This document shows positions 1 to 48,163 of a stretch of 48,163 nucleotides of DNA, piece by piece. Every line of letters starts with the position of its first letter. Within the stretch, counting starts at the first letter, position 1. The notes below the pieces were generated by a model, which was given only the letters and a program-made list of their open reading frames with translations, made no database searches and had not been told where the DNA came from. The position numbers and the translations under genes are program-made. The DNA lies in NCBI GenBank assembly GCA_902514615.1, contig CABXRG010000006.1, forward strand, positions 1 through 48,163, given 5' to 3'. The stretch is from an uncultured Bacteroidota bacterium (GTDB lineage: Bacteria > Bacteroidota > Bacteroidia > Flavobacteriales > Flavobacteriaceae).

Positions 1-380
1 AGATCTCTTGCGCTTGTAACACCTGCCATAAGAAGTTGATGAGCAGAAGAAGGCATAATAACATCTTTAAATAATTTTGGATAGGTTCGATCCCAATAGT
101 CATAGTCAGAGTGACCGTTAATCATTAAATGTACATGCATATCCCAAAGGCCAGGTAATACAGACATCCCTTCTGTGCTAATTATTTCATAATCACTACT
201 TATTTTAATTGTGCTTGTAGTTCCAACTTCAATAATTGTTTCGTCTTCTATCAATATAACACTGTCATGTATAGGGACATTTCCATATCCGTCAATTAAT
301 GTTCCCCCAACCAATGCTTTTTTTTGAGCAATTGAAAATAATGATGAAACTAACGTTATAAATAAAAATATTTTTTTCAT
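1..380 (-). CDS. Secreted amidohydrolase family protein, N-terminal part (cut by window edge)
   Basis: The reading frame starts at the ATG at 380-378 and stays open to base 1, giving about 126 residues. The start MKKIFLFITLVSSLFSIAQ is a signal peptide, so the enzyme is exported. It continues with the small N-terminal beta domain of composite-domain amidohydrolases (GGTLIDGYGN) and the strand 'VLPGLWDMHVHL', whose HxH pair is the first metal-binding motif of the superfamily (imidazolonepropionase/dipeptidase-like). The C-terminal barrel lies outside the window, so the substrate cannot be guessed. It starts 6 nt after the stop of the Rieske oxygenase gene, on the same strand, so the two are probably one transcript. 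Confidence 0.85.
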   Translation of the reverse strand, partial: MKKIFLFITLVSSLFSIAQKKALVGGTLIDGYGNVPIHDSVILIEDETIIEVGTTSTIKISSDYEIISTEGMSVLPGLWDMHVHLMINGHSDYDYWDRTYPKLFKDVIMPSSAHQLLMAGVTSARD

Positions 381-386
381 TATTAA

Positions 387-1472
387 TTATTTTTTTAATG
401 ATTTAGCTAATAGACTGTGAAAATGATGAACACCTTTCTCCTTTGTAGGCGAAAATCTTCCTGTTTTATAAAATCTTGAATTAATTCCTTTTTGTACTCC
501 TTCAACAACAAATTCATCCTCACGTTCTACTTTATCGAGAGATGCTCCAGCCCCTGTTTCTAGTTTAGATTCATCAAAAACATAAGTTAGAAACTGAACT
601 TTTGTTCTTTTATTAGTAATTGGTTTTACTATATTAATAGATAGTCCCCAAGGATAAAAATTAAGCATAATATTTGGGTATAACCAGTAATAATAGGCTG
701 CAACCTTTTTTCCAAAATCAATATGTGATTCTGGAATATCAAAAATTTCTTCACCATCTTTAGCATAACCTACTTGAAGGTTATAATTTTCAAAAATTTC
801 TGTATCATAATCGCCATAGTCTAAAATATTATTAAGGTCACTATGAACAAAGGGAATATGGAAGCCTTCAAGGTAATTATCACAATACAGAGCCCAATGA
901 GAATTAACTAAATAGTCTTTACTTAAATCACCTCTGAAAGTGAGTTTTTCCAATGGAATAAAACTTACTCTATGGGAAATTTGACTAAAAATTAAATCTA
1001 TATTAAAACTTGGCTCTAATCCTACAAATAAAAAAGGGCCTAAGTTTCTTATTTGAAATTCTTTTAAATTATCACATTTACGAGGAAAATTTTCAGCATC
1101 ATCAAACTCTGGCATTGATTTAAATTTACCGTTTAAATGGAACTTTCTTCCATGATACATACATCTTAAATCACTCAATTGACACCTATCATTTACAATA
1201 ATATTTGCCCTGTGAGTACACACATTTGTAAAACACTTATAATCATCTTTATCATCTTTAATTAATATTAAAGGTTCATCAATATAATTTTTAATAAAGT
1301 CAAAGGGGTATACGTTTGTATTGATTGTCAATATTGATTCATGATCTATTAGTTGCCAGGATTTATAAAAAACTTTTTCTTTTAGTTCCTCAAAAAGAAC
1401 ATCAGATTTATAAAAGTCTGAAGGCAAGGTTTCTGCAATTTTGATGTTTTCCTTAACTTTAATTTTATTCAT
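387..1472 (-). CDS. Rieske [2Fe-2S] aromatic-ring-hydroxylating-type oxygenase, alpha subunit
   Basis: 361 residues without a signal peptide. The Rieske ligands are visible as C85-T-H87 and C104-M-Y-H107. The catalytic domain carries the mononuclear iron motif DNYLEGFHIPFVH, with H205 and H210 as iron ligands. This is the two-domain layout of Rieske non-haem oxygenase alpha subunits, including the choline/carnitine monooxygenase-like branch. Such enzymes hydroxylate or demethylate a small substrate using electrons from a reductase; no reductase gene is visible in this window. The amidohydrolase gene follows 6 nt downstream. The substrate is unknown; the family call is secure. Confidence 0.9.
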   Translation of the reverse strand: MNKIKVKENIKIAETLPSDFYKSDVLFEELKEKVFYKSWQLIDHESILTINTNVYPFDFIKNYIDEPLILIKDDKDDYKCFTNVCTHRANIIVNDRCQLSDLRCMYHGRKFHLNGKFKSMPEFDDAENFPRKCDNLKEFQIRNLGPFLFVGLEPSFNIDLIFSQISHRVSFIPLEKLTFRGDLSKDYLVNSHWALYCDNYLEGFHIPFVHSDLNNILDYGDYDTEIFENYNLQVGYAKDGEEIFDIPESHIDFGKKVAAYYYWLYPNIMLNFYPWGLSINIVKPITNKRTKVQFLTYVFDESKLETGAGASLDKVEREDEFVVEGVQKGINSRFYKTGRFSPTKEKGVHHFHSLLAKSLKK

Positions 1473-1562
1473 TTCTATAGTTAAAAGTTTATTAAAGTCT
1501 AATGTTCTTAGCTTAAATATTAATTATACAACTTAGATTTATTGAAAATTAAAACAATTTTT

Positions 1563-2075
1563 ATGGAAAGAAGAAAATTTTTACAAAATACTTGCCCAAC
1601 TGTAACATTTGCTTTTTTTGGACTTTCATTTGTTCAAGCCTGTTCTAAATCTGATGATGAATCTTCATCTTATGGTTCAAATACTAATGGTAATTCAAGT
1701 GATCCATACGGTAATGATTCTCAGACTACCAATGGAATAACTGAAAGTGGAAACACAATCACTTTAGATTTAACTAATTCTAACTTTAGTAATTTGACGA
1801 GTCCAGGAGACTTTGTTAATTTGACAACTGTTGACTTACTTGTTCTAAGGATATCTAATTCTGAATTTAGGGCTTTTGACAACTGTTGTCCTCACAATGG
1901 CTCAAAGAACGCTTGGTCTTATTCTAACGAGAAATTTCAATGTGCAACACATGGTAACAGCTTTTCAATTGATGGAAATGATGCCAAAGAATGTAATTCT
2001 GGATCAACCTCAGGTGGACTTAAAAAATACTCCTCCTCATTATCTGGTGACACACTCACAATTACAAAATCTTAA
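1563..2075 (+). CDS. Tat-exported Rieske [2Fe-2S] lipoprotein
   Basis: 170 residues from the ATG at 1563. A TTG at 1542 would add seven residues, but the ATG places the twin-arginine motif MERRKFLQ at the very N-terminus and is preferred. A hydrophobic stretch and lipobox FVQAC (C27) follow, so the protein should be folded in the cytoplasm, exported by Tat and lipid-anchored. A Ser/Asn/Gly-rich linker (about 29-60) leads to a small Rieske domain with ligands C109-P-H111 and C127-A-T-H130. It is probably a periplasmic electron carrier. It lies divergent from the Rieske oxygenase and upstream of the b561-like and YceI genes. Confidence 0.85.
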   Translation: MERRKFLQNTCPTVTFAFFGLSFVQACSKSDDESSSYGSNTNGNSSDPYGNDSQTTNGITESGNTITLDLTNSNFSNLTSPGDFVNLTTVDLLVLRISNSEFRAFDNCCPHNGSKNAWSYSNEKFQCATHGNSFSIDGNDAKECNSGSTSGGLKKYSSSLSGDTLTITKS

Positions 2076-2172
2076 ATTATTTTATAACTTAGGATTAGCC
2101 TAAAGGTTGATAATTGTCACCCTTATATTCAATTATTAAGAGTAATATTGATTAGTAATAATATTTTATAAT

Positions 2173-2817
2173 ATGTTAACACTATTTAATCTAACTGGAA
2201 AAAGAGCTAATAAACTACTATTTGTATTAACTTTAATTTTCACCTTAACCCATACAGAAACCCACTCTCAAGACTTCCTAGATGAATTTGATTCACTTAT
2301 AGAAGAAGAAAGTATTGACTTACTTCCTCAAAAAATGATTTTTACTCAAAAATGGCTTTGGGGTGAAAAAGGTCTTCTTAGAAAAACTGGTATTTCTGAA
2401 TTAACTCTTGAAAATCGTGAAAAAGAATTAATCCTTAGAGAAAAATTACTTAAAGCTCATCAGATACTAGGTTATGTTACATTTGCTGGGATGATTGCCC
2501 AAGGAATAGTTGGATCAAAACTATACAATGGAGATTATTCTTTGGAGGACACCCATGAAGCTATTGGAGCCTTTGTAAACACTACATATTTTACAGGCGC
2601 TGGATTATCTCTTTTTACTCCGCCTCCATTGGTTTCACGTGAGATAAAAGGATTCAATAATATGAAAGCTCATAAAATTTTAGCTACTATTCATGCCTCC
2701 GCCATGATTATGACTAATTTGACTTCTGAGGGAGATAAATCAGTGCATAGAGCATCTGCATACAGTGCTTTTGGCTCCTATACACTAGCAATGATAGCTG
2801 TTACATTTAATTTCTAA
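2173..2817 (+). CDS. Predicted multi-span membrane protein, cytochrome b561-like
   Basis: 214 residues. An N-terminal hydrophobic segment (about 12-26) looks like a signal or anchor and is followed by a polar acidic stretch (34-90). Four hydrophobic segments follow, with histidines near their ends: H96, H128, H167 (and H174) and H192. Four helices with paired histidines is the arrangement expected for a b561-type two-haem protein. The next gene encodes YceI, and a b561-YceI pairing is known from E. coli yceJ-yceI. The b561 assignment is inference from the histidine pattern and context, not from a diagnostic motif. Its stop overlaps the next start by one base (TAATG). Confidence 0.6.
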   Translation: MLTLFNLTGKRANKLLFVLTLIFTLTHTETHSQDFLDEFDSLIEEESIDLLPQKMIFTQKWLWGEKGLLRKTGISELTLENREKELILREKLLKAHQILGYVTFAGMIAQGIVGSKLYNGDYSLEDTHEAIGAFVNTTYFTGAGLSLFTPPPLVSREIKGFNNMKAHKILATIHASAMIMTNLTSEGDKSVHRASAYSAFGSYTLAMIAVTFNF

Positions 2818-3347
2818 TGAGATACTTATATATACTTTTATTTTTTTTCATTAGCAATATTTACTCACAAGAAATATGGCAAATAGATCAAAATTCTTCA
2901 CAAATAAAGTATTCAGGCAGTCATTTTCTTCATAATTGGAGCGCTGAAAATAATAATATTGCAGGTGTAATTAAGATTAATGATAGCTCAATTGAAAATA
3001 TTGGAGTTGTTGCCAAAGTTTCAGAATTTGAAAGTGGAAATTCTAATTTGGATAGTAATTCTTATAGAGTTTTAGAGGCCTTAAGGTTTCCTAATATAAT
3101 TTTTAAATCCGTAATAATTAATAATCAAGAAAATACACCTTCAATTGAAGGAGTTTTAAATTTCCATGGAATTGAAAAAAATATTTTTGTTGATTTGACA
3201 TTCAACCACAAAGAAAATTCAGTTCAAATAGAAGGAATGTTTGCTGTTAAATTATCAGATTTTCAAATAAAGCGACCTTCACTAATGCTTCAAAAGGTAG
3301 ACGATGAAATTTTAGTTGAGCTTAACTTAATTTTTGTAAAAGGCTAA
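2817..3347 (+). CDS. YceI family periplasmic protein
   Basis: 176 residues with a signal peptide ending near YSQ (residue 18). The mature part begins W-x-I-D-x-x-x-S-x-I-x-Y and continues with features of YceI-like domains: G-V-I-K-I near 50, 'ALRFPNIIFKS' near 90 and 'GVLNFHGIEKNI' near 115. Members form an extended lipocalin-like barrel that binds polyisoprenoids or quinone-like lipids in the periplasm. It is translationally coupled to the upstream membrane protein through TAATG and overlaps the convergent esterase gene by 4 nt at its 3' end. Confidence 0.85.
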   Translation: MRYLYILLFFFISNIYSQEIWQIDQNSSQIKYSGSHFLHNWSAENNNIAGVIKINDSSIENIGVVAKVSEFESGNSNLDSNSYRVLEALRFPNIIFKSVIINNQENTPSIEGVLNFHGIEKNIFVDLTFNHKENSVQIEGMFAVKLSDFQIKRPSLMLQKVDDEILVELNLIFVKG

Positions 3348-4228
3348 TATTGATGAAATCCCTGAGAAACAAATTCTAATACAGTTGGAAGAGATTCTCT
3401 CCAATAGGTCCATGTATGAGCTCCATCCCTAACACGATACTCATGATTTATTCCTTTATCACTAAAGTCAATATGTAATTGACTGCTATCTTGGTAAAGA
3501 TAATCGTCATCTCCAGTATCAATAAACCATCTAACAGAATTTATTTCACTGATTGGAATTTTATTTATCAAAATTCTAGGATGATTATTATTTAACAAAG
3601 CCTCTAGATCTCCTTCGATATAATCAAAGTCATAATTGTAATTATACTTATTTCTAAAAATCCATTCAATAAATTTATTTGGATTTGTAGGTCCTATTGC
3701 AGGACTTAAAGGAACTGCAGATGAGAAAAGATCAGGTCTGTGTAGTGCATATATTAATGTGCCCCCGCCACCCATTGATAGTCCTGATATAGCTCGAAAT
3801 CTTTTATCAGATTTAATTCTATATTTTGATTCGACATGAGGCATTAATTCATTGAAAAAAAAATCTTCGTAAAGCCAATTTTCATTTGGGATATTGATGT
3901 ACCCTACATATCCAGTATTTGCATCAGGCATTACAATGATCATAGGAGTTGACTCTCCATTGATAATTGAGTTATCTGCTATTTTTTTAACCTCACCAAA
4001 TTGAACCCATCCGGTATGATCATCACCAAGTCCATGAAGTAAATAAAGTACAGGATAACTTCTAGATGAAGTTTCATAATCTGGTGGAAGGTATACTGAA
4101 TAGTTCCTTTCCATATTTAGAATTTCACTTTTCATAGTAAGGTCATCAAAAACCTTGCTTTGAGCAAAAATAAAGTTTGTAGAAGTAATAATTATAAATA
4201 GTAATGACAGTCTGTAGGTTTTTCTCAT
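3344..4228 (-). CDS. Secreted esterase, alpha/beta-hydrolase (esterase D / feruloyl esterase-like)
   Basis: 294 residues with a signal peptide ending near IFAQ (residue 23). The fold is indicated by 'YPVLYLLHGLGDDHTGW' (about 58-74) and the nucleophile elbow GLSMGG with S151. The acid is probably within the D237-D242 cluster (FIDTGDDD), and H271 (DGAHTWTYW) completes the triad. Relatives in the PF00756 group include acetylxylan and feruloyl esterases and enterochelin hydrolase-like proteins; the exact substrate cannot be told. Transcribed divergently from the adjacent NTF2-like lipoprotein gene. Confidence 0.85.
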   Translation of the reverse strand: MRKTYRLSLLFIIITSTNFIFAQSKVFDDLTMKSEILNMERNYSVYLPPDYETSSRSYPVLYLLHGLGDDHTGWVQFGEVKKIADNSIINGESTPMIIVMPDANTGYVGYINIPNENWLYEDFFFNELMPHVESKYRIKSDKRFRAISGLSMGGGGTLIYALHRPDLFSSAVPLSPAIGPTNPNKFIEWIFRNKYNYNYDFDYIEGDLEALLNNNHPRILINKIPISEINSVRWFIDTGDDDYLYQDSSQLHIDFSDKGINHEYRVRDGAHTWTYWRESLPTVLEFVSQGFHQY

Positions 4229-4284
4229 AGAACCAATTTATGAAATATATCTTATATTTAAGGATAACCAATAAATCAATCAAA

Positions 4285-4812
4285 ATGAAAAAAATATTTT
4301 TAACACTATTACTAAGTTTTGCAATTATAAGTTGTGAAAACAATCAATCTGATGTAAGTTCAGATTATCCTACTATTATCGATGAATCAGAATTAGTAGA
4401 GCTATCAAATAAGCAATATGAAGCTATGAATTCAGGTGATATTGAATCAGTTGTTGACATGTATGCTGATGATGCTATGTGGTCTTTTCCTAACGGAGTT
4501 AATATGGAAGGCAAAGATGCTATAAGAGGTATGCTTGAATCAACCACAAGTATCTGGAATATTACTTCAGGAGATGATACAAATTACATGGCAATGAAAG
4601 GAACTGATACTAATGAAGATGGTGAAGAGTTTGAATTTCATGTTCTTTTAAGTTGGGGTCCTCAAACATTTGCTAATGATGATACATCAATTACTGTTCC
4701 TTATCACAGCGCAACTTTCTTTGTAGGCGAGGATAAAAAAATCCAATGGACTGGAGCATTCTATGATAGAACAAAATTTGTTGAAGCATATGATGTAGAT
4801 CCAATAAAATAA
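4285..4812 (+). CDS. NTF2/SnoaL-like lipoprotein (first of three)
   Basis: 175 residues from the ATG at 4285. The frame is open to 4240, but only the inner start puts the lipoprotein signal MKKIFLTLLLSFAIISC at the N-terminus (C17). The mature part resembles an NTF2-like cone fold: a helix with 'NKQYEAMNSGDIESVVDMYADDAMW', then G-K-D-A-I-R-G and beta strands. This fold serves ketosteroid isomerase-type enzymes as well as binding proteins; no catalytic set is evident here. A strong terminator follows at 4835. Two further NTF2-like lipoproteins lie next to it. Confidence 0.75.
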   Translation: MKKIFLTLLLSFAIISCENNQSDVSSDYPTIIDESELVELSNKQYEAMNSGDIESVVDMYADDAMWSFPNGVNMEGKDAIRGMLESTTSIWNITSGDDTNYMAMKGTDTNEDGEEFEFHVLLSWGPQTFANDDTSITVPYHSATFFVGEDKKIQWTGAFYDRTKFVEAYDVDPIK

Positions 4813-4834
4813 AGTTTAATATTTTATTATAATT

Positions 4835-4864
4835 AAACCCCTGATTTACAGGGGTTTTTTTATT
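4835..4864 (+). terminator. Rho-independent terminator after the first NTF2-like gene
   Basis: A perfect 9-bp stem, AAACCCCTG / CAGGGGTTT (4835-4843 with 4849-4857), 5-nt loop, followed by a T run. Confidence 0.9.
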
Positions 4865-4868
4865 TTTG
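4861..4868 (+). promoter_or_regulatory. Candidate -7 box for the second NTF2-like gene
   Basis: TATTTTTG matches the Bacteroidota -7 consensus TAnnTTTG, 20 nt before the ATG at 4889. It begins inside the T tract of the preceding terminator. No clear -33 TTTG is seen. Confidence 0.45.
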
Positions 4869-4888
4869 AGATATATAAAAATTAAATT

Positions 4889-5422
4889 ATGAGAAAACTA
4901 GCTTTATTATTAATTATTTTATTTGCTTCATGTGAAGCTCCAACAACAGGAGTTAGTGAAGCAGATTCAAACACATTTGAAAAAAATGTTGAAACTTTAA
5001 AGAATAACTTCATTAAAGGGTACGAAGAAGGAGACTATGATAAAGTAGTTTCTGTATTTGCAGATTCGATTAGGTGGTATGGGCCTGGAGTTAATGCTGA
5101 AATGCTTCAAGGAATTGATATCTTAAAAGAAAATGTTTCTTTTTGGATGGGTAATTTTGAAAATATTTCTTTCACAGAAGGTGGTGGTCTTCCGGGCACT
5201 GATATTGGTTTCTGGGGTGGAAATACCTATCCTGTTTCTGATGCAATGTCTGGACCAAATAATGTAAGAATGTATGGTACATGGGATATAACTAACTCAA
5301 CAACTGGGAAAGAAGCAACATTTAAACATTACGTGGTGTTAAATTTTAATGAAGATGGTCAAGTACACACAGTTACTGAATATGCAGATGTAGGTGGATT
5401 AATGGCTACTTTTGAAGAGTAA
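4889..5422 (+). CDS. NTF2/SnoaL-like lipoprotein (second of three)
   Basis: 177 residues with signal and lipobox MRKLALLLIILFASC (C15). The mature region shows 'GYEEGDYDKVVSVFADSIRWYGPGVN', G-I-D-I-L-K-E-N-V near 75-84, and a final strand 'HYVVLNFNEDGQVHTVTEYADVGG', the order typical of NTF2-like domains. It has its own candidate promoter and a strong terminator downstream, so it is probably transcribed separately from the first copy. Function unknown; the three copies differ a lot in sequence. Confidence 0.75.
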   Translation: MRKLALLLIILFASCEAPTTGVSEADSNTFEKNVETLKNNFIKGYEEGDYDKVVSVFADSIRWYGPGVNAEMLQGIDILKENVSFWMGNFENISFTEGGGLPGTDIGFWGGNTYPVSDAMSGPNNVRMYGTWDITNSTTGKEATFKHYVVLNFNEDGQVHTVTEYADVGGLMATFEE

Positions 5423-5522
5423 TTGTTAATAATTAATTTACATCAATCAAATCTCATTAAAAAAATCTTAATAGATTTAATCGTTAGCTTAAGCTAACAT
5501 AAATTGGTTTATGGTTAATTAA

Positions 5523-5556
5523 AAACCCTCAAGAACTTTCTTGAGGGTTTTTTTAT
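5523..5556 (+). terminator. Rho-independent terminator after the second NTF2-like gene
   Basis: A perfect 12-bp stem, AAACCCTCAAGA / TCTTGAGGGTTT (5523-5534 with 5539-5550), loop ACTT, then T residues. The A-rich left flank could also let it act for the opposite strand. Confidence 0.9.
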
Positions 5557-5663
5557 AATGTCGTAGATGACAATTGTAAGACTATTAACCTATAAGTAAA
5601 TTATTAAATATTACTATTAAAAGATAATTTACTGTGTTATAGTTATCTACAAACTTTTAACAA

Positions 5664-6164
5664 CTATTGAGAATTTCCTCTAATAGAGTACTGACTTAAA
5701 GTTATTATTTTACCATCTACCACATAATAACTTTCATGCTGTTGGTTAGTATATTCTTCTCTTTCGTCAGTAGCGGGATATGTAACAGTAAATCCTGCTT
5801 GAACATGTTCACCACCAATTGATGGATCTAGATCAACAGAAAAAGCATAATCATATGACCAAGAAGCAGTATCCCCAGTACTAATTGATTCAATAAATGA
5901 GTCAAAAGTAGATGTAGAAATACCATTTGGTCTTAAGACAACAACAGAATCAGCAAAAAATGATCTCATTCCTTCGTAATCTTGATTAGTCCATAATTCA
6001 TCAACTGTATTAACAACGTCAATTGCTGATTGAGTTCCAAGATGCCATTGAGCATCAGAATTTTCACCTGTAACAAAGCCAATGGCTCTTTCCGGTAAAT
6101 TAGAATCACATCCACCTAAAAATACGACAGATGCTAAAAGTGTGATTAAAATTGAATTTTTCAT
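5664..6164 (-). CDS. NTF2/SnoaL-like lipoprotein (third of three)
   Basis: 166 residues with lipoprotein signal MKNSILITLLASVVFLGGC (C19). The mature part has 'VDELWTNQDYEGMRSFFADSVVVLRPNG', the helix and first strand of an NTF2-like domain, and ends in 'ESYYVVDGKIITLSQYS', the usual final strand. It converges on the two plus-strand NTF2-like genes across the terminator at 5523. Function unknown. Confidence 0.75.
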   Translation of the reverse strand: MKNSILITLLASVVFLGGCDSNLPERAIGFVTGENSDAQWHLGTQSAIDVVNTVDELWTNQDYEGMRSFFADSVVVLRPNGISTSTFDSFIESISTGDTASWSYDYAFSVDLDPSIGGEHVQAGFTVTYPATDEREEYTNQQHESYYVVDGKIITLSQYSIRGNSQ

Positions 6165-6448
6165 TGTAATTGTTTAAGCAGTAAATATATAACTATTTAG
6201 TAAAAAATATATGTACTATTTTTAACATGTATTGTTTATAAATTAATAATATTTTAATAAAGTAGTTTTATTTAGTTATAATTATATAATATGTGCTTAT
6301 AAAAAAATAATAATGAATAATATAATGAACATACAAATTTTTATAATGTATTAATAATACAATTAGTGATACATAGATTAAAACTTTATTGCTTAAATAA
6401 TAAGATTATTTAAAAATTTTTGTAACCTTTGCTACTCAAAATATAATA

Positions 6449-6916
6449 ATGAAAAAATTAATACTACTACTTATAATAATAACTAGTTCATGTGTTGGGC
6501 CTCGAACGATTAATTATAACAATGAACCAAACACTCAAATAGATTTCTATACTTCTGAAAATACTAAAAAGCTTGACTTTCCCTTTTCTGATGCGACCAT
6601 TGTAAACAATGTAATATATGTTGCTGGGCAAGTTGGAAATATACCAGGCACAAATGAAGTAGTACCAGGGGGGATTAAAGAAGAAACTAAACAAACAATG
6701 AAAAACATAGAAGGTGTATTAACATCGCTAGGTAGTTCAATGGATAAAGTTTTTAAATGCACATGTATGTTGTCTGATATTTCAGAATGGGGAGCTATGA
6801 GTGAGGAATACAAAAAGTTTTTTAAGAAAAACAGAAGACCTTCAAGAAGTGCTTTTGCAGGTACTGGTCTAGCGCTTGGCGCAAAGGTTGAAATAGAATG
6901 TTGGGCAATTAAATAA
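6449..6916 (+). CDS. RidA/YjgF/UK114 family protein with lipoprotein signal
   Basis: 155 residues. A lipoprotein signal MKKLILLLIIITSSC (C15) precedes a complete RidA-fold domain: 'IYVAGQVGNIPGTNE' (56-70), 'NIEGVLTSLGSSMDKVFKCT' (86-105) and 'PSRSAFAGTGLALGAKVEIE' (131-150). R133 aligns with the arginine that deaminating RidA proteins need for 2-aminoacrylate/imine hydrolysis. Classical RidA is cytosolic, so an envelope-anchored version is unusual. The 284-nt gap before it (6165-6448) is very AT-rich; the only signal I see is 'taacctttg' shortly before the start, an imperfect -7 box. Confidence 0.85.
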   Translation: MKKLILLLIIITSSCVGPRTINYNNEPNTQIDFYTSENTKKLDFPFSDATIVNNVIYVAGQVGNIPGTNEVVPGGIKEETKQTMKNIEGVLTSLGSSMDKVFKCTCMLSDISEWGAMSEEYKKFFKKNRRPSRSAFAGTGLALGAKVEIECWAIK

Positions 6917-6918
6917 TA

Positions 6919-7119
6919 TTAACGCTTTTGATTAACAGAAGACTCTGTAATTAATTCAGCAAGCAATTCATCTGCTTTTTCGTCCGCTTCAGATTGTTTT
7001 TTGGAATCAAATTTTTTGTAAACTGACATAAAATGATTGGCTGTTCTCTTAGAGATTTTTTTTAGAAGAAGAGCTTCGTTAACCCTTCTAAGGAAAATAC
7101 TTTTAGAATTAATTTGCAT
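6919..7119 (-). CDS. Small basic hypothetical protein
   Basis: 66 residues, rich in Lys/Arg and Glu and predicted helical (RVNEALLLKKISKRTANHFM, then SEADEKADELLAELITESS). It has no signal peptide or known motif. It fills the space between ridA-like and the first DUF5916 gene without overlapping either, and its composition is protein-like, so it is probably real. It ends 3 nt from the convergent RidA-like gene. Function unknown. Confidence 0.5.
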   Translation of the reverse strand: MQINSKSIFLRRVNEALLLKKISKRTANHFMSVYKKFDSKKQSEADEKADELLAELITESSVNQKR

Positions 7120-7250
7120 GGTTATAGTTAACTAAAATTAAGAAAAATTCTGAAGTATACTAACTTTTTAAAGCTTTATTAAATAGATTAAAGAGGAAAG
7201 AAACTGCCTGCCAATAAAAGCAAAATAGTAAATGTTTGGTTTAAAGTATA

Positions 7251-9491
7251 TTAAGATTTTATTAAATACTGAAACTTCATAAATAATTGAGATTTATTTA
7301 CTCTGTAATTAGGAGAATTATAATCAATAAATTCATCTACAAGGTTTTGATTTCCTCCAAAATAAAATATTGTGTCAGGATTTGGCCTCCATGATATTAG
7401 GGGCTGGGTAAAAAATTGATCAGAAAATTCATTGTACTCAGATATAACTCTAAAGTCTAAAGAACTAGTAAACTGGTATCTAATATCAAGTCTTGCGATA
7501 TAGCCATCAAAAAAATATTCATCAGAATCTAATTTTTGTAATCTTGAAAAGTTAATGGAAGGTTTAATTCGTAAATTGTCATTAAGAGTAATCTCAACTG
7601 AAGTATTAAAAGAGAAACGCTCACCCAACTCTGGTATTTCTTCACGATATGCTATTTCATTTCCTGTACCAAATCCACCTTGAATATTCATGAAATCAAA
7701 AGGTTTTGATGAAATTCTTACGTAATGACTCGTAAAGTTTTCAAATTCTGAGACTAAGTGAGTGTCATAAAAAGCGTGTTCATAGTTATAAAATATGTCT
7801 GTATTTAAAATTGTAAGAACAGTAAAATATGCTTCAAACGCTGACCTTTTTAATTTATTGGAGTAACTATACTCTCGATCATATCTTGCGCTAATTCTAT
7901 AATTTTTAAGATACTTCTTGTCAGGATACTTATAGTAACCATGCCATAATTCATATTTCTTTAGATCATTTTGAACAATAAACCCGTTATCAGCCCTAAA
8001 AGTTGGAGAAATTCCAGTATATCTTAAAAATGACCTCCAATTTTGAGTATCTCTTCTAAGTTCACTATATATTGCATTTCCAGTAAAACTTTCTCCGTCA
8101 AGATTTACTGTATAATCACCAAATTTTTTATCAGTGTCTATCCAGTCTGCGACAGGCTCTTTGTTTGAGTTTTTAAAATATTCTAGTTCAAATTTCCAGC
8201 CACCTGAAAACTTTAAAAGCGCATCCAGTCCTAATAAATTCCCATAGGCATCACCATTATAGAGCCTATTTGTGGCAAGTGCTCCAATTTGAATATTTGG
8301 ATTTAAAATATTTTGATACCTGAGTACATTATTAAAACTTCTTCCCCCAACTCCTGAGAACGATTCAAATTGCGTTGGCACTACATATGGGGAATCTTGA
8401 TCTACAGCAGTAAGCATATAAATTCTTGATTTTCTGCCTTGATTCAAAACTTTAGATGCAAACGAGGGATTATTTATTGATCTAGAATAATAAACATCCA
8501 TTGTATAATCCATCACATCTATCCCTCTGGTAAAAAAAGGTCTTCTTTCTGGATAATTAATTGCAGTGGGAGAATTAATATCAATCTTTGTTACATCTGC
8601 CTCAACTTGTGAAAAATCAGGATTTAAAGTAGCCTCTAAAGATAGATTTTTATTGATTTCAAGATTTACTCCAATTCCATAATTTACTTCTGGATTTGAG
8701 TAGTTTACTCGATCATAAAATTTCTCTCTTTCACCTGATAAATTAGAGCTTACATAAGGTAAGAAATCTAAGTTCTTCTTATAGCTTATATCATTCATTA
8801 ATATTGTATGATCAATCTGGCACAGCTTGCAAGAACTGTCATTGTCAAGTTTACTGCTGTAAGCCCGTACAGTTGATCCTTGTTTTATTTCATCTCTATA
8901 ACCTGTGCTAAGTTTAAGCTTCCATTTTTGATCTTTGCCATTAGGAAAAGGGATAGCTGAAAAAGGTATTATGACTTCAACTTCATATCCAAAATCTGTA
9001 AGTCTTCCCAGTGATTCCCAATTAAAATTTGGATCAAGACTCCAACCGCTACTTTGGCTTCCAAATCCAGATGATTCAACTCTAACACCGTCACTTTGAC
9101 TTCCATAAATATTTGCACTAAAACCAAGATTATTTCTAGCATCCCCATATGTGTCAATATGGATATTCACATAATCTTCTGAGAATAAGGAAAAATTATC
9201 TCTTGAAAGTATTGATGCAGTAACTTCATCTCTATAAGCTTTAAATGCTATGTATACAAATTCCTCAGAATAGTTAACATATCCTGTTGTTCTGTATGAT
9301 GGCACAGTGTTGTAACCTGGAGTGTGTTCATAAATAATCTCAATAGGAAAAGCATTTTTCAATTCTGATTCAGAAAGAATTCCATCCAAATTAAACTCAT
9401 CAGCTGATGTTTTAACTAGATTCAATAATTGATCCTGTGAAAAACAAAAAGTAATAGAAAGTAAAAAATAAAGAAAAATAACTTTTTTCAT
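7251..9491 (-). CDS. DUF5916 protein: CBM9-like domain plus outer-membrane-type beta region
   Basis: 746 residues with a signal peptide ending near FCFSQ (residue 19). Residues about 30-215 resemble a CBM9-like carbohydrate-binding domain ('DGILSESELKNAF', 'EVEVIIPFSAIPFPNGKDQ'). The remainder is strand-rich and contains the family hallmark 'NPDFSQVEADVTKIDINS' followed by YPERRPFF. It ends in alternating aromatic residues (MKFQYLIKS), as expected for a beta barrel inserted in the outer membrane. The role of DUF5916 proteins is not established. A paralogue lies at 19381-21618. Confidence 0.85.
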   Translation of the reverse strand: MKKVIFLYFLLSITFCFSQDQLLNLVKTSADEFNLDGILSESELKNAFPIEIIYEHTPGYNTVPSYRTTGYVNYSEEFVYIAFKAYRDEVTASILSRDNFSLFSEDYVNIHIDTYGDARNNLGFSANIYGSQSDGVRVESSGFGSQSSGWSLDPNFNWESLGRLTDFGYEVEVIIPFSAIPFPNGKDQKWKLKLSTGYRDEIKQGSTVRAYSSKLDNDSSCKLCQIDHTILMNDISYKKNLDFLPYVSSNLSGEREKFYDRVNYSNPEVNYGIGVNLEINKNLSLEATLNPDFSQVEADVTKIDINSPTAINYPERRPFFTRGIDVMDYTMDVYYSRSINNPSFASKVLNQGRKSRIYMLTAVDQDSPYVVPTQFESFSGVGGRSFNNVLRYQNILNPNIQIGALATNRLYNGDAYGNLLGLDALLKFSGGWKFELEYFKNSNKEPVADWIDTDKKFGDYTVNLDGESFTGNAIYSELRRDTQNWRSFLRYTGISPTFRADNGFIVQNDLKKYELWHGYYKYPDKKYLKNYRISARYDREYSYSNKLKRSAFEAYFTVLTILNTDIFYNYEHAFYDTHLVSEFENFTSHYVRISSKPFDFMNIQGGFGTGNEIAYREEIPELGERFSFNTSVEITLNDNLRIKPSINFSRLQKLDSDEYFFDGYIARLDIRYQFTSSLDFRVISEYNEFSDQFFTQPLISWRPNPDTIFYFGGNQNLVDEFIDYNSPNYRVNKSQLFMKFQYLIKS

Positions 9492-9610
9492 TTCTAATTT
9501 TAGACACCAAAGAAATTAAAAAGTTTTAATTATATAAAAATATTAAAGTTAAAAGGTAGTTAAATCAATAATTTAAGTAATAAACAGTAGTTCTAAAGAT
9601 GTAACAAATT

Positions 9611-9787
9611 CTATTTCCTAAAACCCAAAAATTTTTTAATATTACTAGAATATCTGATCCATATTGCGGCTAAACTCCAAAAAGAGCCCAAGGGAATCCA
9701 CCACAATGCAATTACCATTGCATAAAACTCTTTTTTATTAGCACTCTGAACTTTTTTTTTAAGATTACTGTATTTCAGTTTTTCCAT
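9611..9787 (-). CDS. Small single-span membrane protein
   Basis: 58 residues from the ATG at 9787; the frame is open eight residues further, but the inner start begins MEKLKYSNLKKK. A basic N-terminal part leads to a hydrophobic segment 'FYAMVIALWWIPLGSFWSLA', then a basic tail (RYSSNIKKFLGFRK). The positive-inside pattern and lack of overlap with other genes argue for a real gene. No family recognised. Confidence 0.5.
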   Translation of the reverse strand: MEKLKYSNLKKKVQSANKKEFYAMVIALWWIPLGSFWSLAAIWIRYSSNIKKFLGFRK

Positions 9788-9848
9788 TTGACTCCAATAA
9801 GATAAATGCAATTTCTACAAATTTATAATAAGTTTAATTAATAAATTT

Positions 9849-11108
9849 CTATGTAAGTGCCATTTCTTTTATAGCAGTAATGAATTGATCAAGCTCTTTT
9901 GTTGTTGTAAAAACATTAGGACTAATTCTACAACCTTTTACATTTGCATAATCAATTGCAACTGTAAATATTTTATACTTTTTAAATAGCGTCTTTGCCA
10001 TTTCAGATGGAGTCATGTTTAATAGTCCGATATTTCCAATGCCACAACTTCTATGCATTTCCTCAGGAGTATTAATGATTACATTTCTTACTTCCCTAAG
10101 CTCATCTGACCAATATCTTTGGAGAAATCTCATTCTATTTTCTTTCTTTTTCATACCAATCCATTTTATATAATCAATTGAGTTTGATATTGCCAAATCG
10201 GTATGAACTGGGTGAGTTCCAATATGATTTAATCTTTTTATATCATTTTTATTTGTATTTCCATTTGCTAATAAAGGCCATATTTTATGTGTGTTATTTT
10301 TATTTATATAAAGAAGACCTGCTCCAAGGGGTGTTGCAAGCCATTTATGAAGGCTAGATCCATAATAATCACAATTAAATTCATCAATTGAAAAATCAAA
10401 ATGTCCAATACAGTGGGCACCATCAACCATCACTTCAACCCCATAGCTATGTGCCATTTCACATATTTTCTTAACAGGAAGAATCTGCCCGGTTATATTT
10501 ATCATATGACAAATCATGATAAGCTTAGTATTACTTGTTATTTGACTTTCGTATAATGAAACTATCTCTTGATCATTTTTAGGATGATTGGGAACAGAAA
10601 TAATTTTATTTACAGTTCCATATCTATCTGAAACCTGCTCAAACATCTCTTTCATTGTTCCATAGTCTTGCTTAGCATAAATTGCCTCATCACCTTTTTT
10701 CCATGGAAAACCAGAAATTATTAGATCCAGAGATTCAGTAGCATTTCTTGTTATTCCAATTTGATCAGAAGTAGACCCAACCAACTCTGCTAATTCACTT
10801 ATAACTCTATTTTTATTTTTTTTTAGCTCATATCTCATATAATAAGAACCTTCAACATTCACATGCTTAACATGATTAATTAAATGTTCCAAAACAGGAT
10901 TGGGAATAATATTGTAGTAACCACTTTCAAGATTTATATAATCATCTTTCAAAGTATAATGTGATCTAATGGTCTTCCATAGCTCTTTATCATCATCAAT
11001 TGATGGAAGGGTATCAGACATCAAATTAATTTTACCTAGCTGATTTGCGGAAAGTAACGGTGAAACAGAAAGTGCACCAAGTGTTTTTATAAAATTTCTC
11101 TTATCCAT
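9849..11108 (-). CDS. Class V aminotransferase-fold PLP enzyme with export signal
   Basis: 419 residues. The N-terminus MDKRNFIKTLGALSVSPLLSA resembles a Tat signal (KR instead of RR), so the enzyme may be exported. The fold-type I PLP features are 'GITRNATESLDLI' (118-130, phosphate cup), 'VDGAH' with D229 (pyridine N ligand) and 'SSLHKW' with Lys255 as the Schiff-base lysine. This places it with the isopenicillin-N epimerase / cysteine desulfurase-like group. No desulfurase-type catalytic cysteine loop is evident near the C-terminus, so an epimerase or lyase role is more likely. Substrate unknown. Confidence 0.85.
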   Translation of the reverse strand: MDKRNFIKTLGALSVSPLLSANQLGKINLMSDTLPSIDDDKELWKTIRSHYTLKDDYINLESGYYNIIPNPVLEHLINHVKHVNVEGSYYMRYELKKNKNRVISELAELVGSTSDQIGITRNATESLDLIISGFPWKKGDEAIYAKQDYGTMKEMFEQVSDRYGTVNKIISVPNHPKNDQEIVSLYESQITSNTKLIMICHMINITGQILPVKKICEMAHSYGVEVMVDGAHCIGHFDFSIDEFNCDYYGSSLHKWLATPLGAGLLYINKNNTHKIWPLLANGNTNKNDIKRLNHIGTHPVHTDLAISNSIDYIKWIGMKKKENRMRFLQRYWSDELREVRNVIINTPEEMHRSCGIGNIGLLNMTPSEMAKTLFKKYKIFTVAIDYANVKGCRISPNVFTTTKELDQFITAIKEMALT

Positions 11109-11140
11109 TTTATTGTTAATTTTACTTCAATTTAATAAAA

Positions 11141-11356
11141 ATGTTCAAGGAAATAAGTTTTTACCTATTGATTTTCATGCTGTTAAGTGGCTGTTCTAAG
11201 TCAGAAAATGAAAATTGTAAATCTGAAAAAAAAATTATTGCATGTACTAAAGAATATATGCCTGTTTGTGGTTGTGATAATATTACTTATTCAAACAAAT
11301 GTGTAGCTGAATCTGAAGGTGTCAATACCTGGACGTCTGGAGTATGCTCTGATTAA
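11141..11356 (+). CDS. Kazal-type serine protease inhibitor domain lipoprotein
   Basis: 71 residues: lipoprotein signal with C18 (LLSGC), a short linker, then one Kazal-like domain with six cysteines (C26, C35, C43, C45, C54, C69) and the core 'PVCGCDNITYSNKC'. The TYSNxC motif is diagnostic of Kazal/follistatin-type domains. A surface- or periplasm-anchored inhibitor of serine proteases is the likely role, perhaps against self or predator/host proteases (inference). Transcribed divergently from the PLP enzyme; its 3' end overlaps hutG by 4 nt. Confidence 0.85.
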   Translation: MFKEISFYLLIFMLLSGCSKSENENCKSEKKIIACTKEYMPVCGCDNITYSNKCVAESEGVNTWTSGVCSD

Positions 11357-12330
11357 ATCCTCTCTGTTATTATACTTACTATTTGTGCAGCTAACTTAGT
11401 AGTAATAAAATCTATATCATACTTAGGGTTAAGCTCAACTACATCAATCGCGACAACATTTTTTGTTTTTAAAACATGTTCAAAGACTGATCTAAAAAAG
11501 TTTACCGAAAACCCAAAAGGACCTGGTGCGCTAACTCCGGGAGCATGAGAAGATGCAAAACCATCTAAGTCAATGCTTACGTATAGTGAATCAAAATTTA
11601 TAAAGTTTTCATCAATTCTATTAAGAACATTATCTAAATTAATCAATTCACACTCTTCAATAGAAATATGATTAACTCCTAATTCAGATGCAATTTTATA
11701 CAATAATTCAGAATTAGAGGGTTTTTGAATTCCTAGTGCTAGGTAATTAGTGTTTGATCCAAACTCATTCATTATTTGATAAAAAGGTGTGCCAGAATTT
11801 GCTCCATTTGTTGTTGGTCTTAAGTCAAAATGAGCATCAAAATTTAAAATTCCTATTTTATCAGTACCCAATTTTGAAAGAGCTTTTTTTATTCCACAAA
11901 AATGACCATATGCAATGTCATGACTTCCTCCTATTCCAATACTCAGTTGTCCAGATTGTATTATTTCACAGATAATATTTGAATAAAGTTCTTGTGCTAG
12001 TTCAATTTTATCTTCAAAAGCAAAAACATCACCATAATCCGTAATTGTTTTTTTGGTAAATTGAACTGGTAATTTTCCCAATTGTTCTCTAATTGCCTTA
12101 GGTCCATTTTTAGCTCCTTGTCTTCCATTATTCCTTCTAACTCCTTCGTCACACGAATATCCTAAAATACCAAAATCACTATGTAAATTATCAGATTTTA
12201 ATTTATCAAATCCATCTTCAAAAACTTTTATTACTTCATGCCAGTAGTGATTTTGAGAAGAGGATTTAGATTTTATCCCACTCCATAATTTTGATTCAGG
12301 TGGGTTATAATATTTAATTAATTTATTCAC
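11353..12330 (-). CDS. hutG: Formimidoylglutamase (arginase family)
   Basis: 325 residues. Arginase-family manganese-binding motifs are present: GGSHDIAYG, NFDAHFDLR and SIDLDGFASSHAPGVSAPGP. Together with the three preceding hut genes this identifies it as the enzyme hydrolysing N-formimidoyl-L-glutamate to glutamate and formamide, the last step of histidine degradation. It is the last gene of the operon; its ATG overlaps the hutI stop by 4 nt. Agmatinase is the alternative inside the family, but context decides. Confidence 0.93.
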   Translation of the reverse strand: MNKLIKYYNPPESKLWSGIKSKSSSQNHYWHEVIKVFEDGFDKLKSDNLHSDFGILGYSCDEGVRRNNGRQGAKNGPKAIREQLGKLPVQFTKKTITDYGDVFAFEDKIELAQELYSNIICEIIQSGQLSIGIGGSHDIAYGHFCGIKKALSKLGTDKIGILNFDAHFDLRPTTNGANSGTPFYQIMNEFGSNTNYLALGIQKPSNSELLYKIASELGVNHISIEECELINLDNVLNRIDENFINFDSLYVSIDLDGFASSHAPGVSAPGPFGFSVNFFRSVFEHVLKTKNVVAIDVVELNPKYDIDFITTKLAAQIVSIITERI

Positions 12331-13571
12331 GTATTTAACAAAGGTTTTCCATTAATATATACTTCATCAATTAAGTTTGACCCAAATGAATATGGTATCA
12401 TTGAATATGACGGTATTTCTTTTGTAATAATCAGATTAGCTTTTTTACCTTTAGTAATGCTTCCTGCTTTTTTTGATAAACCCATTGCATAAGCACCATT
12501 AATAGTAGCTGCATTAATTGCTTCTTCAGGAGACATTCCCATTTTTGAGCAAGCCAATGAAACTACAAAATTCATGTTTCCAGAAGGAGCTGAACCAGGG
12601 TTATAATCAGATGCTATTGCCAAAGGAATATTATTGTCCATGATTTTTCTTGCAGAGGTGTATGGGATGTTTAAGAAAAAAGAGCAATTGGGTAATGCAA
12701 CTGGCATAGTGTTTCCTTTTTTTATCGCATTTATATCTTGATCATTTAAAACTTCTAGATGATCAATTGTTAATGAATCAAGATCTACACAAAGGGGAAC
12801 TCCGCCAAAAGAATTAAATTGGTTAACATGAATTTTTGGTATCAGACCATGATCCTTTCCAGCATTAATGATTGACCTTGTTTCCTCAATATTAAAGTAG
12901 CCCTTTTCACAAAAAACATCAATATAATTAGCAAGTTTCATTTCCGAAACTTTTGGAATCCATTGGTTAATAATCTTTGAGATAAATAAATCTTTTTTAT
13001 CAAAATATTCTTTTGGAACAGCATGAGCTGCTAAAAAGGTAGGCTGAATTAATGCATCATAATTTTTGCTTAATTTATCAATCACTTTTAACATTTTAAT
13101 CTCAGCTGATAATTCAAGTCCATATCCTGATTTTATTTCTATAGCTCCCGTTCCTAATTTCATAACTTCTTCTAATCTAAGAGCACTTTTTAAATATAAT
13201 TTTTCAAACGTCTCTTCCTGAAGTTTTTTAGCAGAATTCAGAATACCACCTCCTTTCTTTGCAATTTCCTGATAGCTTAATCCTGATATTCTATCTACAA
13301 ACTCGTCTTCTCTGGATTCAGAAAAAACTAAATGAGTATGCGAGTCACACCAAGCAGGCAAAATGAATCTTTCCTTAACGTCTATTACTTTATCTACATC
13401 TACAGTTGGACTATCATTCATAATACCATAATCTATAATTTGATCATCTTCAATTAATAGAAATGCATTATTTATTTTAGACAGCTTCTTCATTTGATGA
13501 CCATCTAAATACTCTATTGAATTATCAAGAGTCTGAAGCAGTCCTTTTATGTTTTTAAAAAGTATTTTCAT
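12327..13571 (-). CDS. hutI: Imidazolonepropionase
   Basis: 414 residues, the usual length. The amidohydrolase metal motif is CDSHTHLVF (H78, H80) with the following E-S-R-E-D-E-F; further sites are FLAAHAVP and the late 'IASDYNPGSAPS' that is typical of HutI. It opens the imidazolone ring to give N-formimidoylglutamate. Third gene of the hut operon, with 4-nt overlaps on both sides, so translation is probably coupled. Confidence 0.95.
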   Translation of the reverse strand: MKILFKNIKGLLQTLDNSIEYLDGHQMKKLSKINNAFLLIEDDQIIDYGIMNDSPTVDVDKVIDVKERFILPAWCDSHTHLVFSESREDEFVDRISGLSYQEIAKKGGGILNSAKKLQEETFEKLYLKSALRLEEVMKLGTGAIEIKSGYGLELSAEIKMLKVIDKLSKNYDALIQPTFLAAHAVPKEYFDKKDLFISKIINQWIPKVSEMKLANYIDVFCEKGYFNIEETRSIINAGKDHGLIPKIHVNQFNSFGGVPLCVDLDSLTIDHLEVLNDQDINAIKKGNTMPVALPNCSFFLNIPYTSARKIMDNNIPLAIASDYNPGSAPSGNMNFVVSLACSKMGMSPEEAINAATINGAYAMGLSKKAGSITKGKKANLIITKEIPSYSMIPYSFGSNLIDEVYINGKPLLNT

Positions 13572-15568
13572 TTATACAAAGAATCTAAAATACTGTCATC
13601 TACTTGTTCTGGAATTATAACTTTTAATTCATCTGTTCTTTTCATTTCATGTTTGATTGCTCTAATAGCAGGTTTATTTCTAGCCCAACTTCTCCTTGCT
13701 ATTCCATTATTAACATCAAAAAATAACATCCTTTCTATTTTTTTTTCAGCCTTTTTGGTGCCATCCAATAACATTCCAAAACCGCCGTTAATAACTTCCC
13801 CCCAACCAACACCACCACCATTGTGAATTGAAACCCAAGTTGCTCCTCTAAAACTATCACCTATAACATTGTGAATTGCCATATCAGCTGTGAATTGACT
13901 ACCATCATAAATATTTGATGTTTCTCTATATGGAGAATCTGTACCACTAACATCATGATGGTCTCTTCCTAAAATTACGTTTCCAATTTCTTGCTTTGAA
14001 ATAGCTTCGTTAAAAGCTTTAGCAATCTTAATTCTTCCCTCTGAATCAGCGTATAAAATTCTAGCTTTGGATCCAACAACTAATTTGTGTTTTTGAGCAT
14101 CCTCGATCCATTTAATATTATCATCTAATTGACCTTGTATTTCCTTTGGAGCTTTTTCTTTAATTTTAATTAGAATGTTTTTAGCTATTTCATCTGTTTT
14201 TTTAAGATCTTCTTCTTTTCCTGATGCACAAACCCACCTAAATGGACCAAAACCATTATCAAAACAAACAGGTCCTAATATATCCTGAACGTATGATGGG
14301 TATCTAAACTCTGTTTTCTTATCGTTCATCACATCAGCGCCAGCTCTAGATGCTTCTAATAAAAAAGCATTGCCATAGTCAAAGAAATAAGTCCCTCTAT
14401 TAACATGCATTTTAATTGCCTTTGAATGTTTTTTTAAAGACTCTTGCACTTTTTCTTTAAAAAGCATAGGATCATTTTTCAACAAAGTGTTTGCCTCTTC
14501 ATAATTTAAATCAACCGGATAATATCCTCCAGACCAAGGATTGTGAAGCGAAGTTTGATCAGAACCAATTGTAACATCAATTTCCTCTTTAAAAAAAGCT
14601 TCCCATACGTCAACTATATTTCCTATGTAAGCAAATGATACTATTTTTTTATCTAATTGAGCTTCTTTAACTAACTTAACTAACTCGCTAATTTCAAAAA
14701 CCAGTTTATCTACCCATCCTTGATCATGTCTTTTTTTGGCAGCAGAATAATTTACCTCTGCTGTAACCGAAATACAACCAACAATATTTCCTGCTTTAGG
14801 TTGAGCTCCACTCATTCCTCCTAGTCCTGAAGTAAGAAAAATTTTTCCTCTAACAGATTCTCCTTTTTTAAGAACTTTTCTAAAAGCATTCATCAAAGTA
14901 ATTGTAGTTCCATGAACTATTCCTTGTGGACCGATATACATAAAAGATCCTGCAGTCATTTGTCCATATTGCGTTACACCCAAAGCATTAAACTTTTCCC
15001 AATCATCAGGTTTAGAATAGTTGGGTATCATCATTCCGTTTGTAATAACGAGTCTAGGCGATTTCTTTGAAGAAGGAAAAAGTCCCATAGGATGGCCTGA
15101 ATACAGGTGTAAAGTTTGATTATTATTTATCTCAGCCAAGTACTTCATTGTCAATAAGTATTGAGCCCAATTTTGAAAAACAGCTCCATTACCACCATAT
15201 GTAATAAGCTCCTGAGGATGTTGAGCAATTTCCTCGTTTAAATTATTCTGTATCATTAACATTATTGCTGCTGCCTCATTAATTTTTGCTGGATATTCAT
15301 CTATTGGTCTAGCATATATAGAATAATTTGGTTTAAATCGAATCATATATATTCTGCCATAAGTATCTAATTCTTTACTAAAATCATGAGCAAGTTCTTT
15401 ATGCCATTCTTTTGGAAAGTATCTCAAGGCATTTTTTATAGCCAACTTCTTTTCATCTATACTTAATATTTGTTTTCTCCTGGGAGCAGGATTCAACTTT
15501 GGGTCAATTGATTTGGGTTTTGGAAGTTCTTTTGGAATTCCTTGTAAAATTTGTTGTTGAAAACTCAT
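13568..15568 (-). CDS. hutU: Urocanate hydratase
   Basis: 666 residues, about 100 longer than the proteobacterial enzyme (about 555). Urocanase signatures are clear: YGGNGAVFQNWAQY, SGHPMGLFPS, TSGLGGMSGAQPKA (NAD site), 'CFDNGFGPFRWVCASG' with a conserved Cys near residue 446, and GGGVGWGEVINGGFGM. It converts urocanate to imidazolonepropionate using tightly bound NAD+. Second gene of the operon; ATG overlaps the hutH stop by 4 nt. Confidence 0.96.
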   Translation of the reverse strand: MSFQQQILQGIPKELPKPKSIDPKLNPAPRRKQILSIDEKKLAIKNALRYFPKEWHKELAHDFSKELDTYGRIYMIRFKPNYSIYARPIDEYPAKINEAAAIMLMIQNNLNEEIAQHPQELITYGGNGAVFQNWAQYLLTMKYLAEINNNQTLHLYSGHPMGLFPSSKKSPRLVITNGMMIPNYSKPDDWEKFNALGVTQYGQMTAGSFMYIGPQGIVHGTTITLMNAFRKVLKKGESVRGKIFLTSGLGGMSGAQPKAGNIVGCISVTAEVNYSAAKKRHDQGWVDKLVFEISELVKLVKEAQLDKKIVSFAYIGNIVDVWEAFFKEEIDVTIGSDQTSLHNPWSGGYYPVDLNYEEANTLLKNDPMLFKEKVQESLKKHSKAIKMHVNRGTYFFDYGNAFLLEASRAGADVMNDKKTEFRYPSYVQDILGPVCFDNGFGPFRWVCASGKEEDLKKTDEIAKNILIKIKEKAPKEIQGQLDDNIKWIEDAQKHKLVVGSKARILYADSEGRIKIAKAFNEAISKQEIGNVILGRDHHDVSGTDSPYRETSNIYDGSQFTADMAIHNVIGDSFRGATWVSIHNGGGVGWGEVINGGFGMLLDGTKKAEKKIERMLFFDVNNGIARRSWARNKPAIRAIKHEMKRTDELKVIIPEQVDDSILDSLYK

Positions 15569-17064
15569 AGCTCTGGATAGACATTTAAATCATGATTCTC
15601 AATTAAACTTATCATCTGGTCAATGTCTGTATTTAACATCCTATCATCCTCTAGTTTTTTTATGTTTTTGCGTATTCTAGAAAACGTTTTTTCAATAGGA
15701 GTAGAAAATCTATTTGGACGTCTATATTCAAGAGCTTGAGACGCTAGTAATAATTCAATTGCAATAATTTTTTCAAGATTATTTATGACCTTGAGACAAA
15801 TTCTGCCTGAAATACTACCCATAGAAACATGATCCTCTTGTCCCATACCTGTTGGGATACTATCTGCAGAAGATGGAAAACAAAGTGACTTATTTTCTGA
15901 AACTAACGCTGCAGTAGTATATTGAGTAATCATGAAACCAGAATTAAGTCCTGGATTTTTAGTTAACATTGGAGGAAGTCCATGTAAGCCTTCTAGAAGC
16001 AAATAACTTCTTCTGTCTGATATGTTTCCTATTTCAGATGTGGCTATTTTCAAATAATCAATTGCTAAAGCTAAAGGTTGTCCATGAAAGTTTCCGCCTG
16101 AAATAGTTAAATCATCATCAAGGATTATTGGATTATCGGTCACTGAGTTAATTTCAACATTTACTAATTCTTTTAAATGACTTAATGCATTTCTTGAAGC
16201 TCCATGAACTTGAGGAGTACATCTTATTGAATACGGATCTTGAACTCTTTCACAATCAATATGTGAATTTGAATTTTCAGAGTCCTTCAATAAACCAGAA
16301 ATTCTTTTAGCCACTTTAATGCTTCCCTTAAAAGGCCTTAACTCATGAAGCTCTTTTCTAAAGGGAGCTAAACTTCCTTGAAACCCCTCAAGAGTCATTG
16401 CTGATGCTAAATCAGCCAAATCAAAAATATATTCAAGTTTTGAAATTGCCTTAATAGCATGCGATAAAATAAATTGAGTTCCATTGATTAGGGCTAGTCC
16501 TTCTTTTGCATTTAAATCTAGAGATTTCAATTTATGTTTTTTGAGAATTATTTCTGACTCTACTTTCTCTTCTCCATTCCAAAAAAATCCTTCTCCAATA
16601 ACTGGAAGAAACAAGTGGGCTAGTGGAGCTAGATCTCCTGAAGCACCTACTGAACCTTTTTCCGGAACATATGGAGTCAAGTTATTTTGAAAAAAATAAA
16701 TAAGACGTTCTAATAATTCTATACTAACACCTGAAAATCCCTTAGATAATGATATTATTTTACACAGAAGCATAATCCTAGATAATTCAGGATCAATTGG
16801 ATCTCCAACACCAACTGAATGACTCAGCAATAAATTTCTTTGTAAAATTTTAGTCTCATCCGAGCTAATTCTTTTTGTGCACAAGGGTCCGAAACCAGTA
16901 TTTATACCATAAACAGGGCTTGAGTTTTTTGCAATTTTTTGAGAACGCTCATAACTTAATATGATTTTTTTTCTCAACACTGTATTTAATTTAACTTCAT
17001 GGGGATTATCCAAGAAAAAATAAATATCATCTACCGATAAATTAGAATTTTCAATACTTAACAT
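15565..17064 (-). CDS. hutH: Histidine ammonia-lyase
   Basis: 499 residues. The MIO prosthetic group forms from A141-S142-G143 in GSVGASGDLAPLAH. Y52 (VYGINTGFG) corresponds to the catalytic tyrosine, and other family blocks are INGTQ, 'FHGQPLALAIDYL' and 'GQEDHVSMGS'. It deaminates histidine to urocanate. First gene of the operon hutH-hutU-hutI-hutG, and the promoter should lie in the 150 nt before it. No hut-specific regulator is adjacent; the divergent PadR gene belongs to another operon type. Confidence 0.96.
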   Translation of the reverse strand: MLSIENSNLSVDDIYFFLDNPHEVKLNTVLRKKIILSYERSQKIAKNSSPVYGINTGFGPLCTKRISSDETKILQRNLLLSHSVGVGDPIDPELSRIMLLCKIISLSKGFSGVSIELLERLIYFFQNNLTPYVPEKGSVGASGDLAPLAHLFLPVIGEGFFWNGEEKVESEIILKKHKLKSLDLNAKEGLALINGTQFILSHAIKAISKLEYIFDLADLASAMTLEGFQGSLAPFRKELHELRPFKGSIKVAKRISGLLKDSENSNSHIDCERVQDPYSIRCTPQVHGASRNALSHLKELVNVEINSVTDNPIILDDDLTISGGNFHGQPLALAIDYLKIATSEIGNISDRRSYLLLEGLHGLPPMLTKNPGLNSGFMITQYTTAALVSENKSLCFPSSADSIPTGMGQEDHVSMGSISGRICLKVINNLEKIIAIELLLASQALEYRRPNRFSTPIEKTFSRIRKNIKKLEDDRMLNTDIDQMISLIENHDLNVYPEL

Positions 17065-17091
17065 GATTAAATTTAATTCAATGTTTTACTT

Positions 17092-17099
17092 TAAAGATA
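17092..17099 (-). promoter_or_regulatory. Weak candidate -7 box for the hut operon
   Basis: Minus-strand TATCTTTA matches 7 of 8 positions of the TAnnTTTG-type box, about 27 nt upstream of the hutH ATG. No -33 element seen. Confidence 0.3.
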
Positions 17100-17183
17100 G
17101 CAATATCAATATATAATAATGCAAATTAAGAAACATTAGAAAAATAAATATTTGAATTTATTTTAGATTATTAGAAATATTTT

Positions 17184-17207
17184 ACAGTACTTTGTATTAC
17201 ACAGTAC
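17184..17207 (+). promoter_or_regulatory. Candidate PadR operator / core promoter
   Basis: An inverted repeat GTACT-N11-AGTAC (17187-17191 and 17203-17207) spans 'ACTTTGTATTAC' just 8 nt before the padR-like start. Autoregulation through such a dyad is common for PadR proteins; here it is inferred from position and symmetry. The embedded TACTTTG resembles the -7 box, so a bound regulator would block the promoter. Confidence 0.5.
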
Positions 17208-17214
17208 CTACTAA

Positions 17215-17547
17215 ATGAGTACAAATAACTTTAAAACACAAATAAGAAAAGGTTTAATTGAGTTTTGCGTTCTGCAAATTATATCTAGAGGTGAAGTATA
17301 CACAACTGATATAATATTAGAGCTTCAAAAATCAAAAATGATAGTTGTAGAGGGAACACTGTATCCTTTACTTAACAGATTAAAATCATCTAATTATGTT
17401 GAATATTCTTGGAAAGAGTCAAAACAAGGACCTCCTAGAAAGTATTATGTTTTAACAAAAGAAGGTTTAGATCACTTAAAAGAGTTAAATCTATCATGGA
17501 TTGAAGTTGACAAAGCGGTAAAAAAAATAATGAATACAAAAAAATAA
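17215..17547 (+). CDS. PadR family transcriptional regulator
   Basis: 110 residues, short PadR type. A winged-helix core is visible: 'GLIEFCVLQIISRGEVYTTD', 'EGTLYPLLNRLKSSNYVEY' (recognition helix and wing) and 'GPPRKYYVLTKEG', the PadR signature. The wing is followed by a dimerisation helix to the end. It heads an operon with a secreted protein and a PspC protein; stop and next start overlap as TAATG. It probably senses envelope stress or a small molecule and controls its own operon through the dyad at 17184. Confidence 0.9.
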   Translation: MSTNNFKTQIRKGLIEFCVLQIISRGEVYTTDIILELQKSKMIVVEGTLYPLLNRLKSSNYVEYSWKESKQGPPRKYYVLTKEGLDHLKELNLSWIEVDKAVKKIMNTKK

Positions 17548-18002
17548 TGAAAAAAATATTTACAATAGTTGCACTTATTTCTTTTTCAATTGTTCAATCT
17601 CAAAATTTTGAGAAAAAGAATTTAATTGGACAATGGATGTTTAAAATAGAAATAAAAGAAGCCATAAAAAACTCAAAAGACTTAAACGGATTTGAAAAAT
17701 TAGCTGCAAGGACATTTAGTAAGGTAATTGAAAAAGAATTAGAAAAAATACAAATGATATTTGATTTTAAAAGAGATAATACTGCCTCAATCACTGTTAT
17801 TACAGAAGAAAAAACAGAAAGTAAAAATACGTTTTTATGGAAACTAAATAACGAGGGCTATCTCTTCTTGGATAGTATTAATGAAGACACGGAAATTGAA
17901 TTTGGTGACACGGAATATTGGGTCTTTGAGAATCCTAATTTAGTGCCCTATGATAAAAAGGGTAAAATTAATTATGGGATGTTAATGAAGAAAATAAATT
18001 GA
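17547..18002 (+). CDS. Secreted hypothetical protein, lipocalin-like
   Basis: 151 residues with a signal peptide ending near IVQSQ (residue 19). The mature start 'LIGQWMFKIEI' and later strands ('IFDFKRDNTASITVITEEKT', then FLWKLNNEGYLFLD) suggest a small lipocalin/YbbR-type beta barrel, a guess based on strand pattern. It sits between the PadR regulator and the PspC protein, so it is probably part of an envelope-related regulon. No catalytic motif is visible. Confidence 0.65.
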   Translation: MKKIFTIVALISFSIVQSQNFEKKNLIGQWMFKIEIKEAIKNSKDLNGFEKLAARTFSKVIEKELEKIQMIFDFKRDNTASITVITEEKTESKNTFLWKLNNEGYLFLDSINEDTEIEFGDTEYWVFENPNLVPYDKKGKINYGMLMKKIN

Positions 18003-18003
18003 A

Positions 18004-19326
18004 ATGAAAAAAACACTTAATATAAATATTGGAAGTAGGGTTTTTAATATCGATGAAGATGCTTATGATTTATTGTCTAAATACCTGGAATCAATAAAAC
18101 TATATTTTGAAAAAATAGAAATAGATGAAGATATATTTCAAGATATTGAAAATCGTATTTCAGAAAAATTTAATTTAAAATCCGATAGCAGACAATCGTT
18201 AAACATAAATGATGTAGACAACATAATTGAACAGATGGGTACTCTTGATGATTTTAAAGAGGCCTACGATGATTTTGAAATAAACGAGCCTAAAAAAGAG
18301 AATCAAGAATCAGGTAAAAAAGAAAATAAAAAAAGAATATATAGAAATTCCAGCGATAAGGTAATAGCCGGGGTTGCTTCTGGACTGGCAAATTACTTTG
18401 GTTTAGATCCAATTATATTTAGATTGATTTTTATTGCCTCTCTATTTACCGGCTTTGGGTTTATTGCTTATTTAATTTTTTGGATTGGAATACCTGAAAA
18501 TGCAAGTGGAAGAACAAATGAAAACAAAAGACTTTATAGGGATGGAGATAACAAAATATTAGGAGGAGTTGCATATGGATTAGCAAACTATTTTGGTATA
18601 GATCCAGCAATTATCAGAATACTTTTTATTGTATCTATTTTTATTGGAGGTTTTGGGATATTAGCATATTTGCTTCTATGGATATCAGTTCCTGAGGCTA
18701 AGACCGTTGGTGAAAAAATGAACATGAAGGGGTATCCACTAACTCTTAAAAACATCGAAAAATATATTAAGGAGAAGCTTCCTCAAAATGACGGTAAGGA
18801 AAATATATTTGTTAAAATAATTTTATTTCCTTTCAGAGTAATTGGTCCAATTTTCCTAGGAATTATAGCAATAATTATTCCTGTTTTACGAATTTTAATA
18901 AGCTTTATTCTTTTAGTTTTTTCTATTGTAGTTATTGTTTTTCTGGTAGTGTTTACTCTAGGGGCTTTAAAATTGATTAATTATCAAAATTTTATAATCG
19001 GGAGCATTGATGGTTTCTATATAAGTGGCATTGATCTCTCCGCTATAATTGGTCAATTACCAGTTTATTTTCAATTATCAATTTTATTGTTCTTAGTGGT
19101 AGCACTATTATTTATTATAATGATCATTTTAAAAGTATTATTCAACATTAAAAATAATATTTCAAGTAGATTAATAGGTTTATTTTTTATTGGTGCTATT
19201 TTATTCATTTTTAATATTATTGTTCTTGAAGATACAATTGATAAATGGGAAAAAAGTGGTCAAATTGATGAGTGGATAGATGAAGGAAAAATTAAAATTG
19301 AAAACAGAAGATCTTACCGATATTGA
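18004..19326 (+). CDS. Membrane protein with two tandem PspC domains
   Basis: 440 residues. An acidic cytoplasmic N-terminal region (1-110) precedes two PspC domains at about 111-165 and 175-232. Both carry 'KVIAGVASGLANYFGLD/ILGGVAYGLANYFGID' followed by a hydrophobic helix ending in W-I-G-I-P or W-I-S-V-P. Several long hydrophobic helices follow (about 270-420) before a charged C-terminus. PspC domains act in phage-shock-type membrane stress. The near-identical domains imply internal duplication. Last gene of the PadR operon, starting 1 nt after the preceding stop. Confidence 0.85.
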   Translation: MKKTLNINIGSRVFNIDEDAYDLLSKYLESIKLYFEKIEIDEDIFQDIENRISEKFNLKSDSRQSLNINDVDNIIEQMGTLDDFKEAYDDFEINEPKKENQESGKKENKKRIYRNSSDKVIAGVASGLANYFGLDPIIFRLIFIASLFTGFGFIAYLIFWIGIPENASGRTNENKRLYRDGDNKILGGVAYGLANYFGIDPAIIRILFIVSIFIGGFGILAYLLLWISVPEAKTVGEKMNMKGYPLTLKNIEKYIKEKLPQNDGKENIFVKIILFPFRVIGPIFLGIIAIIIPVLRILISFILLVFSIVVIVFLVVFTLGALKLINYQNFIIGSIDGFYISGIDLSAIIGQLPVYFQLSILLFLVVALLFIIMIILKVLFNIKNNISSRLIGLFFIGAILFIFNIIVLEDTIDKWEKSGQIDEWIDEGKIKIENRRSYRY

Positions 19327-19380
19327 TTTTTTTTAATGTACCTGAAACCCTTTTCATAAATGTTTATCTTAGCCCGTCAA

Positions 19381-21618
19381 ATGCCAAAAATTTTACTACT
19401 TATTTTCTTACTAATTCAGAATTGGGTTTATTCTCAAAAAACGTATAACCCTAATAAAGTTGATCCCTCTGAAATTATTATTGATGGTTTTATTTCAGAA
19501 GATGAAATAAAAAATTCTTTTAAAACTACAGTTGATTATGAGTGGCAACCTGGCTACAATACTCCTGCAAGACTAGAAACTGAAGTGTATTTAAGATATA
19601 GTGAATCTAGTCTATATGTAGGCATAGTAGCATATAGTGATCCTGAAAACATTAGAGGGCAAGTCAGGCCAAGAGATCAAATGGAAGGAGACCTAAATGA
19701 GGATACTGTTTTTCTTAGATTTGATCCATTTCAAGATGCACGAAGTGTGTTTATTTTAGCTTCAAATGCATATGGGAGTCAACTTGATTTAAGGGCAAGA
19801 AATGCGATTAGTGATGATGAGAGATATGATATAACTTTTAATGCATTATATGAAACTAAATCTTCAATTAATGATGAGGGTTATGTTGTTGAATTTTTAA
19901 TTCCGTTCAATTCAATTCCATACCCAAGCGGTAAAGATCAAAGATGGGGATTTAATGTCATGCGTGTATTCACTCTTAATGGAACACAAGTTTGGAGCAT
20001 AAGCGACAAATATGATCGAGATAATCCATGTAGAATATGTCAGATTAGTGGTGAGCTAAAGATGGATGATATTAAATTTAAAAATAAGATGGAACTACTC
20101 CCATATGTGTCAGGTAATTTGATTGGAGATAGAGGTGTATCGTCAAACAATTCAATTAATTATGGGAAAACTGCAAATGAAATTGGGCTTGGCATAAAAT
20201 ATGATTTATCATCATCTTCATCTATTGAATTAACAATAAATCCTGATTTTTCTCAAGTAGAAGCAGATGAAACTCAAATTGATATAAATTCTTCATTTGC
20301 TCTTCAATATCCTGAGTTAAGACCATATTTTAATAAAGGAATGGACCTTTTAAATTTCTTAGATAATGCGTTTTATTCTAGAACTATTAATTCCCCCTCT
20401 ATTTCATCTAAATTAACATCAGCTGGTGAAAAATCTAGGTCGATTCTCTTGACAGCAATAGATCAAAAGTCTCCTTATTTAATTGGAGGTGAAGATAAAT
20501 CTTACTTTGGTGAAGGTGGAACAAGTTACACTAATGCTTTTAGACATCAAAAGGTAATAAATACTGGATTTAAATATGGATTTTTTACTACAAATCGATA
20601 TTATGAAGGTGGTGGATATGGTAATCTTTTTGGCATCGATGGGCTATTTACTATTAATAAGATTTGGCGTATTCAATTTGAGCTAATTAAAAATTTTAAC
20701 GAAGAGCCTATTGCTGATTGGATAGATACTAATGACTTGTTCTCAAATAAATCAGTAAAATTAAATGGTGAAAAATTTAATGGGAGTGCAAATTACTTAC
20801 GAGTCTCAAGACAAACTGAAAACTGGAATTCATATTTATTTTATAAATCAATATCAGCAAATTTTAGAGCTGATTTAGGATTTGTCCCAAAAAACAATAA
20901 AAAATCGTTCACTGCATTCCAAGGATATGAAAAAATATTTGATAAAAAATATCTACAAACTTTTGCACTAAGTATAACAGGAGATTTGAGTCATAATTTC
21001 AACAATGAACTAAAATATAAAGGTTTAGATTTGGAGTTTGGTATTACAACAATTGGTAAGACTAATATTAGCTATACGTATCTTATAAATTCCTTTAGAA
21101 ATTATTTAGGTGTTGATTATAAAAATTATAGTAATTCCACCATTACTATAATGGGTTCGCCATCAAAGAGCTTAACATTTTTTACTAGAGCTATTTTTGG
21201 AAAAGAGATTGCATTCAATGAGGATATTCCTGAAATTGGAAAAGAAAGCTCTTTCATCTTATCATTAAATTATAAACTAGGAAATAATATAAGCTTAAAC
21301 CCATCTTTAAGATTCTCTTCTTTAAAGAAAACTGATAACTCAGAGTTTTTTTACAATGGTTATATATCAAGATTATCTAGCAGATATCAGTTTAATAATG
21401 ATTTAAGTTTAAGATTAATTTCTGAATACAATAAGTTTACTGACACATTTTATATACAACCCCTATTAGAATGGAACCCTAATCCTTCAACAATTTTTTA
21501 TATTGGTGGGAATCAAAGTTCAATTAATGATTTTGATTTACAACCAGAAGATTTTAATCCTTTTAGAATTAATAGATCTCAGTTTTTTATTAAATTCCAG
21601 TACTTAATTGGAATATAA
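19381..21618 (+). CDS. DUF5916 protein, second paralogue
   Basis: 745 residues from the ATG at 19381; an in-frame ATG at 19360 adds seven residues. The inner start is preferred because it gives a cleaner signal peptide (MPKILLLIFLLIQNWVYSQ) and because TATCTTAG, a 7/8 match to the -7 box, lies between the two starts. The CBM9-like domain (IDGFISEDEIKNSF; 'EFLIPFNSIPYPSGKDQRWG') and the hallmark 'NPDFSQVEADETQIDINSS' with YPELRPYF are as in the 7251-9491 protein. The C-terminus ends in FFIKFQYLIGI, a barrel-like end. Function unknown. Confidence 0.85.
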   Translation: MPKILLLIFLLIQNWVYSQKTYNPNKVDPSEIIIDGFISEDEIKNSFKTTVDYEWQPGYNTPARLETEVYLRYSESSLYVGIVAYSDPENIRGQVRPRDQMEGDLNEDTVFLRFDPFQDARSVFILASNAYGSQLDLRARNAISDDERYDITFNALYETKSSINDEGYVVEFLIPFNSIPYPSGKDQRWGFNVMRVFTLNGTQVWSISDKYDRDNPCRICQISGELKMDDIKFKNKMELLPYVSGNLIGDRGVSSNNSINYGKTANEIGLGIKYDLSSSSSIELTINPDFSQVEADETQIDINSSFALQYPELRPYFNKGMDLLNFLDNAFYSRTINSPSISSKLTSAGEKSRSILLTAIDQKSPYLIGGEDKSYFGEGGTSYTNAFRHQKVINTGFKYGFFTTNRYYEGGGYGNLFGIDGLFTINKIWRIQFELIKNFNEEPIADWIDTNDLFSNKSVKLNGEKFNGSANYLRVSRQTENWNSYLFYKSISANFRADLGFVPKNNKKSFTAFQGYEKIFDKKYLQTFALSITGDLSHNFNNELKYKGLDLEFGITTIGKTNISYTYLINSFRNYLGVDYKNYSNSTITIMGSPSKSLTFFTRAIFGKEIAFNEDIPEIGKESSFILSLNYKLGNNISLNPSLRFSSLKKTDNSEFFYNGYISRLSSRYQFNNDLSLRLISEYNKFTDTFYIQPLLEWNPNPSTIFYIGGNQSSINDFDLQPEDFNPFRINRSQFFIKFQYLIGI

Positions 21619-21636
21619 AATTCACTATATTTAAAT

Positions 21637-22074
21637 ATGAAAAATAAATTACTGTTGCTCGCTTTGATATTAACATTTTCTTCTTGTGGAATCTTTAAAA
21701 CAACAAATGCACCTGAAGTATCTGGTACTGAAGTTGAAGAGGTAAAGGAAGTAGATTCAACTGCTAAATTCATTGGCAAATATGATATTACTGTATTTGG
21801 TGTTCCTGATGTAGGTGAATTGGAATTAATTATGAATGTAACCAAGGATGGTAATGAGCTGAAAACTGAAATTGAAGATGGAGAACAAGAATCTGGGCTT
21901 GATGTTTTAAAAACTGAAATTGAAGAAGATATTCTTTATGTAGACGTATACGTTGATGGTTATGGTATAAATGTTTCTTTTGAAATTTATGTTGAAGGCA
22001 ATTCAGTAACAGGGTATCTAGCTGACATGTTTGAACTTGAAGGAACCATTACTAAGTACGTTAAATTAAAATAG
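21637..22074 (+). CDS. Acidic lipoprotein of unknown function
   Basis: 145 residues with lipoprotein signal MKNKLLLLALILTFSSC (C17) and a short acidic linker (GTEVEEVKEVDS). The mature part is strand-rich and strongly acidic: 'GKYDITVFGVPDVGELELIM', then repeated K-T-E-I-E-D/E and a last 'SVTGYLADMFELEGTITKY'. No known family recognised; the pattern suits a small periplasmic beta-sandwich. It lies 18 nt downstream of the DUF5916 gene and may be co-transcribed. Its stop abuts the convergent SET gene. Confidence 0.65.
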   Translation: MKNKLLLLALILTFSSCGIFKTTNAPEVSGTEVEEVKEVDSTAKFIGKYDITVFGVPDVGELELIMNVTKDGNELKTEIEDGEQESGLDVLKTEIEEDILYVDVYVDGYGINVSFEIYVEGNSVTGYLADMFELEGTITKYVKLK

Positions 22075-22443
22075 TTATTGAGTTACTTCGTACTCAAATT
22101 CCCACAAAGGATTATCAAGTTTATTAATTATATAATTTAGAGTTAACTCTTCTCCTTTGGAAATATTTTTTTCTGCTACTATTCTTATATGTTTGATATC
22201 TCCAATTGATTCATGAGACTCTGACACAATAGCTTTACAATTTGGCATTTCATGATGATTAATAAACGCTCCTAGAGGTAATCTTATATAATTATCTGGA
22301 AATCTCTTATCGTAAACATGGGATATTCCAAGATCGGTATTTTCTGAAATATCTTGAGTAGAAAAAACCCCAAGACCTTCAATTGTACTTTCTTTAATTG
22401 TAATTGACTTAGGAAGTGGTCTCCACTCTTTTTGTTCTTTCAT
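22075..22443 (-). CDS. SET domain protein (putative lysine methyltransferase)
   Basis: 122 residues, essentially a bare SET domain: 'IEGLGVFSTQDISENTDLG' at the start, 'GAFINHHEMPNCKA' in the middle (RFINHxxxPNC-type motif) and 'IVAEKNISKGEELTLNY' with the conserved terminal Tyr. These are the AdoMet-binding and catalytic elements of the eukaryote-type protein lysine methyltransferases that also occur in some bacteria. No signal peptide. The substrate is unknown; the pre-SET and post-SET regions are absent. Confidence 0.8.
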   Translation of the reverse strand: MKEQKEWRPLPKSITIKESTIEGLGVFSTQDISENTDLGISHVYDKRFPDNYIRLPLGAFINHHEMPNCKAIVSESHESIGDIKHIRIVAEKNISKGEELTLNYIINKLDNPLWEFEYEVTQ

Positions 22444-22515
22444 AGTTGATAATTTTAGTATATTTTCATTTTATTAATGTATAAATAATTATTGATTTAA
22501 TATATATTTTAAATA

Positions 22516-23166
22516 TTAGCTACAATCAACCTCATATTCTTGCCAAACTTTATCTGGAGAAATATTTGGAAAATAATAACACTTTTTTGAGCCATCTGGA
22601 AAATTAACATATTTGTAGAATGCAGATGGAACATGTGCTCCAGTTTCAAGAATTATATGGTCTGTATTAAATTCTAAATATATTTCAATATCAATATCTC
22701 CTAGTTCATCAGCCCATTCTCTTACTTGTTCCTCTAAATCAACCCATGCACCTCTATTTAAATCATCATATTGAAGTGCAACGTTTAAAAAAGTAAAAGT
22801 TGAATACAAATTTTCATATGAATCATTGAATGATCCAGCTGGAGCCATATGACCTCGATCCCATCTATTTGAATAATAATCATCATTATCTGATGTATAA
22901 ATTGAGTCAACAGTATAAAAATTCATACCATCTCTATCTGCATTTTTTACAATATCTCTAACAGTATATTTCACCCAATTAGGCTGCTCATACTTCTCAT
23001 TATATGAAATTTGAAAAATACTAGTAGTAACTAAAAGTGAATCTATTCTTGCCCTATTTAAATCAATAGTAATTTTATCCTCAGTAGGTTGAGTATTAGA
23101 AACATTTTTAGTTTCCTTTTGACAAGATCCGAGTAAAAACAAAGAAATTAAAATATATCTCTTCAC
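22516..23166 (-). CDS. DNA/RNA non-specific endonuclease-family lipoprotein
   Basis: 216 residues with lipobox LLGSC (C15). The beta-beta-alpha-metal nuclease motif is DRGHMAP with H106 as the general base; N137 in 'DDLNRGAWVDLE' is the expected magnesium ligand. This is the NucA/Serratia nuclease family. Envelope anchoring suggests scavenging of extracellular nucleic acid. Ends 2 nt upstream of... and lies just downstream of tesB on the same strand (gap 2 nt), so the two may share a transcript. Confidence 0.88.
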   Translation of the reverse strand: MKRYILISLFLLGSCQKETKNVSNTQPTEDKITIDLNRARIDSLLVTTSIFQISYNEKYEQPNWVKYTVRDIVKNADRDGMNFYTVDSIYTSDNDDYYSNRWDRGHMAPAGSFNDSYENLYSTFTFLNVALQYDDLNRGAWVDLEEQVREWADELGDIDIEIYLEFNTDHIILETGAHVPSAFYKYVNFPDGSKKCYYFPNISPDKVWQEYEVDCS

Positions 23167-23168
23167 TA

Positions 23169-24029
23169 TTATTTCACTAATTTTCTCATTAATCCTTCTT
23201 GTGCAACTGAAGCAATCATTGTACCATCTTTCTTAAAAATACTTCCTCTAGCAAAACCTCTAGAATTTGATGCACTTGGACTCTCCATATCATAGAGAAG
23301 CCATTCATTTATTGAAAAATCTCTGTGAAACCATAACGCATGATCTAAGCTTGCGTAATAAGCCTTTGTTTTTGTGATTTCTTTTCTATGGGGAAGTGAA
23401 GCAGTAGCAAGGAGCTGGTAGTCACTCACAAATGCTAAAAGTTGATGATGAAAGGGCAGTGGTAAATCAATTTTATCTTTTAACCTAAACCAACAATGAT
23501 TTAATGGAAGTGTATTTTCTTTTTGCAAAAAAGTATGAGTTCCTACTGGCTTAAATTCAAAAACTTGTGGATGTGACTGTCTTAACTGTTGATATCTCTC
23601 AGGAGTTAAATCTTTAGAATCTTCTGCTTGCTGAATATCAGTGAGTAGCAATTCTGGAGTTAATACATTTGGTTTTTTTATTTGGTGATTATAACCTATT
23701 TCTTTTTTTTGAAAAGAAGCTGCCATATTAAAAATTGCTCTGTTTTTTTGAAATGCTACCACTCTTCTAGTTGTAAAACTTCCGCCATTCCTAATTTTAT
23801 CTACTTCATATGTTACGGGCTCGTCAAGGTTTCCAGGCAAAATAAAATAAGCATGCATAGAGTGAGCTATCCTATCATCCGGAACTGTTTGATAAGCGGC
23901 ATGAAGTGATTGACTTAAGGTTTGCCCTCCAAAAACTGTTCCCCAGGAAGTATGATAATTTTGACCCTCAAATCTGTTATCATCAACCTTTTTTAGGTTT
24001 ATAATTGAAATTATTTCTTCTAAATTCAT
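23169..24029 (-). CDS. tesB: Acyl-CoA thioesterase II
   Basis: 286 residues, the family length. Two hot-dog domains are visible: 'GGQTLSQSLHAAYQTVPD' with 'MHAYFILPGN' in the first, and 'YYASLDHALWFH', SRGFARGSIF and SVAQEGLMR in the second. The Asp of SLDHALWFH, the Ser of SRGFARG and the Gln of SVAQEG correspond to the E. coli TesB triad. It hydrolyses acyl-CoA to free acid and CoA. The nuclease gene follows after 2 nt; a secreted-protein gene precedes it by 5 nt. Confidence 0.92.
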   Translation of the reverse strand: MNLEEIISIINLKKVDDNRFEGQNYHTSWGTVFGGQTLSQSLHAAYQTVPDDRIAHSMHAYFILPGNLDEPVTYEVDKIRNGGSFTTRRVVAFQKNRAIFNMAASFQKKEIGYNHQIKKPNVLTPELLLTDIQQAEDSKDLTPERYQQLRQSHPQVFEFKPVGTHTFLQKENTLPLNHCWFRLKDKIDLPLPFHHQLLAFVSDYQLLATASLPHRKEITKTKAYYASLDHALWFHRDFSINEWLLYDMESPSASNSRGFARGSIFKKDGTMIASVAQEGLMRKLVK

Positions 24030-24034
24030 TAAAA

Positions 24035-24739
24035 TTATTTTTTGTTACGAATTGTCCAAACTTCATTGATAGGATTTCCCTTACTACTAAGACCACTATG
24101 ATACCAATCATTGTTTTTAACTTCGTAGTTAAAATCAAGTTCAGCTCCAACCCTAGAATCGTCTCTTGAGAAATATTGAATAATTTCAATATACTTTCCA
24201 TCTACTGTTTCATACTCTCCTCCTCCACTTCCTGAAAACTTAAATGTGTCTGTGTTAAAAGCTATCCATTGAAAAAATCCATCTATCAATATTTTCATCG
24301 TTTTCCTTGGCAAATCTGTGTTTCTTGTTCTAAATTCTCCATTATTATATCTTCCAGACATAACCCACTTTCCTTTAAGTGTATTATTTTCTTTTGAAAT
24401 ATTCTTCCATTTAGAAGTTTTTACAACACTTATATTTTCTATACTGTCCTTGGCATAATTAGAATTAAATTCTAGATTAATATCAAAAACACTTTCATTT
24501 AAATTGATAAAATCTCCAGGTTTATAATAGCCTCCAAAAGTAGATACAAATTTCCCAGATTCAGTTTCAAATTTTGATATTACTATGTACTCCTTGTCTA
24601 AAATAACTCTAGTTGAAACTTCTTGATTATCAATATGATAGACTTGAGAAAAATTTAAAGAAGGATTTAAAAGAAAGATCAATATAATAATTGAATTTTC
24701 CAATAAAGTTTGTAAACCCCCAATAAACATATACTTCAT
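24035..24739 (-). CDS. Secreted lipocalin-like hypothetical protein
   Basis: 234 residues with an N-terminal hydrophobic segment (about 16-31) ending SLNFSQ, a signal peptide or anchor. The rest is strand-rich with blocks 'LKGKWVMSGRYNNGEFRTRN', 'RKTMKILIDGFFQWIAFNTD' and 'EYETVDGKYIEIIQYFSRDD'. These suggest a lipocalin-like ligand-binding barrel common among Bacteroidota. No catalytic motif seen. It lies 5 nt upstream of tesB, divergent from the M16 peptidase operon. Confidence 0.65.
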   Translation of the reverse strand: MKYMFIGGLQTLLENSIIILIFLLNPSLNFSQVYHIDNQEVSTRVILDKEYIVISKFETESGKFVSTFGGYYKPGDFINLNESVFDINLEFNSNYAKDSIENISVVKTSKWKNISKENNTLKGKWVMSGRYNNGEFRTRNTDLPRKTMKILIDGFFQWIAFNTDTFKFSGSGGGEYETVDGKYIEIIQYFSRDDSRVGAELDFNYEVKNNDWYHSGLSSKGNPINEVWTIRNKK

Positions 24740-24763
24740 AACATAAAGTTAGTAAACAATGAT

Positions 24764-24771
24764 TATCTTTG
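24764..24771 (+). promoter_or_regulatory. -7 box for the M16 peptidase operon
   Basis: TATCTTTG is a full match to TAnnTTTG, 22 nt before the ATG at 24794. No convincing -33 element. Confidence 0.5.
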
Positions 24772-24793
24772 GGCTCAATTTAATATAATTTTA

Positions 24794-26128
24794 ATGAAAA
24801 AAATACTAGCTACGGCAATTCTAGCGTTCAGTTTTAACGCTTCAAATGCACAAGAAATAAATTTTATTGAGTATGATCTTGACAATGGTCTTCACGTAAT
24901 TCTTCATCAAGATAACACAGCTCCTGTTATTACAACAGCCGTTTCATATCATGTTGGATCAAAAGATGAAGAAGAAGGCAGAACTGGTTTTGCTCATTTT
25001 TTTGAGCATCTTCTTTTTGAAGGAACCAAAAATATCAAGAGTGGTGAATGGTTTAAACTTGTAGAGGCGAATGGTGGTTCAAACAACGCTTACACGTCAG
25101 ATGATCAAACTTATTATTACGAAGTGTTTCCTTCAAACAAACTGGAACTTAGTTTGTGGATGGAATCAGAAAGAATGCTTCACCCAATAATTAGACAAGA
25201 GGATAGAATAAACCTTCAAGAAGGTGTTGTAAAAGAAGAAAAAAACTTCAGACTTGACAATGCACCATATGGATATCTGTTATATTCTGTTCGAAGCAAC
25301 TTGTATAGAAGCCATCCATACGGAAGACTTACTATTGGCCTTGATAAAGATTTAGAAGCTGCCAACCTAGACGATTTTAAAAAGTTTAATGAAAGATATC
25401 ACAAACCAAATAACGCTACTTTAGTTGTGGCAGGAGATATTGATATTAATGAAACTAAAGAGCTTGTAAAAAAGTATTTTGGAGATATTCCTAGCTCTTC
25501 AGATGTTGTAAGAAATCTTCCAAAAGAGGATCCTATTGAAGAGACTATAAAAGCTAAATGGTATGATCCTAATATTCAGGTTCCAGCTCTTCTTGTTGGC
25601 TATATAACTCCTAAGATGAACTCCAGAGAATCTAGAATCTTAAATCTTTTATCAACTTATCTAAGTGACGGAAAAAGCTCAGTACTCTACAAAAAAATGG
25701 TAGATGACAAGAAAATGGCTTTAGCTGTTCAAACTGTAAATCTTGCTCAAGAAGATTATGGTACATATCTAATGTTGGCTCTTCCTTTGGGAGAAGTTAC
25801 TTTAGAAGATTTATTGTCTGAGATTGATGTTGAAATTGAAAAAGTGCAAAATGATTTAATTAGCGATAGAGATCTTGAAAAACTTCAAAATTCTTTAGAA
25901 ACTCAATTTGTAACTAGAAATAGTTCAATTGAAGGTATTGCTAATTCTTTATCAGATTATCACACTTTTTATGGAGACACAGGATTAATAAATAGTGAAC
26001 TTAGTCTTTACAGGAGCATTACTAAAGAAGAAATTAGAGAGATTGCAAACAAATATCTCCAACCAAACCAGAGAGTAATTGTTGACTACCTTCCTGGTGA
26101 TGAAACTAATAAAACAACCATAGAATAA
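24794..26128 (+). CDS. M16 family zinc metallopeptidase (active subunit)
   Basis: 444 residues with a signal peptide ending near SNAQ (residue 20). The inverted zinc motif HxxEH is present as H68-F-F-E71-H72, and the distal glutamate is in 'GVVKEEKNFR' (about residue 148). The fold is the pitrilysin/insulinase type, here in the periplasm. It overlaps the next M16 gene by TAATG, so a two-subunit protease is likely, as with mitochondrial processing-peptidase-like pairs. It may degrade or trim envelope peptides. Confidence 0.92.
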   Translation: MKKILATAILAFSFNASNAQEINFIEYDLDNGLHVILHQDNTAPVITTAVSYHVGSKDEEEGRTGFAHFFEHLLFEGTKNIKSGEWFKLVEANGGSNNAYTSDDQTYYYEVFPSNKLELSLWMESERMLHPIIRQEDRINLQEGVVKEEKNFRLDNAPYGYLLYSVRSNLYRSHPYGRLTIGLDKDLEAANLDDFKKFNERYHKPNNATLVVAGDIDINETKELVKKYFGDIPSSSDVVRNLPKEDPIEETIKAKWYDPNIQVPALLVGYITPKMNSRESRILNLLSTYLSDGKSSVLYKKMVDDKKMALAVQTVNLAQEDYGTYLMLALPLGEVTLEDLLSEIDVEIEKVQNDLISDRDLEKLQNSLETQFVTRNSSIEGIANSLSDYHTFYGDTGLINSELSLYRSITKEEIREIANKYLQPNQRVIVDYLPGDETNKTTIE

Positions 26129-28239
26129 TGAAAACAAAATTTAAAAATATTTTAAAAATGAATATTGCAAAAAATTTAATTATTGGTCTTGCTATAATAT
26201 TTGCCAATAGTTTGAGTGCCCAATTAGATAGATCAATAGTTCCTGAATCAGGACCAACTCCTGAAATATTTTTTGGAAAACCACAAACTTTTATGCTTGA
26301 CAATGGTTTAACTGTAATGGTTGTTGAAAATAATAAACTTCCAAGAGCCTCTGCTTCACTTTCATTTGATAATCCTTTAATTTTTGAAGGAGAGATTGCA
26401 GGTGTAAGTTCAATTTTAGCAGAAATGATTGGAAATGGAACTCAATCTATCTCGAAAGAAGATTTCATTGAAGAAGTTGACTTTATGGGTGCATCTCTTA
26501 ATATAACAGGGTCTGGAGCATTTGCAGGATCTTTAAAAAGATATTTCCCTAGAGTTCTTGAATTAATGTCTCAAGCAGTATTAGAGCCATTGTTTACTCA
26601 AGAAGAGTTTGATAATCAAAAAAATCTGATTAAAGAGAGCCTTAAGACATCAGAAAAAGATGTCTCAACTGCTGCTAACAGAGTTCAGAATTTTATAACC
26701 TACGGAGCAAATCATCCCAATGGAGAATTTGTCTCACAGGAATCTCTTGATAAAGCAAGTTTTAATGACGCTGTAGATTTTTACAATAATTTTTCAAGTC
26801 CTAATAACGCATACTTAGTTATTTTAGGTGATATTGAATTCGAAGAAATTAAATCAAAGGTAACCGAACTGTTTAGCTCTTGGGAATCAAAAGAAGTCGT
26901 TACTAATAGTTTTCCTGAACCTAAAAATCCTGACGAAACAGAAGTAATTTTTGTTGATATGCCCAATGGGGTTCAGTCAGTTGTAACTGTTATTAACACT
27001 ATTGACTTTAATAAAAAGGAAGCTGACTATTTTCCTGCTTTAGTAGCGACTAGAATTCTTGGTGGCGGAGGAGCTGGAAGATTATTTAATAATTTAAGAG
27101 AAGATAAAGGATGGACATACGGTTCATACTCTTCAATATCAGAAAGCTATAAAACAAAGGGGCTTATCTTAGCACAAGCACAAGTTAAAAATGAAGTTAC
27201 TGATAGTGCTGCTGTTGAACTTCTTGTTGAATTAGATAAAATGAGAAATAAATTAGTTACTGATGAAGAGCTAACGTCTACAAAAGCAAAGTATACAGGT
27301 AACTTTGTAATGTCATTGGAAAACCCTGCTACAATTGCTGGTTTTGCTAGAAACATTATTACTCAAGACTTACCTGAAAACTATTATAATAGTTTTCTGG
27401 AAAACATAAACAATGTAACAAAGCAAGATGTTCAAAACGCAGCTCAAAAATATTTTTCACCAAATAAAACAAGAATTTTTATTACTGGAAAAGGAAGTGA
27501 AATTCTTGAAAAAATTGAAGGTATTGAATTTAACGGTAAGAAATTAAAAGTTAGATACTTTGATCAATATGGTAGTGAAATTTCAAGACCTGATTACTCT
27601 GTATCAACTGATGTTACTGCTGAGAGTGTAATTAGCAACTATATTAAAAGTATTGGTGGTGCTGAAAAGTTAAACAGTATATCGTCAATTGAAGTAAAAG
27701 CTACAGCTAATCTTCAGGGAGCAGTTCTAGAGATGTATTCTCTTAAAAATAATCAAAATCAATCATTAATGACAATGACTGCAATGGGAATGACTCTAGT
27801 AAAGAGCGTCTTTAATAAATATCAAGGCTATAATGAAGTTAATGGTCAAAGAATTCCTTTAACAGATGAAGAACTTGAGCAAGCAATTATCAACTCTGCT
27901 CTTTTCTCTGAACTTAATTTTGATTTTGAAACTATTGAGTTAATTGGAACCTCTTTTGTAAACGATGAAAAAGCTTATGAAATTAAGATTACCGATAATA
28001 AAAGTGTTTTTTACTCAGCTGAAACAGGATTAAAGTTAAAAGAATTTGAATCACAAGAAGTTGATGGAAATTTAATTACAGGTGAAGTATTCTACAAGGA
28101 ATATGAAGAAGTTGATGGAATTTTGATTCCTAGCGAAATAAACCAAGTTAGTGCTTCAATTCCTGTTCCAGGTGGATTAACTTTCAAGACTAGTTTAATA
28201 AAGTTGAATGTTAAAACTTCAGATTCTGATTTTAACTAG
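26128..28239 (+). CDS. M16 peptidase-like subunit lacking zinc motif, with C-terminal extension
   Basis: 703 residues. A signal peptide follows either M1 or M11 (ending SLSAQ). The M16 domain covers about 45-480, but the HxxEH site is replaced by 'GVSSILAEM' (about 92-100), so it is presumably non-catalytic. The C-terminal 220 residues (from 'YIKSIGGAEKLNSISSIEVK') resemble a LolA/LolB-like lipoprotein-carrier fold by strand pattern ('YEEVDGILIPSEINQV'), an inference. Together with the upstream active M16 protein it should form a heterodimer. Confidence 0.85.
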   Translation: MKTKFKNILKMNIAKNLIIGLAIIFANSLSAQLDRSIVPESGPTPEIFFGKPQTFMLDNGLTVMVVENNKLPRASASLSFDNPLIFEGEIAGVSSILAEMIGNGTQSISKEDFIEEVDFMGASLNITGSGAFAGSLKRYFPRVLELMSQAVLEPLFTQEEFDNQKNLIKESLKTSEKDVSTAANRVQNFITYGANHPNGEFVSQESLDKASFNDAVDFYNNFSSPNNAYLVILGDIEFEEIKSKVTELFSSWESKEVVTNSFPEPKNPDETEVIFVDMPNGVQSVVTVINTIDFNKKEADYFPALVATRILGGGGAGRLFNNLREDKGWTYGSYSSISESYKTKGLILAQAQVKNEVTDSAAVELLVELDKMRNKLVTDEELTSTKAKYTGNFVMSLENPATIAGFARNIITQDLPENYYNSFLENINNVTKQDVQNAAQKYFSPNKTRIFITGKGSEILEKIEGIEFNGKKLKVRYFDQYGSEISRPDYSVSTDVTAESVISNYIKSIGGAEKLNSISSIEVKATANLQGAVLEMYSLKNNQNQSLMTMTAMGMTLVKSVFNKYQGYNEVNGQRIPLTDEELEQAIINSALFSELNFDFETIELIGTSFVNDEKAYEIKITDNKSVFYSAETGLKLKEFESQEVDGNLITGEVFYKEYEEVDGILIPSEINQVSASIPVPGGLTFKTSLIKLNVKTSDSDFN

Positions 28240-28258
28240 ATCTAGCTAAACAAATAAT

Positions 28259-29149
28259 TTAAGGCATCTTTTTAGATGCCTTTTTTTTTGTTACCAAGTA
28301 AACTCCTAATAAGATAATTGCTGTTCCTGAAAATTGAGTTAATTTAAATTCCTCTCCATCCAACAAACCCCAAAAAATAGCAACAACTGGCATTAAGTAA
28401 GTTGTAGACACTGAAAAAACAGGAGTTGATATTGCTAATAATTTAATATATAAAACTTTTGCGATTGCTGTTCCAAAAAGAGCCAGTATAACAATATATA
28501 TAATTGACTCAATAATTAATGGATCTGATGCAAAATCTGAAAATGGAAAATCAGAGAAACAAAGAACAATGAATGCAGGAATAAACATAAAGAGGAAACT
28601 CATAAATACTATTCCTAGTGCAGGTATATTTGGAAGTTTATATTTTAAAACATTTGCATTAATTGCATAACAAAAAGCAGCCAGCACAATAAACATTACA
28701 TATACAATGTTAAATGAAGAAGATAATAACTCATTGTTTATTAATACTATTATTCCTATAAAGCCAACTAGAACTCCTAGTACCTGTTTTTTTAACAACT
28801 CTTCCCCAAAAACAATAACACTAATCAATAATGTAAACAGTGGGGTCAGTGAAACCATAACAGCGGTTATTGAACTGGAAATTTCAGTTTCTGCAAAAGC
28901 GAATAAATAAGCAGGGAAAAAAGATCCAACAAATGCAGAAAATGCAACCCATTTCATTTTCTCTCTAGGTATGTGTTTGATTTTTTGATATCCAATTGGA
29001 GCGATTAAAAGAGTTGTTATAATCACCCTAAGTGATCCTAATTGAATTGGTGTAAGACCTGTAAGTCCTTTTTTAATTAATATATAAGAGCTTCCCCATA
29101 TTAAAGATAGAATAACTAATGTCCCCCATTTTCTGATACTCAAGTTCAC
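28259..29149 (-). CDS. EamA/DMT-superfamily transporter
   Basis: 296 residues, about ten hydrophobic helices in two EamA repeats. The first repeat begins 'LVILSLIWGSSYILIKKGL', typical of the family (W-G-S-x-Y-x-x-x-K), and the second ends 'TAIILLGVYLVTKKK'. Such permeases export amino acids or metabolites; substrate unknown. Its last codons overlap the terminator hairpin of the convergent M16 operon. It lies next to the gldE-like gene where gldD is often found in flavobacteria. Confidence 0.88.
   Translation of the reverse strand: MNLSIRKWGTLVILSLIWGSSYILIKKGLTGLTPIQLGSLRVIITTLLIAPIGYQKIKHIPREKMKWVAFSAFVGSFFPAYLFAFAETEISSSITAVMVSLTPLFTLLISVIVFGEELLKKQVLGVLVGFIGIIVLINNELLSSSFNIVYVMFIVLAAFCYAINANVLKYKLPNIPALGIVFMSFLFMFIPAFIVLCFSDFPFSDFASDPLIIESIIYIVILALFGTAIAKVLYIKLLAISTPVFSVSTTYLMPVVAIFWGLLDGEEFKLTQFSGTAIILLGVYLVTKKKASKKMP
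28261..28289 (+). terminator. Rho-independent terminator after the M16 operon
   Basis: A perfect 9-bp stem AAGGCATCT / AGATGCCTT (28261-28269 with 28274-28282), TTTT loop, then a long T run. It lies inside the last codons of the EamA gene, encoding its end (ASKKMP). Confidence 0.9.
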
Positions 29150-29157
29150 CTATCTAT

Positions 29158-30411
29158 TTATTTTTTAGGTAATATTAATTTTACTTGCTTAATTCTTTTT
29201 TTGTCAACTATTTCAATAACAAACTTATATGAGTCGTGAGTTATCACTTGACCAACTTTTGGTATTTTTTTAATTTTTTCAATAAGAAACCCTCCTAGAG
29301 TTTCAATTTCTAAAGCAATCTCTTCAAATGTCGATGAATCTATTAAATTAATTGCTCTATAAAAATCTTGTAAATTTATTTTTGAATCAAAAATAAAAGT
29401 ATTGTCGTCTAATTTAGAAAACAGATTATCCTCATCATCGAACTCACCACTTATTTCTCCAAAAATTTCTTCTATAACATCTTCAAGAGTTATTATTCCT
29501 GAAGTTCCACCATATTCATCAACTACAATAGCCATATGAATTTTCTTAGTTTTAAATTCAGTCAATAAGTCATCTAATTTTTTGTTTTCTGGAATATAAA
29601 GAGGCTTACGTAATAGACTAGTCCAATTAAAGTTTTCTTTTTCAAGGTGAGGTAAGAGATCTTTTACATATAATACACCTGTAATTTTATCAAGATTTTC
29701 TTCATATACTGGAACTCTTGAAAAACCCTTAGCTATTAATTCATCGATTATGTCAATTATTTTCATGTCTGATTCAAGGGCAAATACATCTATTCTAGGA
29801 CACATAATTTGTCTTGTTTCAACATTTCCAAAATTCACTATTCCTTTGAGAATTTTTTTCTCTTCAGTACTTGTCTCTTTTGAATCAGTAAGGTCAAGGG
29901 CCTGTGAAAGCTTATCAACAGAAAGTTGTTTTGAATCCTTAGCTAAATTTGATTCTAAATAACTCATTGATTGACTCATCGGATTATTGAATAAAAACAA
30001 TACATAACGATCTAAAAAATAAATAGGTCTTACCATTATTTTGGAAAAAACCAATGGATTTCTGTTAGCATAAATTTTAGGAAGAATGTCTCCAATAAAT
30101 AAAATGAGCATTCCAATTAACCCTACTTCTAATATTGTTTCTAAAACCAGGCTGTTTAATGAACTTAAGTATGGGTTGTCAATTGAGGCAAATAGTATAA
30201 CTATAGCAATATTTATAAAGTTATTTGAGATAAGTATAGTTGCAAGTAATCTTTTTGGCTTTTCAAGCAGTAATTTAATTTTCTTTATCAATACATTATT
30301 CTCATCTTCTGGCATTATTGATTTATCAAGTGAAAAAAAGGCTACTTCACACCCTGATGTAAGAGCAGATAATACCAAAAAAATTAAGATTAAAATAATT
30401 TTTACTATCAC
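29158..30411 (-). CDS. gldE: CorC/HlyC-type transporter, probable GldE homologue
   Basis: 417 residues. An N-terminal DUF21 (CNNM) domain with hydrophobic helices (about 1-135, starting 'LIFLVLSALTSGCEVAFFSL') is followed by two CBS motifs ('IMCPRIDVFALESDMKIIDI' and 'KLDDLLTEFKTKKIHMAIVV', then DEYGGTSGIITLEDVIEEI). A CorC_HlyC C-terminal domain ends in 'ETLGGFLIEKIKKIPKVGQ'. The position next to ssb and mutY is the conserved setting of gldE, which in Flavobacterium johnsoniae is needed for gliding. The symbol rests on synteny; the generic family call is certain. No gldD follows. Confidence 0.72.
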   Translation of the reverse strand: MIVKIILILIFLVLSALTSGCEVAFFSLDKSIMPEDENNVLIKKIKLLLEKPKRLLATILISNNFINIAIVILFASIDNPYLSSLNSLVLETILEVGLIGMLILFIGDILPKIYANRNPLVFSKIMVRPIYFLDRYVLFLFNNPMSQSMSYLESNLAKDSKQLSVDKLSQALDLTDSKETSTEEKKILKGIVNFGNVETRQIMCPRIDVFALESDMKIIDIIDELIAKGFSRVPVYEENLDKITGVLYVKDLLPHLEKENFNWTSLLRKPLYIPENKKLDDLLTEFKTKKIHMAIVVDEYGGTSGIITLEDVIEEIFGEISGEFDDEDNLFSKLDDNTFIFDSKINLQDFYRAINLIDSSTFEEIALEIETLGGFLIEKIKKIPKVGQVITHDSYKFVIEIVDKKRIKQVKLILPKK

Positions 30412-30457
30412 AGAAATCTAGAATAAAAAGTTAAAGAGTTGGAATTCAAAAGTATAT

Positions 30458-30883
30458 TTAGAAAGGTAAATCGTTTTCTGTGGTATCACTCTCTTGATTT
30501 TTGATTGCTGTTGAAGGTTTTACTTCAGTATTTGAAACAGAGTCTTTCTTGGTTGAAAGAAAAGTAAATTCATCAACATTTACTTCAGTAGTATATTTAT
30601 CTACTCCGTCCTCACCTTGCCATTTCCTTGTTCTAAGTTTACCTTCAACATAAACTTTATCTCCTTTAGACAAATATTTTTCACAAATCTCAGCTGCCTT
30701 ATTTCTTAGGACTATATTATGCCAATCTGTATTTGTTACTTTTTCGTTAGTTGATTTATTGGTATATGTCTCGTTTGTAGCAAGAGGAAATCTTGCAAGA
30801 CAACCACCATTATCAAAATGTTTAATTTTTACATCATCCCCTAGATGACCAATTAACATAACTTTATTTAGTGTTCCGCTCAT
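30458..30883 (-). CDS. ssb: Single-stranded DNA-binding protein
   Basis: 141 residues with an OB-fold core ('NKVMLIGHLGDDVKIKHFDN', 'DWHNIVLRNKAAEICEKYLS', 'GDKVYVEGKLRTRKWQ') and an acidic tail ending NDLPF, the conserved partner-binding tip. It sits between mutY and the gldE-like gene on the same strand. Confidence 0.95.
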   Translation of the reverse strand: MSGTLNKVMLIGHLGDDVKIKHFDNGGCLARFPLATNETYTNKSTNEKVTNTDWHNIVLRNKAAEICEKYLSKGDKVYVEGKLRTRKWQGEDGVDKYTTEVNVDEFTFLSTKKDSVSNTEVKPSTAIKNQESDTTENDLPF

Positions 30884-30905
30884 AATTATATATATGGCTA
30901 ATATA

Positions 30906-30913
30906 CAAAAATA
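30906..30913 (-). promoter_or_regulatory. -7 box for ssb (and gldE-like)
   Basis: Minus-strand TATTTTTG fits TAnnTTTG, 22 nt before the ssb ATG. Lies between mutY and ssb, so ssb can be expressed independently of mutY. Confidence 0.5.
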
Positions 30914-30919
30914 GAGTAC

Positions 30920-31960
30920 CTAGATTAATAACTTATTAATAAAGTTAGTTAGGGGTACAGGAAAATTATAATTGTTTAGTTCTGATAAATGAATACCTGA
31001 TTCAAGACAATCTTTAACGAGAATCTGATGAAATGATATATATAATATTTGATGTGATAGGATATGTTTTAAACGATAAATGTTTTCCTTTTGGTTCTTA
31101 ATAGTAATGAATTTTGTAGAGGTAAGTTTTTTAAACTCATCACTTATAATGATATTCTTTATTTCTGCTTTACTTTCAATAAGCGGGAATTCATCTAGCT
31201 TATACCAAATGTCTTTATTTATTCTTTTATTAATTATGGTGTGTTGTTCACTATCAATGAAAACTAGATAATTCAAAAATCTTTCTTTTAGTTTTTTCTT
31301 TATTGACTTCGCAGGTATTATTTCAACTTCATTGTTCTTAAAAGCTATACATGTTGACGAAAAAATACATGATTCACAATCAGGAAAAGGAGTACACAAA
31401 AGAGCTCCATACTCCATCATTGCCTGATTAAAATCACCTGGATTATTTACTTTATTAATTAATTTTTTACCGATTTCTTTAATCCCTTTTTGCCCATTCA
31501 CTGAGTCTATTGGGATTTTAATACCATAATATCTTGATAGTAATCTCAAAACATTACCGTCAACAACAGGATTGTATTCATTAAAACAGATAGATGATAT
31601 TGCACTTGCAGTATAGTCTCCTATTCCTTTTAACTTGATTAATTCATCATAAGTATTTGGAAACAATCCATTTAGTGAATTTGAAATTTCTTTCGCGGAT
31701 TTATGTAAGTTAATAGCTCTATTATAGTACCCTAATCCTTTCCACATTTTTAAAACTTCGGATTCCTCAGAGGAGGATAAACTTTCAACAGTTGGAAATT
31801 TTTTTATAAAATTATTGAAGTATTTTATTCCTTGAACTACTCGTGTCTGTTGAAGTATTATTTCAGAAATCCAAACTCGATATGGATCTTTATTTTTTCT
31901 CCATGGCAAATCTCTTTTATTAATTGTATACCATTTAACTAATTGATTTTCAAAAGACAT
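30920..31960 (-). CDS. mutY: A/G-specific adenine DNA glycosylase
   Basis: 346 residues. Helix-hairpin-helix/GPD core: 'WISEIILQQTRV' with catalytic E33, 'LKGIGDYTASAI' and 'VVDGNVLRLLSR' with D134. The 4Fe-4S ligands are C189, C195, C198 and C204. The first spacing is one residue shorter than in E. coli MutY. The C-terminal NUDIX-like region is present but short. It excises adenine opposite 8-oxoguanine and is divergent from the HU gene. Confidence 0.93.
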   Translation of the reverse strand: MSFENQLVKWYTINKRDLPWRKNKDPYRVWISEIILQQTRVVQGIKYFNNFIKKFPTVESLSSSEESEVLKMWKGLGYYNRAINLHKSAKEISNSLNGLFPNTYDELIKLKGIGDYTASAISSICFNEYNPVVDGNVLRLLSRYYGIKIPIDSVNGQKGIKEIGKKLINKVNNPGDFNQAMMEYGALLCTPFPDCESCIFSSTCIAFKNNEVEIIPAKSIKKKLKERFLNYLVFIDSEQHTIINKRINKDIWYKLDEFPLIESKAEIKNIIISDEFKKLTSTKFITIKNQKENIYRLKHILSHQILYISFHQILVKDCLESGIHLSELNNYNFPVPLTNFINKLLI

Positions 31961-32021
31961 TTACGATTTATTCTAGGGCTAATTATATATTACTAATTCA
32001 CTAATTTAAAATATAAATTTA

Positions 32022-32029
32022 TATATTTG
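32022..32029 (+). promoter_or_regulatory. -7 box for the HU gene
   Basis: TATATTTG is a full TAnnTTTG match, 40 nt before the HU ATG. No -33 element seen. Confidence 0.5.
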
Positions 32030-32069
32030 CTAGCCTTAAAAGCTAATTGTATAACCAATATAACAGAAA

Positions 32070-32360
32070 ATGACAAAGGCAGATATTGTAAAAAATATAT
32101 CGGATCAAACAGGAGTTGATAAAACTGATGTTCAGATGATCGCTGAAAAATTTATGGAGGAAATTAAAAGCTCACTCCAAAATAAGAATAATGTTTACTT
32201 AAGAGGGTTTGGGAGTTTTATTATCAAAACAAGAGCAGAGAAAACAGGTAGAAATATTTCAAAAAATACTGCTGTAATTATACCTGCTCATAATATTCCT
32301 GCATTTAAACCTTCAAAAACTTTTGTCAAATCTGTAAAACAGAATGTGCCAGTTGGCTAA
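32070..32360 (+). CDS. HU/IHF family DNA-binding protein
   Basis: 96 residues: two N-terminal helices (MTKADIVKNISDQTGVDK...), the 'YLRGFGSFIIKTRAEKTGRN' arm start, and 'IIPAHNIPAFKPSKTF', the IPAxxxPxFKPSK signature. Nucleoid protein. It starts a plus-strand run of HU, a 29-residue basic protein and rng. Confidence 0.95.
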   Translation: MTKADIVKNISDQTGVDKTDVQMIAEKFMEEIKSSLQNKNNVYLRGFGSFIIKTRAEKTGRNISKNTAVIIPAHNIPAFKPSKTFVKSVKQNVPVG

Positions 32361-32377
32361 TTTAAAAATAGATAGAT

Positions 32378-32467
32378 ATGCCTAGCGGTAAAAAAAGAAA
32401 AAGACATAAGGTTGCTACTCACAAGAGGAAAAAAAGAGCGAGAGCAAACCGACATAAGAAGAAATAG
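32378..32467 (+). CDS. 29-residue highly basic protein between HU and rng
   Basis: A short frame, ATG at 32378 to TAG at 32467, encodes a peptide starting MPSGKKRKRHKVATHKRKKR and ending NRHKKK. Nineteen of 29 residues are Lys, Arg or His. I recall near-identical tiny proteins at this place, upstream of rng, in many Bacteroidota; that is from memory and should be verified. Composition and length suit a ribosome- or RNA-associated protein; relation to the F. johnsoniae extra ribosomal proteins is possible but unproven. It falls below usual ORF length cut-offs. It starts 17 nt after the HU stop, so co-transcription is likely. Confidence 0.75.
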   Translation: MPSGKKRKRHKVATHKRKKRARANRHKKK

Positions 32468-32515
32468 TGTTAGGGATTACACTCTAAACTCATCCCAAAG
32501 TTCTTTGAAATAACG

Positions 32516-32531
32516 TATAACGAAAGTTATA
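32516..32531 (+). promoter_or_regulatory. Small hairpin in rng leader (GAAA loop)
   Basis: A perfect 6-bp stem TATAAC / GTTATA closed by a GAAA tetraloop. First of two hairpins in the 121-nt leader before the rng start. Confidence 0.4.
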
Positions 32532-32554
32532 TTATTATTGAAAAATGTTTAACC

Positions 32555-32574
32555 TTTCTACTACATAGTAGAAA
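32555..32574 (+). promoter_or_regulatory. Hairpin directly upstream of the rng start
   Basis: A perfect 8-bp stem TTTCTACT / AGTAGAAA with ACAT loop, ending 14 nt before the GTG start. It is not followed by a T run, so it is not a terminator. It is a candidate structure for control of translation or for self-cleavage by RNase E/G. Confidence 0.45.
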
Positions 32575-32588
32575 TAATACTTATAACA

Positions 32589-34139
32589 GTGAAAAAAGAA
32601 TTGATTATAAGATCAAATTCAAGTGCTGTTGATTTTGCAATGCTTAACGAGGGTAGACTTGTTGAGTTAGATAAAGAAGTAGGTAAAAACAAATTTTCTG
32701 TAGGTGATATTTTTGTTGCAAAAATTAGAAAAACCATACCTGGCTTAAACGCTGCATTTGTAAATGTAGGGCATGAGAAAGATGGTTTTTTACATTATCA
32801 TGACTTAGGACCAAAATTATTATCATTATCTAAATTTGTAGATCAAATCGATACTAAAAAAGTGAAATCTTTTTCTTTTAGTAAGTTTGATTTCGAAAAA
32901 GATATTCCAAAAAATGGTCTTATTAAAGATTGTCTAAAAGCAAAACAGACAACTTTAGTACAAATTATTAAAGAACCTATATCTACAAAAGGTCCCAGAT
33001 TAAGTTCTGAGATTTCGTTAGCAGGTAGATTTATGGTTTTGATTCCCTTCTCGGAGAGAATCTCTATTTCACAAAAAATTAAAAGTCAAGATGAGAAAAA
33101 AAGACTAAAAAATTTAGTTAGGAATATTAAACCAAAAGGTTTTGGTGTAATAATTCGTACTGTAGCAAAAAGCAAATCTGTAAGTGAGTTAGAAGGAGAT
33201 TTAAAAGATCTTGTTCTAAGATGGAAAAGACTCTGTATCAATTTAAGTAAATCAGATTCATATCCAACTAAGATTCTAGGAGAAATTAATAGAACGACAT
33301 CAAAATTAAGAGATGTTTTTGATGATTCTTTTTCAAACATTTATCTAGATGACCCGAACTTACATAGTGAAATTAAAGACTACATAAAGCTTATAGCTCC
33401 AGGAAAATCATCTATTGTTAAACTCTATAAAGGTGTAACTCCAATTTTTGAAAAATATGGAATTGAGAGGCAAATAAAATCTTCATTTGGAAGAACTGTC
33501 TCTATGCAAAAAGGAGCATATCTAATAATTGAACATACGGAAGCTCTTCATGTTATTGACGTAAATAGTGGAAACAGATCAAATAAGTCAAAAACACAAG
33601 AGGAGACAGCTATGGAAGTAAACTTAATTGCTTCTGCTGAAATTGCCAGACAATTAAGATTAAGAGATATGGGAGGAATTATAGTTGTAGACTTTATAGA
33701 CCAAACAAAAAGAGAAAACAGAAAAAAATTGTTTGATCACTTTTGTCAAGAAATGGCAAAAGACAGAACCAAGCATAAAATTCTTCCACCAAGCAAATTT
33801 GGATTGATTCAAATCACAAGGCAAAGGATAAGGCCTGAGATGAATATCAAGACTAAAGAAGCAAATCCTAATAAAGAATTAGAAGTGGAAGCACCTATTT
33901 TATTAGTAGACAAAATCAATACAGATCTTGACAGAATAGTTAAGAATGCGCGTTATAAAAAGGGAGCAATCTACATTCATGTGCACCCATTTGTGGCAGC
34001 GTACATAGACAAAGGTCTATTTTCATTGAAAAATAAGTGGAGCTTTAATTATAAAAGAATAATTAAAATTATACCTAGAGACTCATACTTATATCTTCAA
34101 TATAATTTAACAGATAATAGATCAAAAATTTTAAGATAA
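32589..34139 (+). CDS. rng: Ribonuclease E/G family endoribonuclease
   Basis: 516 residues from a GTG start; the N-terminus (KKELIIRSNSSAVDFAML) matches the expected family start. An S1-like domain holds 'FVAKIRKTIPGLNAAFVNVG' and 'HEKDGFLHYHDLG'. The RNase core shows 'HVIDVNSGNRSNK' (about 320) and 'GGIIVVDFIDQ' (about 360), whose aspartates bind magnesium, then 'KFGLIQITRQRIRPE'. Length suits RNase G rather than RNase E. It processes rRNA and mRNA 5' ends. Two hairpins precede the start and a strong terminator follows. Confidence 0.94.
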   Translation: MKKELIIRSNSSAVDFAMLNEGRLVELDKEVGKNKFSVGDIFVAKIRKTIPGLNAAFVNVGHEKDGFLHYHDLGPKLLSLSKFVDQIDTKKVKSFSFSKFDFEKDIPKNGLIKDCLKAKQTTLVQIIKEPISTKGPRLSSEISLAGRFMVLIPFSERISISQKIKSQDEKKRLKNLVRNIKPKGFGVIIRTVAKSKSVSELEGDLKDLVLRWKRLCINLSKSDSYPTKILGEINRTTSKLRDVFDDSFSNIYLDDPNLHSEIKDYIKLIAPGKSSIVKLYKGVTPIFEKYGIERQIKSSFGRTVSMQKGAYLIIEHTEALHVIDVNSGNRSNKSKTQEETAMEVNLIASAEIARQLRLRDMGGIIVVDFIDQTKRENRKKLFDHFCQEMAKDRTKHKILPPSKFGLIQITRQRIRPEMNIKTKEANPNKELEVEAPILLVDKINTDLDRIVKNARYKKGAIYIHVHPFVAAYIDKGLFSLKNKWSFNYKRIIKIIPRDSYLYLQYNLTDNRSKILR

Positions 34140-34148
34140 AATCTTATT

Positions 34149-34183
34149 AAAACCGTTTAGAATTTCTAAACGGTTTTTTTTAT
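34149..34183 (+). terminator. Rho-independent terminator after rng
   Basis: A 12-bp stem AAAACCGTTTAG / CTAAACGGTTTT (34149-34160 with 34166-34177) with AATTT loop and following T residues. Confidence 0.9.
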
Positions 34184-34191
34184 ATTATAAA

Positions 34192-34641
34192 ATGGAATCT
34201 TCGGTAAAAAAGAAAATTGAACACTACTGTATTTATCAAGAGAGGTGTCATCTAGAAGTTACTAAAAAATTAAACAAATTAAATGTTTTTGGTGATGAAG
34301 CTAATGAATATGTATGTTACTTAATTGATGAAAATTTTTTATCTGAAACTAGATTTTCTGAAGCATTTGTAAGAGGAAAATTTAATAGTAATAATTGGGG
34401 GAAGGTAAAAATAATTCGAGAACTTAAATCAAGAAATATTTCTGATTGGAACATAAGTAATGCTCTAAATCAAATAAGCGATGAAGATTATCAAAACAAA
34501 CTAAGAAAACTCTGTAAAAAACAAGTTGAGCTTAGTGATAAGCCTAAAATTGAATTAAAAAATAAGGTGGTTAAAAGTTTATCAATCAAAGGCTGGGAGA
34601 TAGACTTAATAGTTAGTCAACTTAATCAACTAATAAAGTAA
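34192..34641 (+). CDS. recX: RecX family regulatory protein
   Basis: 149 residues, predicted all-helical with RecX motifs: 'KKIEHYCIYQERCHLEVTKKL', 'YLIDENFLSETRFSEAFVRG', 'WGKVKIIRELKSRNIS' and the last 'SLSIKGWEIDLIVSQLN'. RecX binds RecA filaments and limits recombination. No recA is adjacent. It overlaps the convergent atpC gene by 20 nt at the 3' end. Confidence 0.85.
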   Translation: MESSVKKKIEHYCIYQERCHLEVTKKLNKLNVFGDEANEYVCYLIDENFLSETRFSEAFVRGKFNSNNWGKVKIIRELKSRNISDWNISNALNQISDEDYQNKLRKLCKKQVELSDKPKIELKNKVVKSLSIKGWEIDLIVSQLNQLIK

Positions 34642-34897
34642 CTTTGTTATTGTTCATTTCAACTGTTCCAGATTCAATCTCCAGAATAGTCTCTTTATCA
34701 TTAAAAATAAAATTATCCTTAGCTTCTTGTTGAATCGACATTTTACCGATGATTTTCACCTTACCCTTAGTTAGAGTGGAAACTATTGGCGCATGATTAT
34801 TTAATACTTGAAAATCACCATGCGATCCAGGAAAAAGAATTGATTCAACATCTCCTTTAAAAAGGGTTTGCTCTGGAGTAATTATTTCTAAATACAT
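34622..34897 (-). CDS. atpC: F1F0 ATP synthase epsilon subunit (short form)
   Basis: 91 residues, only the beta-sandwich domain: 'YLEIITPEQTLFKGDVESIL', FPGSHGDFQVLNNHAPIVSTL and 'TILEIESGTVEMNNNKVTLL'. The C-terminal helical hairpin of the longer (about 135) epsilon is absent, as is usual in Bacteroidota. It follows atpD after 2 nt; the other synthase genes are not in the window. Confidence 0.93.
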   Translation of the reverse strand: MYLEIITPEQTLFKGDVESILFPGSHGDFQVLNNHAPIVSTLTKGKVKIIGKMSIQQEAKDNFIFNDKETILEIESGTVEMNNNKVTLLVD

Positions 34898-34899
34898 TA

Positions 34900-36423
<1,524 letters not shown>

Positions 36424-36438
36424 TTATAAATTAAAGTG

Positions 36439-36446
36439 CAAATATA
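36439..36446 (-). promoter_or_regulatory. -7 box for atpD-atpC
   Basis: Minus-strand TATATTTG, a full TAnnTTTG match, 24 nt before the atpD ATG. Confidence 0.55.
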
Positions 36447-36545
36447 TGTTCTTGGATTAAAAATTAAAAGTTAATAGCCCTTCAATTTTGATAATTTATT
36501 AAGATAAAATTAAATAGAATATATTAGAGGTTAATTTAATTATTT

Positions 36546-38360
36546 ATGGCTTCAAAGTATATAGATCTATCAACAGTAAAGTTTTTTATGAATAAAGTTC
36601 AAGAATTAGAAACCGTACTGGATAAGGAAAGGTTTGTAGATCACAATCTTGAATCTGTGGATCTTTTTATTGACTCTGTTAAACAGTTTGCAGACAGAGA
36701 ACTTTTTCCATATTTCAAAGAAATGGACGAGAAACCTGCTCATTATAAAGATGGCACAATTCACGTTCACCAACAAGTTGAAAAAATGATGAAGCTAGGT
36801 GGCTCTATGGGCTTAATTGCCGCACCATTTAATTATGAAGATGGTGGATTGCAGTTGCCTTTACTTGTTCATACAGCCGCCAACTATATTTTAGATGCTG
36901 CCAATAACCATCTGCCTGGTTATTCTGGACTTACTGCAGGAGCTGCTGAGCTTATTGTAGAGTTTGCAAGTAAAGATCTTAAAGAAAAATATACCCCTAA
37001 AATGCTTTCAGGTGAGTGGGGTGGAACGATGTGTTTAACCGAGCCACAGGCAGGAAGTTCATTATCAGATATAATTACAAAAGCTACCCCATGTGATGGC
37101 GGTTATTACAAAATTAGTGGTCAAAAAATTTTTATTTCAGGGGGAGATCATCAGTATGCAGATAATATAGTTCATTTATTATTAGCAAGAATAGAGGGGG
37201 CTCCAGCTGGAACAAAGGGTATTTCGTTATTTGTAGTTCCAAAAATGAGACTTGAGGAAAATGGTGAACTTTTCTTTAATGATGTTACAACAGTGGCTGA
37301 TTTTGAAAAAATGGGTCAAAAAGGATATTGTACTACTCATTTAAGTTTTGGTGACAAAGATGATTGTCAAGGTTATCTTGTTGGCAAAGAAAATAAAGGG
37401 CTTAACTATATGTTTCTTATGATGAATGGTGCTCGTATTGCTGTTGGACGTGGAGCGTCTGCTATTGCTTGTGGGGCATACTACGCTTCCTTAGAATATG
37501 CAAACGAACGCCCTCAAGGCCGAAAACTTTCATCAGATGGAACAAAAAATTTAAAAGATAAACAAAGCTTAATAATTGAGCATCCCGATGTAAGGCGAAT
37601 GCTTCTACTTCAGAAATCGATGGTCGAGGGGTCTATGAATTTAATTTTTAAAGCTGCAAAATATTTTGATCTTCAGCACAATAGTACTGATGAGAAAGAA
37701 AAGCATAAGTATCACACTCTACTTGAGATGATTATTCCTGTTGTTAAAACATATCCTTCGGAGGCTGGTATTTATTCAATCAACAATGGACTTCAGGTTT
37801 TAGGGGGTTATGGTTTTTGCTCAGATTTCATTCTTCAGCAATATTATCGTGATATAAGAATCTCTTCAATATATGAAGGAACTACAGGAATACAATCACA
37901 AGATCTTCTAGGTAGAAAAATGATGTTAAATAATGGTGAGGGTGCTAAGCTTTTATTAGATGAAATTAAAAAAACAATTGATAAGGCAAATCAAGATAAT
38001 GAACTAAAAGAGTGGGCTTCAAACTTAAATGATCAGCTGGATCAAACTCAAAAAATATTATTTCATCTTATACCATTTGCTTCAAAAGGAGACTATGAAA
38101 GATTTTTAGCTGATGCATCAATTTTTATGGAATTCTTTGGCTTAGTAATTGTTGGTTGGTCTTGGTTAGAAATTGGCTTAGCCAGTAAACATGCTTTAAC
38201 AATGAGTGAAAGCTCTGTAGATTCAAAATTCTATCAAAGTAAGTTAGATGCATTAGAGTATTTTTATGCTTATGAGCTTCCTAAAACAAAAGGGTTTGCC
38301 GAAATTCTTCTCCATCCTTCTTCCGTAACAATAAAAAAAGAAGATAAAGTAATTAATTAA
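36546..38360 (+). CDS. Acyl-CoA dehydrogenase, long (about 600-residue) type
   Basis: 604 residues. FAD- and substrate-binding motifs: 'WGGTMCLTEPQAGSSLSDI' (about 156-174), 'KISGQKIFISGGDH', and the catalytic base E444 in IYEGTTGIQSQDLLGRK. Residues about 460-600 form the extra C-terminal domain of the AcdA-like long acyl-CoA dehydrogenases. It catalyses alpha,beta-dehydrogenation of a fatty acyl-CoA and needs electron-transfer flavoprotein. Convergent with the kinase gene; the two are 75 nt apart with a small weak hairpin between (38405-38419). Confidence 0.93.
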   Translation: MASKYIDLSTVKFFMNKVQELETVLDKERFVDHNLESVDLFIDSVKQFADRELFPYFKEMDEKPAHYKDGTIHVHQQVEKMMKLGGSMGLIAAPFNYEDGGLQLPLLVHTAANYILDAANNHLPGYSGLTAGAAELIVEFASKDLKEKYTPKMLSGEWGGTMCLTEPQAGSSLSDIITKATPCDGGYYKISGQKIFISGGDHQYADNIVHLLLARIEGAPAGTKGISLFVVPKMRLEENGELFFNDVTTVADFEKMGQKGYCTTHLSFGDKDDCQGYLVGKENKGLNYMFLMMNGARIAVGRGASAIACGAYYASLEYANERPQGRKLSSDGTKNLKDKQSLIIEHPDVRRMLLLQKSMVEGSMNLIFKAAKYFDLQHNSTDEKEKHKYHTLLEMIIPVVKTYPSEAGIYSINNGLQVLGGYGFCSDFILQQYYRDIRISSIYEGTTGIQSQDLLGRKMMLNNGEGAKLLLDEIKKTIDKANQDNELKEWASNLNDQLDQTQKILFHLIPFASKGDYERFLADASIFMEFFGLVIVGWSWLEIGLASKHALTMSESSVDSKFYQSKLDALEYFYAYELPKTKGFAEILLHPSSVTIKKEDKVIN

Positions 38361-38435
38361 GTTAGTTTTTAAAGTAATGATATTATTGCCTGACTTTTGT
38401 ATAAGTTATACTATATAACAGTGTTTTCCAGAATT

Positions 38436-39509
38436 TTAAAATTCAATTTTTTTGTTATCAATTGATGACTTTGCCATTCTTGCATATGACTGAACAACAA
38501 AATTTAGATGTTTAAATCTTATATCCTTGGTTAGGCCTTTTTCATATCTAAAATATATTTGTTGAACAATAACAGCTATTTTAAAAAGGCCAAACACAAA
38601 ATAAAAGACAATATTTTCAATATCATCTCCAAACTTTTTAGAATACATTTCTAAAATTTCACCTCTCTTTGGATTCTTCTCTTCAGAGGTAATGTTCAAG
38701 TTTATTTCTCTCATATAGTCAGGATCATCTTTATTAATCCAATATGCAAGTGTAGTGCCAAGATCCATAAAAGGATCTCCTATGGTACACATTTCCCAAT
38801 CAAGAACTGATTTTACAGCAAATGAATTTGTATCAAGAACTAAATTGTCATATTTAAAATCATTGTGAATCAGAGACACATATGATGACTCTTTGATATT
38901 GTTGTTTAACCATTTAATTACAAAGTTTATATCCGTAATATCATGAGTTTTTGAATTTTGATATCTCTTGGTCCACCCCTTAACTTGCCTTTCACAATAT
39001 CCAGCTGGACGACCAAATTCGCTAAGGCCTATTTTTTCAATTTCTAATTTATGAAGTTCAACAAGAGTATCAACGAACTCAGATGCTATAAAATCATATT
39101 GAGTTTTACTGGTTAATATTTTTTTAAAATTATTACTCCTTAATACTGTTCCTCTGATTCGTTCCATTATATAGAAATCAGAGCCAATAATGTCAATATC
39201 ATCACAATAATGAATTGGAATAGGCGATTTTTTATAATTGTTTTTTAGAGCAGACAGAACTTTATATTCTCTGCTCATATCATGACCAGATTTAATTTGT
39301 GCTCCAATTGGAGGTTTTCTGAGTATGTATTCTTTTTGATTAGATTTAATTAAATACGTCAGATTAGAAAAGCCCGATGGAAATTGAAGAACTTCAAAAT
39401 CACTTTTACTTATGTCTAAGAAATTTGATAAATAATTAGAAAGTCCTCCATTATCAAGCTCTTCGTCTTCTCTTGTTTTTGTTGGGTTATCAATAAATTT
39501 ATCCGACAT
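38436..39509 (-). CDS. Aminoglycoside phosphotransferase-like kinase of the ACAD10/11 type
   Basis: 357 residues, no signal peptide. Kinase-fold motifs are present: 'FPSGFSNLTYLIKSNQKEYI' (N-lobe), YILRKPP with the ATP-binding Lys, 'LIHNDFKYDNLVLD' (catalytic HxD loop with D and N) and 'VLDWEMCTIGDPFMDLG' (metal-binding DWE). This is the phosphotransferase subfamily fused to the dehydrogenase in vertebrate ACAD10/11 and represented by LvaA of the bacterial levulinate pathway. There it phosphorylates the 4-hydroxyl of 4-hydroxyacyl-CoA. Last gene of the four-gene operon, 21 nt after the dehydrogenase. Confidence 0.85.
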   Translation of the reverse strand: MSDKFIDNPTKTREDEELDNGGLSNYLSNFLDISKSDFEVLQFPSGFSNLTYLIKSNQKEYILRKPPIGAQIKSGHDMSREYKVLSALKNNYKKSPIPIHYCDDIDIIGSDFYIMERIRGTVLRSNNFKKILTSKTQYDFIASEFVDTLVELHKLEIEKIGLSEFGRPAGYCERQVKGWTKRYQNSKTHDITDINFVIKWLNNNIKESSYVSLIHNDFKYDNLVLDTNSFAVKSVLDWEMCTIGDPFMDLGTTLAYWINKDDPDYMREINLNITSEEKNPKRGEILEMYSKKFGDDIENIVFYFVFGLFKIAVIVQQIYFRYEKGLTKDIRFKHLNFVVQSYARMAKSSIDNKKIEF

Positions 39510-39530
39510 AGTAAATTAAGATGATATACT

Positions 39531-40709
39531 TTAATTTTTATAGGATTTTAAAATAAGTCTAGCAAGGCGACTTTTGTGTACTTCATCTGCTCCATCATAT
39601 ATTCTGGAGGCTCTTTCATGTCTATAATATGATGATAAAATTAAATCATCAGTAAGTCCCAATGCTCCGTGAACTTGAATGGCATTATCAACTACCTTTT
39701 GAAGCACGTTAGCACAATAAAATTTAATAATAGAAATTTCTGCCCTAGTTTTATACGCTCCCTGAGTATCAATTTTTTTTGCAGCATCTTGTACTAATAA
39801 TCTTGCTGCATTTATCTCTGCTCTAGACTCTGCAATCCAATTTTGAATAGTCTGTTTTTCCGACAGCATTGTTCCTTCTGATATTTCTCTTGAAGTTGCT
39901 CTTTCGCACATTAAATCAAATGCTCTTTCGCACATTCCTATCCATCTCATACAATGGTGAATTCTTCCAGGTCCTAATCGTTTTTGTGCAATTGCAAACC
40001 CTTCCCCTTCTGATCCTAAAACATTTGTAATTGGAACAGAGACATTATTAAATTTAATTTCCGCATGACTCTCCCATCCTGCTCCTGGGTGTCCCATAAT
40101 TGAAACATTTCTAACAAATTCAACCCCTTCTGTTTTTAATGGAACAATGATTTGGCTAGCTTTTTTATGAACATCCTCTCCGTCAGGATCAGTCACCACC
40201 ATAACTATTGCAAAGTGTGCTCCGTCAAAACTTGAGGTAAACCATTTATGTCCATTTATAATATAGTTCCCATTATCTTTTTTTGCAATTGTTCCCATCC
40301 TTGTTGGGTTTGAGCCTGCATAATTTGGCTCTGTCATCGCAAAGCAACTTCTAGTTTTTCCTTCTAAAAGTGGGTATAGGTACTCTTGTTTTTGGTCTTC
40401 GGTTCCAGTCTCAATTAAAACCTCCATATTGCCAGCATCAGGAGCTTGACAGTTAAAGACATAAAATCCATAAGGACTTGCGCCAAGTATCTCACTAACT
40501 TCACCATGTTGTTCTAGTGTTAAACCTAAGCCACCATATTCCTTGGATACTTGTGGCAGCCAAAACCCCATCTCTTTAACCTTATCTCTTAATTCATTTA
40601 GTTTGGGGAGTTTTTCACTCCACTCTGAATTTAAAATCCATGGTTCAAGTGAAATTAATTCATCTCTAATAAATGTTTTAATTTTTTGTTTTACTTCTTT
40701 AAATGTCAT
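39531..40709 (-). CDS. Acyl-CoA dehydrogenase, ACAD10/11-like (LvaC-like)
   Basis: 392 residues. The ACAD10/11 features are 'NCQAPDAGNMEVLIETGTE' (about 88-106), 'RSCFAMTEPNYAGSNPT' and 'RLGPGRIHHCMRWIGMCERA'. The C-terminal IYDGADEVH has D372 where ordinary acyl-CoA dehydrogenases place a catalytic Glu. In the ACAD11/LvaC route such enzymes act after the kinase on 4-phosphoacyl-CoA to form the enoyl-CoA. It lies directly upstream of the kinase gene. Confidence 0.9.
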   Translation of the reverse strand: MTFKEVKQKIKTFIRDELISLEPWILNSEWSEKLPKLNELRDKVKEMGFWLPQVSKEYGGLGLTLEQHGEVSEILGASPYGFYVFNCQAPDAGNMEVLIETGTEDQKQEYLYPLLEGKTRSCFAMTEPNYAGSNPTRMGTIAKKDNGNYIINGHKWFTSSFDGAHFAIVMVVTDPDGEDVHKKASQIIVPLKTEGVEFVRNVSIMGHPGAGWESHAEIKFNNVSVPITNVLGSEGEGFAIAQKRLGPGRIHHCMRWIGMCERAFDLMCERATSREISEGTMLSEKQTIQNWIAESRAEINAARLLVQDAAKKIDTQGAYKTRAEISIIKFYCANVLQKVVDNAIQVHGALGLTDDLILSSYYRHERASRIYDGADEVHKSRLARLILKSYKN

Positions 40710-40735
40710 GTTTAGTGCTTAAATAAATTTAATTT

Positions 40736-41215
40736 TTAGCTTGGAAGTGAATAGATCAATGAAATTATCTCTGCAACACACACAGGCTTAGCTTCTCCAT
40801 CAACTTCAAATATAATTTTTAATGTATATTTTGCTCCTCCCGAAACCTCTTCAATATTTGTTAGAGATACTTTCCCCCTAAATTTTGAAACAGCAGGAGT
40901 TGCGTTAGGAAATCGCACCTTTTCAAGACCATAGTTTACTGCTAATGCAATGTTATTGAGTTTTAGTGTTTGAAACACAACCTGAGATGCATAGGATAAT
41001 ACATGAAACCCATGGGCTATAGTTTTTTTATAAGGAGAATATTTTGATGCTTTTTCTTGATCTATGTGAATCCACTGTTTATCTTGAGTTAATTCTGCAA
41101 ATGAATTTACTTTATCTTGAGACATTTCAAACCACTCAGAGATACCAATTTCTTTTCCAAGATAATCTTTTAAATCTTCTAGATTTTCTATTTCAGTTGA
41201 ATAAGGGTTTTTCAT
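40736..41215 (-). CDS. MaoC-like enoyl-CoA hydratase
   Basis: 159 residues, single hot-dog domain. The hydratase motif 'TQDKQWIHIDQEKASKYSPY' with D and H in the order of R-specific enoyl-CoA hydratases is followed by KTIAHGFHVLS. It hydrates a trans-2-enoyl-CoA to the 3-hydroxyacyl-CoA. Starts 9 nt after the SDR stop and ends 26 nt before the dehydrogenase start. Confidence 0.9.
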   Translation of the reverse strand: MKNPYSTEIENLEDLKDYLGKEIGISEWFEMSQDKVNSFAELTQDKQWIHIDQEKASKYSPYKKTIAHGFHVLSYASQVVFQTLKLNNIALAVNYGLEKVRFPNATPAVSKFRGKVSLTNIEEVSGGAKYTLKIIFEVDGEAKPVCVAEIISLIYSLPS

Positions 41216-41224
41216 AATGTAATA

Positions 41225-42001
41225 TTAATTTATCATGTATCCTCCATCTACGTTAAATGTTTCTCCTGTTGTATAACTTGAGGCTTCAGAAGCCAGGTAA
41301 ACAGCAATCCCTGAAATTTCTTCTGGTTCAGCTGCTTTCCTAATTGGCAAATCTTTCAACCATAATTCTAACATCTCTTCATTTTGCCATAAAGCAGAAC
41401 TTAATTTTGTTTTTATCAATCCTGGGCATATTGCATTAGATCTGATTCCATACTTCCCCCATTCTTTGGCTTGAGATTTAGTTAACATGCTAATTGCAGC
41501 TTTACTGATTGAATATACTCCTAGTCCTTTGTCTGGTTTTTGTCCTTCTACAGAAGAAATATTTATGATAGAACCAGATTTGTTGTTTTTCATATGCTTC
41601 ATGGCCATATTAGAAAGTTTAAACGCGGCTTTTACATTAATATCCATTATTTTATTAAAAAGCTTTTCATCTGCATTTTCAAGTCTATCAAAAACAGGAT
41701 TTATTCCTGCATTATTAACTAGTATATCTATTTTGTCATATTTTTTTAATGTTGTATCAATTAGATTCTTCAAGTGATCTTCTTCTCCTACATGACACTC
41801 ACATGCCATTGCATCATATCCATTCTCTTGTATTTTATTAGCCACTTCATCTACTGCTTCTTTAGATCTACTACTTAACACTACACTTGCTCCAAATTCT
41901 GCAAGTGCCTCGGCAATTGATGCTCCAATACCTCTGCTTGATCCAGTAACTATTGCAACCTTACCTGATAAATCAAATAGTTTTTTATATTTTTTTGTCA
42001 T
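41225..42001 (-). CDS. Short-chain dehydrogenase/reductase
   Basis: 258 residues, classical SDR. Cofactor motif TGSSRGIG (about 19-26), structural motif 'ILVNNAGINPVFD', catalytic Ser in INISSVEG and YSISK with the Tyr/Lys pair, then 'CPGLIKTKLS'. The last strand 'TGETFNVDGGYMIN' is typical. In this operon it would oxidise a hydroxyacyl-CoA. First gene of the minus-strand operon, so its promoter lies in the 203-nt divergent region to fadD-like. Confidence 0.92.
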   Translation of the reverse strand: MTKKYKKLFDLSGKVAIVTGSSRGIGASIAEALAEFGASVVLSSRSKEAVDEVANKIQENGYDAMACECHVGEEDHLKNLIDTTLKKYDKIDILVNNAGINPVFDRLENADEKLFNKIMDINVKAAFKLSNMAMKHMKNNKSGSIINISSVEGQKPDKGLGVYSISKAAISMLTKSQAKEWGKYGIRSNAICPGLIKTKLSSALWQNEEMLELWLKDLPIRKAAEPEEISGIAVYLASEASSYTTGETFNVDGGYMIN

Positions 42002-42135
42002 TTCAATTACAGTTAAGTTGGTGTAATATACTAATTGATTTAATTATCCTTACAAGAATGTAATATAAATACAGAAAAAGATTTTTTGGTAAAGTTTAAT
42101 GAGGTTGTATGTTTTTAAAGATGAAAATATTCTTA

Positions 42136-42143
42136 TATATTTA
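42136..42143 (+). promoter_or_regulatory. Candidate -7 box for the acyl-CoA ligase gene
   Basis: TATATTTA matches 7 of 8 positions of the TAnnTTTG type. The inverted repeat at 42155 would fall at about the transcription start. Confidence 0.35.
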
Positions 42144-42154
42144 GTAAAAACTCA

Positions 42155-42176
42155 TCGTTAAAAATTAAATTAACGA
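42155..42176 (+). promoter_or_regulatory. Perfect inverted repeat, candidate operator
   Basis: TCGTTAA-N8-TTAACGA (42155-42161 and 42170-42176), with a largely symmetrical AT spacer. It sits between divergent SDR and ligase genes and just after a candidate -7 box, as expected for a repressor site. TetR-type regulators of fatty acid genes use such dyads; no regulator gene is adjacent. Confidence 0.45.
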
Positions 42177-42204
42177 ATAGAAAAATAACGAAAATCGAAT
42201 AATT

Positions 42205-43923
42205 ATGAGTGCAAATCAAGAGCCATTTGAGTTAAATTTTTACAAATGGGAGAAAGAACTTAAAGACAAGCCATACCTTAGACAACCAATTGGTGCAGCC
42301 TGGGAAGAATATACATGGGGTCAAGTTGGAGATATGGCAAAAAGATTAGCCTCTGGGCTTAGATCTCTTAATCTTAGAGAAGGTGCGCACATTGGAATTT
42401 ATTCAAAAAATTGTAGAGAATGGATAATTTCTGATTTAGCTATTGTAATGGCTGGGTATGTTTCAGTTCCTTTCTTTCCTTCACTAAATGGTAAAGAGCT
42501 TTCATATATTATGGATTATGGAGATGTTGATGCACTTTTCTTAGGAAAAATTGAAACTTGGGATGATATTAAAAATGATTTACCTAAGGATATGCCTATG
42601 ATTACATTTCCTAATTATGCTGGTTGTTCAAATATTGATGTAGGGTATCAATGGCATGAGTTTATTAATAGTCATGAACCTATCTCTAACCCTAATCGTC
42701 CGAAGCTGTCAGATTTATGGACCATAATTTTTACATCAGGGACAACGGGTAACCCAAAAGGAGTTATGCTTTCTTATCAAGCTATAGATGGTATTAAAGT
42801 AGTCTTAGATGATCCCAACAACCCCTTAGGAATTAAACATGATGGTAATAATGATTTTATATCTTATCTACCCTTAAATCATATCTTTGAAAGAGTTGTT
42901 ATTGAATGGACTTCTTTTAGATATGGTGGAACGATTTCATTTGTTGAGTCTATAGAAAAATTTGGACAAAACTTAAAAGATGTACAACCACATGTCTTTG
43001 CAGCTGCTCCTCGTGTTTGGACAAAACTTCAAATAGGTATTCTGTCAAAGTTTTCTCAAAAGACACTAGACATATTACTCAAAATTCCATTACTGTCTGG
43101 ACTACTAAAAAAACTTTTAAAGAAAGGATTAGGATTTAGTAGAGCAAGAGTTACTGTGTCTGGTTCAGCTCCAATGCCCGTTGAATTAATTGAGTGGTTT
43201 AGAAAAATTGGAGTATATATTACCAATGGATATGGAATGACAGAAAACTGTGCAATTTGTAGTTCAGTTGATGGTAGAGATTTTGAAAAACTAAATACTG
43301 TTGGAAAACCTCAAAAAGGTGTTGATCTCAAAATCGATGAAGAGACAGGAGAAATATTAATGAAAGGTCCATTTGTAATGAATGGTTATTATAAAAATGA
43401 AGAATTGTCTAATACAACTTTAAGAGGTGGATGGCTTCATACTGGAGACAAAGGGTTCTTAGATGAAGATAATTATTTGCACATCACCGGAAGAGTTGCT
43501 GATAGTTTTAAAACATCAAAAGGAGAGTATATAGAGCCTTTGACTTTGGAGCAATATTTTGCTAATATTAATGAAATAGAAGAAGTTTGTGTTGTTGGGC
43601 TTGGAATTGCTCAGCCATTATGTCTAATTCAGTTGTCTGAAATTGGAAAAAACACATCAAGAGATACTATGTCAAAAATGTTAACTGAAACGCTTGAAAC
43701 AGTTAATAATGGGCTTGTTAATTATAAAAAAATCTCAACGTTAATAGTTGTAAAAGATGAATGGACACAGGAGAATGGTGTTATTGGTCCTACTCAAAAA
43801 CTTAAAAGAGGTGCTATTGAAGATCTCTATTCAATGAGCTACATAAAGTGGCACGAATCTGATGAAAAATTAATTTTTGAATCAGAAAACAACCTCTCCG
43901 ATAGATTTAATTCATACTCATAA
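42205..43923 (+). CDS. AMP-dependent acyl-CoA ligase (long-chain type)
   Basis: 572 residues. The AMP-binding motif is 'IIFTSGTTGNPKGVML', with NGYGMTENCA, GWLHTGDKGFLDED and 'ITGRVADSFKTSKGEYIEP' following. The C-terminal catalytic lysine is in 'PTQKLKRGAIEDLY'. It activates a fatty or hydroxy acid to its CoA thioester, feeding the dehydrogenase operon on the other strand. The lva-type pathway uses an equivalent ligase (LvaE). Confidence 0.92.
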   Translation: MSANQEPFELNFYKWEKELKDKPYLRQPIGAAWEEYTWGQVGDMAKRLASGLRSLNLREGAHIGIYSKNCREWIISDLAIVMAGYVSVPFFPSLNGKELSYIMDYGDVDALFLGKIETWDDIKNDLPKDMPMITFPNYAGCSNIDVGYQWHEFINSHEPISNPNRPKLSDLWTIIFTSGTTGNPKGVMLSYQAIDGIKVVLDDPNNPLGIKHDGNNDFISYLPLNHIFERVVIEWTSFRYGGTISFVESIEKFGQNLKDVQPHVFAAAPRVWTKLQIGILSKFSQKTLDILLKIPLLSGLLKKLLKKGLGFSRARVTVSGSAPMPVELIEWFRKIGVYITNGYGMTENCAICSSVDGRDFEKLNTVGKPQKGVDLKIDEETGEILMKGPFVMNGYYKNEELSNTTLRGGWLHTGDKGFLDEDNYLHITGRVADSFKTSKGEYIEPLTLEQYFANINEIEEVCVVGLGIAQPLCLIQLSEIGKNTSRDTMSKMLTETLETVNNGLVNYKKISTLIVVKDEWTQENGVIGPTQKLKRGAIEDLYSMSYIKWHESDEKLIFESENNLSDRFNSYS

Positions 43924-44086
43924 GTCTAGGAATATAATAAACCCTGCTACTTCTCATTTGGTAGGTGAAAAAAATTATATTAACTTGAATTCAAATCGGA
44001 TCAAGTATTTTGCTGGATTAGCATGCTTTTGCTATTCACTCATTTATACTTGTATTAAATTATATAAACTAGTTATAGAAAAGAAT

Positions 44087-44094
44087 TACCTTTG
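44087..44094 (+). promoter_or_regulatory. -7 box for the TonB receptor gene
   Basis: TACCTTTG is a full TAnnTTTG match, 21 nt before the ATG at 44116. The -33 element is not obvious. Confidence 0.5.
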
Positions 44095-44115
44095 ACGTAA
44101 CAAAACCTAATTAAT

Positions 44116-47091
44116 ATGAAAAATATTTTAAATAAGTATTATCTAGCCTTTATGGCTGTGATTTTATTTGGTAGTGTTTATTCTCAAACTCAAATATCTG
44201 GTTCAGTTATGGATGCAGATAGTATGGAATCAATTCCAGGAGTAAACGTTATCATTGATGGCACAAACATTGGAACAGTTACAGATTTCGATGGAAATTT
44301 TGTCATTAATACAAGTCAAGATGCACCCTTAACTCTAGTTGTAAGCTATATGGGATATAGTGGAGAAAGAGTTAGTGTAACATCTACAAATCAAAATATA
44401 AATGTAATGCTTAGCGCAGGACAAAACCTAGAAGAGGTTATTATTTCTGCATCAAGAAGTGCTCAAAAAGTTACTGATGCTCCTGCATCCGTTAGTGTAA
44501 TTTCTTCTAGGCAGATTGAAAATTCAGCTCAAGTTGCTGAGCCTTCAAGAATTCTTGTATCTGTGCCCGGTGTTCAAATACAACAACAAACTGCAAACTC
44601 TCTTAATGTTGAAATGAGAGCTGGATCCGGAGTTTTCGGAACATCTACTTATATAATGAGAGATAATAGAGGATTAATAACTCCTGCTGCAGGGACTTTC
44701 TTTAGTTTCCAGCAAGGTCTTTCTAACTTAGATTTAGCCTCTGTTGAAATAGTTAGAGGTGCTGCAGGTGTATTGTATGGGCCTGGTGTAACTTCTGGTG
44801 TAGTTCACTTTAGATCAAAAAGTCCTATTGACTACACTGGTAATTCTGCTTCATTTTGGGGTGGAGAACTGAATACTTTTGGTTCTGAATTTAGAATTGC
44901 AAGAGCAAATGATGATAAGACTTTTGGGTGGAAAATTAATGCTAGAGTAAACTCTGGTGATGATTTTACTTATGATGATGAAGCTTCATTAGCTGCTGAC
45001 GTCGGTGGAATAAAAAGTATAATTAGACAACCTGTTATTACAAACATGGCAGTTGACCCTCTTTTATCTCAAAATGGAGATGTATTGTATGACTTTACAG
45101 GAGGAAATGCTATTTTAGATACCTATAGCAATGTTGCTTTTGACACAAATTTAGAGTGGAGACCAAGTGATGATACGAATTATCAAGTTAGTGCAGGTAT
45201 GACTAATGGAGGTGGTCTATTCTTTCAAGACTTAGGTATTGGATATGCTGATGGTAGTACATATTGGGGTCAAGTTCAGGCTACAATGGGTAACTGGTAT
45301 GCTCAAGCTTTTATAGACCATAATGATGGTGGTGGAACAGATAATCCAACATTCTTGTATGGTACAGGTTTACGTCAGGTAGCCAAAAGAACAACAATGG
45401 AAGCTCAAATTCAATACAACTTTGATATGCCTTGGCTGTTTGATTCAGAATGGACTGTAGGATATGATTATAGGAATACTGATTCTGACTCTGAATATAC
45501 TCTATGGGGAAGAAATGAAGATACTGATGACTATATAACTAACGGTATTTATGGTCAAGGAACTTTAACAATGTCTGAAAAAGTAGACCTTGTAGTTGCT
45601 GGTAGATATGATCAAGCTAGTTTTATTAGCACAGGAGAATTTGCTCCTAGAGCAGCTCTTGTATATAAGCCTTCCGAGAAAACAACTTGGAGACTTTCGT
45701 ATAACAAAGCTTTATCTGGACCTAGTGCGCTTCAAATGTATATTGACTTCCCAGTAAATGTACCGGCACCTGGAGTTTTAGATGCATGGTTAAGTGGGCA
45801 AAGTACTGCACAGCGTTTTGCTGATCCAGCAAATCAAGTAATTGATTTAGCAGGACTTCCTTTTGATATTCCTGTTTCGGCTGCAAGTAATGGATTGCCC
45901 TTAGCAATTCCTTATGGTGCTGTTGCTGGTGCTTCTCTTGCAGGTTTATATGCACAGGTTCCTGCGCTTCAACCATTATTAACACCATTTTTTGCAAGCT
46001 ATATGGGACCATCTGGTGGATCAGGAGTTTTATCTCCTTATGATTTATTCGAACCTACTCAGACTACTGGTAACAGAAATACAAGAACTGGAAGATTCAG
46101 CTCTGTAGAAAACTTTGAATTAGGATTTAGTAGTGTTATTGGTAAAAAGTTAAAAATTAGTGCTGATATATATTCTTATGTTAACACAGGTTTTACAAAC
46201 TTTAGTGCAATTGGAGATACATATGCATTAGTTGGATCAAATATTCCAGGAGATTTAGGAGCAGCTGTTGCTGCTGATGCTGCTGGTTATGTGAATCAAG
46301 CTTTAACTCCAGCTGTAACTGCTGGTGTAACAGCTGCCGTGCAAGCAGGATATACAGCAAACGGAATTCCAGAATTTTTATGGGCAACTGGAGCACCTGC
46401 TGGGGCACTTTTCCCTGGTTCACCAGCTATAGCACCTGTATCCGCAGCAGTTGCTGCTGCTCTTCCAGATGCATTGGCTGCGCAAGCAGGACCAATTTTA
46501 GGTGGAATTAACGGTGCATTTCAAGCAGGTGGTCAAGGTTTCGTTGGTCAATTAGGTCCATTATTTGGTGCTATAGGTGCTGTTGAATCTGATAGAGTTC
46601 CTCAAGGAGATGGAATTACTCACATTACAACAGGATATATTACTCAAGGAGATGCTAAAAGATCTCACTTTGGTGGAGATTTAAGCATGGATTACTTTGC
46701 TAACTCTGACTTAAGACTATGGGCAAATGCTTCATGGTTAAGTCAAAACGAGTGGATTCCTGGAGAAGATAATGATGATGATTTACTTAATACATCATAT
46801 CTAAATGCTCCTATGTGGAAATATAGAATGGGTGTTGATTATACTCCTCTAAGTGGTTTTAATTTCTCAGTTTCATTCCAACATGATGATAAATTTAGAT
46901 CAGTTCAAGGTTTCTGGAATGGTATGGTAGAAACTAAAAACTTAATTGATATGAGTATAGGATATAGATTTAGTCCAAACACAAGATTTGACATTTCTGC
47001 TACAAACCTTACTGATAACCCTTATAAGACATATCCTAATTTACCAACTATTAGAAGAAGAGTCTTAGGAAAACTTACTCTTAACTTCTAA
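44116..47091 (+). CDS. TonB-dependent outer-membrane receptor with CarboxypepD_reg-like N-domain
   Basis: 991 residues. Signal peptide ending SVYSQ (about 24). A CarboxypepD_reg-like domain (about 26-110; 'GVNVIIDGTNIGTVTDFDGN') is followed by the plug ('APASVSVISSRQIENSAQV', 'SVEIVRGAAGVLYGPGVTSG'). The barrel ends in 'RRRVLGKLTLNF', the usual terminal aromatic strand. Two barrel parts (about 542-651 and 711-825) are rich in Ala, Gly, Pro and Leu and unlike the rest, probably extracellular loops. No SusD-like partner is adjacent, so the substrate is unknown; nearness to fatty-acid genes is only suggestive. Confidence 0.92.
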   Translation: MKNILNKYYLAFMAVILFGSVYSQTQISGSVMDADSMESIPGVNVIIDGTNIGTVTDFDGNFVINTSQDAPLTLVVSYMGYSGERVSVTSTNQNINVMLSAGQNLEEVIISASRSAQKVTDAPASVSVISSRQIENSAQVAEPSRILVSVPGVQIQQQTANSLNVEMRAGSGVFGTSTYIMRDNRGLITPAAGTFFSFQQGLSNLDLASVEIVRGAAGVLYGPGVTSGVVHFRSKSPIDYTGNSASFWGGELNTFGSEFRIARANDDKTFGWKINARVNSGDDFTYDDEASLAADVGGIKSIIRQPVITNMAVDPLLSQNGDVLYDFTGGNAILDTYSNVAFDTNLEWRPSDDTNYQVSAGMTNGGGLFFQDLGIGYADGSTYWGQVQATMGNWYAQAFIDHNDGGGTDNPTFLYGTGLRQVAKRTTMEAQIQYNFDMPWLFDSEWTVGYDYRNTDSDSEYTLWGRNEDTDDYITNGIYGQGTLTMSEKVDLVVAGRYDQASFISTGEFAPRAALVYKPSEKTTWRLSYNKALSGPSALQMYIDFPVNVPAPGVLDAWLSGQSTAQRFADPANQVIDLAGLPFDIPVSAASNGLPLAIPYGAVAGASLAGLYAQVPALQPLLTPFFASYMGPSGGSGVLSPYDLFEPTQTTGNRNTRTGRFSSVENFELGFSSVIGKKLKISADIYSYVNTGFTNFSAIGDTYALVGSNIPGDLGAAVAADAAGYVNQALTPAVTAGVTAAVQAGYTANGIPEFLWATGAPAGALFPGSPAIAPVSAAVAAALPDALAAQAGPILGGINGAFQAGGQGFVGQLGPLFGAIGAVESDRVPQGDGITHITTGYITQGDAKRSHFGGDLSMDYFANSDLRLWANASWLSQNEWIPGEDNDDDLLNTSYLNAPMWKYRMGVDYTPLSGFNFSVSFQHDDKFRSVQGFWNGMVETKNLIDMSIGYRFSPNTRFDISATNLTDNPYKTYPNLPTIRRRVLGKLTLNF

Positions 47092-47110
47092 TTAATCATA
47101 ATATTATCAT

Positions 47111-47142
47111 AAAAAGAGCAACTTTGGTTGCTCTTTTTTTTT
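47111..47142 (+). terminator. Rho-independent terminator after the TonB receptor
   Basis: A 12-bp stem AAAAAGAGCAAC / GTTGCTCTTTTT (47111-47122 with 47127-47138), TTTG loop, then T residues. Confidence 0.9.
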
Positions 47143-47169
47143 GCATAAACTTTTATGTAACTATATTTG
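47140..47169 (+). promoter_or_regulatory. Promoter with -33 and -7 elements before HMG-CoA synthase-like gene
   Basis: TTTG (47140-47143) and TATATTTG (47162-47169), separated by 18 nt, match the TTTG/TAnnTTTG Bacteroidota layout. The -7 box lies 16 nt before the ATG. The upstream element overlaps the end of the preceding terminator. Confidence 0.6.
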
Positions 47170-47185
47170 AACCTCAGCAATTATA

Positions 47186-47556
47186 ATGAAAAAAGTAGGT
47201 ATAGATTCGTTGTCATATTACGTTCCTTCTCTGTATGTAGATATTGAGGAGCTTGCAATAAAGCGCGATATTTCAGCTGAAAAATTAATTAAAGGATTGG
47301 GGTTAAAAAAAATGGCAACCCCTGACTATGATGAGGACTCTGCTTCAATAGCAGCAAACTCTTTATACCGATTAATTAAAGAAAATAACATTGACCCTAG
47401 AGAGGTCGGCAGAGTTTATCTAGGAACTGAAAGTGGGGTTGATGCTTCTAAGCCTACATCATCTTACGTGGTTGAAATTCTTGAAGAAGTTTTTGCTAAG
47501 CAGTATGGTGAAAGATGTTTTAAAAATTGTGATATTGTTGATCTTACTTTTGCTTC
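47186..47556 (+). CDS. Hydroxymethylglutaryl-CoA synthase, N-terminal fragment ending at a junction
   Basis: The frame encodes a typical flavobacterial HMG-CoA synthase start: 'GIDSLSYYVPSLYVDIEELA', 'LIKGLGLKKMATPDYDEDSA' and GTESGVDASKP with catalytic E82. It then runs to NCDIVDLTFA (residue 123). In the family the next residue is the nucleophilic Cys; here the frame turns into antisense etfB sequence and stops at 47635. The gene is thus cut before its catalytic cysteine, about 30% through. It is either a chimeric join or a natural breakpoint. Intact, it would make HMG-CoA for the mevalonate pathway or an HMG-type step. Confidence 0.85.
47545..47556. other. Inverted chimeric junction with 12-nt shared stretch
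   Basis: TACTTTTGCTTC can be read both as the end of the synthase fragment (T-F-A) and, on the other strand, as the E-A-K-V near the end of EtfB. Homology to the synthase ends here and homology to EtfB begins here. Confidence 0.75.
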
Positions 47557-48163
47557 GTTTTCTAAAAGGTCTATAAGTCTATCCAAGTCATCAGGCTTTA
47601 TAAGCTTTACTTCGCTTTTAGCTTCAGGCTTATGAAACTTTTTATCACGGGTTTTTGCATCAATATTTTGGGCCTGAATTACTTCAAGAGGTTTTTGTCT
47701 TGCCATCATTATGCCTCTCATGTTAGGTATAATTAGATCACTTTCTCCTACTAATCCTTTTTGGGATCCAATCACTAATGGAATTTCACATTCACTTATC
47801 TCAGTTCCTCCTGATATTTCCCTTGCACATGTAGCCCTTGAATCTTTTATTTCAAGACTAACACAATTAGTAACAAAATTGTAATCTAGAAAACCGGCAA
47901 GCAGACCAGCAACTACACCTCCGTTATAATCAATAGATTCTCTACCACAAATTATTAGATCGTAATTAGTAGTAAGACAATGAGATTCAATTTCTTTAGC
48001 AACAGAATATGCGTCTTTAGCTTCACAATCAATTCTAATTGCTTTATCTGCTCCAATAGCCAAGCATTTTCTTAAAATTGTTTCTGAAGATTGACTACCA
48101 ACAGTAAGGACTGTCACGTTTGCGTCATTAGATTCTTTCATCCACACGGCCTTAGTTAGGCCA
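47545..48163 (-). CDS. etfB: Electron transfer flavoprotein beta subunit, partial
   Basis: The frame is open from the right window edge; in-frame residues LTKAVWMKE precede the first internal start codons, matching an EtfB internal region, so roughly the first 45-50 residues lie outside. Visible blocks are 'VTVLTVGSQSSETILRKCLA', 'DAYSVAKEIESH', 'DLIICGRESIDYNGGVV' (ADP/FAD region), 'PLVIGSQKGL' and the final 'DDLDRLIDLLENEAKV'. A normal EtfB would end within a residue or two, but here the frame runs on into antisense synthase sequence to 47464. EtfB passes electrons from acyl-CoA dehydrogenases to the respiratory chain; the expected partner etfA is missing. Confidence 0.88.

Follow-up and report, generated by a model that had tools for sequence, protein, structure and literature searches.

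At the right end of the window, i.e., the whole stretch of DNA analysed here, which is the entire 48,163-bp contig C6 of an uncultured, small-genome marine bacterium of the Flavobacteriaceae, the 5' part of a gene for HMG-CoA synthase (HMGCS) is joined to the inverted 3' part of etfB. This join is best explained as a fold-back chimera, inverted with an intervening deletion, produced during whole-genome amplification by phi29 polymerase (multiple displacement amplification, MDA), a reading to which we give a probability of about 0.75 and in which MDA itself is what we infer. When the technical origins are taken together (MDA, another technical step or a mixed origin of the pieces), it is very probable that the join is an artefact of some kind, and it is the native order of both genes in close relatives that makes a laboratory artefact most likely. 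The original prediction had held that such a join is present and that inverted joins of this kind are typical of MDA chimeras and of some assembly errors, a real inversion being possible as well. The join and its reading as an amplification-type chimera both stand, as 123 HMGCS codons are followed by reversed etfB up to the contig end, and the inversion is local and missing from the congeners searched, the attribution to MDA rather than to another technical chimera being our own judgement.

Reading frames at the contig end

The features of the contig end are collected in Table 1. In the plus-strand frame, residues 1–123 match intact synthases of congeners; the congener matches to HMGCS cover residues 1–124, and past the breakpoint, which was placed by comparison with 20 relatives, the remainder of the gene is missing. 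The residue that follows DLTFA in relatives is a cysteine, whose counterpart in the solved HMGCS 5hwq is the Cys of DTQHAC and which we take to be the catalytic cysteine of the enzyme. It had been proposed that the synthase frame is normal up to DLTFA and loses its homology just before this residue, and that the etfB frame runs into antisense synthase sequence, and both descriptions proved accurate: the plus frame leaves HMGCS after 123 codons for unrelated sequence, and the minus frame consists of 206 codons of etfB followed by 26 codons of antisense HMGCS. The tail of the plus frame matches the end of etfB, reversed, which in these congeners lies about 2 kb off on the other strand, and the minus frame gives the mirror-image result. 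Past the join, the plus strand is reversed etfB for 0.6 kb, until the contig ends, so that the etfB piece has lost 41 codons at its 5' end to the contig end and its stop codon to the join. A functional gene fusion was considered and rejected, since each of the two fusion ORFs arises from reading through into antisense sequence and since none of the congeners searched has the join.

Table 1. Features at the right end of the window (positions in the 48,163-bp contig).
Feature	Position	Strand	Evidence
TonB-dependent receptor gene, upstream of the join	44116..47091	+	Pfam Plug, TonB barrel, CarbopepD_reg_2
HMGCS 5' part: 123 codons and base 1 of codon 124	47186..47555	+	PF01154, E 1.9e-14
Junction run TTACTTTTGCTT, fitting HMGCS (+) and the antisense etfB 3' end	47544..47555	.	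Base-by-base comparison with 20 relatives
etfB 3' part, inverted	47544..48163	-	PF01012, E 5.6e-22; congener matches
Spurious 149-aa fusion ORF: HMGCS residues 1–123 and antisense etfB	47186..47635	+	
Spurious 232-aa fusion ORF, open at the contig end: etfB and antisense HMGCS	47464..48162	-	

For the TonB receptor gene, relatives show the same neighbour on the same strand, and it aligns forward with the stretches of 7/7 relatives. A segment at about 46313–46456 is unaligned in all seven, and in the comparison with L073 the 3' part of the receptor is 94.8% identical, the neighbouring HMGCS 82.4%; recombination and a variable barrel segment are both possible in this receptor.

Native gene order in relatives

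The relatives compared here are congeners, 24 of which were searched for HMGCS, etfB and the join; they include contig CAJIZN010000001.1 of Cryomorphaceae bacterium MED-G11 isolate FRAM18_bin151 (G017:C1), on which the window was mapped, as well as SGZE01000013.1 (G001:C5) and NTKQ01000021.1 (G002:C14). The order in relatives is TonB receptor, HMGCS, etfB and etfA, head to tail on one strand. HMGCS and etfB are found on the same strand and at native spacing in 21 of the 24 congeners; the two genes lie on two contigs in G006, etfB only was found in G013, and neither gene was found in G003. Wherever both genes share a contig in congeners, their orientation is a single one. Among the named congener loci, 20/21 have HMGCS, etfB and etfA in order (in L081 the contig end truncates etfA, and in L129 HMGCS is truncated), and as these loci come largely from the same genomes as the 24 searched congeners, the two counts are not independent. 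The one named locus outside this count is that of L085 (CAJPUS010000050.1), whose contig ends inside HMGCS about 60 codons past the breakpoint of the window, without an inverted tail.

The breakpoints, measured at window position 47554, are 1,795–1,872 bp apart in 20 relatives. The expectation that the two pieces come from separate places was therefore not borne out, HMGCS and etfB-etfA being adjacent on one strand in relatives with approximately 1.8 kb between the breakpoints, and an origin from distant loci is rejected on the same ground. This adjacency adds weight to the chimera reading, most MDA inversions being local. Related isolates had been named as the place to look for the same inverted arrangement, and the join was found in 0/24 congeners, all of them other species, as an MDA artefact predicts. 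That the 1.8-kb segment between the inverted 12-mers is truly inverted in this strain, which would break HMGCS and part etfB from etfA, is improbable in the light of this absence and of the native order in the 21 congeners, and it would also mean that two conserved metabolic genes are broken.

The shared run at the junction

Comparison with 20 relatives places the switch point within 47544–47555, i.e., TTACTTTTGCTT. To the right of this run, at 47556, the C of the window is the etfB base in 20/20 relatives, and HMGCS has G in 20/20; to its left, at 47543, the C of the window is the HMGCS base in 19/20 relatives, and etfB has A in 20/20. The 12-nt microhomology that had been proposed is upheld as a shared run, and its exact 12-mer has to be corrected by one base, being TTACTTTTGCTT and not TACTTTTGCTTC. 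The native genes of this organism would share up to 12 nt, a length that is estimated from relatives, since the run is 12 nt in 3/20 of them and 2–11 nt in the other 17 (2 nt in 5/20).

At the base composition of the window, the probability that a random inverted join shares at least 12 bases is about 3e-6. The window holds 39 inverted 12-mers within 2 kb of each other, against an average of 29.65 over 20 first-order Markov samples, two of these samples having 39 or more; inverted 12-mer pairs are ordinary in such an AT-rich window, and it is the location of one exactly at the join that is remarkable. The junction was likely formed by pairing at a run that existed by chance.

Common short-read assemblers use words longer than 12 nt. 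With 12 nt at the most, the shared run falls short of these words, which argues against an assembler error, and a physical chimeric molecule is therefore preferred; the join was probably present in such a molecule and not made by the assembler alone.

An inverted 12-mer pair is also the substrate that a real inversion would need; however, the repeat is not kept among the 20 relatives, as the counts given above show. Invertons, i.e., invertible DNA segments between short inverted repeats, occur in Bacteroidota. The present case is like an inverton in that a segment with short inverted repeats at its bounds is seen inverted, and differs from one in that its two breakpoints each fall within a coding gene, the repeat varies from 2 to 12 nt in relatives, only one orientation is seen in relatives and the second junction was not found. 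That a real, possibly reversible inversion of 1.8 kb switches mevalonate synthesis and electron transfer in this organism is highly improbable.

Mapping of the contig and missing sequence

In its main chain of matches, the contig runs along G017:C1 in the forward direction between 340003 and 385853, and its last 0.6 kb jumps to 387675 and then runs backwards. Four other short reverse matches within the window (172–638 bp, 65–71% identity) look like paralogues. Elsewhere in the window, the stretch 11343–17142 is unmatched at the corresponding G017 stretch, and four genes at 11353–17064 resemble a histidine-utilization cluster (aromatic amino acid lyase, urocanase, amidohydrolase and a member of the arginase family).

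The assembly to which the window belongs comprises 40 contigs and 1,026,256 bp, with a completeness listed as 80.56%. When it was searched with G017 385800–400000 and 400001–420000, with the best 40 of 143–171 first-look candidates scored per search, the matches were two pieces of C6 itself, three matches of 35–61 bp and the end of C12 at 419699. Apart from the inverted etfB piece, approximately 34 kb of the G017 map is unrepresented, and part of this may be a true difference in gene content. In agreement with the claim that etfA is absent, PF00766 (ETF alpha) has zero matches in the assembly, the same search being positive in 10/14 control genomes; PF08540 (the C-terminal domain of HMGCS) likewise has zero matches in the assembly, in a search positive in 4/14 control genomes. 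The reciprocal junction, the 3' part of HMGCS and the 5' part of etfB were not found in the assembly. That the second junction, these two gene parts and etfA are nowhere in it counts against a real inversion. The completeness of the assembly is no more than 80.56%, however, and the contig stops too early for a second junction to be seen; because a gap lies next to the contig end, the absence of this junction is not proof against such an inversion.

Other contig ends and an inversion in the same genome

The contig ends of the assembly were compared with 400 kb of G017, where 21 end stretches had any match and 20 are listed with matches longer than 100 bp; two of the 20 (C17_last and C27_first, single pieces at 66–69%) were dropped, and 18 were counted, some of them partly mapped. 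A terminal strand switch is seen at 1 of the 18 mapped ends, which is that of C6; C15_last was flagged merely for short pieces of 65–68% inside a full-length match. Comparison of 74 end stretches (4 masked) with each other gave no long inverted overlap: inverted matches within a stretch are at most 60 bp and all hairpin-like, and there is one inverted match of 105 bp (71%) between two contigs. Many fold-backs across the assembly, as a sign of MDA, are rejected, given the single switched end among 18 and the lack of long inverted overlaps in this comparison, a result that speaks against the MDA reading.

The flag of C16_first turned out to be an internal and complete inversion. In this contig of the same genome (L225), positions 2267–11847, approximately 9.6 kb, are inverted relative to G017:C1 305672–315326, with both junctions inside the contig; no long flanking repeats that bound the inversion were found among 25 of 41 inverted pairs. 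With both junctions present, the inversion in C16 indicates that species of this genus do differ by real inversions, and it is in this respect a point in favour of a real inversion at the end of C6 as well.

Lineage of the two pieces

It could also be asked whether the etfB piece is of foreign origin, in a chimera between species or strains, and this we regard as very improbable. The etfB piece shows 83.4% identity to its nearest relative, less than the HMGCS piece (87.1%) and the 3' part of the receptor (94.8%) show to theirs, as a foreign origin would suggest. However, in FastTree phylogenies both pieces share a clade with L073, L074, L075, L080 and L081, with clade supports of 0.951 (HMGCS) and 0.933 (etfB) and similar own branches (0.127 and 0.149, respectively). 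Since the two trees place them in the same congener clade, the HMGCS and etfB pieces are taken to stem from one lineage.

Probable amplification and other possible technical origins

The native genome would carry the genes for the TonB receptor, HMGCS, etfB and etfA head to tail on a single strand. Either a displaced 3' end in HMGCS, with TTACTTTTGCTT as its last bases, would pair with the complementary bases close to the end of etfB, some 1.8 kb off, or a 3' end in etfB would anneal back in HMGCS, the choice of the priming end being conjectural. The annealed 3' end would then be extended on the wrong strand, and the assembler would follow the chimeric molecule into the otherwise unrepresented region, where the contig stops 0.6 kb later.

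Inverted products of this kind, with segments less than 10 kb apart and a short shared run, form the principal class of MDA chimeras. In the study by Lasken and Stockwell (2007; PMC1855051), 406 of 475 chimeras were inverted, 337 of the 406 inversions involved segments less than 10 kb apart, and shared runs reached 21 nt. In a larger study (PMC4595205), shared runs peak at 6 nt, and distances, which extend from 0 to more than 5,000 nt, peak at 250–300 nt; the 1.8 kb and 12 nt found here are within the reported ranges and off both of these peaks. The join is like the inverted chimeras of the former study (PMC1855051) in that its second segment is inverted relative to the native genome, its segments are less than 10 kb apart with the interval deleted (here 1,795–1,872 bp), and its complementary junction run falls within 2–21 nt (here up to 12). 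Nothing in the sequence differs from the inverted chimeras as that study (PMC1855051) describes them, and phi29 amplification is what we infer in the present case.

A chimera from library ligation, PCR template switching or an assembler error in scaffolding or gap closing is unlikely, if well short of negligible, and it would account for the same evidence, i.e., a local and inverted join, absent in relatives, with the contig end beside a gap. The contigs of the assembly are sorted by length down to a floor of about 2.2 kb, a pattern compatible with a metagenome-assembled genome (MAG) and with a single-cell genome alike, and several congener records are MAGs. AG-plate names, which presumably denote single-cell amplified genomes from ocean surveys, occur at 12 of the 21 named congener loci, and 7 of those 12 are titled MAG. 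What speaks against these other technical steps, besides the length of the shared run in the case of the assembler, is that MDA typically yields local inversions accompanied by a deletion, as described by Lasken and Stockwell (PMC1855051).

Implications for genome annotation

If true, an inversion at this site would represent an unusual switching of metabolic genes, which the evidence does not favour. The join is most likely an artefact and not biology, and as such it is useful for annotation only. It illustrates a cheap check, in which contig ends are compared with collinear relatives in search of a change of strand within a few kb that comes with a short shared run. Neither fusion ORF is to be annotated as a gene, and in this way two false genes, as well as a false loss of HMGCS and etfA, are avoided in the reading of this genome.
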